Shown here one piece after another: positions 1 through 64,000 of a stretch of DNA of 64,000 nucleotides; the stretch's first letter is position 1, and every line of letters starts with the position of its first letter. Position numbers and translations under genes: made by a program. This DNA comes from Cladocopium goreaui. Its lineage: Eukaryota; Sar; Dinophyceae; Suessiales; Symbiodiniaceae. Location: positions 40,566 to 104,565 of the forward strand of contig CAMXCT020002327.1 of assembly GCA_947184155.2 (NCBI GenBank), written 5' to 3'. The notes under the pieces are model-generated. The model was not told the origin of the DNA. It ran no database searches and saw nothing but the letters and a program-made list of their open reading frames with translations.

Positions 1-3000
1 GCTAACAATGCTGTGACACGTAGCGGCTCGGCTTCAAAGGAGCTGACCTACAACACCTCTACATCTTTCCGTTTTCACACAAACTTCACCAATCCCTTGA
101 AGATTACTAATCTTGCCACATCTCCAACAAAGTCCAACTATGTCCAACTACCCCAAGCTGTTGCTCATCCCTCAACACCAGCGAGCAGGCGTTCAGCCGC
201 AGGTGCCTCAGTTCCACGGACACCGATGTTGTTGTTCTTGAGGTCAAGCAACCCCAAACTTCCATTGGTCTTAAGGCTTTCAGCCAGGGCCTGGCCAACT
301 CGTGCCGAGGGGAAACAGGCAGGATTCACCCCCTCTCCCCACCTGGTTCAGAACACAGCACACATCGGGGCAAACTTACAGAGTACCCAACATCCAGTGG
401 ACAGAATCACTGGGAGACCACTTGTCAAGATCACTGTTTCTCTGCAGCTACTCCCACTCATGCTGGGGAAGTCTTCAAATTCGCATTTTCAAGATTCGCC
501 ATCCAAACATCCGACTGCAAGGAACAGCCAACAATGCTGTGACACGTAGCGGCTCGGCTTCAAAGGAGCTGACCTACAAGACCTCTACATGACATCTTTC
601 CGTTTTCACACAAACTTCACCAATCCCTTGAAGATTACTAATCTTGCCACATCTCCAACAAAGTCCAACTACCCCAAACTGTTGTTCATCCCCCAACACC
701 GGCGAGCAGGCTTCAGCTGCAGGCGCCTCAGCTCCACGGTCACCGATGTTGTTGTTCTTGAGGTAAAGCTCCTTCAAACTTCCATTGGTCTTAAGGCTTT
801 CAGCCAGGGCCTGGCCAACTCGTGCCGAGGGGAAACAGTTGGGATTCACCCCCTCTCCCCACCTGGTGAAGAACAGAGCACACATCGGAGAATATCTACG
901 GAGTACAGTGCCCAAAATACAGAATCGGTGGGAGGAGACCACCTGTCAAGACCACTATTTCTCTGCAGCCACTCAATCTCCTGTTGGGGAAGTTCCAGAA
1001 TTCGCATTTTCAAGATTTGCCAATCCAGGGCCTCAAGAACTGGCAAAAAAAATTGCAAAAATATCTCCTTAAACCCGCAGCGTGTCGCAGCAGAGATGCC
1101 TCTGCACCCTGGTCCCCGATCTTGTTGCAGCTAAGGTCAACCCTTTTGGCGGTGCTGCTTTTCAGAGCCTCTGCCAAGACCTGCGGCAGCTCCCTCCCAC
1201 GTGTCCCGGTGGGTATGCAGAGGATCCATCAACGGGGTGCAGATTTCAAGATGCGTTCAACGGAAACTCAGGGTCACAAGCCCCTAAATATCACGCTGCG
1301 AAACACTCGTTCCATGTTGAAAATTCCTGCTCTAGGCACCTATACAAATATGTGCATTGGCGTTTTGAAGAGCTCTCACAGTAGATCCATCTTTCTCGAT
1401 GGAACATTTGGCCCTCGTCTAGAACAATTGGCACTTGTGGGACATGAGCGACCGACCTTTTGAGCACCTATTTCGCTGCTCAGAGATTTATCAGCACAGC
1501 ACAGTTGGTGTCAACACACTTCGTTATTTGTGAGATCAGAAGAAACCTATTACAGTGCACCATACCTGCAGCATGCCGTGAGGGGCATGTGATCCCAATA
1601 GGATTTGAAAAGGGCCACAGCATAGCCTTTGCACACTGGTTCGCTGCGTCATTTGGATGGAATCTCAGAATTGCTGCGCACCAGGTGCATATCTACTTTT
1701 GAATCTTGTCACGCATGAATTTACTGAGTTATTAAGAGTCCAATATAGGACTGACTGGAAAGCGAGATCAGCAAAACAGCAGCAAAATGAAATCACCGAC
1801 ATGGGATATGAAACCATCACTTTCCCAGAAAAACATGGCCCCCAGCTTCGGCCCTGGAGACTCTAACACCGCACCTTGGCGCCGGAATCGCCAAGCTGGA
1901 TTTGCCGGAAATCGAAATCGAAATCCTTTCAGACCGGTCCCCTCAAAAAGGCCACCCGGTGACATGCTCCGACTAAGCACAAAGCGGCTTCCCCTCCTGA
2001 ATTCCGGCTGGATCTTGCTGGCAAGTTGTGATCCACCGACTCCAACACACCGACTCCCCAGAGCCCCGTCCCCCGCCTGCCCGGCGAACACACCTGCCAT
2101 GCGCTTCACCATGTGGAGCTCCGAGCCACTGAGCTTGTCGAGGTCCTGCACAGGAAACAAGTTCAGCCTTTGTTGACTTGTGAGCCTGTGACCCTGCACT
2201 TCCAGCCGTAGCAAATTGCAGGAATGAATGTCTGTTTGCCTACCACGAGACAAAGGGTCGCACAGCTGGCCAAGCAGCTGAAGTTCATATTCAAAAGCCC
2301 AATTCTCAACATGCACAACACTTCCTGAGCTTCCGGAAATGCTGGTGCCATAGTGAACTGAGTCCTTCAGCTCTTCGCTCATGAAGTCGCAGCGCTTCAT
2401 TACATCCAGAAAGAAGGTCAACTGCGGCAGCATCTTCGCGAAAAGGTCGGAAGTTTTCCTGTTATGCGGCATGATTTCGCTCCCATCACCCATGAATGGA
2501 GCGAAATCATCACCCATGAATTCTGCCTGCGCAGGTCCGGGACATGAGATAGACATGAGACAGAGTGTTGCTGGTGCTGAGACTGGAAGATTGACGCCGT
2601 TGTGGAAGGTTGGTTTGATTTGCAAGTTTCTGATTAGTTCTATCTACTTATGAACATCGATTTATATCAAACCCATTTCAGTTAGAAGAATGCGTGTAAT
2701 GTTCTGACACCTTTGCAGGACAGTTGCAGCAAACGCAGCTCGTTGCAGCTTCAATGGTGGAACTGCCATCTCTTGGGAAAAACAGCTTGTTTAACAGCTG
2801 CTAGCAGCTTTGCATTGGTTGTCAGCTTGGGTATGCAAGAGCCATACATGACAATGAGAACAGGGCCAGATTGCATCCAGTGAACATAAAATAGGGGTAT
2901 TCAGTATTCAGAAGCTTGGGTGGCGCGAGCACACAAAAGGTGCAATCTTCTGGCTCGCGTATATGGTCGTTTGCATTGCACACGTCAATATTAGACTGCT

Positions 3001-4218
3001 GCATCAACTAATATTCAATGCTGCAATACTCTTGGACTCGCAATTCCTCGAAGACCCTTTGATGGATCCGGCCTCTTCCCACAATGCTTTGGCCACCACG
3101 ATGTTGCCACTTTTCATGGCTCTGTTGAGCCTCTTTCCCAGTGCTGGGATTGCAGCCGCCCGCACAGGCTCAAACAATGCAGCGGCGAGAACAATGTGCA
3201 CCAAGGGCGCCACTATGTTCAAAACAGTAACAAAAAATGATCCGCCTTCAACAGCCAAAAATAGAACAGACATCAGTGCCTGGGGCACGTTCTCAATGAA
3301 TATGTGGAGGAGTTTGCTTTTGGTCACCTGTTTGAAGATTGTGGGGAGGATAATCCCTTCCCAACAACCTCCAGACCACTCGCCCTGGACCTTTGGGGGG
3401 ATGAGCAAAACTGAGAGGTGGCTCGTGGCCAGCTCATTGAAACAGTTTGGAGCCTGAGGAAGATAAACCTCCATAAAATAATGCATAAAAAAGAAAAGGG
3501 CATGGAAGGCTACTAGGTACGACCAGCTCAACACTCCGACTATCTTCATGAAAACGTGCTGTGACTGTAAACAAAGCCCTCCAAAAATGATGTCTTTCAA
3601 AGTGTCCCACTGGTCAGATAAAAACGGTGCCATGGAGGAAAATGAAGCCACAGCAAAAGCTGTGGCATCAAAGCGGTCACCCGCTTTGAGCCAGGCCACC
3701 GCCAGCACGGCTTGGACTAGAAGGGAAGCACCGGCACAACAAAACAGCAACAAATAAACTTCCCAGTCCAAGCCGAGTGTCTTGGATAGCCTTCCATTTT
3801 CCATGCTCCACAGAGTTGCAGCAAAGCTCAACAATACCGTGCTGCCGAAGCTCAACATGACCAGCCGTCGTTGAGCCCCTTGGCTCAGTGGGACGGTCTG
3901 ACCCAGAGCCTGGTAGGAGCTGAATGCTTTGAATTCAGCTCCCACGACCATGATGACGGTCCCTGAGATAACAACACAAAGAAACACCAGGAGAAAAACG
4001 CAAAGAAACCAATGGAAACGATCTGCCCTTTCCTGATCCGTCATGGCTCTGATCTCCGCAATCGTTGGGAGGAGCGCTTTTGGCTCCTCAACGGTCTGTG
4101 CAGTAAAATTTCCATGGAAAGAATTCTCTACGATTTCGACTAAATCCGGCAGGGCAGGCATCTCGGGCAGCGAAAGAGCCACAGCAGCAGAAACGAGGCT
4201 CAGCAGCTGGATTTTCAT
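1..4218 (-). CDS. Gene A: multipass membrane protein with C-terminal LRR exons (3' end beyond window)
   Basis: Spliced model on the minus strand, all exons phase 0: 4218-3073 (membrane exon, 382 residues), 2526-2365, 2145-2077, 1895-1875, 1180-1100, 810-727, 290-207, then off the left edge. Borders were chosen because they recur in all paralogs: acceptors end in CAG or AG before G, most donors read AG|GC, exon 2 reads AAG|GA, and the small exon before the first LRR reads CAAG|GT. Joining them gives continuous LRR consensus across each junction (GAE then ALAESL). The order is signal peptide, about six helices, acidic linker, LRRs. A surface or endomembrane receptor-like role is inferred; no ligand or enzyme domain is visible. 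No disabling mutation seen in the visible exons. The exon structure is strongly supported by four-way comparison; transcription is not tested. Confidence 0.75.
207..290 (-). CDS. Gene A LRR exon, variable residues GL/D/K
   Basis: 84-bp LRR exon, same borders as its neighbour 520 bp away. The exposed positions read G,L / D / K,N and the turn reads I-G-V-R-G-T-E. The array continues beyond the left window edge. Confidence 0.8.
727..810 (-). CDS. Gene A LRR exon, variable residues KE/Y/K
   Basis: 84-bp, 28-residue phase-0 LRR exon between CCAG| and GAG|GC. The exposed positions of L-x-x-L-x-L-x-x-N read K,E / Y / K,N. The first 35 coding bases are identical to those of the other eight repeat units. 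Confidence 0.8.
1100..1180 (-). CDS. Gene A first LRR exon (27 residues)
   Basis: The 81-bp phase-0 exon begins V-L-A-E-A-L-K and ends K-I-G-D-Q-G-A-E, the ribonuclease-inhibitor LRR pattern. Acceptor CGCAG|GT, donor GAG|GC. Orthologous exons with the same length lie at 14160-14240 (B), 33035-33115 (C) and 55430-55510 (D). Confidence 0.75.
1875..1895 (-). CDS. Gene A mini-exon 4 (LGDSGAK)
   Basis: Seven codons complete the I-G-D-S-G-A-K turn that leads into the first LRR exon. The donor CAAG|GTG is the one canonical GT donor in the gene and is conserved in all four paralogs. The upstream acceptor is less certain than the donor. Confidence 0.5.
2077..2145 (-). CDS. Gene A exon 3, linker helix
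   Basis: This 23-residue phase-0 exon begins D-L-D-K-L-S. The acceptor TGCAG|GAC is shared with the paralogs and the donor reads CAG|GC. It probably forms a capping helix before the LRR solenoid. In gene C the same segment is fused to the next exon without an intron. Confidence 0.65.
2365..2526 (-). CDS. Gene A exon 2, linker
   Basis: This 54-residue phase-0 exon is rich in acidic and hydrophobic residues. Its conserved end, L-x-F-F-L-D-V-x-K-x-C-x-F-M-S-E-E-L-K, is shared with genes B and C and recognisable in D. The acceptor TGCGCAG|GCAGAA is kept in all four paralogs. The donor reads AAG|GA, a non-canonical GA-AG intron. Confidence 0.7.
3073..4218 (-). CDS. Gene A membrane exon (signal peptide plus about six helices)
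   Basis: The start at 4218 opens with a hydrophobic leader (MKIQLLSLVSAAVALS), the same start as in genes B and C. An N-F-T sequon lies near residue 37. Hydrophobic helices lie near residues 69-93, 119-139, 154-177, 225-247, 312-331 and 333-351, with a weaker one at 184-203. Motifs kept in all four paralogs are G-D-R-F-D-A-T-A-F-A (180-189), D-T-L-K-D-x-I-F-G (205-213), C-F-x-E-L-A-T-S-H-L (259-268) and I-E-N-x-P-Q-A (308-314). The exon ends in a basic helix closing L-W-E-E. The E-N-x-P-Q motif recalls XK-related membrane proteins, but the likeness is too short to name the family. Confidence 0.8.
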
Positions 4219-7200
4219 GGCGCCACGTTGGGAGGTCGAAATCTGTTTCTATCTACGCACCGTTGAGCTTCCAAAACTGGCCACGGGAAGTGAAGGCATG
4301 GGCCATGGGTGTATCAGCTTCACGCAGTAGGAGGTTATGAGGCTCAAAGCTGTTTCGAATTGTTGGAAATTTTGAGTTCGCCTCAATTTTAATCATCCAT
4401 TTCATCCATTTTAATAGGATTTTCCATGATAAACCATCTATTTTGGGGTACCCCCATTTATGGAAACCCCCAGTTAGCCTCAGAGTTTGTCAGAGATCAC
4501 AACCAATCTGCGAAAGAATGAGATCCTGGAGATGCTGCGCAGCACGGTGATTCTTTGGCACTTGGCGCTCTCAACTCTTTGGATCTTCCCTGCTTTCAAG
4601 GTCTGTGTCGAAGCTTGGAAGCCGTTTGCTATTTAAAGAAACACGGGCCACTGTTTATCCCCATTGTGTTTTGAAACATTGAGCCCTAAAATTAAGCTTT
4701 TCATTCTGACAGTTTTCTTGCAAATCACACTCAACCTGAATTGCTTCAATAATCTTCAATATGTTCACACCTGCAACTTTCCAAGCATAGCCATGTATGG
4801 AATCCAAGGAATGGCCTATGCAGCAAACTGCTCTCAAAGTTCGTGATGTCGTGGCAGAGAGAGCATGGGACCTCTGCACAATCAGTCACTAGCGAATGCA
4901 AATCTCATGGCTCAAAGAACAAGCGGACCCTGTGACAGCTGTCCCCCACCACCAGCCAAGCTAATCTTCCTGCCGATGGTTCAGAAACCGGCATGCGAGT
5001 GACTCAGTGTGATTTCAGACAAGTTACGGCCATCCACAGTACTGAGCAGCGCGCGTGTACTTTCTTCAGCCCACTTGTGCGGGCAAAAACAAAACACCTC
5101 AGCCTGTTTGCAGCTCCAGGTTAAGACGACATCCACTGAAACATCATTTCCTCTACCAATAGCAAACACTGCCCTGGGCAACTGAAGAAAACCGTCCCAA
5201 AAATCCAACGAAATGTGCGATGCGGGAATCCATTGATAGTGGATGTGAGAAACCTGCAACCTGTTTGGTCCTAAGATTAATTACCATCTCTCTGCCGAGC
5301 CTGGGGTTGCTACAAACACTCCTGGAGCGCGGAACGTGATTACCAGGAATGGGACTGCGTAAGACCAAAAATGCTGACATCTTCAAAAATTATGTTTGCA
5401 CGCGTAGGTGCGCCCTAGTGGGAGCAGTATTTTGAAGCAAGAAGCGGACACTCCAAACAGATCGGCACTCTTGCGACACTCCCGTATGTCAGTGACTCAT
5501 GGTAGAATGCAATGAATTTGTTTGCTGAAAGACAAAAAATCCAACTGCATCAGTTCCGATGTAAATATCGAATTTCTGCTTGTCATACTAGATTGCCAGA
5601 CGGCGCGGGTCATGATTCCAAACTCCAGTTTGCCAGGTGACCAAGTGCATTTCACACCATTTTTTTCAGCTTGCTTGAGCAAATATAGCAAGTACCTGCC
5701 TCGGGCTTAAGATGACACCCTCAATAGGTTAACAGCAACATGTCATATCTTAATGCTGAAGTTGCTGTCTTATACGTTTGATTCTCTGTTTCGGCATTAA
5801 ATAGCCATTATTTCTATCGACTTAGATATTGTTCTTAGGATATAAATTGCTCTAAGTCCATGAACAAGGTCAAAATCGCCCCACCTAAGCGGGTGGCCAA
5901 ATTTCGACAGCCTCCCCAGCAGCCCTAGCGGGAGCCCGGGCCTTGCGACTGCCTGGAGGGCCATGGGATTTTGGCATCTGTGTGGGGCACCTTGCCTCTG
6001 AATGAAGGAAAATTCATGGAAATCTGGTTGGTGGTTCACCTACCCCTCTGAAAGATGATGGAGTTCATCAATGGGAAGGATGACATCCCATATATTCTGG
6101 AAAATAATCCACTCATGTTTGAAACCACCAGAAATTCATCAGCTGCATTGATTTCATCTGATCTTGATCTGGACTTACAGAAATCCTAATTGTTGATGGA
6201 GAAACAGCTGGAATGTCACCGACAACGATTCTGCACAAACAATGATGACCTTCTTGGAACTGCGAATTCACCGAATCCCCCAGAATTGGTGTAGTCTAGT
6301 ATTTAGAAGCCAAAAGCGGACACTCCAACCAGTTTGTTCTCTTTTGGCACCTTTAAAAGTATATCTGAATCTTAATCGCTTATACCCTGAAGTGCTAAAA
6401 TTGGGGGTGGCTTGGGTTCGACACATTAAGAGGATGCACCGCAAATGTGAACAATTGTTCAGCAAGTGGTCCAACGCGACATCCAAGTGCACCATGTTTA
6501 CATCAAACATATCCAATGATTCTCTCCGCAGCCTGCATCAATGCAGTCAAACAAAACCCCACAGTTTCTCCCCCAAACCAATGCTGGCGCTCCTTTCGAT
6601 GTCTGTCAGCCCCAGGCGCAACTCTCACCACGGAAAAAATATCCCTGCAGAAGTGATTTTGGCATAGTTTTGCTATGTGTTTGCTATGTTTTGGTATCAT
6701 GGTATTCATGGTCCAGGCACTGGAAACTGTCCATCCCAGTGGCGAAAGTTTCAAGCTTCGCACCACCTTTCGGGCCCAAAACGCACAACCCAGCATGATG
6801 CGTTTCACAACGAAGGCTTCTCAAAATCCTTTCCTGGGATGACCGATCGGATATACAATCGAATACAATCGAGGTTGGGATATCATCCTGTCGGAGATAT
6901 GTCCTGAGTCATGAGTGCTAAATATTTTGGATGTGCCCAGGAAAACATCTCCACAGACCTTTATGAATGTGGATCATTGGAGGAAAGAGGCAAGAAAATG
7001 CGCAGCGATCGCAATTCGATCTTTTCTTCGATACGCTTGGCACCTCCAATACGTGCTGAAGCAGAACTGCAAACCTTTGAAGCTGATGCCAGAGCTGCCA
7101 CATTCAATAGCTTCATAGACTTAGCTAAGTTTCACTCAACTCTATATTTAATCATCATATGATATATCATATTATATTGGCTTGATGTTGATGCCTTGCA

Positions 7201-8040
7201 TTCAGACATTCGCAGCTCAAACGCATGGCTTCGAATAAAGAGTTGACAAGTTCCAAGGGAAAGGTCGCGTCTGTTCCACAGAGTGATTAGAAAGCCACAC
7301 TAGTTGAGCATGCGCATGCTTTCCTTAATTTCTTTCCAACTGGTACCAGGAACAGTTGTCCACTTGGGACTTCGTTGGAACAGAAGCAGCACCCGTCATT
7401 TGCCAGTGCCTTGGTGTTCCAAGATGTTGGGCCATATTTCATGGATGGATCTTACATGTTTGTACAAACCTTGTACATACAGCAATTAATGCTTTTGGTG
7501 TCTCTGTTACAGTTGCAACAGTCATCATGGCTACGAGTACTCAAAAATCCTCAAGGTTCCCAATATTCCAGAGTTTGGGACTCTTTGTTTGCTGTAAAGG
7601 TCTCTCAATTTCACATTCCCAGTCTCCACTTCAATTCTGTGACAGAACCTGCAATTCCAAGTACTGGCTGAAGTCAAGTAGGAAAGCAACCTACACTGCA
7701 AACTTCTGCGCAGTAAAATACCTGTAAGTTGCATGATGATTTGAAGGGTTGTTTTTCTCCAAATACTCCATGCCAAGCTTCAATTCTTAAAATCAGTTGC
7801 CTCGCCAGGGACATGCCAAAAAGGCAAACACAAGACACATGGGGTGCAACAGCCTGACCATGCCGAAGTAAAACCATGCTTCGGATCTGTGAAAGTCAAC
7901 TGCAATGAACACAAGCAGCCCTCCCGAATACAGCCAAGCAACTGCTGGATGTCCAATGGCCTCAAGATCCAAACCCCTCCAATCGTTCAATATGCGCTAG
8001 CCATAGCTAGCCTGCGTTATGAATGTGCTTGGGTAACCTT
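4219..8040. other. Region upstream of gene A, no supported gene
   Basis: About 3.8 kb between the start of gene A and the 3' part of the gene B region. It is nearly identical to 16910-20717 upstream of gene B apart from small indels, and recognisably similar in patches to 36064-38200 upstream of gene C (for example 7375-7430 with 37940-37990). The patchwise conservation hints at promoter, 5' untranslated or small-exon content on the minus strand. No reading frame is conserved well enough to call. Confidence 0.5.
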
Positions 8041-8063
8041 GGATTCTCTCGTAAGTTCAATTG
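8041..8063. other. Empty (pre-insertion) target site of the DIRS-like element
   Basis: The copy-A sequence runs without interruption through GGATTCTCTCG-TAAG-TTCAATTG. In copy B the same flanks are split, GGATTCTCTCG ending at 20717 and TTCAATTG starting at 28557, by 7839 bp of element. The four bases TAAG (8052-8055) are missing from the filled site. This is direct evidence for the element's ends and for insertion without target-site duplication. Confidence 0.9.
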
Positions 8064-8574
8064 TCCGAGTCTGTGTTCATTCATGGTGAATAAGCACCTT
8101 CTGGTTTCATAACGCAATGTTCAATTGCTGTGCGTGCTAGATGGGTTCCAAGACTTCACAAGACGATACCAGCACTTGACAAAATGACATGCTACTTGAC
8201 GGGTCAGCAGAAGGAAAGCACGTCTTTTGGTCAACAGCTGCAGCTAAAGAAGAACGACACCTGTCATCATGTTCAGAATCAAACTTGAATCAAACCATGC
8301 TGAAGAAAAACATTGCGCAACTGAGGCTTTATTTTGTTGAAAACTATTGAACATTATTGAACTAAAACTCTTCATGGCTTATGTTGTGCACAACAGTCTG
8401 AGATCCCTGACACCTTCGCCGTGACCTTCTGCTGCCAAGCTGCCATTCCTTTCAGCCAAGCCCTCGGACCCATTCCCGTCTCAGTTTCACATCCTGGGTG
8501 CGCCAGTCGTCAGAGCTTCCTAGTGCCATACAGGTGACCCACACCGCAGGGTTGCACGTCCCGAATTTGTGCTA

Positions 8575-8866
8575 TTAAATCGAATCATGAATCATATCAT
8601 CTGAGGGTAGCTCATACTGAAAATATTTTGGGCCTTTTTGGGCGCCAAGCTGCCACCAGATTTCGAAGTCATCGCCCCACTCCTGTTTGATCTTCTCTGC
8701 CTCTTCCAATGCCTGGCCGCCCCCGACCTCCACCACACCCTACTCCTAACGGAACCCCCACTGGCGCCTGGAGGCCCGGTGGCCAAGGTCCCCACAGATT
8801 GGACCCAAATTCGCTGAGAGAAAGTCTCCAGAGACTTCGGTTCTGCACCAGACCAGCGGCCAAGGC
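8575..8866 (-). CDS. Extra 3' terminal exon pair downstream of gene B
   Basis: A second penultimate exon (8866-8768, 33 residues, starts A-L-A-A-G-L and contains L-W-R-L-S-L) and tail exon (8712-8575, 45 residues plus stop, contains G-D-D-F-E-I-W-W-Q-L-G and ends M-I-H-D-S-I). Both are phase 0, with a 55-bp GC-AG intron between them. Gene B already has such a pair at 10246-9766, so this one is either an alternative 3' end or a relic of tandem duplication. It is the counterpart of 29367-29076. Confidence 0.6.
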
Positions 8867-9345
8867 CTGGCACTTGACATCGGATCCCACCACGCAGGGT
8901 GCCAGAATTCGAAACTTCCGACTGAAAGGAACAGCCACCAATGCTGTGACATGTAGCTGCTTGCGCTACCAATATGTTTGGGTACCCATGGATTCTACAG
9001 TGAGTCCTTTTTTGCAGCATGTATTCATTCATGGTGCCCTCAGCTCCTGGTTTCAAAACGCAATGTAGAAGTGCTGTGTGTGTGTGTGCTCGAAGGGTTC
9101 CAAGATTTCACAGGACCATATCGCCATTTCAGAAACACACATAGTCTACTTATAGTACTTGTGCTCAAACGGATTGAACTCTGTGGCATTAGAAGTTCGA
9201 GTTGCAGGTCGACCAACACCAGATTTCGATCAGGCAATGTGGCACAAGTTTGTGGGTACTGAAATGAACATATCTGGATATCGACAATTACACTACCACA
9301 CTTTGAGACGAGGTTGTAGACATGCTATAAAAGGAAAAAGGGTCA

Positions 9346-9765
9346 GAGAAAAGGAAAGCACGCAAAGGCCAACAGCCGCAGCTAGAGAAGAACGACATCT
9401 GTCATCGAGTTGAAAATCAATGAAAATCAAACTCAAATCAAGCCATGCTAAACGAAGCAAAACATGGCTTTGTTTTGTTGAAAAACTATTGAACTAAAAC
9501 TCTTCATGGCTCGTGTTGTGCACACCTACAGTCTGAGATCCCTGACACCTTCGCCGTGAACTTTCTGCTGCCAAGCTGCCATGCCATCTCTGTCGTTTCT
9601 TTTCATGCCGGATGGTCCACATTGCAGCAGCCAAGCCCTGGGATCCATTCCCGTCTTCGCGGTTTCACTTCCGGGATCCTGGGTTCACCGGCAACAACAA
9701 CTGTCCAACATTCTTCACGGAGTTTGACCAAAACAGGGGAGTTGGTTGTTTCTGCAGATCTTCCT
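9346..9765. other. 3' flank of gene B, repeat-derived
   Basis: This stretch repeats, with divergence, the sequence at 8210-8575, also found at 28710-29075 and 29860-30240. No coding signal seen. It probably holds 3' untranslated sequence of gene B. Confidence 0.5.
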
Positions 9766-9936
9766 TCACAATACAAGTAGCTCACACGGCAGATCTGCGT
9801 CACTTCTACAAATTGTTGGTATTGGATCAGCTCCTGGTAAGTGATATTGAGCATCCTTTGGGCTGTAGCCAAGCTGCCACCAGATTTTGAAGTCTTCACC
9901 CCGCTCCTTTTTGATCTTCTCTGCCTCTTCCAATGC
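9766..9936 (-). CDS. Gene B tail exon
   Basis: 56 residues plus stop, beginning A-L-E-E-A-E-K-I-K-K-E-R-G-E-D-F-K-I-W-W-Q-L-G. The stretch up to W-W-Q-L-G is shared with the other tails and the rest differs. Acceptor GGCCAG|GCA. The helical, charged start would cap the LRR solenoid. Confidence 0.7.
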   Translation of the reverse strand, partial: ALEEAEKIKKERGEDFKIWWQLGYSPKDAQYHLPGADPIPTICRSDADLPCELLVL

Positions 9937-10141
9937 CTGGCCGCCCAGTGCCGAGCTGGGAGCTAGTCTCTCAAGACGTTTTCTAATGTGGATACATTTT
10001 GACACTGCACTCGTGCATCAAGTGTTCACTATATTCACTTTGAAGCTCACCCCGTATCCCAAACAAATCACATCTCGGTCGACAAAAAAAACAAGAAGGT
10101 CAACACCCAACTCCCCTCCTCTCCGACCCCCCAACTGGCGC

Positions 10142-10246
10142 CTTGCGGCCCTGTGTGCGCCAAAGTCCCCACAGCCTGTATCCATAGTCCCGACTGAGAG
10201 AAATTGAAGAAAGACTTCGGTTCTGCAGCAGCCCGGCGGCCAAGGC
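10142..10246 (-). CDS. Gene B penultimate exon (degenerate LRR)
   Basis: A 35-residue phase-0 exon beginning A-L-A-A-G-L-L-Q-N-R-S-L. The strand part is atypical (S-S-I-S-L). Acceptor CCAAG|GCC-type border as in the paralogs; donor AAG|GCGCCA. Confidence 0.65.
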
Positions 10247-10697
10247 CTGGCATTGGATCCGACAGCGCAGGGTCCGGAAAATCCGAACTTCCGACTGCAA
10301 GGAACAGCCACCAATGCTGCCACAGCAATTCGGTTTCAAAGGAGCTGACCTCTACCGTACCTCGCACACCTTTCCTTTCTCACGCAAACTTCACCCCCGA
10401 CCCCGTCAAGATCTCAGTGGAAATCATGACAGTAGCAGCTCGGCTTTGGAAGAACCAACCTACAACATCTCCCACACCTTTCCTTTCTCATGCAAGCTTC
10501 ATACCCCAACCCCAAAAAAAAACTAACATCTAGCTACTTGGCTTTGGAAGTACTAACCACATCTATCCTTTTTCACACAAAGTTCACGCCCAAACACTTG
10601 ATCTTCACCTTTCCGGCCACATCTCCAACAAAGTCCAACTACCCCAAACTGTTGCTCATCCCCCAACACCGGCGAGCAGGCGTTCAGCCGCAGGTGC

Positions 10698-10781
10698 CTC
10701 AGCTCCACAGTCACCGATGTTGTTGTTTTGGAGCTGAAGCTCCTTCAAACTTCCATTGGTCTTAAGGCTTTCAGCCAGGGC
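10698..10781 (-). CDS. Gene B LRR exon, variable residues KE/Q/Q
   Basis: 84-bp phase-0 LRR exon, the last standard unit of the array. Exposed positions read K,E / Q / Q,N; turn I-G-D-C-G-A-E. Confidence 0.8.
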
Positions 10782-11216
10782 CTGGCCAACTCGTGCCGAG
10801 GGGAAACAGGGGGGATTCACCCCCTCTCCCCACCTGGTTAAGAACAGAGCACACATAGGAGCAAACTTACAGCACCCAACATCCAGTGGACAGAATCACT
10901 AGGAGACCACTTGTCAAGATCACTGTTTCTCTGCAGCTACTCCCTCTCATGCTGGGGAAGTCTTCAAATTCGCATTTTCAAAATTTGCCATCCAAACATC
11001 CGACTGCAAGGAACAGCCAACAATGCTGTGACACGTAGCGGCTCGGCTTCAAAGGAGCTGGCCTCCAAGACCTCTACATGACATCTTTCCGTTTTCACTC
11101 AAACTTCACCAATCCCTTGAAGATTACTAATCTTGCCACATCTCCAACAAAGTCCAACTACCCAAAACTGTTGCTCATCCCTCAACACCGGCGAGCAGGC
11201 GTTCAGCCGCAGGTGC

Positions 11217-11300
11217 CTCAGCTCCACGGACACCGATGTTGTTGTTCTGGAGCTCAAGCGACCCCAAACTTCCATTGGTCTTAAGGCTTTCAGCCAGGGC
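11217..11300 (-). CDS. Gene B LRR exon, variable residues GS/E/Q
   Basis: 84-bp phase-0 LRR exon. Exposed positions read G,S / E / Q,N; turn I-G-V-R-G-A-E. Confidence 0.8.
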
Positions 11301-11732
11301 CTGGCCAACTCGTGCCGAGGGGAAACAGGCGGGATTCACCCCTCTCCCCACCTGGTTAAGAACAGAGCACGCATCGGGGCAAACTTACAGAGTACCCAAC
11401 ATCCAGTGGAAAGAATCACTGGGAGACCACTTGTCAAGATCCAGAGAAACAGCTACTCCCTCTCATGCTGGGGAAGTCTTCAAATTCGCATTTTCAAAAT
11501 TCGCCATCCAAACATCCGACTGCAAGGAACAGCCAACAATGCTGTGACACGTAGCGGCTCGGCTTCAAAGGAGCTGGCCTCCAAGACCTCTACATGACAT
11601 CTTTCCGTTTTCACACGAACTTCACCAATCCCTTGAAGATTACTCATCTTGCCACATCTCCAACAAAGTCCAACTACCCCAAACTGTTGCTCATCCCCCA
11701 ACACCTGCGAGCAGACGTTCAGCTGCAGGTGC

Positions 11733-11816
11733 CTCAGCTCCACGGTCACCGATGTTGTTGTTCAAGAGGTAAATCTCCTTCAAACTTCCATTGGTCTTAA
11801 GGCTTTCAGCCAGGGC
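11733..11816 (-). CDS. Gene B LRR exon, variable residues KE/Y/L
   Basis: 84-bp phase-0 LRR exon. Exposed positions read K,E / Y / L,N. This is the only unit where the framework leucine codon CTT is replaced (ATT, isoleucine). Confidence 0.8.
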
Positions 11817-12229
11817 CTGGCCAACTCGTGCCGAGGGGAAACAGGCGGGATTCACCCCCCTCTCTCCCACCTGGTTAAGAACAGAGCACACATCGGAGCA
11901 AACTTACAGCACCCCCCCCCAAAAAATCAGTGGACAGAATCACTAGGAGACCACTCTCTCATGCTGGGGAAGTCTTCAAATTCGCATTTTCAAAATTTGC
12001 CATCCAAACATCCGACTGCAAGGAACAGCCAACAATGCTGTGACACGTAGCGGCTCGGCTTCAAAGGAGCTGGCCTCCAAGACCTCTACATGACATCTTT
12101 CCGTTTTCACACAAACTTCACCAATCCCTTGACGATTACTCATCTTGCCACATCTCCAACAAAGTCCAACTACCCCAAACTGTTGCTCATCCCTCAACAC
12201 CAGCAGGCAGGCATTCCAGCCGCGGGCGC

Positions 12230-12313
12230 CTCAGCTCCACAGTCACCGATGTTGTTGTTTTGGAGCTTAAGCAACCCCAAACTTCCATTGGTCTTAAGGC
12301 TTTCAGCCAGGGC
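12230..12313 (-). CDS. Gene B LRR exon, variable residues GL/K/Q
   Basis: 84-bp phase-0 LRR exon. Exposed positions read G,L / K / Q,N; turn I-G-D-C-G-A-E. Confidence 0.8.
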
Positions 12314-12751
12314 CTGGCCAACTCGTGCCGAGGGGAAACAGGCGGGATTCACCCCCCTCTTCCCACCTGGTGAAGAACAGAGCACGGATCGGGGCAAACT
12401 TACAGAGTACCCAACATCCAGTGGAAAGAATCACTGGGAGACCACTTGTCAAGATCACTATTTCTCTGCAGCTACTCCCTCTCATGCTGGGGAAGTCTTC
12501 AAATTCGCATTTTCAAAATTTGCCATCCAAACATCCGACTGCAAGGAACAGCCAACAATGCTGTGACACGTAGCGGCTCGGCTTCAAAGGAGCTGGCCTC
12601 CAAGACCTCTACATGACATCTTTCCTTTCTCACACAAACTTCACAAATCCCTTGAAGATTACTCATCTTGCCACATCTCCAACAAAGTCCAACTACCCCA
12701 AACTGTTGCTCATCCCTCAACACCAGCGAGCAGGCGTTCAGCCGCAGGTGC

Positions 12752-12835
12752 CTCAGCTCCACGGTCACCGATGTTGTTGTCATGGAGGTAAAGCCACCAC
12801 AAACTTCCATTGGTCTTAAGGCTTTCAGCCAGGGC
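12752..12835 (-). CDS. Gene B LRR exon, variable residues WW/Y/H
   Basis: 84-bp phase-0 LRR exon. Exposed positions read W,W / Y / H,D; turn I-G-D-R-G-A-E. Confidence 0.8.
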
Positions 12836-13268
12836 CTGGCCAACTCGTGCCGAGGGGAAACAGTTGGGATTCACCCCCTCTCCCCACCTGGTTAAGAACA
12901 GAGCACACATCGGGGCAAACTTACAGAGTACCCAACATCCAGTGGACAGAATCACTGGGAGACCACTTGTCAAGATCCAGAGAAACAGCTACTCCCTCTC
13001 ATGCTGGGGAAGTCTTCAAATTCGCATTTTCAAAATTCGCCATCCAAACATCCGACTGCAAGGAACAGCCAACAATGCTGTGACACGTAGCGGCTCGGCT
13101 TCAAAGGAGCTGGCCTCCAAGACCTCTACATGACATCTTTCCTTTCTCACACAAACTTCACCAATCCCTTGAAGATTACTAACCTTGCCATATCTCCAAC
13201 AAAGTCCAACTACCCCAAACTGTTGCTCATCCCTCAACACCAGCGAGCAGGCGTTCAGCCGCAGGTGC

Positions 13269-13352
13269 CTCAGCTCCACGGACACCGATGTTGTTGTCAC
13301 GGAGGGAAAGCCACCACAAACTTCCATTGGTCTTAAGGCTTTCAGCCAGGGC
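13269..13352 (-). CDS. Gene B LRR exon, variable residues WW/S/R
   Basis: 84-bp phase-0 LRR exon. Exposed positions read W,W / S / R,D; turn I-G-V-R-G-A-E. Confidence 0.8.
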
Positions 13353-13785
13353 CTGGCCAACTCGTGCCGAGGGGAAACAGGCGGGATTCACCCCCTCTCC
13401 CCACCTGGTTAAGAACAGAGCACACATGGGGGCAAATTTACAGAGTACCCAACATCCAGTGGACAGAATCACTGGGAGACCACTTGTCAAGATCCAGAGA
13501 AACAGCTACTCCCTCTCATGCTGGGGAAGTCTTCAAATTCGCATTTTCAAAATTCGCCATCCAAACATCCGACTGCAAGGAACAGCCAACAATGCTGTGA
13601 CACGTAGCGGCTCGGCTCCAAGGGAGCTGACCTACAAGACCTCTACATGACATCTTTCCGTTTTCACACAAACTTCACCAATCCCGTGACGATTACTCAT
13701 CTTGCCACATCTCCAACAAAGTCCAACTACCCCAAACTGTTGCTCATCCCTCAACACCAGCGAGCAGGCGTTCAGCCGCAGGTGC

Positions 13786-13869
13786 CTCAGCTCCACGGTC
13801 ACCGATGTTGTTGTCATGGAGGGAAAGCCACCACAAACTTCCATTGGTCTTAAGGCTTTCAGCCAGGGC
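13786..13869 (-). CDS. Gene B LRR exon, variable residues WW/S/H
   Basis: 84-bp phase-0 LRR exon. Exposed positions read W,W / S / H,D; turn I-G-D-R-G-A-E. The unit is almost identical to those at 13269 and 12752. Confidence 0.8.
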
Positions 13870-14159
13870 CTGGCCAACTCGTGCCGAGGGGAAACAGGTG
13901 GGATTCACCCCTTCTCCCCCACCTGGTTAAGAACAGAGCACACATCGGAGAATATCTACGGAGTACAGTGCCCAAAATACAGAATCGGTGGGAGGAGACC
14001 ACCTGTCAAGACCACTATTTCTCTGCAGCCACTCAATCTCCTGTTGGGGAAGTTCCAGAATTCGCATTTTCAAGATTTGCCGATCCAGGGCCTCAAGAAC
14101 TGGCAAAAAATGTTGCAAATAGCTCTCCTCAAACCCGCAGCGTGTCGCAGCAGAGATGC

Positions 14160-14240
14160 CTCTGCACCCTGGTCCCCGATCTTGTTGCAGCTTAGGTGAA
14201 CCCTTTTGGCGGTGCTGCTTTTCAGAGCCTCCGCCAAGAC
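14160..14240 (-). CDS. Gene B first LRR exon (27 residues)
   Basis: 81-bp exon matching 1100-1180 of gene A except for a few bases; the strand residues read V-H-L-S-C-N-K instead of V-D-L-S-C-N-K. Phase 0. Confidence 0.75.
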
Positions 14241-14934
14241 CTGCGGCAGCTCCCTCCCACGTGTCCCGGTGGGTATGCAGAGGATCCATCAACGGGGTGC
14301 AGATTTCAAGATGCGTTCAACGGAAACTCAGGGTCACAAGCCCCTAAATATCACGCTGCGAAACACTCGTTCCATGTTGAAAATTCCTGCTCTAGGCACC
14401 TATACAAATATGTGCATTGGCGTTTTGAAGAGCTCTCACAGTAGATCCATCTTTCTCGATGGAACATTTGGCCCTCGTCTAGAACAATTGGCACTTGTGG
14501 GACATGAGCGACCGACCTTTTGAGCACCTATTTCGCTGCTGAGAGATTTATCAGCACAGCACAGTTGGTGTCAACACACTTCGTTATTTGTGAGATCAGA
14601 AGAAACCTATTACAGTGCACCATACCTGCAGCATGCTGTGAGGGGCATGTGATCCCAATAGGATTTGAAAAGGGCCACAGCATAGCCTTTGCACACTGGT
14701 TCGCTGCGTCATTTGGATGGAATCTCAGAATTGCTGCGCACCAAGTGCATATCTACTTTTGAATCTTGTCACGCGTGAATTTACTGAGTTATTAAGAGTC
14801 CAATAAAGCACTGACTGGAAAGCGAGATCAGCAAAACAGCAGCAAAATGAAATCACCGACATGGGATATGAAACCATCACTTTCCCAGAAAAACATGGCC
14901 CCCAGCTTCGGCCCCGGAGACTCTAACACCGCAC

Positions 14935-15200
14935 CTTGGCGCCGGAATCGCCGATCTGCTGGAAAGAGAGATGGAAATCCTTTCAGACCGGTCCCCTCAA
15001 AAAGGCCCACTCGGTGACATGCTCTGACTAAGCACAAAGCGGCTTCCCCTCCTGAATTCCGGCTGGATCTTGCTGGCAAGTTGTGATCCACCGACTCCAA
15101 CACACCGACTCCCCAGAGCCCCGTCCCCCGCCTGCTGGGCGAACGCACCTGCCATGCGCTTCAGGATCTCGAGCTGCAAGTCACTGAGCTTGTTGAGGTC
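14935..15200 (-). CDS. Gene B exons 3 and 4 (15200-15132 and 14955-14935)
   Basis: Exon 3 encodes 23 residues starting D-L-N-K-L-S, with donor CAG|GC. Mini-exon 4 encodes I-G-D-S-G-A-K, with acceptor CCAGCAG| and donor CAAG|GTG. A GC-AG intron of about 175 bp separates them; the same place in gene C is uninterrupted. Confidence 0.6.
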
Positions 15201-15431
15201 CTGCACAGGAAACAAGTTCAACCTTTGTTGACTTGTGGGCTTGTGACCCTGCACTTCCAGCTGTAGCAAATTGCAGGAATGAAAGTCTGTTTGCCTGCTA
15301 CGAGACAAAGGGTCGCACAGCTGGCCAAGCAGCTAAGTTCATATCCAAAAGCCTAAATCTCAACATGCACAACACTTCCTGAGTATCAGTTGCAAGCTTC
15401 CGGAAATGCTGGTGCCATAGCGAACTAAGTC

Positions 15432-15590
15432 CTTCAGCTCTTCGCTCATGAAGTCGCAGCGCTTCGTTACATCAAGAAAGAAGGTCAAATGCGGCAGCAT
15501 CTCCGCGAAAAGCTGGCTGCGATCCATGATTTCTGCGTCTGTAAGACGCATCAGCCTGTCATACATCCCGTCCTCATCCATGATTTCTAC
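15432..15590 (-). CDS. Gene B exon 2, linker
   Basis: A 53-residue phase-0 exon. Acceptor TGCGCAG|GT, donor AAG|GA. It ends with the conserved K-R-C-D-F-M-S-E-E-L-K. Confidence 0.65.
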
Positions 15591-15741
15591 CTGCGCATGT
15601 ATGGGACATGAGATAGACATGAGACAGAGTGTTGCTGGTGCTGAGACTGCAATATTGACGCCATCGTGGAAGGGACTAGATATATCTATATCATTCGTTC
15701 TGATATCAAACCTGTGTAAAAGACCCTTTGGTGGATCCGGC

Positions 15742-16909
15742 CTCTTCCCACAACACTTTGGCCGCTATAGTGTTGCCACTTTTCATGGCTCTGTTGAGCC
15801 TCTTTCCCAGCGCCGGGATCGCAGCCGAGCGCACGGGCTCAAACAATAAAAAGGTGAGAGCAACCTGTACTCCAGGTATGACTAGATTCAAGGCAGCGAC
15901 AAAAAAGGATCCGCCTTCAACAGCCAAAAAAAGGACAGACATCAGTGCCTGGGGCACATTCTCAATGAGCAAGTGGTGGCGCTTGCTCTTTGTCACTTGT
16001 CTGTAAATTGTGGGGAGGATAATGCCTTCCCAACAACCTCCGGACCACTCACCTTGGACCTTTGGGGCGATTAGCAAAACTGACAGGTGACTCGTGGCCA
16101 GCTCGTTAAAACAGTTTGCACCCAGTGCACCCCTTCTTGGACGGTCGAGCCAATCGCGAGGTGGGTATCTTGCAAGATAAAAAAACCAGGCATGGAAGGC
16201 TACTAGGTACGACCAGCTCAACACTCCGACTATCTTCATGAAAACGTGCTGTGACTGTAAACAAAGCCCTCCAAAAATGATGTCTTTCAAAGTGTCAAAC
16301 TGGTCAGATAAAAACCGGTGCCATGGAGGAAAATGAAGCCACAGCAAAAGCTGTGGCATCAAAGCGGTCACCCGCTTTGAGCCAGGCCACCGCCAGCACG
16401 GCTTGGATGAGAAGGGAAGCACCGGCACAACAAAACAGCAACAAATAAACTTCCCAGTCCAAGCCGAGTGTCTTGGACAGCCTTCCGTTTTCCAGGCTCC
16501 ACAGACATGCCGCGAAGCTCAACAATACCGTGCTGCCGAAGCTCAACATGACCAGCTGTAGTTGAGCTCCTTGGCTCAGTGGGGCGGTCTGACCCAGAGC
16601 CTGGTAGGAGCTGAATGCTTTTAATTCAGCTCCCACAACCATGATGACCGTTCCCACAATAGTAACAGACAGAAACACCGCCACAAAAACACAAAGAAAC
16701 CAATGGAAACGATCTGCCCTTTCCTGATCCGTCATGGCTCTGATTTCTGCAATCGTTGGGAGGAACTCTTTTGGCTCCTCAACCGTCTGCGCCGTAAAAT
16801 TTCCATGGAAAGGATTCTCTACGATTCCAACTAAATCCGGCAAGGCAGGCATCTCGGGCAGCGAAAGAGCCACAGCAGCAGAAACGAGGCTCAGCAGCTG
16901 GATTTTCAT
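15742..16909 (-). pseudogene. Gene B membrane exon, +1 frameshift near 16315
   Basis: The N-terminal 199 codons (16909-16314) encode the same leader and first three helices as gene A. After the extra base, reading continues in another frame (from about 16313) with helices 4 to 6 and the I-E-N-V-P-Q-A motif intact down to the conserved L-W-E-E end. The loop before C-F-N-E-L differs from gene A (R-Y-P-P-R-D-W region). It is otherwise highly similar to gene A. Confidence 0.85.
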
Positions 16910-19900
16910 GGCGCCACGTTGGGAGGTCTCGATCTGTTTCTATCTGCGCGCTGTTGAGCTTCCAAAACTGGCCACAGGAAGTGAAGGCGTGGGCCATGGG
17001 TGTGTCAGCTTCACGCAGTAGGTTATGAGGCTCAAAGCTGTTTCGAATTGTTGGAAATTTTGAGTTAGCCTCAAATATCGTTTAAATCATCCATTTCATC
17101 CATTTTCATAGGATTTTCCATGATAAGCCATCTATTTTGGGGTACCCCCATTTATGGAAACCCCCAGTTAGCCTCAGAGTTTGTCAGAGATCACAACCAA
17201 TCTGCGAAAGAATGAGATCCTGGAGATGCTTCGCAGCACTGTGATTCTTTTCCGAGCAGACGGTGATTCTTTGGCACTTGGCGCTCTCAACTCTTTGGAT
17301 CTTCCCTGCTTTCAAGGTCCATATGTGTCGAAGCTTGGAAGCCGTTTGCTATTTAAAGAAACACGGGCCACTGTTTATCCCCATTGTGTTTTGAAACATT
17401 GAGCCCTAAAAGCTTTTCATTCTGACAGTTTTCTTGCAAATCACACTCAACCTGAATTGCTTCAATAATCTTCAATATGTTCACACCTGCAACTTTCCAA
17501 GCATAGCCATGTATGGAATCCAAGGAATGGCCTATGCAGCAAACTGCTCTCAAAGTTCGTGATGTCGTGGCAGAGAGAGCATGGGACCTCTGCACAATCA
17601 GTCACTAGCGAATGCAAATCTCATGGCTCAAAGAACAAGCGGACCCTGTGACAGCTGTCCCCCACCACCAGCCAAGCTAATCTTCCTGCCGATGGTTCAG
17701 AAACCGGCATGCGAGTGACTCAGTGTGATTTCAGACAATTTACGGCCATCCACAGTACTGAGCAGCGCGCGTGTACTTTCTTCAGCCCACTTGTGCGGGC
17801 AAAAACAAAACACCTCAGCCTGTTTGCAGCTCCAGGTTAAGACGACATCCACTGAAACATCATTTCCTCTACCAATAGCAAACACTGCCCTGGGCAACTG
17901 AAGAAAACCGTCCCAAAAATCCAACGAAATGTGCGATGCGGGAATCCATTGATAGTGGATGTGAGAAACCTGCAACCTGTTTGGTCCTAAGATTAATTAC
18001 CATCTCTCTGCCGAGCCTGGGGTTGCTACAACACTCCTGGAGCGCGGAACGTGATTACCAGGAATGGGACTCCGTAAGACCAAAAATGCTGACATCTTCA
18101 AAAATTATGTTTGCACGCGTAGGTGTGCCCTAGTGGGAGCAGTATTTTGAAGCAAGAAGCGGACACTCCAAACAGATCGGCACTCTTGCGACACTCCCAT
18201 ATGTCAGTGACTCATGGTAGAATGCAATGAATTTGTTTGCTGAAAGACAAAAAATCCAACTGCATCAGTTCCGATGTAAATATCGAATTTCTGCATTGTC
18301 GTACTAGCTTGCCATACCGGCGCGGGTCATGGTTCCAAACTCCAGTTTGCCAGGTGACCAAGTGCATTTCACACCATGTTTTTCAGCTTGCTTGAGCAAA
18401 TATAGCAAGTACCTGCCTCAGGCTTAAGATGACACCCTCAAAAAGATAGGTTAACAGCAACATGTCATATCTTAATGCTGAAGTTGCTGTCTTATACGTT
18501 TGATTCTCTGTTTCGGCATTAAATAGCCATTATTTCTATCGACTTAGATATTGTTCTTAGGATATAAATTGCTCTAAGTCCATGAACAAGGTCAAAATCG
18601 CCCCACCCAAGCGGGTGGCCAAATTTCGACAGCCTCCCCAGCAGCCCTAGCCGGCCTTGCCGCTGCCATGGGCACTCCTGGAGGGCCATGGGATTTTGGC
18701 ATCTGTGTGGGGCACCTTGCCTCTGAATGAAGGAAAATTCATGGAAATCTGGTTTGTGGTTGACCTACTATGGCCATAGTACCCCTCTGAAAAATGATGG
18801 AGTTCGTCAATGGGAAGGATGACATCCCATATATTCTGGAAAATAATCCAGTCATGTTTGAAACCACCAGAAATTCATCAGCTGCATTGATTTCATCTGA
18901 TCTTGATCTTACAGAAATCCTAATTGTTGATGGAGAAACAGCTGGAATGTCACCGACAACGATTCTGCACAACCAATGATGACCTTCTTGGAACTGCGAA
19001 TTCACCGAATCCCCCCGGAATTGGTGTAGTGTAGTATTTATATAGAAGCCACAAGCGGACACTCCAACCAGTTTGTCCTCTCTTGGCACCTTTAAAAGTA
19101 TATCTGAATCTTAATCGCTTATACCCTGAAGTGCTAAAATTGGGAGTTGTTTATGCGGCTTGGGTTCGACATATTTAAGAGGACGCACCGCAAATGTGAA
19201 CAATTGTTCAGCAAGTGGTCCAACGCGACATCCAATTGCACCATGTTTGCATCAAACATATCCAATGATTCTCTCCGCAGCCTGCATCAATGCAGTCAAA
19301 CAAAACCCCACAGTTTCTCCCCCAAACCAATGCTGGCGCTCCTTTCCATGTGTCTGTCAGCCCCAGGCGCGACTCTCACCACGGAAAAAATATCCCCGCC
19401 GAAGTGATTTTTGCATAGTTTTACTATGTTTTGCTATGTTTTGGTAACATGGTACAGGCACTGGAAACTGTCCAGCCAAGTTTCAATCTTCGCACCACCT
19501 TTCGGGCCCAAAACGGATCAACAAACCCAGCATGATGCAATATCATCCTGTCAGAGATATGTCAGTCATGAGTGCTAAATGTCATGTTTGATGTGCCCAG
19601 GAAAACATCTCCACAGACCTTTATGAATGTGGATCATTGGAGGAAAGAGGCAAGAAAATGCGCAGCGATCGCAATTCGATCTTTTCTTCGATACGCTTAG
19701 CACCTCCAATATGTGCTGAAGCAGAACTGCAAACCTTTGAAGCTGATGCCAGAGCTGCCACATTCAATAACTTCATAGACTTAGCCAAGTTTCACTCAAC
19801 TCTATATTTAATCATCATATGATATATCATATTATATTGGCTTGATGTTGATGCCTTGCATTCAGACATTCGCAGCTCAAACGCATGGCTTCGAATAAAG

Positions 19901-20717
19901 CGTTGACAAGTTCCAAGGGAAAGGTCGCGTCTGTTCCACAGAGTGATTAGAAAGCCACGCTAGTTGAGCATGCGCATGCTTTCCTTAATTTCTTTCCAAC
20001 TGGTACCAGGAACAGTTATCCACTTGGGACTTCGTTGGAACAGAAGCACCACCCGTCATTTGCCAGCGCCTTGGTGTTCCAAGATGTTGGGCCATATTTC
20101 ATGGATGCATCTCACATGTTTGTACAAACCTTGTACATAGAGCAATTAATGCTTGCAACAGTCATCATGGCTACGAGTACTCAAAAATCCTCAAGGTTCC
20201 CAATATTCCAGAGCTTGGGACTCTTTGTTTGCTGTAAAGGTCTCTCAATTTCACATTCCCAGTCTCCACTTCAATTCTGTGACAGAACCTGCAATTCCAA
20301 GTACTGGCTGATGTCAAGTAGGAAAGCAACCTACACTGCAAACTTCTGCGCGGTAAAATACCTGTAAGTTGCATGATGATTTGAAGGGTTGTTTTTCTCC
20401 AAATACTCCATGCCAAGCTTCAATTCTTAAAATCAGTTGCCTCGCCAGGGACATGCCAAAAAGGCAAACACAAGACACATGGGGTGCAACAGTCTGACCA
20501 TGCCGAAGTAAAACCATAATGTGTTTATTATGTTTTATTGCATGCTTCGGATCTGTGAAAGTTAACTGCAATGAACACAAGCAGCCCTCCCGAATACAGC
20601 CAAGCAACTGCTGGATGCCCAATGGCCTCAAGATCCAAACCCCTCCAATCGTTCAATATGCGCTAGCCATACCTAGCCTGCGTTATGAATGTGCTTGGGT
20701 AACCTTGGATTCTCTCG
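16910..20717. other. Region upstream of gene B, no supported gene
   Basis: Near-identical copy of 4219-8051. No conserved reading frame could be supported. It ends at the left border of the mobile element. Confidence 0.5.
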
Positions 20718-23700
20718 TGAGAACATGTGTCGTGCGTTTCCAAACTGCTCACTTGAAAGCTGCTCGCACTGGTTCTTTTGGCCTGGGGTGCTCTGTGACA
20801 GCTGGTCCTGTCTGCTTGACAGCTGGAGCTGCTGCTGGAGCCAATCTCTCCCACACTGGCGCCAGTTCCCCATTCCTCCAGTGTGAGTCATAGTGAGTGG
20901 AGCAGGTTGGATCGCGATCATGTCGTTGAGTGCTTTCCCGTGAGCATAGTCCGAATCGACTGCCACGCGTGCCAGAATGTCATAGATGCCTTCCGCTGGT
21001 ATTTCCGTCCAATTGGCGTTGATTTTCTGCATCTCGTCATACTGGAAGCGAGAGACGCTGTCACTGATGTTCAGGTTGGACTGGACCCATTCGAGATGTA
21101 AGTGCCAGCCGTCGAGGGCGATGATCCTCCATACCAATGCCAGGACATTGCAGATGGCAGGGTCTCGGCAATAGCCTGTCCTCAAGGCAAAGAAGCCTGC
21201 CGTGTTGTCAATGAAGGACATCACCAGGTTCGAGGGCAATTGACGGCAGGTCAAGAATCCCATGAGTTGGGCAGCAATCTCGAGGAAGTAGATGTAGGCT
21301 TTCCTGGTACAAAACTTCTTGATGAGTCGTGAAGGCAAGCTTCCGGAGGAAAACCAAGTGTTGCCTTCGAAATGAATCACCACTCCCCAACCATTCTCAT
21401 AGGTATGGCACTTTGTCTTGTGCCAATGTTTCGGGATAGTCTTGGATCCTGGTGAGTGGTGTGTGCCATCAATCACGAAGTACGCATCTGAATAGAGGAC
21501 GATGCAACTTTGGTCCATCTGCTTGGGGATCACCCTGGGTTGGATCTCTCGAAGAAGATTCATCAGCGATCGTAGTGCCGATCTGAGTGGTCCGTTCAGT
21601 TGGCCGTCATGGTCGCCCTCTGAAAGTCCATGCGCTCTTGCGTAGAGCGGTTGGAGTGATGCGCGACCCAATTGGCCGAACAGAGTTGAGGTCAGGAAAA
21701 CCAACTTTCCTGCGAGTCGGTGAGCTGCCTCATCTGTCAGTCTGTTGGTCTCCAATGCATTCTGGATGACCTTCTTGGCCTTGTCGCATCGTTCAGGGTG
21801 TGGTGACAAAATCACCTCGTCCTCTGTGATGTGCATATTGATGCCCAAAACTTTCTGTCGGGCTGCTGGTGGTAGAGCCTTTCTTTCTTTCATGCGGAGT
21901 CCAAGTACCCTCATAAGGCGTGTGAACTCTGAGAAGCTGCTGTGTACCAGGGCTGAAGGCTCAACGCCAATGAAATCATCGACGTAGTGTCCCAGCGGCG
22001 TCGCCAGTAGACGGCGGCTCAAAAACATGATGCCGTCTGCAGCCCTGTTGAAGTTCCAAACTGAGCTCACTGCGCCGAAGGTCATCGCATGATGTTGAAG
22101 GAGTATTGGCCCTCTGGGTGTCATGAGGACACAGAAACAATCTGTTGGGTCACGTACTGGAAACTGTCTGTATGCTCCGTCCAGGTCCTGGGCCCAAACC
22201 AGAGATGTGTCTCCTCCCTGTGGGGCCGACAATGCCAGGTCAGTGAACGTTCTGATGTCATGGTGGTGTGGCACGTCATACGCCACAACTGTTGCTTTGT
22301 GGCCTGACCGACGGAAATCTTCGCACCGCCGGATCTTGTCGGCTTGGACCACACTAAAACAAAAACTGGTGCAGATGTTCTGAATGGGTAGCTGGAGCAA
22401 GGGCATCTCGTCGATGGTCGTGGTCTGAGTCGGCCACCAATCAGGAGCTCGGTAGGGTCCTGACATTCTGCCCTTCTTCAGCTCAGAGCGCAGTTCATCC
22501 AACATGGATGACCATTCTGGATCCACGCGTTTGCTGCGCAGTTTGGCTCTGGTATAGTGTTGGTTGTGCTTCATGAAGGTCTCGGCCGACGTTGGGAACT
22601 CATACTTGCTGTCAGCCCGTGGGAGCCAGCCCGCTCCCGCATGTAATTCGCCAGTCACCTGGAACCCTGACTGGAGGTCTTCTGTGAGCTCTGGAAGGCC
22701 TGGCATCTTGGCCAGGTCGAGCAATCGCAACAGAAGTGGAATCTGTGAGATTTGGTTGTGGTCTTTGTTGAAGTACACCTGGGCCACGTGAGGTGGAAGT
22801 GACTTCCACCAGGTCTCGGTCGCATCCATGCTGTCGAGGGCCCACTGTTCGATCTCGTCCACTATCTCTGTCCTCATGCGTGCGAGGCTGCCTCCAATGA
22901 TGCCGCGGAGGTCCACACATTGCTGTAGCCCCGGCTCCAGCCGAGGGGGCCGTTGTACTGGGTGACTGGAAGCCACGGCCATCTGCCAATGCTCCCACAT
23001 CGACCCGGCTTGGGCCACGCACGTTGCTTCGCTGGGCCATGTCCCTGGGCCCAGGTGCGGTGTCGTTGGCTGCAGGAAGGTCAGCATGGTCTGCAGCGCG
23101 GTGTGCCGTGGCTGTGGCACGGGTGACGAAGCGGTCACCATCAACATGGATTGGAGGACCAGCATCATGATGAACCGTGCTGATCCAATGTGCCAACCGT
23201 TTGCCAGCATTCTGTGTCTGGCTTTCTCCGACACTCCCGGGACTGACGTATACCATTTCGGCAGCTGGTGCAGCTGTTCCTTGGCTTCCGGGGGCGGGAC
23301 CACCATGCTCCCATCGGCTGCATGGAGAAGAGCCTCCTTGGAGTATTGCCATGGAGCAAATAGCCGCCCATCATTCATCCATCGCGCCTTCTGTTCAGGG
23401 TCTATCTTCCCTTTCAGCTTCTTCGGCGCTGGTCTGCCATCGTCCGATGGTGCTGGAGTTGTCAGACACGGGATGCGCTTGTCATGAGATGCCACCGCAT
23501 TGTGAAGTCGAAGGCCTTCCAGCTGGAGATCCGTCTCCTCCTGGAACGTGGTGTCGTGATGGAGACGGTGGTATTTTTGGCTCTTGGACCACCGTAACCG
23601 TTTCCCTGTGATGGGATTTGTCCGGATGCTGCTCCAGTCCACTCTTGTCCACCACAAACGAGGGCGGTTGATGAGGCCGAAGTCTTGCGCGTCAGACAAG

Positions 23701-24254
23701 ATCGCATTGCAGTCCAGGAGGCTGGAGAAATGGTCAGCCTCTCCCTTGTCCATCACCACGTTCTCGGTAAGGTGGCCTATCCTCCTGTGAGGTATGCCCA
23801 TCTCCACCTTCCTGATAAATTCACAGTATGCTGTGAATTTGTGGCCTTCTTCACCTGCTGAGCCTGGTGCATCTGAACGAATGCGTGAGAAATCAGGGCA
23901 TGGGGGAGCAGCTGCGAAGAGCACCAGCTTGGTGCCCTCAGGGTCATGGCGGTGTATCACTCTGGCGACCTCATCAGGGTCATCTTTGAGAAAATCGCCC
24001 CGGGTCACCGCCTCTGGGTGACGGGCCTTCAGCACTTCCATACAATCGCTGTCCACCTCCCATACAATGTGCAGCGAAATGGCTGCTACCAGCCCTTTGA
24101 GGACCAAAGCAGCAGACCCAATGCCGTCGAAACAGCTGACAAGGATGACCTCCTCATTTAACTTCTGGAAAACTTGGCCTCGCTCGGCCGTTGGTGGTTG
24201 GCTGGGTGGCGGGTACCCAGTGCTGTCGGGTGTCACGAGATCCACCTGTCTCAT
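20673..24254 (-). CDS. C5-cytosine methyltransferase / reverse transcriptase / RNase H fusion (1193 residues)
   Basis: Residues 37-370 are a cytosine-5 methyltransferase: S-C-F-D-G-I-G-S at 40-47 (SAM site), catalytic P-P-C at 117-119, E-N-V at 164-166, N-R-P-R-L-W-W at 196-202 and L-A-N-G-W near 350-354. The L-V-L-K-G-L after the SAM motif and the D-A-Q-x-F-x-x-x-x-R-x-R layout recall DNMT3 more than DNMT1. After a linker, residues 620-815 form the reverse transcriptase: D-L-D-G-A-Y-R-Q-F (690-698), F-G-A-V-S-S (726-731), Y-V-D-D-F (757-761) and L-G-I-N (803-806). RNase H follows, with S-D-A (922-924), E-I-A-A-Q (992-996), I-D-N-T (1015-1018) and the DIRS-like end N-I-S-D-S-V-S-R (1062-1069). 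The start lies 15 bp after the Gag stop. The last 14 residues and the stop are read from host flank beyond the element border. Confidence 0.92.
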   Translation of the reverse strand: MRQVDLVTPDSTGYPPPSQPPTAERGQVFQKLNEEVILVSCFDGIGSAALVLKGLVAAISLHIVWEVDSDCMEVLKARHPEAVTRGDFLKDDPDEVARVIHRHDPEGTKLVLFAAAPPCPDFSRIRSDAPGSAGEEGHKFTAYCEFIRKVEMGIPHRRIGHLTENVVMDKGEADHFSSLLDCNAILSDAQDFGLINRPRLWWTRVDWSSIRTNPITGKRLRWSKSQKYHRLHHDTTFQEETDLQLEGLRLHNAVASHDKRIPCLTTPAPSDDGRPAPKKLKGKIDPEQKARWMNDGRLFAPWQYSKEALLHAADGSMVVPPPEAKEQLHQLPKWYTSVPGVSEKARHRMLANGWHIGSARFIMMLVLQSMLMVTASSPVPQPRHTALQTMLTFLQPTTPHLGPGTWPSEATCVAQAGSMWEHWQMAVASSHPVQRPPRLEPGLQQCVDLRGIIGGSLARMRTEIVDEIEQWALDSMDATETWWKSLPPHVAQVYFNKDHNQISQIPLLLRLLDLAKMPGLPELTEDLQSGFQVTGELHAGAGWLPRADSKYEFPTSAETFMKHNQHYTRAKLRSKRVDPEWSSMLDELRSELKKGRMSGPYRAPDWWPTQTTTIDEMPLLQLPIQNICTSFCFSVVQADKIRRCEDFRRSGHKATVVAYDVPHHHDIRTFTDLALSAPQGGDTSLVWAQDLDGAYRQFPVRDPTDCFCVLMTPRGPILLQHHAMTFGAVSSVWNFNRAADGIMFLSRRLLATPLGHYVDDFIGVEPSALVHSSFSEFTRLMRVLGLRMKERKALPPAARQKVLGINMHITEDEVILSPHPERCDKAKKVIQNALETNRLTDEAAHRLAGKLVFLTSTLFGQLGRASLQPLYARAHGLSEGDHDGQLNGPLRSALRSLMNLLREIQPRVIPKQMDQSCIVLYSDAYFVIDGTHHSPGSKTIPKHWHKTKCHTYENGWGVVIHFEGNTWFSSGSLPSRLIKKFCTRKAYIYFLEIAAQLMGFLTCRQLPSNLVMSFIDNTAGFFALRTGYCRDPAICNVLALVWRIIALDGWHLHLEWVQSNLNISDSVSRFQYDEMQKINANWTEIPAEGIYDILARVAVDSDYAHGKALNDMIAIQPAPLTMTHTGGMGNWRQCGRDWLQQQLQLSSRQDQLSQSTPGQKNQCEQLSSEQFGNARHMFSRENPRLPKHIHNAG
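20718..20735 (+). repeat. Terminal inverted repeat, left (3' end of the element's coding strand)
   Basis: Reads TGAGAACATGTGTCGTGC inward. It pairs imperfectly with the right end (28535-28556 read on the minus strand), sharing TGAGA and ACATGTG. Confidence 0.65.
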
Positions 24255-24269
24255 GACCCCGTGTTGTCC

Positions 24270-25478
24270 CTATTTGGACGGCGTCTTCCAATCGGAAGAC
24301 CAGGGCTCCTTCTGCCACCTCGGCTTGTCATCCTGCTTCTGCGATCCCTGCCATGGGTGGGCGGCTCTGTCATAGCCGTCGTCCTTGTGCCATGTCCCCT
24401 GTTTTGTAGGGCGGCTGTAAGGAGAAGGTCTCGTGCCCTTCCCTGACTTTGTGCTACCTTTGCCATAACCCTTGGCTTCAGCCTTGGCAGGGGCTGATGG
24501 CATGGGCTTCTTGGTGGTCTGGCTGGGTTCACGGCTCATGCACTCAGTGAAAGAATCATAGTCCTTCATGATGAGCGCCGTGGCCTCCATGAACGTGCGG
24601 CCTCCTCTCATCTCAAGGGCCAGCTTCCAGGAGACCGTCATCCAGAACTGCGCAAGCTGGTCCGTCTTCTGTGGTCTGCTGCGGACCAACCTGACCAGCC
24701 AATCGAAAAAGGCGTGGACCGCCTGCTCGGTGCCCAGCTTGCATAGGATGAAGCACCATCGAATGCTCGCCAAGCCGTCCAGGATGGCAAGGACGCTCCG
24801 AGGTTGCCACGGTTCCTCAGGGGTGGCCACAAGTTGCTCACCTGTCAATGTGAGCTTGGTCACATTGCGCTCTCTCTTTGCGAGAGGGTTCGGCTCACCA
24901 TTGGCCTGAAAGGTCCTGGTCGAGATCAGCTCCCCCAGCAACACTGGGGTATAGTTCTTGCTGGTCTCATGCTCGTGTAGGACCCGGGCGATGACAGCTT
25001 CTGTCCCCAGTAACTCCTGGACTGGGAAGACTCTGTCTTGGCCTCCGATCTGCTGTGACTGGTATTCCTGCACCAGTGCTGTCCAACGTCCTGGAGCCAG
25101 TGCCTTGGGGACCTTGTCCTCGGCTGGTGTTGAGGCTGCCGTGGAAGATGTGCTGTGGGTCGGTGTGGCCTTCGGCATGGCTGCATGTTGTGTCGCTTCC
25201 CATACCTGCTTGGCCATCATCCACATGTGCAGCAATACCGCCTTGGCAATGGGCTTGTCCTGTTCTCGCACGGTGATGGTCGTGCCATCAGGTCTAGGCC
25301 AGCCCTGTAGGAGAGGCTGTATCAGGGTGAGGTCGAGGTTGTCTTCGTCTCGACTCAGAAGGGCCAAAGTGGCCGGAGTCTTGATCCCTCTGGCGTCGAG
25401 GTATTCGTTGACTATGTCGCCAGCCGCCGCGTCTCTTGCTAGGTCTGCCAGCGACGTGGGTGCAAGGGAGAGCACCAT
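24270..25478 (-). CDS. Gag-like protein of the DIRS-like element (402 residues)
   Basis: The start at 25478 (M-V-L-S-L-A-P-T) is preferred over the in-frame ATG at 25646, whose extra 56 residues look like untranslated leader. The middle is helical and Trp-rich. The last 80 residues are basic and rich in Lys, Gly, Ser, Pro and Trp, as expected of a nucleic-acid-binding Gag tail without a CCHC knuckle. Position directly before the polymerase ORF supports a Gag role. There is no catalytic motif and no direct family match that I recognise. Confidence 0.65.
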   Translation of the reverse strand: MVLSLAPTSLADLARDAAAGDIVNEYLDARGIKTPATLALLSRDEDNLDLTLIQPLLQGWPRPDGTTITVREQDKPIAKAVLLHMWMMAKQVWEATQHAAMPKATPTHSTSSTAASTPAEDKVPKALAPGRWTALVQEYQSQQIGGQDRVFPVQELLGTEAVIARVLHEHETSKNYTPVLLGELISTRTFQANGEPNPLAKRERNVTKLTLTGEQLVATPEEPWQPRSVLAILDGLASIRWCFILCKLGTEQAVHAFFDWLVRLVRSRPQKTDQLAQFWMTVSWKLALEMRGGRTFMEATALIMKDYDSFTECMSREPSQTTKKPMPSAPAKAEAKGYGKGSTKSGKGTRPSPYSRPTKQGTWHKDDGYDRAAHPWQGSQKQDDKPRWQKEPWSSDWKTPSK

Positions 25479-25696
25479 GGTCGTGAAGTCTCGTTGGGAC
25501 CGGTTGTGCTCAGCCAGACTGAGGGATAAACAAAAATACATCAAATCAGCAAAATAAAATAACGAAGCACTGTCAATCGCACCTTCAAATGAAGCAAACG
25601 TGGGAAACAATCCGGCATGAGAGGCATGACAATGAAAAATGAACACAAATAAACTTCAAATATGCCTCGGTCACGCTGTCATTGTTGGAATGCACG

Positions 25697-25707
25697 TGAG
25701 AAATGTG
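25697..25707 (+). repeat. Possible internal copy of the element end
   Basis: TGAGAAATGTG in the spacer between the recombinase and Gag ORFs matches the left end TGAGAACATGTG with one base missing. DIRS elements carry internal copies of their ends, but a match this short could be chance. Confidence 0.25.
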
Positions 25708-25771
25708 AAGTATGTTGTGGCCGCTTTGTTTTTCCATCTCCGCATGTGGTCAGCTCGCCTGCTGGAGCCGC

Positions 25772-27481
25772 CTAGTCTGCCTCTGCGCTGCTTGCAGAGG
25801 AGCTGGCTAAATCAGTGAGGCCTGAGGACCCGTCACTGCTATCTGAGCTTGAGTCTTCGCTCAAGTTAAAACACTTCCTACAACGTCTGGCTCCGTCAAA
25901 CTCGTTGGACGTTCTCAAAAATGTGCGACTGCCGTAGTTCCAGCCACACGGTGTCCGCCATTTGACGGGTTCATTGCTGTCCTCATGATGTGAGGCTTTG
26001 TGAAGGATTCTGGCCCTTGGACGGAAAACATAGGTTTGTGCAGGCGCCTGCACGGCCTGCTTCACTTGTTCGAGCTCAGCTTTCAAGCCTCTGACTGCTG
26101 CTGCCAGGGCCTTGGGTCTGGCTGCGGGTGCAGCCGGTTGAGGCGACGCCTGGCTCGATGATGCCTTGCCGGCTCCCTGAACCACTTGTAGTTGTAGTTT
26201 GCATGTGCCAGCCGCATCGACTTGCAACACTTGTTGGGGTATCTGGGGCACCCTATTCAAGGCGCTGTCCTGGGTGTAGCGCAGTACGGCTGTACTGGTC
26301 CACCTCCCGAGCAACTGGATCAAGGAGAGCTCGACCCCAGAGCTCGACAGCATCTGTGCACCTGAGATCCGGAGCACGTGGCCGTGGTATCTCTGTGTCT
26401 CTTGCCCCTCTGGACCTGGGCGTGTGAGTGAAGTTCCCGTTCTTGCTATGACTCTTCGAACCGCTTCAATGAAGGTATTCTTGGATGCTGTGCGTCCGTC
26501 TGAATCTGGAAACAGTGGAAGGTGTTGCTGTGAGCCTTCATTGACGAGGGCTTCCAGTCGGACCAGGTGACGTTCGGCACTGTGCCAAACACACATCCCG
26601 TGGATTTTCACGGTGCAGGAGCATGTCAAGGACCGTTCTGTGTACCGTCCTCGTTGATCCGTCTTGTGGATGGGAATGCTCAGACAGACTTCGTTGCCAT
26701 CTAGGCGGAGGTCGCATGCCCGTGCACTTGCCATTTCAGACTCACGGAGCATGAACCACAACCCGATCATGGCCATGTCCCGGCAGTGGGAGATATTGTC
26801 AAACGAAAAAGGCTCTTCATCTGAGGTCGGCTGTATGCCTCCTAAAAGTAGCCCGTTAAAGGCATCCTTGAGCTTGCTCTCGCCAAGCCCACGTTGGATG
26901 GATCTGATGCAATCTCTGATGCCCAGCTTGACAATGGCTGGGACTGGTGTCTTGAGTACTCTCTGTTGGTGGCCGCATATGGCCTGAAAGTACACTGCCG
27001 CACTGCGATACCCACCCGCTTTGAGCGATGCACCAAAGCATCTGATATTGTTGCCGTCCAGTGGGAATCCAGCTATCTCCCAAGCACGGCAGATGGCCAT
27101 GTAGGTTCGGACTCGAGCTTCTACTGCTGGGTTGGTTGACTTCGCCAACACATCTTGGTCCAGAAGTTGCAAAGACCGTTGCCTCTGGTTCGGTAAGGCC
27201 GCTTCCAACGCCGCCTGTAAACAGGCTCTCTTGCCCATGCGACGCACCGGAAGATCAATCCGGTTTGTTGTGTCCGGGGTAGCGCCCGGGCCTGCTGCCG
27301 GGGTCCCCGAGGAGGCAAGGATGGCTTCCAATTGCCAATGGGGCATGCCTGCCTCATGCAGTGCGTCATACCTCAACACCAGCTGGTTGAGGCTGACGAT
27401 CCCATGGCGGACCAGGTCAGGGGCAAGTTGTTCAAGCCCAGCCCTGCGAAGGGAGTCCCACAACTCTCCTAAATTGGACAT
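25772..27481 (-). CDS. Tyrosine recombinase of the DIRS-like element (569 residues)
   Basis: The start at 27481 (M-S-N-L-G-E-L-W) is chosen; an upstream in-frame ATG at 27541 adds 20 residues. Numbering from the upstream ATG, the catalytic set is visible: Arg266 in F-M-L-R-E-S-E, Lys293 in I-H-K-T-D, His388 and Arg391 in H-G-H-V-L-R, Trp414 in L-L-G-R-W-T-S and the nucleophile Tyr422 in V-L-R-Y-T. A helical DNA-binding region (about 110-230) precedes the catalytic domain. A C-terminal extension has a coiled-coil-like stretch (475-500), a C-G-W plus C-R-K-C cluster (532-557) that may bind zinc, and an acidic serine-rich end. It would integrate the circular DNA copy. Confidence 0.9.
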   Translation of the reverse strand: MSNLGELWDSLRRAGLEQLAPDLVRHGIVSLNQLVLRYDALHEAGMPHWQLEAILASSGTPAAGPGATPDTTNRIDLPVRRMGKRACLQAALEAALPNQRQRSLQLLDQDVLAKSTNPAVEARVRTYMAICRAWEIAGFPLDGNNIRCFGASLKAGGYRSAAVYFQAICGHQQRVLKTPVPAIVKLGIRDCIRSIQRGLGESKLKDAFNGLLLGGIQPTSDEEPFSFDNISHCRDMAMIGLWFMLRESEMASARACDLRLDGNEVCLSIPIHKTDQRGRYTERSLTCSCTVKIHGMCVWHSAERHLVRLEALVNEGSQQHLPLFPDSDGRTASKNTFIEAVRRVIARTGTSLTRPGPEGQETQRYHGHVLRISGAQMLSSSGVELSLIQLLGRWTSTAVLRYTQDSALNRVPQIPQQVLQVDAAGTCKLQLQVVQGAGKASSSQASPQPAAPAARPKALAAAVRGLKAELEQVKQAVQAPAQTYVFRPRARILHKASHHEDSNEPVKWRTPCGWNYGSRTFLRTSNEFDGARRCRKCFNLSEDSSSDSSDGSSGLTDLASSSASSAEAD

Positions 27482-27870
27482 CTGAGAGCAGCCAGACTGT
27501 GGTGGAAATCCGAAACTGTGTAAAGAAATGCATGCAATCAAATGAAATCAAGGCAAGTGAAATACACACAGCAAGATTCACTTCGTGCATCGTCAACCCT
27601 ACACACTGCAAGACAAAACTGAAACGCTGAATGCATTCACGTTGGAGAAACAGAATGTCTCCGAGTCACATGCTATGAGTGATGAGAAGGGCTGATGAAG
27701 CCCAGATTGCAGGCACTTGCAGAACTCTGCGGTCCCTTTTTCAACCCGCGCAATGATCAAAATGAGCAGAGCCTGTCCCCTGTCCGGTCTCGAAGTAGAC
27801 AGAGGAGATGAGGCCCTGGCTTAGCCCGACTGTCATGGTATTCGAAATCTCATAGGTGTACCCTGTGCAT
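27482..27870. other. Spacer between the unknown ORF and the recombinase ORF
   Basis: 389 bp within the element without a coding signal. It may hold an internal promoter or the internal complementary region known from DIRS elements, but I could not identify one. Confidence 0.3.
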
Positions 27871-28446
27871 TCACTGGGGCTGCTGGCCAGCCATCATGGC
27901 TTCCTGAAGCCTGTCCTGAGTTCTTTCCAGGAGCGCCGTCTGCATGCGCCACTGATAGTTTTTCAGGGCCGTTTGGATCAGGTTGAGGGACGGGAAGATG
28001 TCATAATAGCGAAGTTCCTCTATGGCCAGCACCGCAGAGTAGAGGAGCCGGTCTGCCCGGGTCCCTGATTCGGCGTCTTTGGCGAGGCGCCAACGAATCA
28101 TATGATCCGTGGCAAGTTCCAGTTCAGCCCTGAGCGCGGTCATCTCTCGGGCTACCTCCTCTCCAGTGGGATGGTCTGGACCCTCTGTCCATACAAAGTC
28201 CCCTTCTGCCATGGCCGCTGTCGACTCACAGGCTAAGGGGCCAATGATGGCCATCATCTGGACAAGAGTCAGGCTCAGGTGCCGAACTGGGTTGTTGCCG
28301 CATAGCGTCCAGTGGTCCAGCGCTGAAGTGGCTGCCATCAGCAATAGGCCCACTACGGGGCTGGTGGCGTTGTCCGGAAAGATGGTGTTGCGCGCCAGCT
28401 GCGCGTCTGCCACCCTCTCCATGAGGGACAATGCCAATGCAGCCAT
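27871..28446 (-). CDS. Unknown 191-residue protein at the 5' end of the DIRS-like element
   Basis: The first ORF of the element, starting 110 bp inside its 5' end. It is predicted mostly helical, with a hydrophobic N-terminal half and a charged C-terminal half (L-R-A-E-L-E-L, R-W-R-L-A-K-D, and a Gln-rich end). No domain recognised. Its intact frame over 191 codons between other intact element ORFs suggests it is real. It could be a second Gag-like protein or an accessory factor. Confidence 0.55.
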   Translation of the reverse strand: MAALALSLMERVADAQLARNTIFPDNATSPVVGLLLMAATSALDHWTLCGNNPVRHLSLTLVQMMAIIGPLACESTAAMAEGDFVWTEGPDHPTGEEVAREMTALRAELELATDHMIRWRLAKDAESGTRADRLLYSAVLAIEELRYYDIFPSLNLIQTALKNYQWRMQTALLERTQDRLQEAMMAGQQPQ

Positions 28447-28534
28447 GGCTGACGTGACCTATCTGGACCTTGCTTTGGGCTATTTGAGCCTCTGTAGCTG
28501 CACCGTTGGCAGTTCAGCACTACCTCCCCATGTT

Positions 28535-28556
28535 CCTATGCACATGTGTGCTCTCA
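28535..28556 (-). repeat. Terminal inverted repeat, right (5' end of the element's coding strand)
   Basis: Reads TGAGAGCACACATGTGCA inward on the minus strand. Its outer five bases equal those of the left end, and ACATGTG follows four bases later than at the left end. Confidence 0.65.
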
Positions 28557-29075
28557 TTCAATTGTTGTCCGAGTCTGTGTTCATTCATGGTGAATAAGCA
28601 CCTTCTGGTTTCATAACGCAATGTTCAATTGCTGTGCGTGCTAGATGGGTTCCAAGATTTCACAAGACGATACCACCACTTGACAAACTGACATGGTACT
28701 TGACGGGTCAGCAGAAGGAAAGCACGCAAAGGTCAACAGCTGCAGCTAAAGAAGAACGACACCTGTCATCATGTTCAGAATCAAACTTGAATCAAACCAT
28801 GCTGAAGAAAAACATTGCGCAACTGAGGCTTTATTTTGTTGAAAACTATTGAACATTATTGAACTAAAACTCTTCATGGCTTATGTTGTGCACAACAGTC
28901 TGAGATCCCTGACACCTTCGCCGTGACCTTCTGCTGCCAAGCTGCCATTCCTTTCAGCCAAGCCCTCGGACCCATCCCGTCTCAGTTTCACATCCTGGGC
29001 GCGCCAGTCGTCAGAGCTTCCTAGTGCCATACAGGTGACCCACACCGCAGAGTTGCACGTCCCGAATTTGTGCTA

Positions 29076-29367
29076 TTAAATCGAATCATGAATCATATCA
29101 TCTGAGGGTAGCTCATACTGAACATATTTTGGGCCTTTTTGGGCGCCAAGCTGCCACCAGATTTCGAAGTCATCGCCCCGCTCCTGTTTGATCTTCTCTG
29201 CCTCTTCCAATGCCTGGCCGCCCCCGACCTCCACGACACCCTACTCCTAACGGAACCCCCACTGGCGCCTGGAGGCCCGGTGGCCAAGGTCCCCACAGAT
29301 TGGACCCAAATTCGCTGAGAGAAAGTCTCCAGAGACTTCGGTTCTGCACCAGACCAGCGGCCAAGGC
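29076..29367 (-). CDS. Extra 3' terminal exon pair downstream of gene C
   Basis: Penultimate exon 29367-29269 (33 residues) and tail 29213-29076 (45 residues plus TAA), separated by a 55-bp GC-AG intron. Near-identical to 8866-8575. The stop lies about 520 bp from the border of the mobile element. Either an alternative 3' end of gene C or a duplicated relic. Confidence 0.6.
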
Positions 29368-29572
29368 CTGGCACTTGACATCGGATCCCACCACGCAGGG
29401 TGCCAGAATTCGAAACTTCCGACTGAAAGGAACAGCCACCAATGCTGTGACATGTAGCTGCTTGCGCTACCAATATGTTTGGGTACCCATGGATTCTACA
29501 GTGAGTCCTTTTTTGCAGCATGTATTCATTCATGGTGCCCTCAGCTCCTGGTTTCAAAACGCAATGTAGAAG

Positions 29573-29593
29573 TGCTGTGTGTGTGTGTGTGTG
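29573..29593. repeat. (GT)n microsatellite
   Basis: About ten GT units; the copy-A counterpart near 9074 has fewer, a small length polymorphism between the duplicates. Confidence 0.9.
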
Positions 29594-30244
29594 CTCGAAG
29601 GGTTCCAAGATTTCACAGGACCATATCGCCATTTCAGAAACACACATAGTCTACTTATAGTACTTGTGCTCAAACGGATTGAACTCTGTGGCATTAGAAG
29701 TTCGAGTTGCAGGTCGACCAACACCAGATTTCGATCAGGCAATGTGGCACAAGTTTGTGGGTACTGAAATGAACATATCTGGATATCGACAATTACACTA
29801 CCACACTTTGAGACGAGGTTGTAGACATGCTATAAAAGGAAAAAGGGTCAGAGAAAAGGAAAGCACGCAAAGGTCAACAGCTGCAGCTAAAGAAGAACGA
29901 CACCTGTCATCATGTTCAGAATCAAACTTGAATCAAACCATGCTGAAGAAAACATTGCGCAACTGAGGCTTTGTTTTGTTGAAAACTATTGAACATTATT
30001 GAACTAAAACTCTTCATGGCTTATGTTGTGCACAACAGTCTGAGATCCCTGACACCTTCGCCGTGACCTTCTGCCAAGCTGCCATTCCTTTCAGCCAAGC
30101 CCTCGGACCCATTCCCGTCTCTTCACATCCTGGGTGCGCCAGTCGTCAGAGCTTCCTAGTGCCATACAGGTGACCCACACCGCAGAGTTGCACGTCCCGA
30201 ATTTGTGCCCAGTGAACCCCAAAATAGCTGGGATTCATGGATGT

Positions 30245-30406
30245 TCATCCCCCTAAAAATGGTATGTATAGGTATTGATCCATAGCCATATCATCTGAGG
30301 GTAGCTCATACTGAACATGTTTTGGGCATTTTTGGGCGCCAAGCTGCCACCAGATTTCGAAGTCATCGCCCCGCTCCTGTTTGATCTTCTCTGCCTCTTC
30401 CAATGC
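30245..30406 (-). CDS. Gene C tail exon
   Basis: 53 residues plus stop: A-L-E-E-A-E-K-I-K-Q, then R-G-D-D-F-E-I-W-W-Q-L-G, Y-E-L-P-S-D-D-M and a distinct end. Acceptor GGCCAG|GCA. Confidence 0.7.
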   Translation of the reverse strand, partial: ALEEAEKIKQERGDDFEIWWQLGAQKCPKHVQYELPSDDMAMDQYLYIPFLGG

Positions 30407-33400
30407 CTGGCCGCCCCCGGGCTCCACGACACCCTACTCCTAACTGAACCCCCCACTGGCGCCTGGAAGCCCGGTGGCCAAGGTCCCCACAGATTGGACC
30501 CAAATTCGCTGAGAGAAAGTCTCCAGAGACTTCGGTTCTGCAGCAGACCAGCGGCCAAGGCCTGGCACTTGACATCGGATCCGACCGCGCAGGGTCCGGA
30601 CAATCCTGAACTTCCGACTGCAAGGAACAGCCACCAATGCTGTGACATGTAGCTGCTCAGCTTTGGAAGAACTGACCTACAACTCTGCCACATCTCCTTT
30701 TTCACATAGTCATAGACTTCACTCCCAACTATATACTTGATCTTTCCGGCAACATCTCCAGCAAAGTCCAGCTACCCAGACCATCACCCATCCCCCGGAA
30801 AACCAGCAGGCCCCAGCAGGGCCTCAGCTCCACAGTCACCGAAGTTGTTGGAGTTGAGGAAGAGCCACCGCAAACTTCCGTTGCTCTTCAGGCTTTCTGC
30901 CAGGGCCTTGCCATCTGCCGGTTGGGGGGAAAAGCAGAGAAACACTTCAGGGGAAATCTGCACTGTGGCCCTTCCAAAACCAACAAGAAGCGGACGGAAT
31001 TACCATGTAACAAGCTCTCAATGACCATTTGCAAAAAGCTGGTTGAATTTTAATCGTGCGATCACCGAGAGTTCAAAAAAACAAATGAATCTGGTGGTGT
31101 CTTCCATTGTTGCCTCTTTTTCATTGGCTCTGTGAATGACCTGAGGAGAGCTTATGCGGTTGCTCAACCCGCAGTTGCCGAACTGTACAGTAGCACAGCT
31201 CATGACCAAACCCCCCTTGCAAATGCCGAACGATGCTTCAAATTGCTTCACTCATTGCTCATATATGCTCATATAATGTCACATTGGTACTACAGTAGGA
31301 AGCTTGAAGCATCACAGGCCTACAACATCTCCCACACCTGCCGCAGGCGCCTCAGCGCCACAGTCACCGATGTTGTTGTCCTCCAGCTCAAGCCACCCCA
31401 AACTTCCGGTGCTCGCAAGGGTTTCAGCCAGGGCCTGGCCGTCTGGGTGCCACGAACTGTCAGATAGACTCCATGAAAAGTTTGCACAGTGGCTCTTCCA
31501 AAACCGAAAACAACTGGACGGAATCAAAGACTGTTTGCAAAGAAAAATATGTTGACGCGCCTGAATTTCAAGCATGCGATCACCCAAAGAAAACAATCTG
31601 GTTTGCTCCACACAGATTCATAACGCAGAACAAAGGAATCAGGTGGTGTGTGGCATTGTTTAGTTCTGCTTCATCGGCTTTGCTAAGGACTAAGGAGAGC
31701 TTCTCCGGTTGCTCAACCCACAACAGTTGCCGAATCGTACGAGTACGGCGACACAGCTTCTGACCAAATCACACCCTGCAAATGCCCCACAAACGAACGA
31801 CGTATCCAATCCCTGTACCACTGTACCGATATCTTAGTCGGGAAATGTGAAGCATCACAGGCCTGCAACATCTTCCACACCTTTGTCACCCAAACTTCAC
31901 CCCCCAACCCCTTGAAATCCTTGAAGATCACCTGATCACCTGGCCTTTCTTACATTTTCTTACCACATCTCCAGCCCCAGCTGGACAAACTGTCGCTCGA
32001 ATCCCCCAAGACCAGCAGGCCCCGGCTGCAGGCGCCTCAGCGCCACGGTCACCGATGTTGTTGTTCTGGAGCTCAAGCCACCCCAAACTTCCGTTGCTTT
32101 TAAGGCCTTCAGCCAGGGCCTGGCCGTCTGCCGGGGGAAATTTGCACAGCGGCCAAACTGACAACAAATTGACGGAATCACCATGGCGGCGCCAAGGATC
32201 CCTCGTAAATAATCTCTCAAAAGACTGTTTGCAAAGAAAAATATGTTGACGCGCCTGAATTTCAAGCATGCGATCACCCAAGAGAAAACAATATGGTTTG
32301 CTCCACATAGATTTATAACGCAGAACAAACGAATCAGGTGGTCTGTGGCATTGTTTAGTTCTGCTTCATCGGCTTTGCTAAGGACTAAGGAGAGCTTCTG
32401 CGGTTGCTCAACCCACAACAGTTGCCAAATGGTACAATGGCACAGTTCTGACCAAACCACTCCCTGCAAGAATGTTTTGCTGACTAGCGGATGGATTTGA
32501 ACAACCCTAATAGATCGGAATATTTACTGAATTACTGGGTAATCTTATGACATCTTGTGACTTATGACTCTTTTTGGACTGAAAAATAAACCTCCTACTG
32601 CTCCTCCTTGATCTCGCTCAATCTGAACCCCCACCTCGTTGCCTCGTTTGAGGTCGCTATAAATTATGCGACATCTCCATACATCTCGCACGCCTTTCCT
32701 GTTTCACACAAACTTAACCCCCAGCACAACCTCTTTGAAGATCACCTGGCCTTTCTTGCCACATCTCCAGCCCCTGCCCCAAACTGTCGCTTAGATCCCC
32801 CAAGACCAGCAGGCCCCAGCAGGCGCCTCAGCTCCACGGTCACCGATCTTGTTGTTCTCGAGCCAAAGTCCCTTCAATCTTTTGTTGCTCTTAAGGCTTT
32901 CAGCCAGGGCCTGGCCGTCTGTGGTGGGGGAACAGTCGGGATTGACCGCTGCGAAGTGGACAGAATCACCCTGCGGGAGGAAAGATCACTTGTCAAGACC
33001 ACTACCCATATTCTTTCAGTGGCAGCAGAGGTGCCTCCGCACCCTGCTCCCCGATGTCGTTGTTGTTAAGGACAAGCTCCTCCGTGGTGGTGGTCTTAAG
33101 AGCCTCCGCCACAACCTGTGGCAGCCCGGTCGCAGAAAATCTAAACTGATGCTTTTCAATGGTGGAAAACTCGGGACAGGTATAACAAACCCAAAATATG
33201 ACCATGCAAAACACTCGTTCCATGCTGAAACAACCCAAAATATGACCATGCAAAACACTCGTTCCATGTTGAAACAATGTTTTTTGGCACTTATTCTCTC
33301 TTGTTATAGCCGCGCACTTCCCTGCAAATACAAATACTGACACTTTGGACAGCTCTCCCAGTAGACTCATCTTTCTCGATGGAACAGTTGGGCCCTTGTC

Positions 33401-36063
33401 TTTAAAAAAGATACACCTTTTTTGGACATGAGCGAGCCATCTTTTAACCACCTGGATGGCTGGTGAGAGATAAATCTGCGCACCACAGCTAGTTTCAACA
33501 TGTTTCAACACAATTCATGATTTTTGAGATCAGAAATCTATGATGCCCAAAAAGGGCCTATAGATGCCTTAATATCTGCCTATTCGAGGGTCAACTCAAT
33601 CGTTTCTGAATCGAAGTTTCTGATACGTTCCGGCGAATGATCCTGCGATCCCCCTGCCATGATGTTAAAACGGGCGAGTGTCCAATTATAGCAAACAGAT
33701 GCACCGACTGGAAAGCGAGATCAGCAAAAACATGGCAAAAGTAGTTCTTAATAGTTCTTAATAGTTCTTAATAGTTCTTAATAGTTCTTAATAGTTCTTA
33801 ATAGTTCTTAATAGTTCTTAATAGTTCTTAATAGTTCTTAATAGTTCTTAATAGTTCTTAATAGTTCTTAATAGTTCTTAATAGTTCTTAATAGTTCTTA
33901 ATAGTTCTTAATAGTTCTTTATAGTTCTTTATAGTTCTTTATAGTTCTTTATAGTTCTTAATAGTTCTTATTAGTTCTTAATAGTTCTTAATAGTTCTTT
34001 AATATTTTTGTTTAGTGTAATTTCTCAGCATTAATCCCTGAAAAACATCGAGATGGGATATGCACCCGGAGACTCCACCGCGGCACCTTGGCGCCGGAAT
34101 CGCCGATCTTGCGGTGGTCGAGACCGCACTCGGTCTTCCCGGCGAACACAGCTGCCATGCACTGCAGAGCATCGAGCTCCTCATGACTGAGCATGTCGAG
34201 ATCCTGCGCATGTCGGGTGAAAACTGGTGCTCGAAGTCTGCCAAAATCCTACTTGAAAGATCTTGAAAGATCCTGAAAGCACGTTATGTTCAAGTGACCA
34301 TTGTTGAGCTGTGACCTGGGACTTTCAGTAGTTAGGATCTATGTTGCCTCATTGACATGAAACATGCGCAGCAAATCCAAGGAAACAAAAGTTTGCCTGC
34401 CATGAGGGGTCGCACAGCTGGCAAAGCGGCTCCATCACAAACTCGAAACTTTGCAAAGGCCAAAACATCTCATGCTCAACACTTCCAGTGTGTTCCAAGA
34501 TTCCGTAAATGGTTTCCCATGGGCATTGAGTCCTTCAGCTCTTCGCTCATGAAGCCGCAGTGCTTCGTTACATCCAGAAAGAACGTCAAATGCGGCAGGA
34601 TCTCCGCGAAAAGCTGTCTGTCGCCCTCGATTTCGGCCTGCGCAGGGTGTTGCTGGTGCTGGTTACTCGAAATGACTGGAAGCTTGACACCATCGTGAAA
34701 GGTTGGCTTGTTTTGCACATCTCTGGTCAGTTTAGTTGTCGTATGTGCTGATATCAGACCTATCTCAGCTTAATTAAATTAAACGAGCTGCGTTTCACAG
34801 GTTCTGGCTCATTGTTTGCATTGCATGCGTTATCGCGTTATCAATGCCGCAGCTTTCTCGGCAATTCATCAAAGACCTTGTGGACCCGGCCTCTTCCCAC
34901 AATGCTTTGGCCGCCACTGTGTTCCCACTTTTCATGGCTCGGCTGAGCCTCTTTCCCAGCGCCGGGATCGCAGCCGCGCGCACAGGCTTAAACAATGAAA
35001 AGGTGAGAGCAACCTGTACTCCGGGTATGACTAGGTTCAAGGCAGCGACAAAAAAAGATCCACCTTCAACAGCCAAAAACAGGACAGACATCAGTGCCTG
35101 GGGCACATTCTCAATGAGCAAGTGGTGGCGCTTGCTCTTTGTCACTTGTTTGTAGATTGTGGGGAGGATAATCCCTTCCCAGCAACCTCCGGACCACTCA
35201 CCCGGGACCTTTGGGGCGATAAGCAAAACTGAGAGGTGGCTCGTGGCCAGCTCGTTAAAACAGTTTGCACCCGGCGCATCACCCGAATTTGGGTCGAAAT
35301 CATAGGGAAAAGGGCGTGAATATCTTGCAAGATAAAAGAACCAAGCGTGGGAGGCCAATAAGTAAGACCAGCTCAACACGCCAAGTATCTTCATGGAAAA
35401 CTGTTGTGACTGCGAACAAAGCCATCCAAAAATGACATCTTTTAAAGTGTCAGACTGATCAGATAAAAAGGGAGCCATGGAAGAAAATGACGCCACGGCA
35501 AAGGCAGTAGCATCAAAGCGGTCCCCTCTGTTGAGCCAGGCCACCGCCAGCACGGCTTGGACGAGCAGGGAAGCACCGGCACGACAAAACAGCAACAAAT
35601 AAATTTCCCAGGCCAAGCCGAATGTCTTGGAGAGCCTTCCTGTCTGGAGGCTCCACAGACATGCCGCGAAGCTCAACAATACTGTGCTGCCGAAGCTCAA
35701 CATGACCAGCCGTAGCTGAGCCCCTTTGCTCAGTGGGGTGGTGTGACCGAGAGCCTGGTAGGAGCCTCGTGCTTTTAGCTCAGCTCCTACGACCATGATG
35801 ACGGTCCCTGAGATAACAACACAAAGAAAGACCAGGAGAAAAACACAAAGAAACCAATGGAAGCGGTCACCCCTTTCCTGATCCGTCATGGTTCTGATTT
35901 CTGCAATCGTTGGAAGGAACTCTTTTGGCTCCTCAACGGTCTGCGCGGTAAAATTTCCATGGATTGCGTTTTCGACAATTTCAACTACATCCGGCAGGTC
36001 AGGAATCTCTGGCAGACTCAGACCAAACGCAGCGCAGATCAGGCTCAGTTGCTGGATTTTCAT
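30245..36063 (-). CDS. Gene C: intact membrane-LRR protein (690 residues)
   Basis: Exons: 36063-34891 (391 residues), 34637-34533 (35), 34203-34087 (39), 33115-33035 (27), 32910-32827, 32119-32036, 31434-31351, 30906-30823 (28 each), 30561-30463 (33) and 30406-30245 (53 plus stop). All are phase 0 and together give 690 residues without a stop. The protein has a leader, about six helices, then six LRR-type repeats and the W-W-Q-L-G tail. This is the best full-length representative of the family. The start at 36063 is preferred to the in-frame ATG at 36084 because it aligns with genes A and B. Function is inferred only as receptor-like: a membrane anchor plus a recognition solenoid. Confidence 0.82.
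30463..30561 (-). CDS. Gene C penultimate exon (degenerate LRR)
   Basis: 33 residues, A-L-A-A-G-L-L-Q-N-R-S-L then L-W-R-L-S-L-S-E-F; the N-x-I-G turn is lost. Donor CCAG|GCGCCA, followed by a 56-bp intron. Confidence 0.7.
30823..30906 (-). CDS. Gene C LRR exon, variable residues RW/F/N
   Basis: 84-bp phase-0 LRR exon. Exposed positions R,W / F / N,S; turn F-G-D-C-G-A-E. Acceptor reads GCAAG|GCC. Confidence 0.75.
31351..31434 (-). CDS. Gene C LRR exon, variable residues GW/E/E
   Basis: 84-bp phase-0 LRR exon: A-L-A-E-T-L-A-S-T-G-S-L, exposed positions G,W / E / E,D; turn I-G-D-C-G-A-E. Its flanks repeat those of the exon at 32036, so the two units are a local duplication of about 685 bp. 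Confidence 0.8.
32036..32119 (-). CDS. Gene C LRR exon, variable residues GW/E/Q
   Basis: 84-bp phase-0 LRR exon. Exposed positions G,W / E / Q,N; turn I-G-D-R-G-A-E. Confidence 0.8.
32827..32910 (-). CDS. Gene C LRR exon, variable residues KG/W/E
   Basis: 84-bp phase-0 LRR exon: A-L-A-E-S-L-K-S-N-K-R-L, exposed positions K,G / W / E,N, turn K-I-G-D-R-G-A-E. Confidence 0.8.
33035..33115 (-). CDS. Gene C first LRR exon (27 residues)
   Basis: 81-bp phase-0 exon starting V-V-A-E-A-L-K-T-T-T-T and ending D-I-G-E-Q-G-A-E. Acceptor CACAG|G, donor GAG|GC. Confidence 0.75.
33741..33999. repeat. 10-bp tandem repeat (ATAGTTCTTA), about 26 copies
   Basis: Near-perfect 10-bp units in the gene C intron between exon 3 and the first LRR exon, with an ATAGTTCTTT variant near the right end. 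Homogeneity suggests recent expansion. Confidence 0.98.
34087..34203 (-). CDS. Gene C exon 3, fused linker helix and LRR turn
   Basis: 39 residues in one uninterrupted exon, from D-L-D-M-L-S to K-I-G-D-S-G-A-K. Acceptor TGCGCAG|GA, donor CAAG|GTG. Genes A, B and D have an intron inside this segment. Confidence 0.75.
34533..34637 (-). CDS. Gene C exon 2, linker
   Basis: A 35-residue phase-0 exon, the shorter form of the linker. Acceptor TGCGCAG|GC, donor AAG|GA. Contains F-F-L-D-V-T-K-H-C-G-F-M-S-E-E-L-K. Confidence 0.7.
34891..36063 (-). CDS. Gene C membrane exon
   Basis: Leader M-K-I-Q-Q-L-S-L-I-C, then the same helices and motifs as gene A (G-D-R-F-D-A-T-A-F-A, D-T-L-K-D-V-I-F-G, I-E-N-V-P-Q-A). 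The loop between helix 4 and C-F-N-E-L is longer (R-P-F-P-Y-D-F-D-P-N region) and is the least conserved part across the family. Donor GAG|GC. Confidence 0.85.
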
Positions 36064-39000
36064 GGCGCCACGTCGGAGGTCCAAATCTGTTTCTATCTGG
36101 GCGCCCTTGAGCTTCCAAAACTGGCTGTGAATTTCACGCAGTAGGAGGTCGCAAGGCTCAAAGCTGTTTCGATTCGGCAGAAACTTTGAGTTAGTCTCCG
36201 TTTTTGTCAGAGATCACAACCAATCTGCGAAAGAATGACATGCTGTGCGGCGTCATACTTTTCCAAGCGACCACACGGTGTTTGTTCAGCACTTGACGAT
36301 CTCACTCTGTGGATCTTGATCTTTGGGGCTTTCAAGGTCCGTCTGTATTGAATAACATGAAAGGACTTGAACAGTGCTGTTCACTTGCATATGTGCTCAG
36401 AAGCCATGCACTTTGGTCGTTGTTTAAAGAAACACTGGCCATTGTTCAGTCGTCTTTATGTCCGTCAGTACGGACCCGTCAAACCTTTTCTATGACCCTC
36501 ACACAAATCCATGAAACAAAATAGAGTGGGAGGTCAGCGAGAGTAGATCTGAGTCTTGCTTATTGGGGAGTCGGACAGTTTTCTAGTAAATCGCACTCAA
36601 CCTGAATTGCTTCAATGTTTTCACACCAACCCAAGCATAGCTATGGATACAATCAGGACTGATGTTGTCCTGGAGCGCCATGGGGATGTGGTGAACATGG
36701 TGAACATGGTGAACACGGTGAACATGGTGAACATGGTGAACATGGTGAACATGGTGAACATGGTGAACCTTGAGACCCCTGGATGAACGGATTCAATGGA
36801 ACAATTTGGTGATTAATTTGGTGAGTATTGATCTCATCTAAAGTATACTTACGAAAACGATCACTTCTTTGGCGAGTGCGAATTCACCAAATCCGGACAC
36901 GTCAAGCAGCCTGATCTCTCAACTTGTGGGCACCATCACAAAGCATGATCGAATAAAGTGGTAAACCAAATGTTCTTCACCCAAGTCTCGGTGTGGTTTT
37001 AACCCGAAATGGTACAATTGGGGATGGCTTCTGATTGGGTTTACCACATGATATAACCGATATAACAAGATTCACTGAAGATGTGAACAATAGATCAGAT
37101 TTGTCTACAGCGCAATATCCAAATGCACCATGTATTCTTCTCATATCCACTGATTTCCTCCCTCCGGCACAGCCCTAACCCCACTAACGCTGCCGCTCCT
37201 TTCGCTGTTTCTGAAAGCCCGCGTACAGGTGCAAAAACATTCCCATTTTGGTCAATATGATCACTGCACAGTTGTGAAGGTGAAACAAACAAAATCCGCA
37301 GAGGTGAGTTTGGGTATGTTTTGCTGACATTTGGCGACATGGAAACTGTCCAACCAGCCTCTATAGCGGAAACCGTGGAGCCAAAACACTGCGCGTTTTC
37401 AGAGTCGGATGATGCAAGTAGTGAAGTGTATGACTCAAAACCATGCCCTGTCATGACGAGTTGCCAGTAAGACAAAATTACTTTGCGATGAGGGGCAAAC
37501 ATGCTCAGCAATGCATCTCCACACAACCGATCATTGGAGGAAGTCAAGAAACCGGCACACCGAGAGCAATTGAATGATTTTGCAAAGTCTCGTGTCCGCG
37601 TAAGCAGAACGGCAACCTTCTGAAGCTGATGCCAGAGCTGCTCCAAGACTTTTTCACCAAGATGAAATCAAAATATATTCAAACAGATTGGTGATTCGTT
37701 CTTTGAATACAAGTAATTACTGGTGCTTTCAGATGGTTGATTTGTTTTCAGACTATACGTACTTACCTGGTGTTGACCCTTTGCATCAATACGCTTGCAG
37801 CCTGAATGCATGGCTTCAAAGAAGGGTGAGCCAGTACTATGGACAGGGTGGTGTCTGTTCCAAAGATTGATCAGCAAGGGTGGTTGAGGACGTGATGTCT
37901 TTTCAGGTTGCGGCTCCACTTGCAACATCCCATTGGAACAGAAGCGCCACCCATTAGTCAGCGCCTTGGTGTTCCAAGATGTTGGTCATGTCATAGGCTG
38001 ACGAAGTTTGCAGTGCACGTGGGCCCTTTACGTCTCTGCAGCTAAGAACAGTCATCATCACAGCTGACAGCTGTCAAAGATTCTACATCTACCTTTCTGT
38101 CTTCCAAAGTTTTGGACTCTTTGTTCAAATATGAAGGTCTCTCTCACTCTCACATCCTCAACTTCAGTTCTCTTTGGCAGAACCTGCCAGGATAATCTAA
38201 GATTCTGCTTCGTTACACATCTTGATGTCTTCCGAGAGTTGAACCTATATCTGAAAATTTGGGGGGTGCAAACGGTGCAGAAGTTTACAGTACCTGCAAT
38301 AAAATGACAATATGAAGTGCATGTTTGGCTACCCCTTTCACGCCAGCATCCCTTCCTAACACCGCCGAGCTTCACAATTCTTGAAATCAATTACCTCACG
38401 CCACAGGTAGGGAGGGATGCTGCCCATTTGAAGGCCATAGTCAATCTTGAAACAGGAAAAGGATGGGAACGGAACATGAAAAGGGAAAGGAAGAGTGAGA
38501 GGAACAAAAATAACTCTTCGTTGGACAAGGCTAGCTGCAGAAAAACATCAAGGATTTCTGGCTGAACGATGTTCAAATACCTTTGGGATGTTTTTGCAGT
38601 AGTTTTTCACGTGTATAGATTCACACCTTCAAAGTAAACTGCCGCAATGAACCAAGATTGAACACTGCAGGGAGGAAATCAAAGTCGCCGGAAACAGCCA
38701 AGCTTCAAGGACATCTGGCTTTGTCGATGTCCAATTGCCTCGAGATCCGAAGAGACACAGCTGAACCTGATTCTTGGGTTGAATCATGTTGAATCAACTT
38801 CAACCCCACCCCTCCATTCGTGGCCTGTCTGACTTTCAACAAGTGAGTTGACTATTTCCTCAGCCAGTGTTTATTGTGAACAGCCACTGCTTCTACTATG
38901 GCTTGCGTGCGCAATACACACCACCATTTCACGACACCATCATTCGAGATAGAAGGCTATTGCAATCCCAAACTTTGAGATGAGGTTGCAGACACCATAA

Positions 39001-39551
39001 GGAAAATGAGTCAGCAAAAGGAAAACACACAAAAACCCAACAGCGATCTATCACCGTGTGGAATCAAACATAGCAAATTCAAATCAACCCATGTTGAATG
39101 AAGCAAAAACATGGCGCGATTGAAGCTTTGCTTTGAAACTCCAAAGTTTGAACTCTTCATGGTTATGTTGTGCACCCCAGGGTCTGATAGAAATTCCTGT
39201 TTTTGGGGGGCAATCGTTACATCAAAGCAATGATTCCTTTATCCTTCTGCCAAGCTGCCGTGCCAGTTGGTGCCTTGATGGCTTTCAAGTCACTTTGGAT
39301 CTTCTCAGTCTCAGTACCTCGGTGCACACCCAACAGCCAACAGGATGGGCTCAACTGTCAACAGAAAACTTGCAGCGTTCCAACCAATCCAACTTCCTGA
39401 GAAGCTTTACGAAAATTGACACAGGAAAGTGGGTGGCTCCAACAAAGTCTTCCCACTGTGCATAAGGTCAAGTTGCTATTTGAATGTGGTTTCAAAATAG
39501 AACACCAACAAAGCCCAAACAAACTGAATCACTTTCTACACTTGGTTCGTA
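36064..39551. other. Region between gene C and gene D, no supported gene
   Basis: Contains patches homologous to the regions upstream of genes A and B (for example 36590-36650, 37610-37640, 37935-37990, 38105-38195), so an ancestral upstream region is retained. No open frame is convincing. The 3' flank of gene D lies at 39000-39550. Confidence 0.45.
36691..36765. repeat. 9-bp tandem repeat (GAACATGGT)
   Basis: About eight units of GAACATGGT with one GAACACGGT variant, in the region upstream of gene C. Confidence 0.95.
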
Positions 39552-39659
39552 TCAAACTTTATCAATCCAAACAGCTTCGATCAGTTGAAAGACTCTTTCG
39601 AGCCGAAGCCAAGCTGCCACACAATCTTGAAATCTTCGCCTCTCCGCCTCTTCCAGAGC
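39552..39659 (-). pseudogene. Gene D tail exon, frame altered
   Basis: Enters as A-L-E-E-A-E and then, because of a deletion of about 17 bp, reads a novel 29-residue end before TGA. The ancestral tail motif G-E-D-F-K-I-V-W-Q-L-G is present in the next frame. Either the tail was lost or a different splice site restores it. Confidence 0.55.
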
Positions 39660-42600
39660 CTGGCAGCGCCGAGGAGCTGGTCTCCGCTGAGACGTGACAG
39701 ATGCGAAGGCTCCGGTGAGCGCAGAACCACTTGCGAAAGTCTAGAGCCAATTGTTGTGATCAATACTGAATCAATACAATTTTCTGAAATTTAAATCATC
39801 CACTTCACTTTGAAGTTCACTTTGACTCGTTTCAAATAGACATCTCGGTCGGCCGCAAGGAAGGCCGCACCCCAAATGGTTTCGGCACCCGACGCATCTC
39901 CCTGGCCTACACTGCCCCAGACCCGAGCGCCTGGCCACCCGGTGTGTCGCGAAGGGATCTGTCGAGACGAAGGTACGTCAGACTTCGGTTCTCGATGATC
40001 CCAGCGGCCAAGGCCTGGCCGCCGAGGCATCGGCATGGGCAACCCACGGCCCAGGGGGCTCCCAAAATCCCATCCGACGCCAAGGGAACAGCCACCTGAT
40101 CACCTGGAAATCCAACGTGCAATGCTATCTGAGTAGAAAAAACTGAAGCGCAGTAGCGCGGCTTTTCATTTCTCGGCACAAAACTACGCAAAGCCACTGT
40201 CTTCAGCTCAAAATCTCCAAGATGTTTCATCGCGAGAGTTGTCCCTCGAGTTTTTCTAGACCCCCTTTGGCACAGCTCCAGCATGGGAGAATAATCAAAA
40301 CAACAACCAGCAAAAACACAATTCAATTATGGTATAATGTCAACCCTGGATCAATAAACCCATATGCTGTTCAATTGGGGGGTACCGTTCAAGTATCAGA
40401 CTATCACTATTTGGGGAGTACCCCCTAATTTGCATCACTTGTGACTAAACCATGCAGTGCAAATGTTTCCACCTGTGAAAGTGTTCAAAAGGATTCAATG
40501 GCATTCAAGTAGTCACACATATCTCACCAAGAGGCACCAAGACACACGGGTCTAAAACTTTTCCCACACGCATCATTTTTTCCCTCACACTTCACCATCC
40601 AATCCCTTGGACATCCCCCCCAGCCGGGCGCCTGAGCACCGCTGTCTCCGATGCTGTTGTTGTCGAGGAAAAGCTTCTGCAGACTGCGGTTTTCCCTCAG
40701 TCCCTGCCCCAAGGCCTGGCCGTCTCAGGGCGACAGCATCGAGATGGACTCCAATCTGGTAGTGTCTGGCATTGGCTCTGATCTTTGGCCGGATGAATGA
40801 CAAAAAAAAACTTATGCGGTTGCTCCACCTGCAGTTGCCAATATCTACAGTTGCACAGTTTCTGACCGAACCACTCTCTCTGTAAATTTTCCACAATCCT
40901 TCGACATTTCAATCATATGTCAAATGGTCAAATAGTCAAATAGTCAATTTTTTTTGCCCTTTAAATCTCTGGGAAATTTTGTGCAAAAATGGATCAAACG
41001 ATATTTCGAGCTTGCAAGGTTGCAGGAAAGATGAACAGTGCAACCCATGAGATTGAACTCTAAGGCTGGATACGATCGGCAGTTAGTGGGGTGCAACCTG
41101 GTCTTACTCTTTGCTACCGTTTGCTATCAGAGCTCAATGGCCCATTGTGAGTCAGTAGCGCACATGAATTATGCAAAATGTGCGAAAATGTTCGAAATTA
41201 AATTCAAAACAATGCTCGAATGACAAAAATCCACTCTCCAGAAATTGTGGTAGAGTACATCAAATTGGGGTGAACATGATATATGGTCCCGTCCTCCGTC
41301 TCTCCAACCCCCCCATGGGTTGGGTCCCCATACCATACCACCCCCCCTTCCCTTCTATTTGCATCCCCGGTCGTACCGCTCAAAAGGGTCTAGTCCTGGA
41401 AAAAAATGCCTTAAATCGTTTGGTCCACAACCTTTTGGAATTGATTTCCAAAGGGTACAACCCAACAGATTTAAGCCAACAACCAAGTTGCAATTTCCCG
41501 GGCAAACAAATTAAAATCCTGTTCCACAACCTTTATGTGGACTAACATGTCTCCTGGCCCACCATTGCGCTGACACAACTCTTTTCCTGGGTCATAACCT
41601 TTATGATGATACATGTGTACCTACCCCATTCAGATCGTCAAGTCGATTGAATTGGAAGATCGCGACCTTTCAAAAACTGCTGAGGGTTTGGCATAAACAC
41701 TTTTCTTGTCATATCATTCAAATCCTGGGTCACAGGGTTTCCACCGGCTCCATCATTTTTTTTCTCGCATGCTGTCAAGATCTTTCAAGACGGGGAGTTG
41801 GATGACACTAGGCTTTGGAGGTCCAGAACTGTTTCTCTCTCTCTCTCTCTGTTGGAAATGACCAGAAATGATGTGTCCTCTCTACATTGACATGATTGTT
41901 GATCCCCGTCGGTACAAAAACGTGGGGTACAGTCCTAGAAAATAATCGGTCTAAAATGATGACCCCTAACCTTTGAGAGAGGTTTTAGAGCTTTAAATTC
42001 CTGGCTCCTAACCTCTGAAGCCGAAATCTCACTTCCAACCACCTTTTTGAATTTTCTTTGCTAATTTCCTGGTGCCCAACGTCCAACATCCAATAAATTT
42101 ACCCCTCTGATATCCAAGTAAAAAAAATATTTCCTGGATGCTTGCGTTGGTAACATGCCATATCTTCCCCCCCTCAATCTGATACGGAAAAAAAATGAAT
42201 TCCTGGCACCTGACTTCCCGGCTGACAGCTCGCAGTTTTTCAGAGTCCACGGCTTCACTGAGTGCGGTCCGGCAGATGCCCACGGCAATGCGCAACCCTT
42301 TTGCATGGACAAATGTATCTTCAGGAAAAAACGCCTGTTTTGCAATTTGGCCACACGTTGGAACAAAGTCCCATCATTTCCTATCTATGGATGGTTGACC
42401 TGGTGATGCGATTTTTTTCCTGTGGGGTCAGCCTTTGAAGATCATCCACAAGAATTCGGCCAAAAAAAGGTCCCAGCCCCTTGGATTTTATTTTTGACAC
42501 CTGCGCCTCGGCCTCTTCAAGTCACCTTTTTTTGGTTTTTGAAGCTGAACATATGTGGTTGTACCCTTTTGCAAGGACAAATGCATTTTCAGCAAAAAAC

Positions 42601-45600
42601 ATATGTTTTGTAATTTGGGCGCGCGTTGACACAAAATGCTTGAATTCGTCCCATCATGTCCTATCAGTGGATGATTGGCCTGGTGATGCGACTTTTTTCC
42701 TGTGGGGCCAACCTTTGAAGATCATCCGCAAGTATTCAGTCAAAAAAGGTCCAGCCCCTTGAATTTTATTTTTGACACGTGCGCCTCGGCCTCTTGAAGT
42801 CACCTTTTTTGGTTGGTGAAGCTGAACATATGTGGTTGTACCCCTTTTGCAAGGACAAATGTCTTTTCAGAAAAAAAAACGCCTGTTTTGCAATTTGGGC
42901 GCGTTGACACAAAATTCTTGAATTCGTCCCATCATGTCCTATCTGTGGATGATTGGCCTGGAGATGCGATTTTTTTCCTGTGGGCCAACCTTTGAAGATT
43001 ATCCCGCAAGTATTCAGTCAAAAAAAGGTCCAGCCCCTTGGATTTTATTTTTGACACCTGCGCCTCGGCCTCTTCAAGTCACTTTTTTGGTTGGTGAAGC
43101 TGAACATGTGTGTCTGTACCCTTTTGCAAGGACAACTGTATTTTCAGCAAAAAAAACATGTGTTTTGCAATTTGGGCGCGCGTTGACACAAAATTCTTGA
43201 ATTCGTCCCATCATGTCCTATCAGTGGATGATTGGCCTGGTGATGCGACTTTTTTCCTGTGGGGCCAACCTTTGAAGATCATCCGCAAGTATTCAGTCAA
43301 AAAAGGTCCAGCCCCTTGGATTTTATTTTTGACACGTGCGCCTCGGCCTCTTGAAGTCACCTTTTTTGGTTGGTGAAGCTGAACATATGTGTTTGTACCC
43401 TTTTGCAAAGTCATGTAAAGAATCATACCCCCTCAATTAATCACGGTACATTTTTTTCCTGGGGTTTGACATTTAGATATGTTCTAGTAAACTCCCATTT
43501 GATCCATCCACCTTCAAATTCCTGGCGACTAACCTTGGGAATTCTACAAACTTACCCATTATCAGAGTCATTCATGATTGATTTCCTGATGCCTTACATA
43601 CACAGACTGATAGATCAACCCCCCCTCAATCACAACAGACAGAAATTGATTTCCTGCCACTGTACGTCAGGAAGCTTTCAGGAAAAAAAAACTGGGCCTT
43701 TTTTGGTATGATATTTGATTCCTGGCCCCGTATCATGCCCCTGGACCCTCACCCACTGTCTGCTAGATTTTTGGAAAATAGTGTTTTTTACAAAGCGTAC
43801 TGAACCCCCAGGAAAAAAAAACTGGTAGTACAGAGGAGGATATTGTTGAAGAAAACCATACGGAGTTCATAACTGTTCAAAATTAAAATCCAGTGAAGCT
43901 ATCGGATTCAACCTTTTTACAAACCACTGAAATGCATTAAAAAGTATGATCACAACCTTTATGTAGATCCTACCCTCTCCTGTTCGACAGATTGGCCCAG
44001 AGATTTTTTTCCTGTACCCCAACCTTGTTTGGAAAACCATGCAATCCTGGCAAGCAAATCTTCGAAACATATAAAATCCTGTGGTACAACCTTATGTTAC
44101 TAATCCTGCTTTCCTGGCTCCAACACTTGTTTTCCTGAACCCCAACCTTGCGACATCCATTTTTTGATGATTTTTACCTGACTTGGCATTTTTATTCGCC
44201 GAAGTGGAGTCACAGGAAAAAAAAATTACCGGTACAACGGGGGATTCTATTTGCAAGCTATTGGCAGCATTTCTGAGGTCCAGCTTCGTGTTTGCTAGGT
44301 CTTTGCAGCATTTCTGACTACCAGCCTCGCAATTACTAGGTACATACTACCTTTTCGGCGACCTACGCAGCACACATACTCCCTCAAAGTACCCACGTGA
44401 CGCCTACGTGCTGTCCATAGTCATATATGCATGTGCTATGTGTCTACTTCCTATTTACTACCTGTGTACTCTGACAGCATTACATGTGTTTAACATATAG
44501 CGTACCTATCATACATCCCAATGATGCCATGCATACCATACCTACCAGTAGTACCGCACAAGGCCCTGGCGGAAGTTTCAAAAATAGGAAACCTATAGGA
44601 GAGGTTGGTTGTTGTGAATCAGGGATGGCAGAGCGAAGCCACTGATGGACTGAAAGGTGCTTGATCTCTCTCACTCTTTCTCTCTCTTTCTCTGACTATC
44701 TACCTACCTACCTATCTATTTTCTATGTATCTATCTATCTATCGATCTATCTATCTATCTCTCTCTCTCTTTCATCTAATTACCTATCTATCGATCTATC
44801 TATCTACTAGATAGTCTATCTATCTATCTCTCTCTCTCTCTTTCATCTGTCTATCTGTCTATCTGTCTAGCTGTCTACCTGTCTATCTGTCTATCTTTCT
44901 ATCTATCTGTCTGTCTACCTGTCTATCTGTGGTGCAGTGTCATTCAGTGTAATGTAGTGTATTGTAATGTAGTGTAGTGGAGTGTAGTGGAATGTAGTGT
45001 AGTGTAATATAGTGTAGTGTAGTGTAATTTAGTGTAGTGGAGTGTAGTTGTGTAGTCGTAGTTGTAGTTGTAGTGTAGTGGAGTGTAGTGTAATGTAGTG
45101 ACGTGTTGTGAAAGGTAGTGTAGTGTAGTGTTATGTAGTGTACTGGAGTGTAGTGTAGTGTAGTGTAGTGTAATGTAGTGTAGTGTGATGTAATTTAGTG
45201 TAGTGGAGTGTAGTGGAGTGTAGTTTTGTAGTTGTAGTTGTAGTTGTAGTGTAGTGTAGTGCAATGTAGTGAAGTGTAGTGGAAGGAAGTGTTGCGTAGT
45301 GTGATGTAATTTAGTGTAGTGGAGTGTAGTGGAGTGTAGTTTTGTAGTTGTAGTTGTAGTTGTAGTGTAGTGTAGTGCAATGTAGTGAAGTGTAGTGGAA
45401 GGAAGTGTTGCGTAGTGTAATGTAGTGAAGTGTAGTGGAAGGTAGTGTAGTGTAGCGTAATGTAGTGTAGTGGAGCGTGGTGTAGTGTAGCGTAATTTAG
45501 TGTAATGGACTGTAGTGGTGTCTATTGTAGTGGAATGCAGTTGTGTATTTGTAGCTGTAGTTGTCGTGTAGTGGAGTGTAGTGTAGTGTAATGTACTGAA

Positions 45601-48204
45601 GTGCAGTGGAAGGTAGTGTAGTGTAATGTAGTGTAGTGGAGTGTAGTGTACTGTAATGTAGTGTAGTGTAATTTACTGTAGTGGAGTGTAGTGGAGTATA
45701 GTGGAGTGTAGTTGTGTAGTTGTAGTTGTAGTTGTAGTGTTGTGTAATGTAGTGTAGTGTAGTGGAGTGTAGTGGAGTGTAGTGTACTGTAATGTAGTGT
45801 AGTGTAGTGTAATTTAGTGTAGTGGAGTGTAGTGGAGTATAGTGGAGTGTAGTTGTGTAGTTGTAGTTGTAGTTGTATTGTAGTGTTGTGTAATGTAGTG
45901 TAGTGTAGTGTAGTGGAGTGGAGTGTAGTGGAGTCTAGTGTACTGTAATGTAGTGTAGTGTAGTGTAATGTAGTGTAATTTAGTGCAGTGGAGTATAGTG
46001 GAGTGTAGTTGTGTAGTTGTAGTTGTAGTGTTGTGTAATGTAGTGTAGTGTAGGGGAGTGTAGTGGAGTGTAGTATACTGTAGTGTAGTGTAGTGTAATT
46101 TTGTGTTGTGGAGTGTAGTGGAGTGTAGTTGTGCAGTTGTGTACTTGTAATTGTAGTGTAGTGTAGTGGAGTGGAGTGTAATGTAGTGTAGTGGAGTGTA
46201 GTGTAATGTAGTGTAGTGTACTGAAGCGAAGCGAAGCGACATCTGAACCTCCAAAAGTGGTCCGAACCCCTAGTGTTTTGAACATTTTGACTTCGAAATG
46301 TGCTTCGCGCCACAACGGCGTGCACTTTTTCGACATCTCAACTTCCAAAAGTGGTCCGAGAATGGTGTGTTTTGTACATTTTGACTTCAAAATGTGCTTC
46401 GCGCCACAACGGCGTGCACTTTTTCGACATCGGAACTTCCAAAAGTGGTCAAATCCCCGGTGTTTTGAACATTTTGACTTCGAAATGTGCTTCGCGCCAC
46501 AACGGCGGGCACTTTTTGGACATCTCAACTTCCAAAAGTGGTCCGAACCCCTCGTGTTTTAACATTTTGACTTCGAAATATGCTTTGCGCCACAACGGCG
46601 TGCACTTTTTCGACATCTCAACTTCCTTTTTTGCAGCCTGATACTCTGAGTGCCGCGCGCGAAACTCAGCAAGGCAACGAAAGCACAATTAATCAGCGAA
46701 AGCAGGAAATGATCTGGGGAATATCAATGGACCGACAGGACACACCAGGACCTCTACCAGAGGGAGACCCACCAGAATAGCCAATTTGAGCAGAAGAATG
46801 AACACTTAGGAAAGTGACTTTGTGAATAGAGACGGGTTTGAACAACCCAACAAAACCACTCAACCTCCCAAAATGGAGGTCGCGGAGATTCATGCAATGA
46901 TGATATGAAGTGAATTTTCCTTTGCAGAAACGGCGAAAACGGGTCTGAATTGATTCAAAAGTGGCCTGGTGCATAAATTGACTAACAAACAACATCTCCC
47001 ACACCTTTCTTTTCTTCCACTAACTATGTTCCCCGACCCCTTCGAGATCACCCCATCTTGGCCACAGCTCCAGCATGGTCCAGCTACCCTAACATCGCCC
47101 GACCCCACCGCGCGGCAGCTCAAACGGGCGCCTGTGCACCGACATCACCGATGCTGTTGTCGATGAGGCCAAGCTTCTGCAGACTGCGGTTTTCCTTCAG
47201 TCCCTGCCCCAAGGCCTGGCCGTCTCGGGGCGACAGCATCGAGATGGATTCCCTTTTTCTGAAGCCAAGGCACAGGAACAGATCCGGGGGAAATCTACAG
47301 GTGGGGCTCGTCAAACCAACATCAAGCAGATGGGAATCACCAGGCGGTAGGGAACTATCACTTCTAAATCTGTTAATTACAATATTGCTGTCCAAGAGAA
47401 AACGCAATGGTTCGTTCCACACAGATGTGCAGGCGTAAAACAGATGAATCTGGTAGTGTCTGGCATTGGCTCTGATCTTGTGCCGGATGAATGACCGAAG
47501 AAAACTCATACGGTTGCTCAACCTGCAGTTGCCAATATCTACAGTTGCACAGTTTCTGACCGAACCACTCTCTCTGTAAATTCTCCAAAATCCTTCGACA
47601 TTTCAATCATATGTCAAATGGTCAAATAGTCAAATAGTCAAATCTTTTTGCTCTTTAAATCTCTGGGCAATTTTGTGCAAAAATGGATCAAACGATATTT
47701 CAAGCTTGCAAGGTTGCAGAAAAGATGAACTGTGCTACCCATGAGATTGAACTCTAAGGCTGAATACGATCGGCAGTTAGTGGGGTGCAAACTGGAGCCT
47801 CTTACTCTTTGCTACCGTTTGCTATCAGAGCTCAATGGCCCATTGTGAGTCAGTAGTGCACATGAATTATGCAAAATGTGAGAAAAATGATCGAAATTCA
47901 ATTCAAAACAATGCTCGAATGACAAAAATCCACTCTCCAGAAAGTGATTAGATAATTAAATGTGAAGAGGACATATTTCGCATGCAGTGATTTAACTATC
48001 TAATAATTAAATATTTCTGTAAATTGGGAACCCAAACCATCAAATTAAAAAATGACTGTGTTGAGAGTAACTCAGCTAGCTACCGCTAGCTTTCGTGATC
48101 ATCACGCTCTTCTTCATCTTCATCATCATAATCATCATCATTTTCTTCAACTTCATCATCAGTTTTTCTTTTTCTTTTTCATCAACCATGCCCGTATCAT
48201 CATC

Positions 48205-48235
<31 letters not shown>

Positions 48236-51200
48236 GTTTTTTCTTCTTCAACATCCTCACTTTTATACATCTACAAAAAGAAATTTATGTATACAGGTGT
48301 AGATGCAAACATGAATCTTACTGACAGGCGTTCAAGCGCAGATTCAAATTCAAAGACGCAGGTTGACAGAATTTTCTTTAACACAGCTACCAAACGAATA
48401 TATGCCATATGCAGGTGTAGTGCGGAAGATATATAGATCCAGGCGGAAATCCTTTTTTTGGAAACGAGAAGTGGGTAGATGCAGGTGTGATGTGGCAGAT
48501 GTAAAGACGCAGGTGGAAATCAATTTCCTACAGACACCTACAACCTTGATTCTAACTTTTCTCTTCGAGCGGCAGGGCAGCGTGGATTGATGTCCACGAA
48601 ACGCAACCCGTTCGCACGAAATGTCGATCGTCATACATTGAGGTAAAATTGCGATGTGGGTTTGTCCTGGGCCAACCCTTTCCCACGACATGCGTCTCGA
48701 CCATCAAAAGCTGTGCTGAAACTTTGATTTTGCATATGCGTGCTGAACTCTTTGCGCCGTACGCATGTCCGCCACAGTAAATAATTCAGTAGTATGTCTG
48801 TGCGAAAATGCCCGTAGCTAAAAACCCTTCGTGCACATGCATTCCTTTGTAAAAGCACCTCTGTTTGTTTTGGTTTCTGTGTAAAATTGCTCAGTGTAAA
48901 ATCATCTCTCTGTAAAAGTATTTGTGTGTAAAAAGGCATTTCTCTCTTCTGTGCGAAGGTGTCTCTGTGTAAAAATATCGCTGTGTAAAAGCATGTGTGA
49001 TCAAAGGCATCCCTGTGACGCAAAATCAACACCAGCGTGTACAAGTATTTGCATGTAAACGTGCCTGCCACTGTGTGTCAAAGTGCCTCTATGTAAAAGT
49101 GCTTGCGTGTAAAGGAATCTCAGCGTAAAAGAATGTGTGCGAAAAGCACTGTGTACTGTTGACGTATTAACATGTAAAAACACCTGTGTAAAAGCATCTC
49201 TGTGTAAAGGTACCTGCGTTAGCAAAATCATCTCTGCGTAAATATATATATATATATGTATCTTAAAGCACCCGTGTGTAAAAGCATCTCTGTGTTGAAA
49301 GTATCTCTGTGTAAGAGCACCTGTAACTAGAAGCATCTCTTTGATTCCCACATGGCTTGAACCCTCCCCCAAGTCGTGGATTCCAGCCTCACCCATGTAA
49401 GAGTACCTCTTCCTAGATGCGTCCTAGTGTACAAGCACCTGTATGTAAAAGCATCTGTCCGTAAAAGTATCCGTGCAAAAATCCTTTTTGTAAAAGTGTA
49501 TGTGTCTAAAAAGACGCCTTTGTACACATGTTTTTCTGTGTGAAGAACATATCTGCGTAAGAGTATTTAATGTAAAATCTTCTGCGTGTAAAAACTAATT
49601 TGTGTCAAAAGAAACCCCGTGTAAATGCACGTGCGTGTAAAAGCACTCCTCTGTAAAAGAATCGCTGTGTAAAGGCATCTACGTGTAGAAGTGCCCACGT
49701 GTCTGTGTGTAAAAGCTCTTTTTTGTATAAAAGCATCCCTGTGTAAAAACACCTGCGCATGAAGGTATTTGCGTGTAAAACCATCCCTGGGTAAAAGCAT
49801 GTGTATGTGTAAATGCCGGTGTGAAAACATGTCTTTGTGAAAGCACTTCTGTGTGAAAGTATCGGTGTACCATATGTTGGTCGTTTGCTGTTAGAATCTC
49901 TAAGCTACGTAGCAGTTGCCGCAAAATTGCTCGGTTTTTGCAGCATTCTGCAGCTAGCACCCGTACATTGCATGGCTTGACATCAGTTCATTGCACGGAG
50001 CTTTGCCATCGAGTAATTTTTGCAGCAGTGCAAAGCTAACATCGGCAAATCGCATGATAGTTGCAAGATATGGGATCATATCTGCAAACTGTGCTGTGAT
50101 GTTCACGGCGCTCTGAAGAAAAAAATCTGTACACTGTATATAGAATGTTCGCAGTTTTTAGAAACCAAAAACTATCACTTGCACAGTATGTGCAGCATTT
50201 TAGTGCGTCGCATAGTCTTGGCAATATTTGCAACTATCATTGGTAAACCGCATGGCATGCGCAGTATTTTGAAATTGACGTCTGTCAATTGGATGCTACT
50301 CTTACAACTTTCTTGAAGTTATCATCTGCAGATTGCACAACGTGGCATGGTGTTTGCAGCATGTTGCGGCTAACATCTGTAAACTGCACGGTCTTTGCCA
50401 CATTTCGAAACCAACATTTGCGAATTTCTTCGGACCTGCAACTCTTTGAAAGTAACATGTGCACATGGGAAAGTGCACGCAGCATTTTGGAGCTAGGCCT
50501 TCATTTCTTTCTTCCTGCCGTCCTCCTTCCTTCCTTCCCTCCCTCTCTCTTTCTTTCCCTTCCTCCTGTGAGGATTATGTCCTTCTTTCTTTTCCTATTA
50601 GTTTTTCTATTCTAATACCTTTTTCCTTTGATACATTTGCGCGAGGGTCTCAGTGCAAGCGTAGCATGCAACAGGCATGTCAACTCCTCGGATGAGGTGA
50701 GCAGCCCACTGCCCTGGTTGCTGCATGGACTGAGGTAATGTCCGCAGTTGCTTCGGTAGAAGCATCATAATTAGTCCGTAAGTTACTCCATAACTTCATA
50801 ACATACGTCAACATCTGTCCCTCCCCCCATTTCAACTCAAACTTGCAAACGCAAGGTCGTCGTCACATCGTCATCGTCTTCGTTGTCGTCATCGTCATGG
50901 TCCTCATCCTCATCATCATCATCATCATCACCGTCGTCGTCGTCGTCGTCATCATCATCATCATCATCAACATCATCGTCATCGTCATCGTCATCACCGT
51001 CGTCGTCGTCGTCACCGTCGTTGCCGTCATCGCCGTCGTCGTCATGACAACAGCATGCAACCGTTGAAGACTACCTGGTGCATGGCACAACCAACGGACC
51101 ACCAACACAACCGCCCCGACACCACCAACACGACGCCACCAAGATACGACCAAGACACCGTGAACACCTTGAATCAACATGGAAGCCGCTGAGACACCAC

Positions 51201-54200
51201 CAAGACACCACCGAGACCAGCAACACCACCGAGACATCATCGACGCACCACCGAAACACCAACACGACCGAGACCCCACCGAGACACCACCAAGACGCCA
51301 CCGAGGCACCACCGAGACACAACCACAAGACACCACCCAGACACCACCAGACACCACCCAGACACCACCAAAACACCACCAAGACACCACCGAGACACAA
51401 CCGAGACACCACGAGACACCACCGAGATACCACCGACAGACCACCGAGACACCACGGACACCACCGAGGCACCACGGATGCCACCAAGACACCACCAAGA
51501 CACCACCAAGACACCACCGAGACACCACAGCGAGACATCGTCGAGACACCACCGAGACACCACGGAGACACACCAAGACACCACCAAAACACCACGGACA
51601 CTGAGACACCACTAAGACACCACCGAGACCCCACCGAGACACCACCAAGACATCACCGAGACAGCGCGGACACCACCGAGACACCACCAAGACACCACCG
51701 AGACACGACCTAGACACCACCGAGATACCACCGAGACACCACCAAGACCCCACCAAGACACCACCAAGACATCACCGAGACAGCGCGGACACCACCGAGA
51801 CACCACCAAGACACCACCGAGACACGACCGAGACACCACCGAGATACCACCGAGACACCACCAAGATACCACCGAGACACCACCGAGACACCACCGAGAC
51901 ACCACCAAAACCGCCAAAACACCTATGAGACACCACCAAGACCAGGCCGGCAGCCGTAAACCCGACAGCGCCCATCCGCCTTTAGAGAACAACCCCAAGC
52001 TATCGCTATTGAGGAAGTATAGGTGTTATGATTTTTAGCTTTTCGGTTTGCAACGTGGAAAGAAACAAAATAGTTCTCAAGTTCACTCAAGTAGTAATTT
52101 GTGGCCTTGGTTTGGTTTTTAGTTGATGGTTTGGTTCATGTACTGACGAGAAACAATTTCTGCGTCTTGTGCCATGGTCATTTGCGTTTACATGAATTTC
52201 CATGCTGGCTATATTATTCCCAAGTCATTGTTTCAAACTGTCGTGATCTGTGTGCTGTTGCTGGGGCTGCCAGCGCCAGTGTGTCTGGCTGAGGCCAGCG
52301 TCAGAGGCGTTGTCTGAAAAAACTGGTTTCCATCGAAGAGGGTATGCCTATGCCTTCATCTTCACACAAGGCGGGTTGCTTACCCCGTTGGTTTCTTCAA
52401 CAAAAATACATCTGAACGTATACATGATGTAGTGTACAGCAATACCACTCCATCCCGACCCATTGGATTGATCACACCGTTGCACTGTGCCCTTTTGTCA
52501 AACAGGATGAAAAACAGAGCTAATGGGTGTATATTATATATATATACACGTATATAGTGTAGATTGATAGATGCATGTAATTCCTTGAGGGGCATTGTCC
52601 GCTGAGCTGACGGTATATTACAATACCATGTTGCCTTTTGAAATAGATTAAAATGTTGCTTTAAAGAAGCTAGAAATCAGCGACCGCAATCAATCTCCAA
52701 CTACCCAAAATCCGCTGCAGAAAACCTGCTGCATCACCTGAATTTCATGCATGCACACCGGGGATACTACTATATGATCTGTGACACCTGTTCCCTTCCA
52801 CTCTGTGGCATACAGTTTTTCAAATGTATGATCTTCCCCTTTGCGGGTCAAGAAAGGTACAGGCAGAGACAAGTGAGACACATCGCCCCAAACTAGCCTC
52901 GAGTAGGGAATCAACCGCGAGACAAATGAGAGATAAACAACTACTTGGTTTGAAGATAGCCGCGGGCTCAATTTCTTCAATATGTAACTAGATGGACAAA
53001 ATGAGTCTGGTCGCTCATGTGATCTTGCATAGTGTTTAGAAAGGCTATACCGTATTATCCCAATCATTCCCTGCCACGGGGTACCCCCCTAATTACTGAA
53101 CCAGTGTTTATTAATCCGGGGCACGTGGGTCTGGGTCTGCCTCAACCGCGTGCACTGTATCTTCTTCTGTGCGAAAAAAGAAGCTAGCAGTTATGTTATG
53201 ACTTAAAACGTCTCTGCTTGCTTTTACGTTTACGTTGTGCAAGAAGTGCAGAAACTGCAGGCATCACTTGTGACTAAACCATCCAGCGCAAATGTTTCCA
53301 GTTGTGAAAGAATTCAAATCGTTTCAATGACATTCAAGTAGCCACACATATCTCACCAAGAAGGCACCAAGACACACGGGCCTACAACGTCTCCCACACG
53401 CTTCCTTTTTTCCTCACAAACTTCACCATCCAACCCCTTGGACATCCCCCCAGCCGGGCGCCTTAGCACCGGCATCGCCGATGCTGTTGTTGTAGAGGTA
53501 AAGCCTCTGCAAACTGCGGTTTTCTTTGAGCCCTTCTCCCAAGGCCTGGCCGTCTCGGGGCAACAGCATCGGGATGGACTCCCTTTTTCTACGGCCAAGG
53601 CACAGGAACAAATCCGGGGGAAATCTACAGGTGGGGCTCGTCCCAAACCAGCATCAAGTGAATGGGAATCAATTGGAAATCTTTCACAGGCAGGTTGGCA
53701 AAAAAAAATTGTGTTTAATTTCCAACATGCGTTCACCGGAAGAAAACGACCTGGCTTGTGCGGTGGCACAGTATTTGAATTGTGCGGTGGCACAGCTTCT
53801 GACCAGACCATGCCAAACCACTCCCTTTAAATCCTCCATAATCATAGGACCCAGGACATGTTCAAAATATGTCGAACGTTTGTGCTCTTCGCGTGTCACT
53901 AGGAAGGTGTGAAAATGTGTGAAGTATCACAGGCCCACAGCATCTGCTAGTCTAGATCAGATCTTAAGAGGGGGATGCACTAAGCCCGTGAAATTGCCGC
54001 ATAAACAGTGTTGTTCAAAAATCACAGTGCAAATCCTTTGGTGCCTTCTGAATTCATTTCGCTGCCAGTGCGACAGCAGGTCGAAAGTCTATGCCAGAAT
54101 TCTCATCCCAATGCAGGGGCCGCAAGTCAAGGAATCAACATATCTAGAAATGTTCCATAATCTTCAGAAAGTATTGCACTCTTTTCAAAGAGGTGCGGAA

Positions 54201-57200
54201 CTCTTTTCAAGGAGATATTGCACACACTTATATCACGCTTTAGTCCAGATATCATACATAAAAGGGTCTATGTTCAAACAATGTTTCATTGTCAACAAAA
54301 TGCAGCCTTTTTGAGAAGTTCTACGCATTTGAAGATCATTTGAAGTAAACATTGCACAACATTTTATACACATGGTCTGCCAGGAATGCCGGGCATAGAA
54401 TCATAAAGTCATTAATTTTGAAACAGTGCTTCCCCCTTTCAATGCGTGGATCCACCCTTTCAAAGTAAGTTTGCTCATGACAAAGCTCTCTTTGAAGGTA
54501 CTACTGTGCTCATTTCAAAGAGGTGCTGGACTAAAGAGAATGCGCAAGAGAGACCACACTTCTTCAAGGAATCAAATCCCATTTACCTATGTTTGCCTTG
54601 TACAGAAAGCTTGTGTTGTAAATAAATCAGCTCAAATCATGGGATGTGGGGTCACTATGTGGGAGGAAAGACCAATGTTGGCAAACCAACATCAAGCAAG
54701 CGGATGAATCGCCATGTGGAAAGAACAATCACTTCCAAAAAGTCTAACAAAAATAAGCCTCAGTGGTATCCCCAACCGCCGCGATGTTTTATTGTTGAAA
54801 AAACTTTCTGAAGCGTGCTGCAAAGCCAAGCGCTGGAAACACCCCACCTGCGTTTCCGTGCGGTTTGGTTTGTTCCACACAGATTTGCCTGATTTGCACA
54901 CGCGGAACACAATCTGGCACTTGCTCTGTTCTTTGGCTCTGTGAATGACCAAAGGAGAGCGTATGCAGTTGCTCAACGCATGGTTGCCAAACTTTACAGT
55001 GGCACAGCTTCTCACCACATCGCATTTTCATTACATTCAAAATCTCACCTAAGTTCTTATTCAGACCATCCCGGAGATGTGCAACCACGGGCACGCGCAC
55101 ACAACGGAGCTAGTAAGCCTGCTGACGTGCAATGTCGTGCAGAAGCAAATCAAAACAAAAAAACACCGTGCCAAAGAAATATGTTCTGTTGACCAGCGTC
55201 TGGCTGGACGGCGAAGCCGATGATTTCAAACATTTCCACAAACTGAAAAGATTCGAACAGCTCAGATACTGGGTGATCTTATTGAATACATCCCATCTGA
55301 ATCCTGAACTTTCAAAATTTTCAAGATTCGCCGCTTCGGCACGGAACTCCACGGCACCTCTCAAGGTTTCGGTGGGAAATTCATCCCATCCCTTCCCGAG
55401 TCTTCGGGACTCTTCCGGTGCAGCGGTGCCTCGGCGCCTTCGGCTCCGATCTCGCTGCTGTCGAGGTTAAGCTCCTCTGTCGTGGTGTGCTTCATGGCCT
55501 CCGCCACCACCTGCAGCTCCGAGACAGGCGCGAGACAGCGCCCCCCAGGTGCAGAGGGTGTGCCGTTCGTATCGTATAACTAACAACCCCCAAACATTTC
55601 CCCCTGCGAAACACTGGTTCAAAAGTTGAAACCATCTTCGTCACCTTCTGCTACAGGAGCCAAATACGTCCCTGCAAATATATGATCCAACTACTATTAT
55701 CACTATATATAATTTATATAATTATAACTTACAACTAACTAATTATAACTATAATGATAACTATAATGATCATAACTAGTCATAACTAATTCATACATCT
55801 AAATCACCTCATGGAAGGTATGGGGCGCACCGATCGGATTTGGAAAAGGCCAATGCAGCAATACATAGCCTTTACATGCCTTAGCATACTGATTCGCTTC
55901 TTAGTTGGATAGAATCCCAGAATTGTGCACACATGACTCTGTCTGGGTACAAATCGAGAATGCATGCATAATACTTCAATATCCACTTTCAGATCATGCC
56001 ACCAATATCCACCAATGATGGTATTGAGTATTGAGCGTTCCATGGATAAATCCTCCAAAATCTCACAGTGATAAAATCACCAGGCCCTCAACACCTCCCA
56101 TGGCTTGGCACCTTGGCACCAGAATTGCCGATCTTCCGGGTGGAGAGATTGCACTCGGCCTTCGAACTGGGCCCCAAAGGAAAGGCCCTGGACCCCGTGA
56201 GATGCTCCAACTGGGCACCGTTGTCCCCTTCGAAGATCCCGCTGGAAAGCTGCCATCCCACCGTGCTTCGGACACATCGACTCCCCGGAGCCCCCCCGCT
56301 GCGCTGGCCTCCCCGGACACCAACATCTCAGCAATGCCCTGCGACGCCACGAGCTCCCCCTCACTGAGCTTGTTGAGCTCCTGCGCTGGGATCCATCCTA
56401 TGCAAATCGCAACTCATACATTATCATACATTGAAATTGCAAATATCCGGAATGTCCCAGATATGGATTCAATATCTTTTTTTGCAGATATCTGTCGCTG
56501 ACATGCGAATTTGAAAGGAGAATCGATGGGACTCTTCAACTTGAAGCTTTCACAACTGGCAAGGCAGCTCCGTCACACGTTCAAGAACGCCAAAATCTCG
56601 AAATGTGCAACGCTTCTGTGTCCCAGTTCCAAGAGTCCATCCGATTCCTGAAGCATGCAGCATGGGTGTCTCAGAGAATTGGGTCCTGGAAGTTGCAGTG
56701 CTCCAGCAGGAACCGAAGATGCAGCATCATCCGCTGGAAAACCTGAATGTCTTCTCCAACTTCTGCCTGTGCAGGTCTGGCAAGAAGCAAGGGCACGAGC
56801 TTAACGAATTCCGAATAGGACATGACACAGAATCTCATGCCGAGACCGGAAGTTTGATTGACACCATCATGGAAGGAGTTTGGTTCGCAAGTCGCTGAAC
56901 TCATTAGGTTCTGAAATATGTATCTCTAGGCTTTATCAAACTACAAGAGGTGATCAACTCAAGATATGGCACATCGCAGATTGCAGATTCATTTTCTGTA
57001 AAGATCTATAAAGCAGGTTGTTCAAACCTTTCTTTGAAGAAGCGTATGCTGCTACTGTGGGCAGTTGTCTACTGAATATGATGGAGACACTTACACCGAG
57101 AGGACCCGAGCCGGCACACAGGGTCAACAAGGAGGGGCATTGTGGCGTGTGACCTTGCCACAAGTAAGGACATTTGCCAAGGGAATTAAGAGTGGAATTC

Positions 57201-59027
57201 ATGTTTCGGGGAGCGGATCTCTTGTGGTCGGAAATCCAGAGATAGTATCCACCTGGTATGAAGTCTTCTCATGCACTCTGCTTCATTAACAGCTCCGTGA
57301 TTTTAGCCGGGGCACAGATGTGCGAATGATTCGCATGCCAAACTGTCTAGAACCATGCAAACACAAAACAATGATATTCACAAAGCCCTCAGAAGCTTTG
57401 TGGGAGGAGCGTACATGGCAATGCGTGACAGCACATGCCCCTTTGGTGGCATGTCCTCGTCTGATGTGACTCCAGGGTTCCAAAAACAGTCTCTACGGGT
57501 TTAGTTCACAGCATCTAGATCGGCATGAGAAGAACAAGCAGATCCCCCAGAGAACAAACCTGCAAACCTGCCAAATCCTGTCTCCACTTGGCCAAATATG
57601 ATTTGAAATCAAACCTGTGGAAATGGTTGTGAAGAATTTTTCAGCAAGCGAAAGGTTCTCAAAGCTTCTGGCTGGAACATGTTCAAACACAGTCGAACAC
57701 AATGATCATAATGTGGTTCAGCAAACTCTATTGCATCGTAGATGGTGAACTGAGGAATACTGAGTGAACCAGCAATCAATACTGCAACCCTCCTGGGACA
57801 TGCACTTTCCAAAAGTGGCGACATGGCCTGAGACTGCTCTGGCATGAATCAAGCCCCAACAGACCCGGCCTCCAGCCAGATGGTCTTGGCTGCGATCCAG
57901 TTTCCATTGTGGACCGCTCTGTTGAGAGCCTTGCCCAGAGCAGGAGCAGCTGCCGCGCGCACGGGCTTAAAGAGGAGGAACGTGAGACCTATCTGCATAG
58001 CAGGCACTGCTAAGTTAAGAACCACGATAAACATGGACCCTCCTTCAAAAAACAAAAAGAGAAGAGAAAGCACTGCCTGCGGCAGATTTTCAATTAGCAA
58101 ATACTCGCGCTTGCTGGGGGTCAGCTGTTTATACAGCATTGGGAGGATTGTTCCTTCCCAAAACCCTGCGGGTGACTCTCCGTCCACCTTGGGCGGCGTG
58201 AGAAGGACGGCCAGGTGGCTGGTAGCCAGTTCACTAAAACAGTTCGCGCCCGGTACGCCCTCCGGGTTTGCACCATCCAATCCGAACTTTACTCCACAAA
58301 AAATAAACCAGGCATGGAACGCCAGGAGGTACAGCCAGCTCAAGATGCCCAGGACCTTCATAGCCCAGTGATCGGACTGAAAACAAAGGGCCCCGAAAAT
58401 GATGTCTTTGAGCGTATCAAACTGGTCGGAGACCACAGGCAAAACGGACATCGAGGCCATGGCGAAAGCTGTGGCATCAAAGCGATCCCCGGCCTGGATC
58501 CAGGCCACCGCCACTACGGATTGGATCAGAAGTGACAAACAACCACAACAAAAAAGGAACAAATAAACCTCCCAATCCAGTCCCAGCTTTTTTGAAAGCC
58601 TTCCGGTTTGAAGGCTCCAAATGGAGGCGGCGAAACTCAAGAAAATGGTGACTATCAAGCTTACCGTGACCAGCAGAATTTGAGACTTTTTGCTCAGCGG
58701 GGCTGTCTGGCCGAGAGCCTGATAGTCGCCACGTGCTTTCAACTGGGCCCCTCCAATCATGATGCCTGATCCAAGGAAAACAAAACAAACATAGACCATC
58801 ACGAAAACTGAAAAGAACCAATGAAAACGGTCCGTTTTCTCTTCATCGGACATGGCATTGATCTCCGCAATACTGGGAAGGAACGTCTTTGGTTCTTCCA
58901 CTCTCTCCTCAGTGAAATTCCATTTGAGCATGCTCTGCACCGATTCAACCAAATCGGGCATATCAGGGATGTCCGGCAGGGTGAAACCGAACGCTGCACC
59001 CAAGGCGGTCGCGAGCAGGATCATCAT
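39552..59027 (-). CDS. Gene D: divergent membrane-LRR paralog with very long introns and altered tail
   Basis: Exons: 59027-57870 (386 residues), 56766-56686 (27), 56380-56309 (24), 56153-56112 (14), 55510-55430 (27), 53545-53462, 47215-47132, 40715-40632, 40014-39931 (28 each) and tail 39659-39552 (35 plus stop). All are phase 0, giving about 625 residues. The introns between the third, fourth and fifth LRR-type exons are each over 6 kb and full of tandem repeats. In the tail about 17 bp are missing relative to genes B and C, so the frame entering by splicing changes after A-L-E-E-A-E and the conserved G-E-D-F-K-I-x-W-Q-L-G lies in another frame. The long introns make the 3' part of the model less certain than the 5' part. 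Confidence 0.65.
39931..40014 (-). CDS. Gene D penultimate exon
   Basis: 84-bp phase-0 exon, A-L-A-A-G-I-I-E-N-R-S-L then L-R-L-D-R, donor CCAG|GCGCTC. Equivalent to the penultimate exons of genes B and C. Confidence 0.65.
40632..40715 (-). CDS. Gene D LRR exon, variable residues QK/F/D
   Basis: 84-bp phase-0 LRR exon starting A-L-G-Q-G-L-R-E-N-R-S-L; turn S-I-G-D-S-G-A-Q. Duplicate of the exon at 47132, with which it shares about 550 bp of adjoining intron. Confidence 0.75.
40716..41275. repeat. Duplicated LRR-exon flank, copy 1 (gene D intron)
   Basis: Matches 47370-47945 at high identity (for example 40860-41180 with 47560-47880). Together with the LRR exons beside them this shows tandem duplication of an exon unit now about 6.5 kb apart. 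A weaker relative adjoins the exon at 53462. Confidence 0.85.
41500..44160. repeat. Degenerate TTTCCTGG...AACCTT repeat field (gene D intron)
   Basis: The phrase TTTCCTGG, often followed within 10-20 bases by C-rich sequence and AACCTT, recurs at irregular spacing (for example 42065, 42130, 42415, 43455, 43520, 43580, 43650, 43718, 44005, 44110, 44130). It looks like an old, decayed tandem family in which the 279-bp array is embedded. Confidence 0.6.
42325..43410. repeat. 279-bp tandem repeat, about four copies
   Basis: CCTGTGGGG-CC-AACCTTTGAAG recurs at about 42419, 42699, 42977 and 43256, with long runs of T or A varying in length. No coding function. Confidence 0.95.
44690..44935. repeat. 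(CTAT)n/(CTGT)n/(CT)n microsatellite
   Basis: Interrupted tetranucleotide tract, CTAT first and CTGT to the right, with (CT)n stretches. Confidence 0.97.
44936..46230. repeat. TAGTG-type satellite, about 1.3 kb
   Basis: Built from GTAGT and GTAAT words, with higher-order blocks that contain GTAGTTGTAGTTGTAG every 120-150 bp. Long open frames on the minus strand are a by-product of the short period. Confidence 0.97.
46235..46625. repeat. 93-bp tandem repeat, four copies
   Basis: CCAAAAGTGG recurs at 46251, 46344, 46439 and 46532. The period is a multiple of three, so open frames appear on both strands; no sign that they are genes. Confidence 0.95.
47132..47215 (-). CDS. Gene D LRR exon, variable residues QK/G/I
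   Basis: 84-bp phase-0 LRR exon starting A-L-G-Q-G-L-K-E-N-R-S-L; turn S-I-G-D-V-G-A-Q. Donor CAG|GC. Confidence 0.75.
47216..47945. repeat. Duplicated LRR-exon flank, copy 2 (gene D intron)
   Basis: Counterpart of 40716-41275; the part at 47216-47350 also matches 53546-53680. Confidence 0.85.
48105..48255. repeat. (CAT)n/(TTC)n trinucleotide tract
   Basis: Imperfect CAT and TTC runs in a gene D intron. Confidence 0.95.
48845..49865. repeat. GTGTAAAAGCATCTC degenerate tandem repeat, about 1 kb
   Basis: Units of roughly 16-20 bp, GTGTAAAAG followed by C/T-rich sequence, repeat with much variation. Non-coding. Confidence 0.9.
49900..50480. repeat. Degenerate repeat of about 60 bp
   Basis: Phrases such as TTTGCAGCATTTT, GCTAACATC and GCAAATTGCAT recur at about 60-bp spacing with heavy decay. 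Confidence 0.55.
50865..51050. repeat. (TCA/TCG)n trinucleotide tract
   Basis: Near-continuous TCA and TCG triplets. Confidence 0.97.
51119..51930. repeat. ACCACCGAGACACC minisatellite, about 0.8 kb
   Basis: Units of 11-15 bp built from ACCACC, GAGAC and AAGAC words. A higher-order duplication is visible: 51645-51715 resembles 51765-51835. Open frames on both strands are composition effects. Confidence 0.97.
53462..53545 (-). CDS. Gene D LRR exon, variable residues QR/Y/Y
   Basis: 84-bp phase-0 LRR exon starting A-L-G-E-G-L-K-E-N-R-S-L; turn S-I-G-D-A-G-A-K. Donor AAG|GC. Confidence 0.75.
55430..55510 (-). CDS. Gene D first LRR exon (27 residues)
   Basis: 81-bp phase-0 exon, V-V-A-E-A-M-K-H-T-T-T, ending E-I-G-A-E-G-A-E. 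Acceptor TGCAG|G, donor GAG|GC. Confidence 0.7.
56112..56380 (-). CDS. Gene D exons 3 and 4 (56380-56309 and 56153-56112)
   Basis: Exon 3 is 24 residues (E-L-N-K-L-S-E-G-E-L), donor GAG|GC. Exon 4 is 14 residues (C-N-L-S-T-R-K-I-G-N-S-G-A-K), acceptor CCGAG|TG, donor CAAG|GTG. Joined they align with the single 39-residue exon of gene C. Confidence 0.65.
56686..56766 (-). CDS. Gene D exon 2, linker
   Basis: 27 residues, A-E-V-G-E-D then H-L-R-F-L-L-E-H-C-N-F-Q. Acceptor TGCACAG|GC, donor CCAG|GA. Shorter than in the paralogs. Confidence 0.6.
57870..59027 (-). CDS. Gene D membrane exon
   Basis: The start at 59027 (M-M-I-L-L-A-T-A-L-G, a leader) is preferred to the in-frame ATG at 59099. The same motifs are present with substitutions: G-D-R-F-D-A-T-A-F-A-M, D-T-L-K-D-I-I-F-G, C-F-S-E-L-A-T-S-H-L and I-E-N-L-P-Q-A. 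The first sequon is N-F-T. Donor GAG|GC. Clearly the same family as genes A to C but the most diverged. Confidence 0.85.
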
Positions 59028-62000
59028 GGTGGTGCTGATTGCAAGTTTGTTTCTTCGCCGGCCTGTTGAGCAATGGCGGCTGCAGGATGTGCATTGCACG
59101 AACTAAAGCACAAGGTCCCGAGGCCAACTCTGAAGAAAACATTCGTCTGAAATCCAAGAAAACCAACATTATCAAAGATCAGAGGAGCGCAGCGTCCAAT
59201 TTTTTCTCACGGTACCCCAATTCTTCAGCACTCGGGGCTCCCGTTGAATCTTCAGCACCTGTCCAAGTTCTGTCTCAATGTTTTTCGGTGCGTTCCGTCC
59301 ATCAAAAGGGGGAGTCCAAATTGTTTGTTGCTGCTGCCATGATGCAAAACTGGTAAGCCCCCTCTTACTTTTACAAACTCTGTGGCATCAAACATATATC
59401 CAGAACGAGAGAAACGTCGCATGCGCAGACAGACTTCTCTTTAATGCATAGTCCTAAGCATAGCAACCATATTTTACCCGTTTTGGCAAAGGAACGAAAA
59501 TGGCCAAAGACCCACCCGACCAACTACCTCAAAAAGCCTCTTGGCTTCGCCAGGTGCAAAGTGCATGGTCCAGCCTCGCACGTCTCGTTGTAATATGTTC
59601 CGATGGATACTGCGCACCATTCAGAATGTTCAGAACACTTCCAACGCGTCAATTTCATCGCCAAGGATTCACTAGAATCACCAGAAAGTTAGAAACACCC
59701 TCAAACACAAGTCTGAAATGAAATTTATTCTAAATTCACGCTCCCAGACTCTCAGATATTCCCTTATTCACTTTTTGACGCAAGGGATTCGGTCCGTGCT
59801 TTACATCGAACAATCGAGTTGGTATTCACCATATTCTCAACCTTGTGGGTCCTTCACAGCAAAAACAGCGGAAAAAACTAGGCAAAACCTGGAGATTGTC
59901 TGAGGTCTTCGGTCCGGAGATTCTCTGGATCAGATCGGTGCAAAATGGAAGGATTTTAGTGACTTTTTACCTTCAATAAAAACGTGCTCTTCCGCAAAAT
60001 ATGGCACGGATTGGGAAGTCGACGATCCACTCGGATTGCCAAATTGTTCCTGCGGCTGACACATAGCAAACATGGCAAAAAGAAGTGCCAGAAACACGCT
60101 GAAATTGTCTATTAATAATTGTTATTTTTTTCTTTTTACAGTATTTCGGCGGAATCTCTATGTCCATTCAGGTTGGATAGTTCCAGTGTCAGGCCTCCAA
60201 TGGCTCTTTCCTCCTCGGTTGCCAGCGATCCAGAAGTCCTTCTTGCCCTGGAACCATGAAGGCATTGGATGGAACTGGGAAGTTTGGGCATCAACAGACT
60301 ATTACCACGTTTGGGACTGAAACAGACTACAGACGACTACAGACATCTACAGACATCTACAGACTATTACCACTTGATCGCAGTCATCGAAAATCACTTG
60401 TGATCCTTCCCTTGGCGACTTCCCCCGTTTGATCCTTCCCATTCTCAGCATCTTACCGGCGGTGAGTACAACCATTCGATCAGAGGAGTTCCAAAAGATC
60501 CACCTGCCAAGTGTGTTACCCTCTGGTAAACGTACAAACCACTATGGAAATCACCATGCTATGAAAATGGGTAAATCCACTATTTCGACTGGGCCATTTT
60601 CAATAGCTAAAACCAAACGTCCGCGGCAATCCACAGTTTGGAAAGGTGGATCTGCCCTCTGCCAGGTGTGCAGAAATTTGATGGATAGTAATCAGGCTAG
60701 AAAGTGATCTAGGTATTCCATGGTATTCCTGCTTGTTGAGACAGTTGACCCAAGAAATAAAATGTCCATGACGTTCACCAGCTTCCCCTGCTGATTCTCC
60801 AGCACCCTTTACCATCTAGCTGCATATAAATTTCTTTGCAATCTCAGGGGCAATGTTTGACAGATTTTCACTGAAACTTGCCAAAATGAGCCCGGAACAA
60901 TCCCAATCATGTCGTGCGAACCCAGACAGAAAACAGGCAGAAAAAAAACGCAAAAGGTCACAAAAACAAAATGTGTACCACTTGTGTCCCGTTTTGTGGC
61001 AAATGTGTTTGTTTTTCGCATGTGCAAGGGCGCCACGAGAAGTAAACGTAAGGTACCGTATCTGTTCGCATAAAGTGGGCACACTTGCTTTGGCAATCCT
61101 TGACAGTTTTCTGGCACTCTCCCCTTCGTTAGAGCACATTCAAAAACACACGAGAGTCCGAGAAGTAAAATCCAGGGCTTTTCCAAGCAACATAAAGCAA
61201 GGCATGGCCCGGGCAAAAGTACTGCAAGAAAGCGAAATGTTTGGCACATGAGCCATACATGTGTAAAAGTGCAGTCATTTTGCAAAGTGCATTTGGTGAT
61301 TCTGCACGTTGGGTCATGCCAAGTTTTTTGCTGGTTGCCTGTGGTCATGCACATGAGTTGAGCCAGGAGTCAACAACACCTCCAAATTTCGTGAAAGGGG
61401 AAGCAAACAACATCAAACAACTGGATGCTCCCTCCATTGTGCCTTCAGACAGAAGTCCATACGCCGCCATTGGTCCGGACGCTTTTTGGTGGAGGACATC
61501 AGGACCTTTAAGATTCTTGGGAGAGTCATTCTGGTACAAAAGTACACACATACAAAGTTCTCTTGTTTGCTAGGAATGTATGATATAGTTGTAAGGACCA
61601 ATGCCAAAGGGACCAAAATAAATCCTGTACAAGTCGTTGGCCATGCAACACTCCTACCAACGCCGTGCCTCCGTGTCATCGAAGACCCGGCCAAGCAAGC
61701 AATCACCTCTGTCCAGGACGGCCACAGCTGTTTGGGTTTCAATCGTGTTTCAACTGAACCGATTTTGCCTTTTTTCTTATGCGCTTGGTCATGTGAGTTA
61801 TGTGTTTGATATTTGATTTGGTAATTTGTCGCCACTTTATGTAAACCGCAGACTCGGACATCCTCCTCACCAGCACGATGCTCAGGAAGCTCCCATGACC
61901 GATGAACAGAAAAACTCTTACTGGACCCAGACCTCCAGGTTTTGGCACCCTCGTCATCTCCAAATACTTAGCAATTGCCGCAGCACGAGGATTCTTTTTG

Positions 62001-64000
62001 AACTTGTGCCCACTCTGCCAGCCAACGTTTAAGTTTTTAGAGACACTATGGCTCCGACAGACTATCGCCTTGGAAGCCAGTCTCCTGCACATGACAAAAC
62101 ATCCACAAAACTCCGATTGAAGTTGGAGTGCAGCTGAAATGCACAAATGATATCTTTACTCCACAGCAAATGAAGCCACTCTCCTTGGTGGGAAGTTGGA
62201 CTGGAAACATCTCCACAAGCTTGTCCAACATCTTGGCAAAAACAAATTTCGCTGGTGTGGAGGTTCCACAATGGTGTGAGATTGCATGGTGAATCTATCC
62301 TTCTCTGGGTGAAAACTGTTGCTATACTGGATACAAGCAAGTTCATCTTCTACTCCTCTACTCAGTTCAGAGCATCTGTTTTGGCTGGTGATTCAAAGCA
62401 TCTGTACTGAACGATCCACTTTAATCATCATCCATCTCACCTTTGTCAACCTTCTCCCTTCACATGGCCGGTAACATCCAACTTGCCGTACATGTTGTCC
62501 AATTCAAACTACTCAAAGTGCGCAAAGTACTACCAACGGCTGATATTGGCCAGTTAGATCTAACGTCCCAGCTTGTGAAAACAATGAGCAAGTGCAAATT
62601 GCAGGAATTGCTGACAGATTTCAAGGACAGGTCTGACAGCTGATGTGAACGGTGGTGGTTCTCCGTGATATCAACATTGGTCCCCTCTTTCAACTGTTGC
62701 CTACCACTGGAACAATCTGGTTTAGTGTTTCTCAAGCTCAGGTACTGTGTGCGTGTGTATCCCAAACAGTGTCCATCTTACATGCTGCATGCCATCGAGG
62801 AATCGAGGAAAGAAATACATAAATCATAAATACACACTAGTACACTGTGTTTGAATAATGTTGAAAGGTGCACCCGCGAGAGGGAAATGACCGAGTTTCC
62901 AGCAGGAGGATTCTGAATCAATGAAGGTATCCTGGCAAACGGAAACATCTGTTTTTGATGATGCAATCGAATTCGTAAAATAATACCCAATTTATATGGT
63001 TGCGGCCTTCTCCAGTTCCGTGATGTTTATTTCGTAGTCCATTTTCTCGCAACTCCAGGGAAATACATTTTTGTTTGGTCACCATATATCGTGAAACAAG
63101 TGAGCTGAGAAGAGAGTTTGAAAGCGTTTGGCAGTAAGAAAATCCCAATGGCACGAACTCAACGATGCTGTCGCATGTTTTCGCAAACAAGAAGGGATGG
63201 CCTGCATTTCATCATTGGGAGAGGCTGGGATGTCCATGGTCAAAGCTGCAGTTTAGTGGAGGGCGCAATTGGCTGTATGTGGTGTGTTTTTTTCCTCCAA
63301 CATCAACTATAAACAATCATAAATATCTAGATTGGATTTCAATGGATTTCACTTTCAAAGGCCTGGGAATTGAGAAATGGCGCATTTGCTCATCTCATCC
63401 TTTGCATTGGAGAAAGTTTTTGATCCTGGATATTGCATACTCGAGCCATGAAGCCATCACAGACTGTCACCTGCAATTGCCATTTGTCTGCATTTGCACA
63501 AACAGAGAGGGCTCGGTTCATCCCAATCGTGAAGACTTCGAAATCTACACACATGAAAAAATGGTGTTGACGGCTGATTCGCGGTCATCAGCAACTCCTC
63601 CTTTCTCACCGGCACTACGAGAAGTCTGCGCATAGTTGCACAGCATTCTCGATATATTTACATGATACATGCACGTACGTATGGTAAGCAAGCAACGCAC
63701 TTCATTGTTGACAGCCCCTAATCCTATAGCAGTACTGGGACTTTCACCTTAAGCGTTCTGCGCGTGGGTAATTCTCGAAATGGATTCCCGACTGCGGAGC
63801 GAATGGTTGCCGCTAACAATCATAGTTGATCGCTGAGGGACTGGAGTTCCAAGTCTGTAACGGGCCATTTGAAATCGCATGATTGAACGTCGTTGTGAAA
63901 AACCTGGGCCTCTACCTTGTGCACACCGGCTATGCAGTTGTAAATTATTGGTCCATATTGGAATTGCATGATCTTCCATGAGTCTTCCCAATTCGGGACA
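59028..64000. other. Upstream flank of gene D, no supported gene
   Basis: About 5 kb with only short scattered frames on both strands. The longest (181 codons, minus, 60809-61354) has no recognisable domain or splice context. A short tandem repeat, ACATCTACAG, lies at 60323-60370. The regulatory region of gene D is probably in the first part, but no motif stands out. Confidence 0.4.

What the first reader, a model, noticed from the sequence alone, without database searches (positions are those of the whole stretch)
20718..28556. DIRS-like retrotransposon carrying a DNMT3-like cytosine methyltransferase fused to its reverse transcriptase
Seen: one 1193-residue frame with C5-methyltransferase motifs (S-C-F-D-G-I-G, P-P-C, E-N-V, R-x-R, N-G-W) followed by RT (Y-V-D-D) and a DIRS-type RNase H, beside a tyrosine recombinase with R-K-H-R-W-Y. 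Known: DIRS1 elements often carry a methyltransferase, but of the Dam-like N6-adenine family. I recall that cytosine-methyltransferase-bearing retrotransposons have been reported in Symbiodinium and a charophyte alga, so the new part would be the recombinase-type backbone and the N-terminal fusion. All catalytic residues are intact, so the enzyme may be active, perhaps methylating the element's own DNA to shelter it.
Basis: partly seen in the sequence, partly recalled or inferred. Interest (0 to 1): 0.9.

Follow-up and report, generated by a model that had tools for sequence, protein, structure and literature searches.

The report
Retrotransposon carrying a DNA methylation enzyme
This stretch of algal (dinoflagellate) DNA is a jumping element whose copying enzyme is fused to a DNA-methylating enzyme; such elements were described in 2018, so it is real and curious but not new in kind.

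Summary
On the minus strand lies a ~7.84 kb insertion (about 20719-28556), delimited by an empty, closely similar copy of the site elsewhere in the window. It encodes, 5' to 3', a 191-aa ORF, a tyrosine recombinase, a gag-position ORF, and a Pol fusing a DNMT3-type cytosine methyltransferase to RT and a probable RNase H. Profile and fold comparisons place the N-terminal domain with DNMT3. The fusion is an old family: DNMT and RT/RH distances correlate at r=0.95 across 33 of 37 aligned proteins. The claimed novelty fails: de Mendoza et al. 2018 (PMC5890265) described SymbioDIRS-Dnmt3 elements with the DNMT in Pol and a separate tyrosine recombinase; DNMTs of two copies methylated CG in yeast. 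Two corrections: this copy shows no DIRS-type split or inverted repeats, only ACACATGT at each end; and it is not fully intact (conserved Pol start reads GTG; an RT residue that is N in 36 of 36 relatives is K; the Pol stop lies in flanking DNA). Most likely mechanism, as those authors proposed: Pol copies the RNA and methylates its own cDNA, and the recombinase inserts it. What methylation is for remains unshown.

The parts
20719..28556 (-). whole inserted element, about 7.84 kb, ends known to within about 9 nt, no target-site duplication seen
   Evidence: empty copy of the site at about 8050-8061: 6880-8055 matches 19540-20721 (94%), 8061-9585 matches 28565-30088 (95%)
27871..28446 (-). ORF of 191 aa at the 5' end, function unknown
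   Evidence: codon score 0.297 in frame against -0.382 and -0.234 in the other two frames (11 of 84 frames outside the element cut-off, one of them Pol itself, also score 0.15 or more); no Pfam or NCBIfam match; homologs not sought
25772..27481 (-). tyrosine recombinase, 569 aa from the ATG that fits its relatives, with a conserved C-terminal Cys-rich motif
   Evidence: PF00589 E 1.5e-5, just under the curated cut-off, matched by 26 of 31 family rows; 79 homologs; catalytic residues invariant in 31 of 31 rows; Cre profile hits, best E 1.4e-4
24270..25478 (-). gag-position ORF, 402 aa: helical region and a low-confidence Gly/Lys-rich tail
   Evidence: 55 homologs; model pLDDT 74.4; no fold match at E<=0.001, no PDB sequence match at E<=1; Gag role inferred from position only
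20673..24254 (-). Pol: DNMT3-like C5-MTase (residues about 32-372) - connector - RT - probable RNase H; the stop codon lies in flanking DNA; family start position 24236 reads GTG here
23139..24161 (-). DNMT3-like domain (residues 32-372 of the 1193-aa frame)
28542..28549 (-). ACACATGT near the 5' end of the element; possible recombinase site
   Evidence: one of only two occurrences in 20719-28566; a direct match this good between the two ends is reached by 0.85% of 2000 shuffles for 25-nt ends, 2.05% for 40-nt, 7.35% for 60-nt; chosen after the fact
20723..20730 (-). ACACATGT near the 3' end of the element

Best explanation
A copy of a tyrosine-recombinase retrotransposon of a dinoflagellate (probably Symbiodiniaceae), of the kind published as SymbioDIRS-Dnmt3. 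Shown here: the anatomy, the fusion of a DNMT3-type domain to RT, the shared history of the two parts, and a clean insertion without visible target duplication. Shown in the literature for relatives: DNMTs of two such copies methylate CG de novo in yeast. Inferred: the gag-position protein packages the RNA, Pol makes cDNA and the tethered DNMT methylates its CGs, and the recombinase inserts a double-stranded, probably circular form. The methyl marks would make the new DNA resemble the heavily CG-methylated host genome. This particular copy is probably no longer fully competent.
Against: No repeats of the published A-coding-B-A-B type found in this copy. CG observed/expected of the element (0.64) is like the rest of the window (0.63); TG+CA is slightly higher (1.40 against 1.32), so the sequence gives no clear trace of self-methylation. 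The paper likewise saw no CG depletion in these elements against DIRS without DNMT, and notes that a DNMT is not needed for retrotransposition. Motif I is a gap in 10 of 37 rows; P0002 begins only at window residue 363 and P0020 at 248, so they lack most of the DNMT. These may be truncated predictions, or decay. The family profile matched no RT or RNase H chain in PDB by sequence at E<=0.1, and the C-terminal piece matched no Pfam family. No other copy's DNA could be read.
Confidence: 0.8

Rival explanations
1. The DNMT serves something other than marking the element's own cDNA: it slows transposition to the host's benefit, acts against DNA viruses, or methylates host DNA in trans.
For: The PMC5890265 discussion raises slower transposition and effects on the host methylome; PMC6338049 speculates on antiviral defence by transposon methylases (passages). 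No CG depletion in this copy.
Against: Covalent tethering to RT, kept through most of the family, places the enzyme at the cDNA.
Confidence: 0.2
2. DNMT and RT frames were joined here by chance or assembly error.
For: Motif I is missing in 10 of 37 aligned rows, and 2 of 37 lack most of the DNMT part.
Against: 34 of 37 rows keep the Pro-Cys of motif IV in the same frame as RT; congruent histories.
Confidence: 0.01
3. This copy lost its repeats: recombination between B repeats or 3' truncation removed B1-A2, leaving A-coding-B.
For: Published relatives have A-coding-B-A-B; the 3' end lies about 25 nt beyond the last residues that align with P0001's C-terminus; other decay is present.
Against: The 42-aa tail of P0002 beyond the boundary has no convincing match in the window; the two tips share ACACATGT, found nowhere else in the element.
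Confidence: 0.6

Closest known systems
SymbioDIRS-Dnmt3 (de Mendoza et al. 2018, PMC5890265)
   Same: Dnmt3-type DNMT in the Pol ORF with RT, separate tyrosine recombinase ORF, uninterrupted frames, Symbiodinium and its kin
   Different: published elements have A-coding-B-A-B repeats, not found in this copy; which of the two published domain orders this matches could not be checked, because the figure itself is not held, and no published element sequence was compared directly
KnitGypsy-Dnmt3 of Klebsormidium nitens (same paper)
   Same: Dnmt3 in a retrotransposon Pol ORF
   Different: Gypsy backbone; this element has a tyrosine recombinase
SymbioLINE-Dnmt (same paper)
   Same: dinoflagellate retrotransposon carrying a C5-MTase
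   Different: LINE with the DNMT in a separate ORF1, of an orphan DNMT lineage
DIRS1/PAT elements with Dam-like methyltransferase
   Same: RT/RH plus tyrosine recombinase plus a methyltransferase
   Different: their methyltransferase is N6-adenine type; here it is C5-cytosine, DNMT3 type

Membership tests
SymbioDIRS-Dnmt3 | Dnmt3-family domain in the same ORF as RT | tested here: met
SymbioDIRS-Dnmt3 | separate tyrosine recombinase ORF | tested here: met
SymbioDIRS-Dnmt3 | A-coding-B-A-B repeats | tested here: not met
   none found in this one copy; other copies not readable, so membership is left open on this point
SymbioDIRS-Dnmt3 | purifying selection on the DNMT (Ka/Ks) | not tested
   no DNA of other copies; at protein level mean DNMT distance 0.565 against RT/RH 0.578
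SymbioDIRS-Dnmt3 | CG de novo methylation activity | not testable with these tools
   reported for two relatives in PMC5890265 (passage)
DIRS order (tyrosine-recombinase retrotransposons) | RT with RNase H and a tyrosine recombinase | tested here: met
   recombinase and RT; RNase H only by conserved acidic residues and position, no Pfam match
DIRS order (tyrosine-recombinase retrotransposons) | inverted repeats with internal complementary region, or split direct repeats | tested here: not met
   this copy only
DIRS order (tyrosine-recombinase retrotransposons) | no target-site duplication (recalled) | tested here: met
   comparison with the empty site
DIRS1/PAT with Dam-like methyltransferase | N6-adenine methyltransferase domain | tested here: not met
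   only C5-MTase matches in Pfam and PDB
SymbioLINE-Dnmt | DNMT in an ORF separate from RT | tested here: not met
   single frame

The most novel reading that the evidence does not exclude
A lineage of DNMT3-bearing tyrosine-recombinase retrotransposons that dispenses with split or inverted repeats and integrates through short recombinase sites (ACACATGT at both tips). That would need a reverse-transcription and circularisation route unlike the accepted DIRS/PAT models.
Probability: 0.12. Interest if true: 0.5.

Novelty: new member of a known kind. Interest (0 to 1): 0.25.

Why it matters
Retrotransposons that carry their own cytosine methyltransferase invert the usual picture, in which methylation is the host's weapon against them. 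The kind is published, so this copy adds detail: insertion ends fixed by an empty site, a fold-level DNMT3 assignment, a conserved ORF in the gag position, and protein-level evidence that the DNMT is about as conserved as the RT. If the repeat-less ends prove typical of the family, they would bear on how tyrosine-recombinase retrotransposons complete reverse transcription.

Full report
What is there. A C-terminal RNase H is probable: four acidic residues (D923, E992, D1016, D1065; pattern recalled) are kept in 36 of 36, 32 of 33, 31 of 33 and 29 of 32 rows with a residue there, but no Pfam RNase H family matched. Upstream on the same strand lie a gag-position ORF (24270-25478, 402 aa from the ATG that fits its relatives), a tyrosine recombinase (25772-27481, 569 aa) and a 191-aa ORF (27871-28446). 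The 191-aa ORF has the codon usage of the other three (the score is not specific, since 11 of 84 other frames, Pol among them, reach 0.15). Its homologs were not sought.

Where it ends. The window carries a duplicated host segment: 3051-6801 matches 15720-19538 (92%), 6880-8055 matches 19540-20721 (94%), and 8061-9585 matches 28565-30088 (95%). The first copy is continuous where the second carries the element, so it shows the empty site. The insertion runs from about 20719 to 28556, known to within about nine bases, and no target duplication is visible, as expected of a tyrosine recombinase (recalled). One consequence is that about the last 14 codons of the 1193-aa frame, and the stop, are host DNA.

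The fusion is old and kept. Of 8000 scored candidates, 48 proteins matched Pol (a capped search, so a lower bound). In an alignment of 37 rows (the window and 36 of the 48), 34 keep the Pro-Cys of motif IV, 35 ENV and 37 Y/FVDD; motif I is a gap in 10 of 37, and P0002 and P0020 begin inside or after the DNMT. DNMT and RT/RH distances correlate at r 0.948 with 0 of 2000 permutations reaching it. Of 16 well-supported DNMT splits, 11 are shared with the RT/RH tree and 1 is in conflict (P0002, P0015, P0020 and P0039 dropped for short coverage). Mean distances are 0.565 (DNMT) and 0.578 (RT/RH). The recombinase has 79 homologs (capped likewise) and its six catalytic residues are invariant in 31 of 31 aligned rows. 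Seven longest-contig lengths (582123, 124198, 371233, 8821, 544861, 42943, 940459) occur in both the Pol and the recombinase lists, six of them also in the gag-position list. Equal length is taken as the same contig, an inference. In the record named Skav, genes 231578 (Pol) and 231579 (recombinase) lie on scaffold481 in the same order as here.

Organism. Named relatives come from Symbiodinium sp. CCMP2592, Effrenium voratum (Symbiodiniaceae) and Skav gene models, taken from recall to be Fugacium (Symbiodinium) kawagutii. The window is therefore inferred to be dinoflagellate, probably Symbiodiniaceae; the species is not known.

State of this copy. A second copy, P0002, with another 3' flank, differs at 4 of 816 shared residues (window residues 363 to 1178), so the lineage probably moved recently. 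The window's copy differs from its relatives at two highly conserved positions: the start codon of Pol (GTG where 25 of 26 rows have M) and RT residue 653 (K where 36 of 36 have N). It is best read as a young but probably impaired copy. The 90% clusters of P0001 and P0051 hold 121 and 94 member sequences, which suggests many copies but is not a count in this genome.

Ends. The published elements have repeats in the order A-coding-B-A-B (figure legend). Three searches found no convincing repeats of that kind here, nor inverted ones. The only feature shared by the tips is ACACATGT, which occurs twice in the element, 7 and 4 nt inside its two ends. Shuffles reach such a match in 0.85% of cases for 25-nt ends, 2.05% for 40-nt and 7.35% for 60-nt (the 5' piece used there includes 10 nt of flank), so the evidence is weak. 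Loss of repeats in this copy is the likelier explanation; short-site integration is the bolder one.

Known or new. PMC5890265 (abstract, passages and sections 6, 7 and 11 read) describes this kind of element, reports CG methylation activity for DNMTs of two copies in yeast, and proposes cDNA methylation. PMC12344493 (passages) cites DNMT3 members in DIRS elements of dinoflagellates from that paper. The term SymbioDIRS occurs in one paper of the library. PMC6338049 (passages) offers an antiviral speculation. PMC6681497 and PMC4157794 (passages) supply the repeat-based classification. Other papers were seen as search listings only. Because the repeat criterion failed in this copy, full membership in SymbioDIRS-Dnmt3 is left open, although the coding part is of that kind.

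How it most likely works. RT, probable RNase H and DNMT are one protein, so methylation can be coupled to cDNA synthesis, and the recombinase inserts the product. CG observed/expected is 0.64 in the element and 0.63 in the rest of the window; TG+CA is 1.40 against 1.32. The sequence alone gives no clear sign for or against self-methylation, and this step remains inferred.

Noticed in passing
window 3051-9585 and 15720-30088: Duplicated host segment at 92-95% identity, one copy with and one without the element: a natural empty site.
   Followed up: yes
window 28705-30657: A unit of about 1.14 kb is repeated right beside the 5' end of the element (28705-29462 against 29845-30657, 95-96%); at least one unit also exists in the empty copy (8201-8961).
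   Followed up: partly
window 3040-4390, 15719-16972, 34861-36204, 57862-58997: Four related stretches at 66-92% DNA identity with long minus-strand frames, hydrophobic by eye; the two frames scanned against Pfam (3007-4248, 57852-59102) gave no match.
   Followed up: partly
window 10559-14087: About seven tandem units of roughly 520 nt, related to 1-1027.
   Followed up: no
window 25871-25948: C-terminal Cys-rich motif of the recombinase (C532, C554, C557, with H514 and W528) invariant in 31 of 31 aligned rows; looks like a zinc-binding module after the catalytic domain.
   Followed up: partly
window 45522-46528 and 50863-51943: Long low-complexity tandem repeats that give open frames of repetitive sequence.
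   Followed up: no
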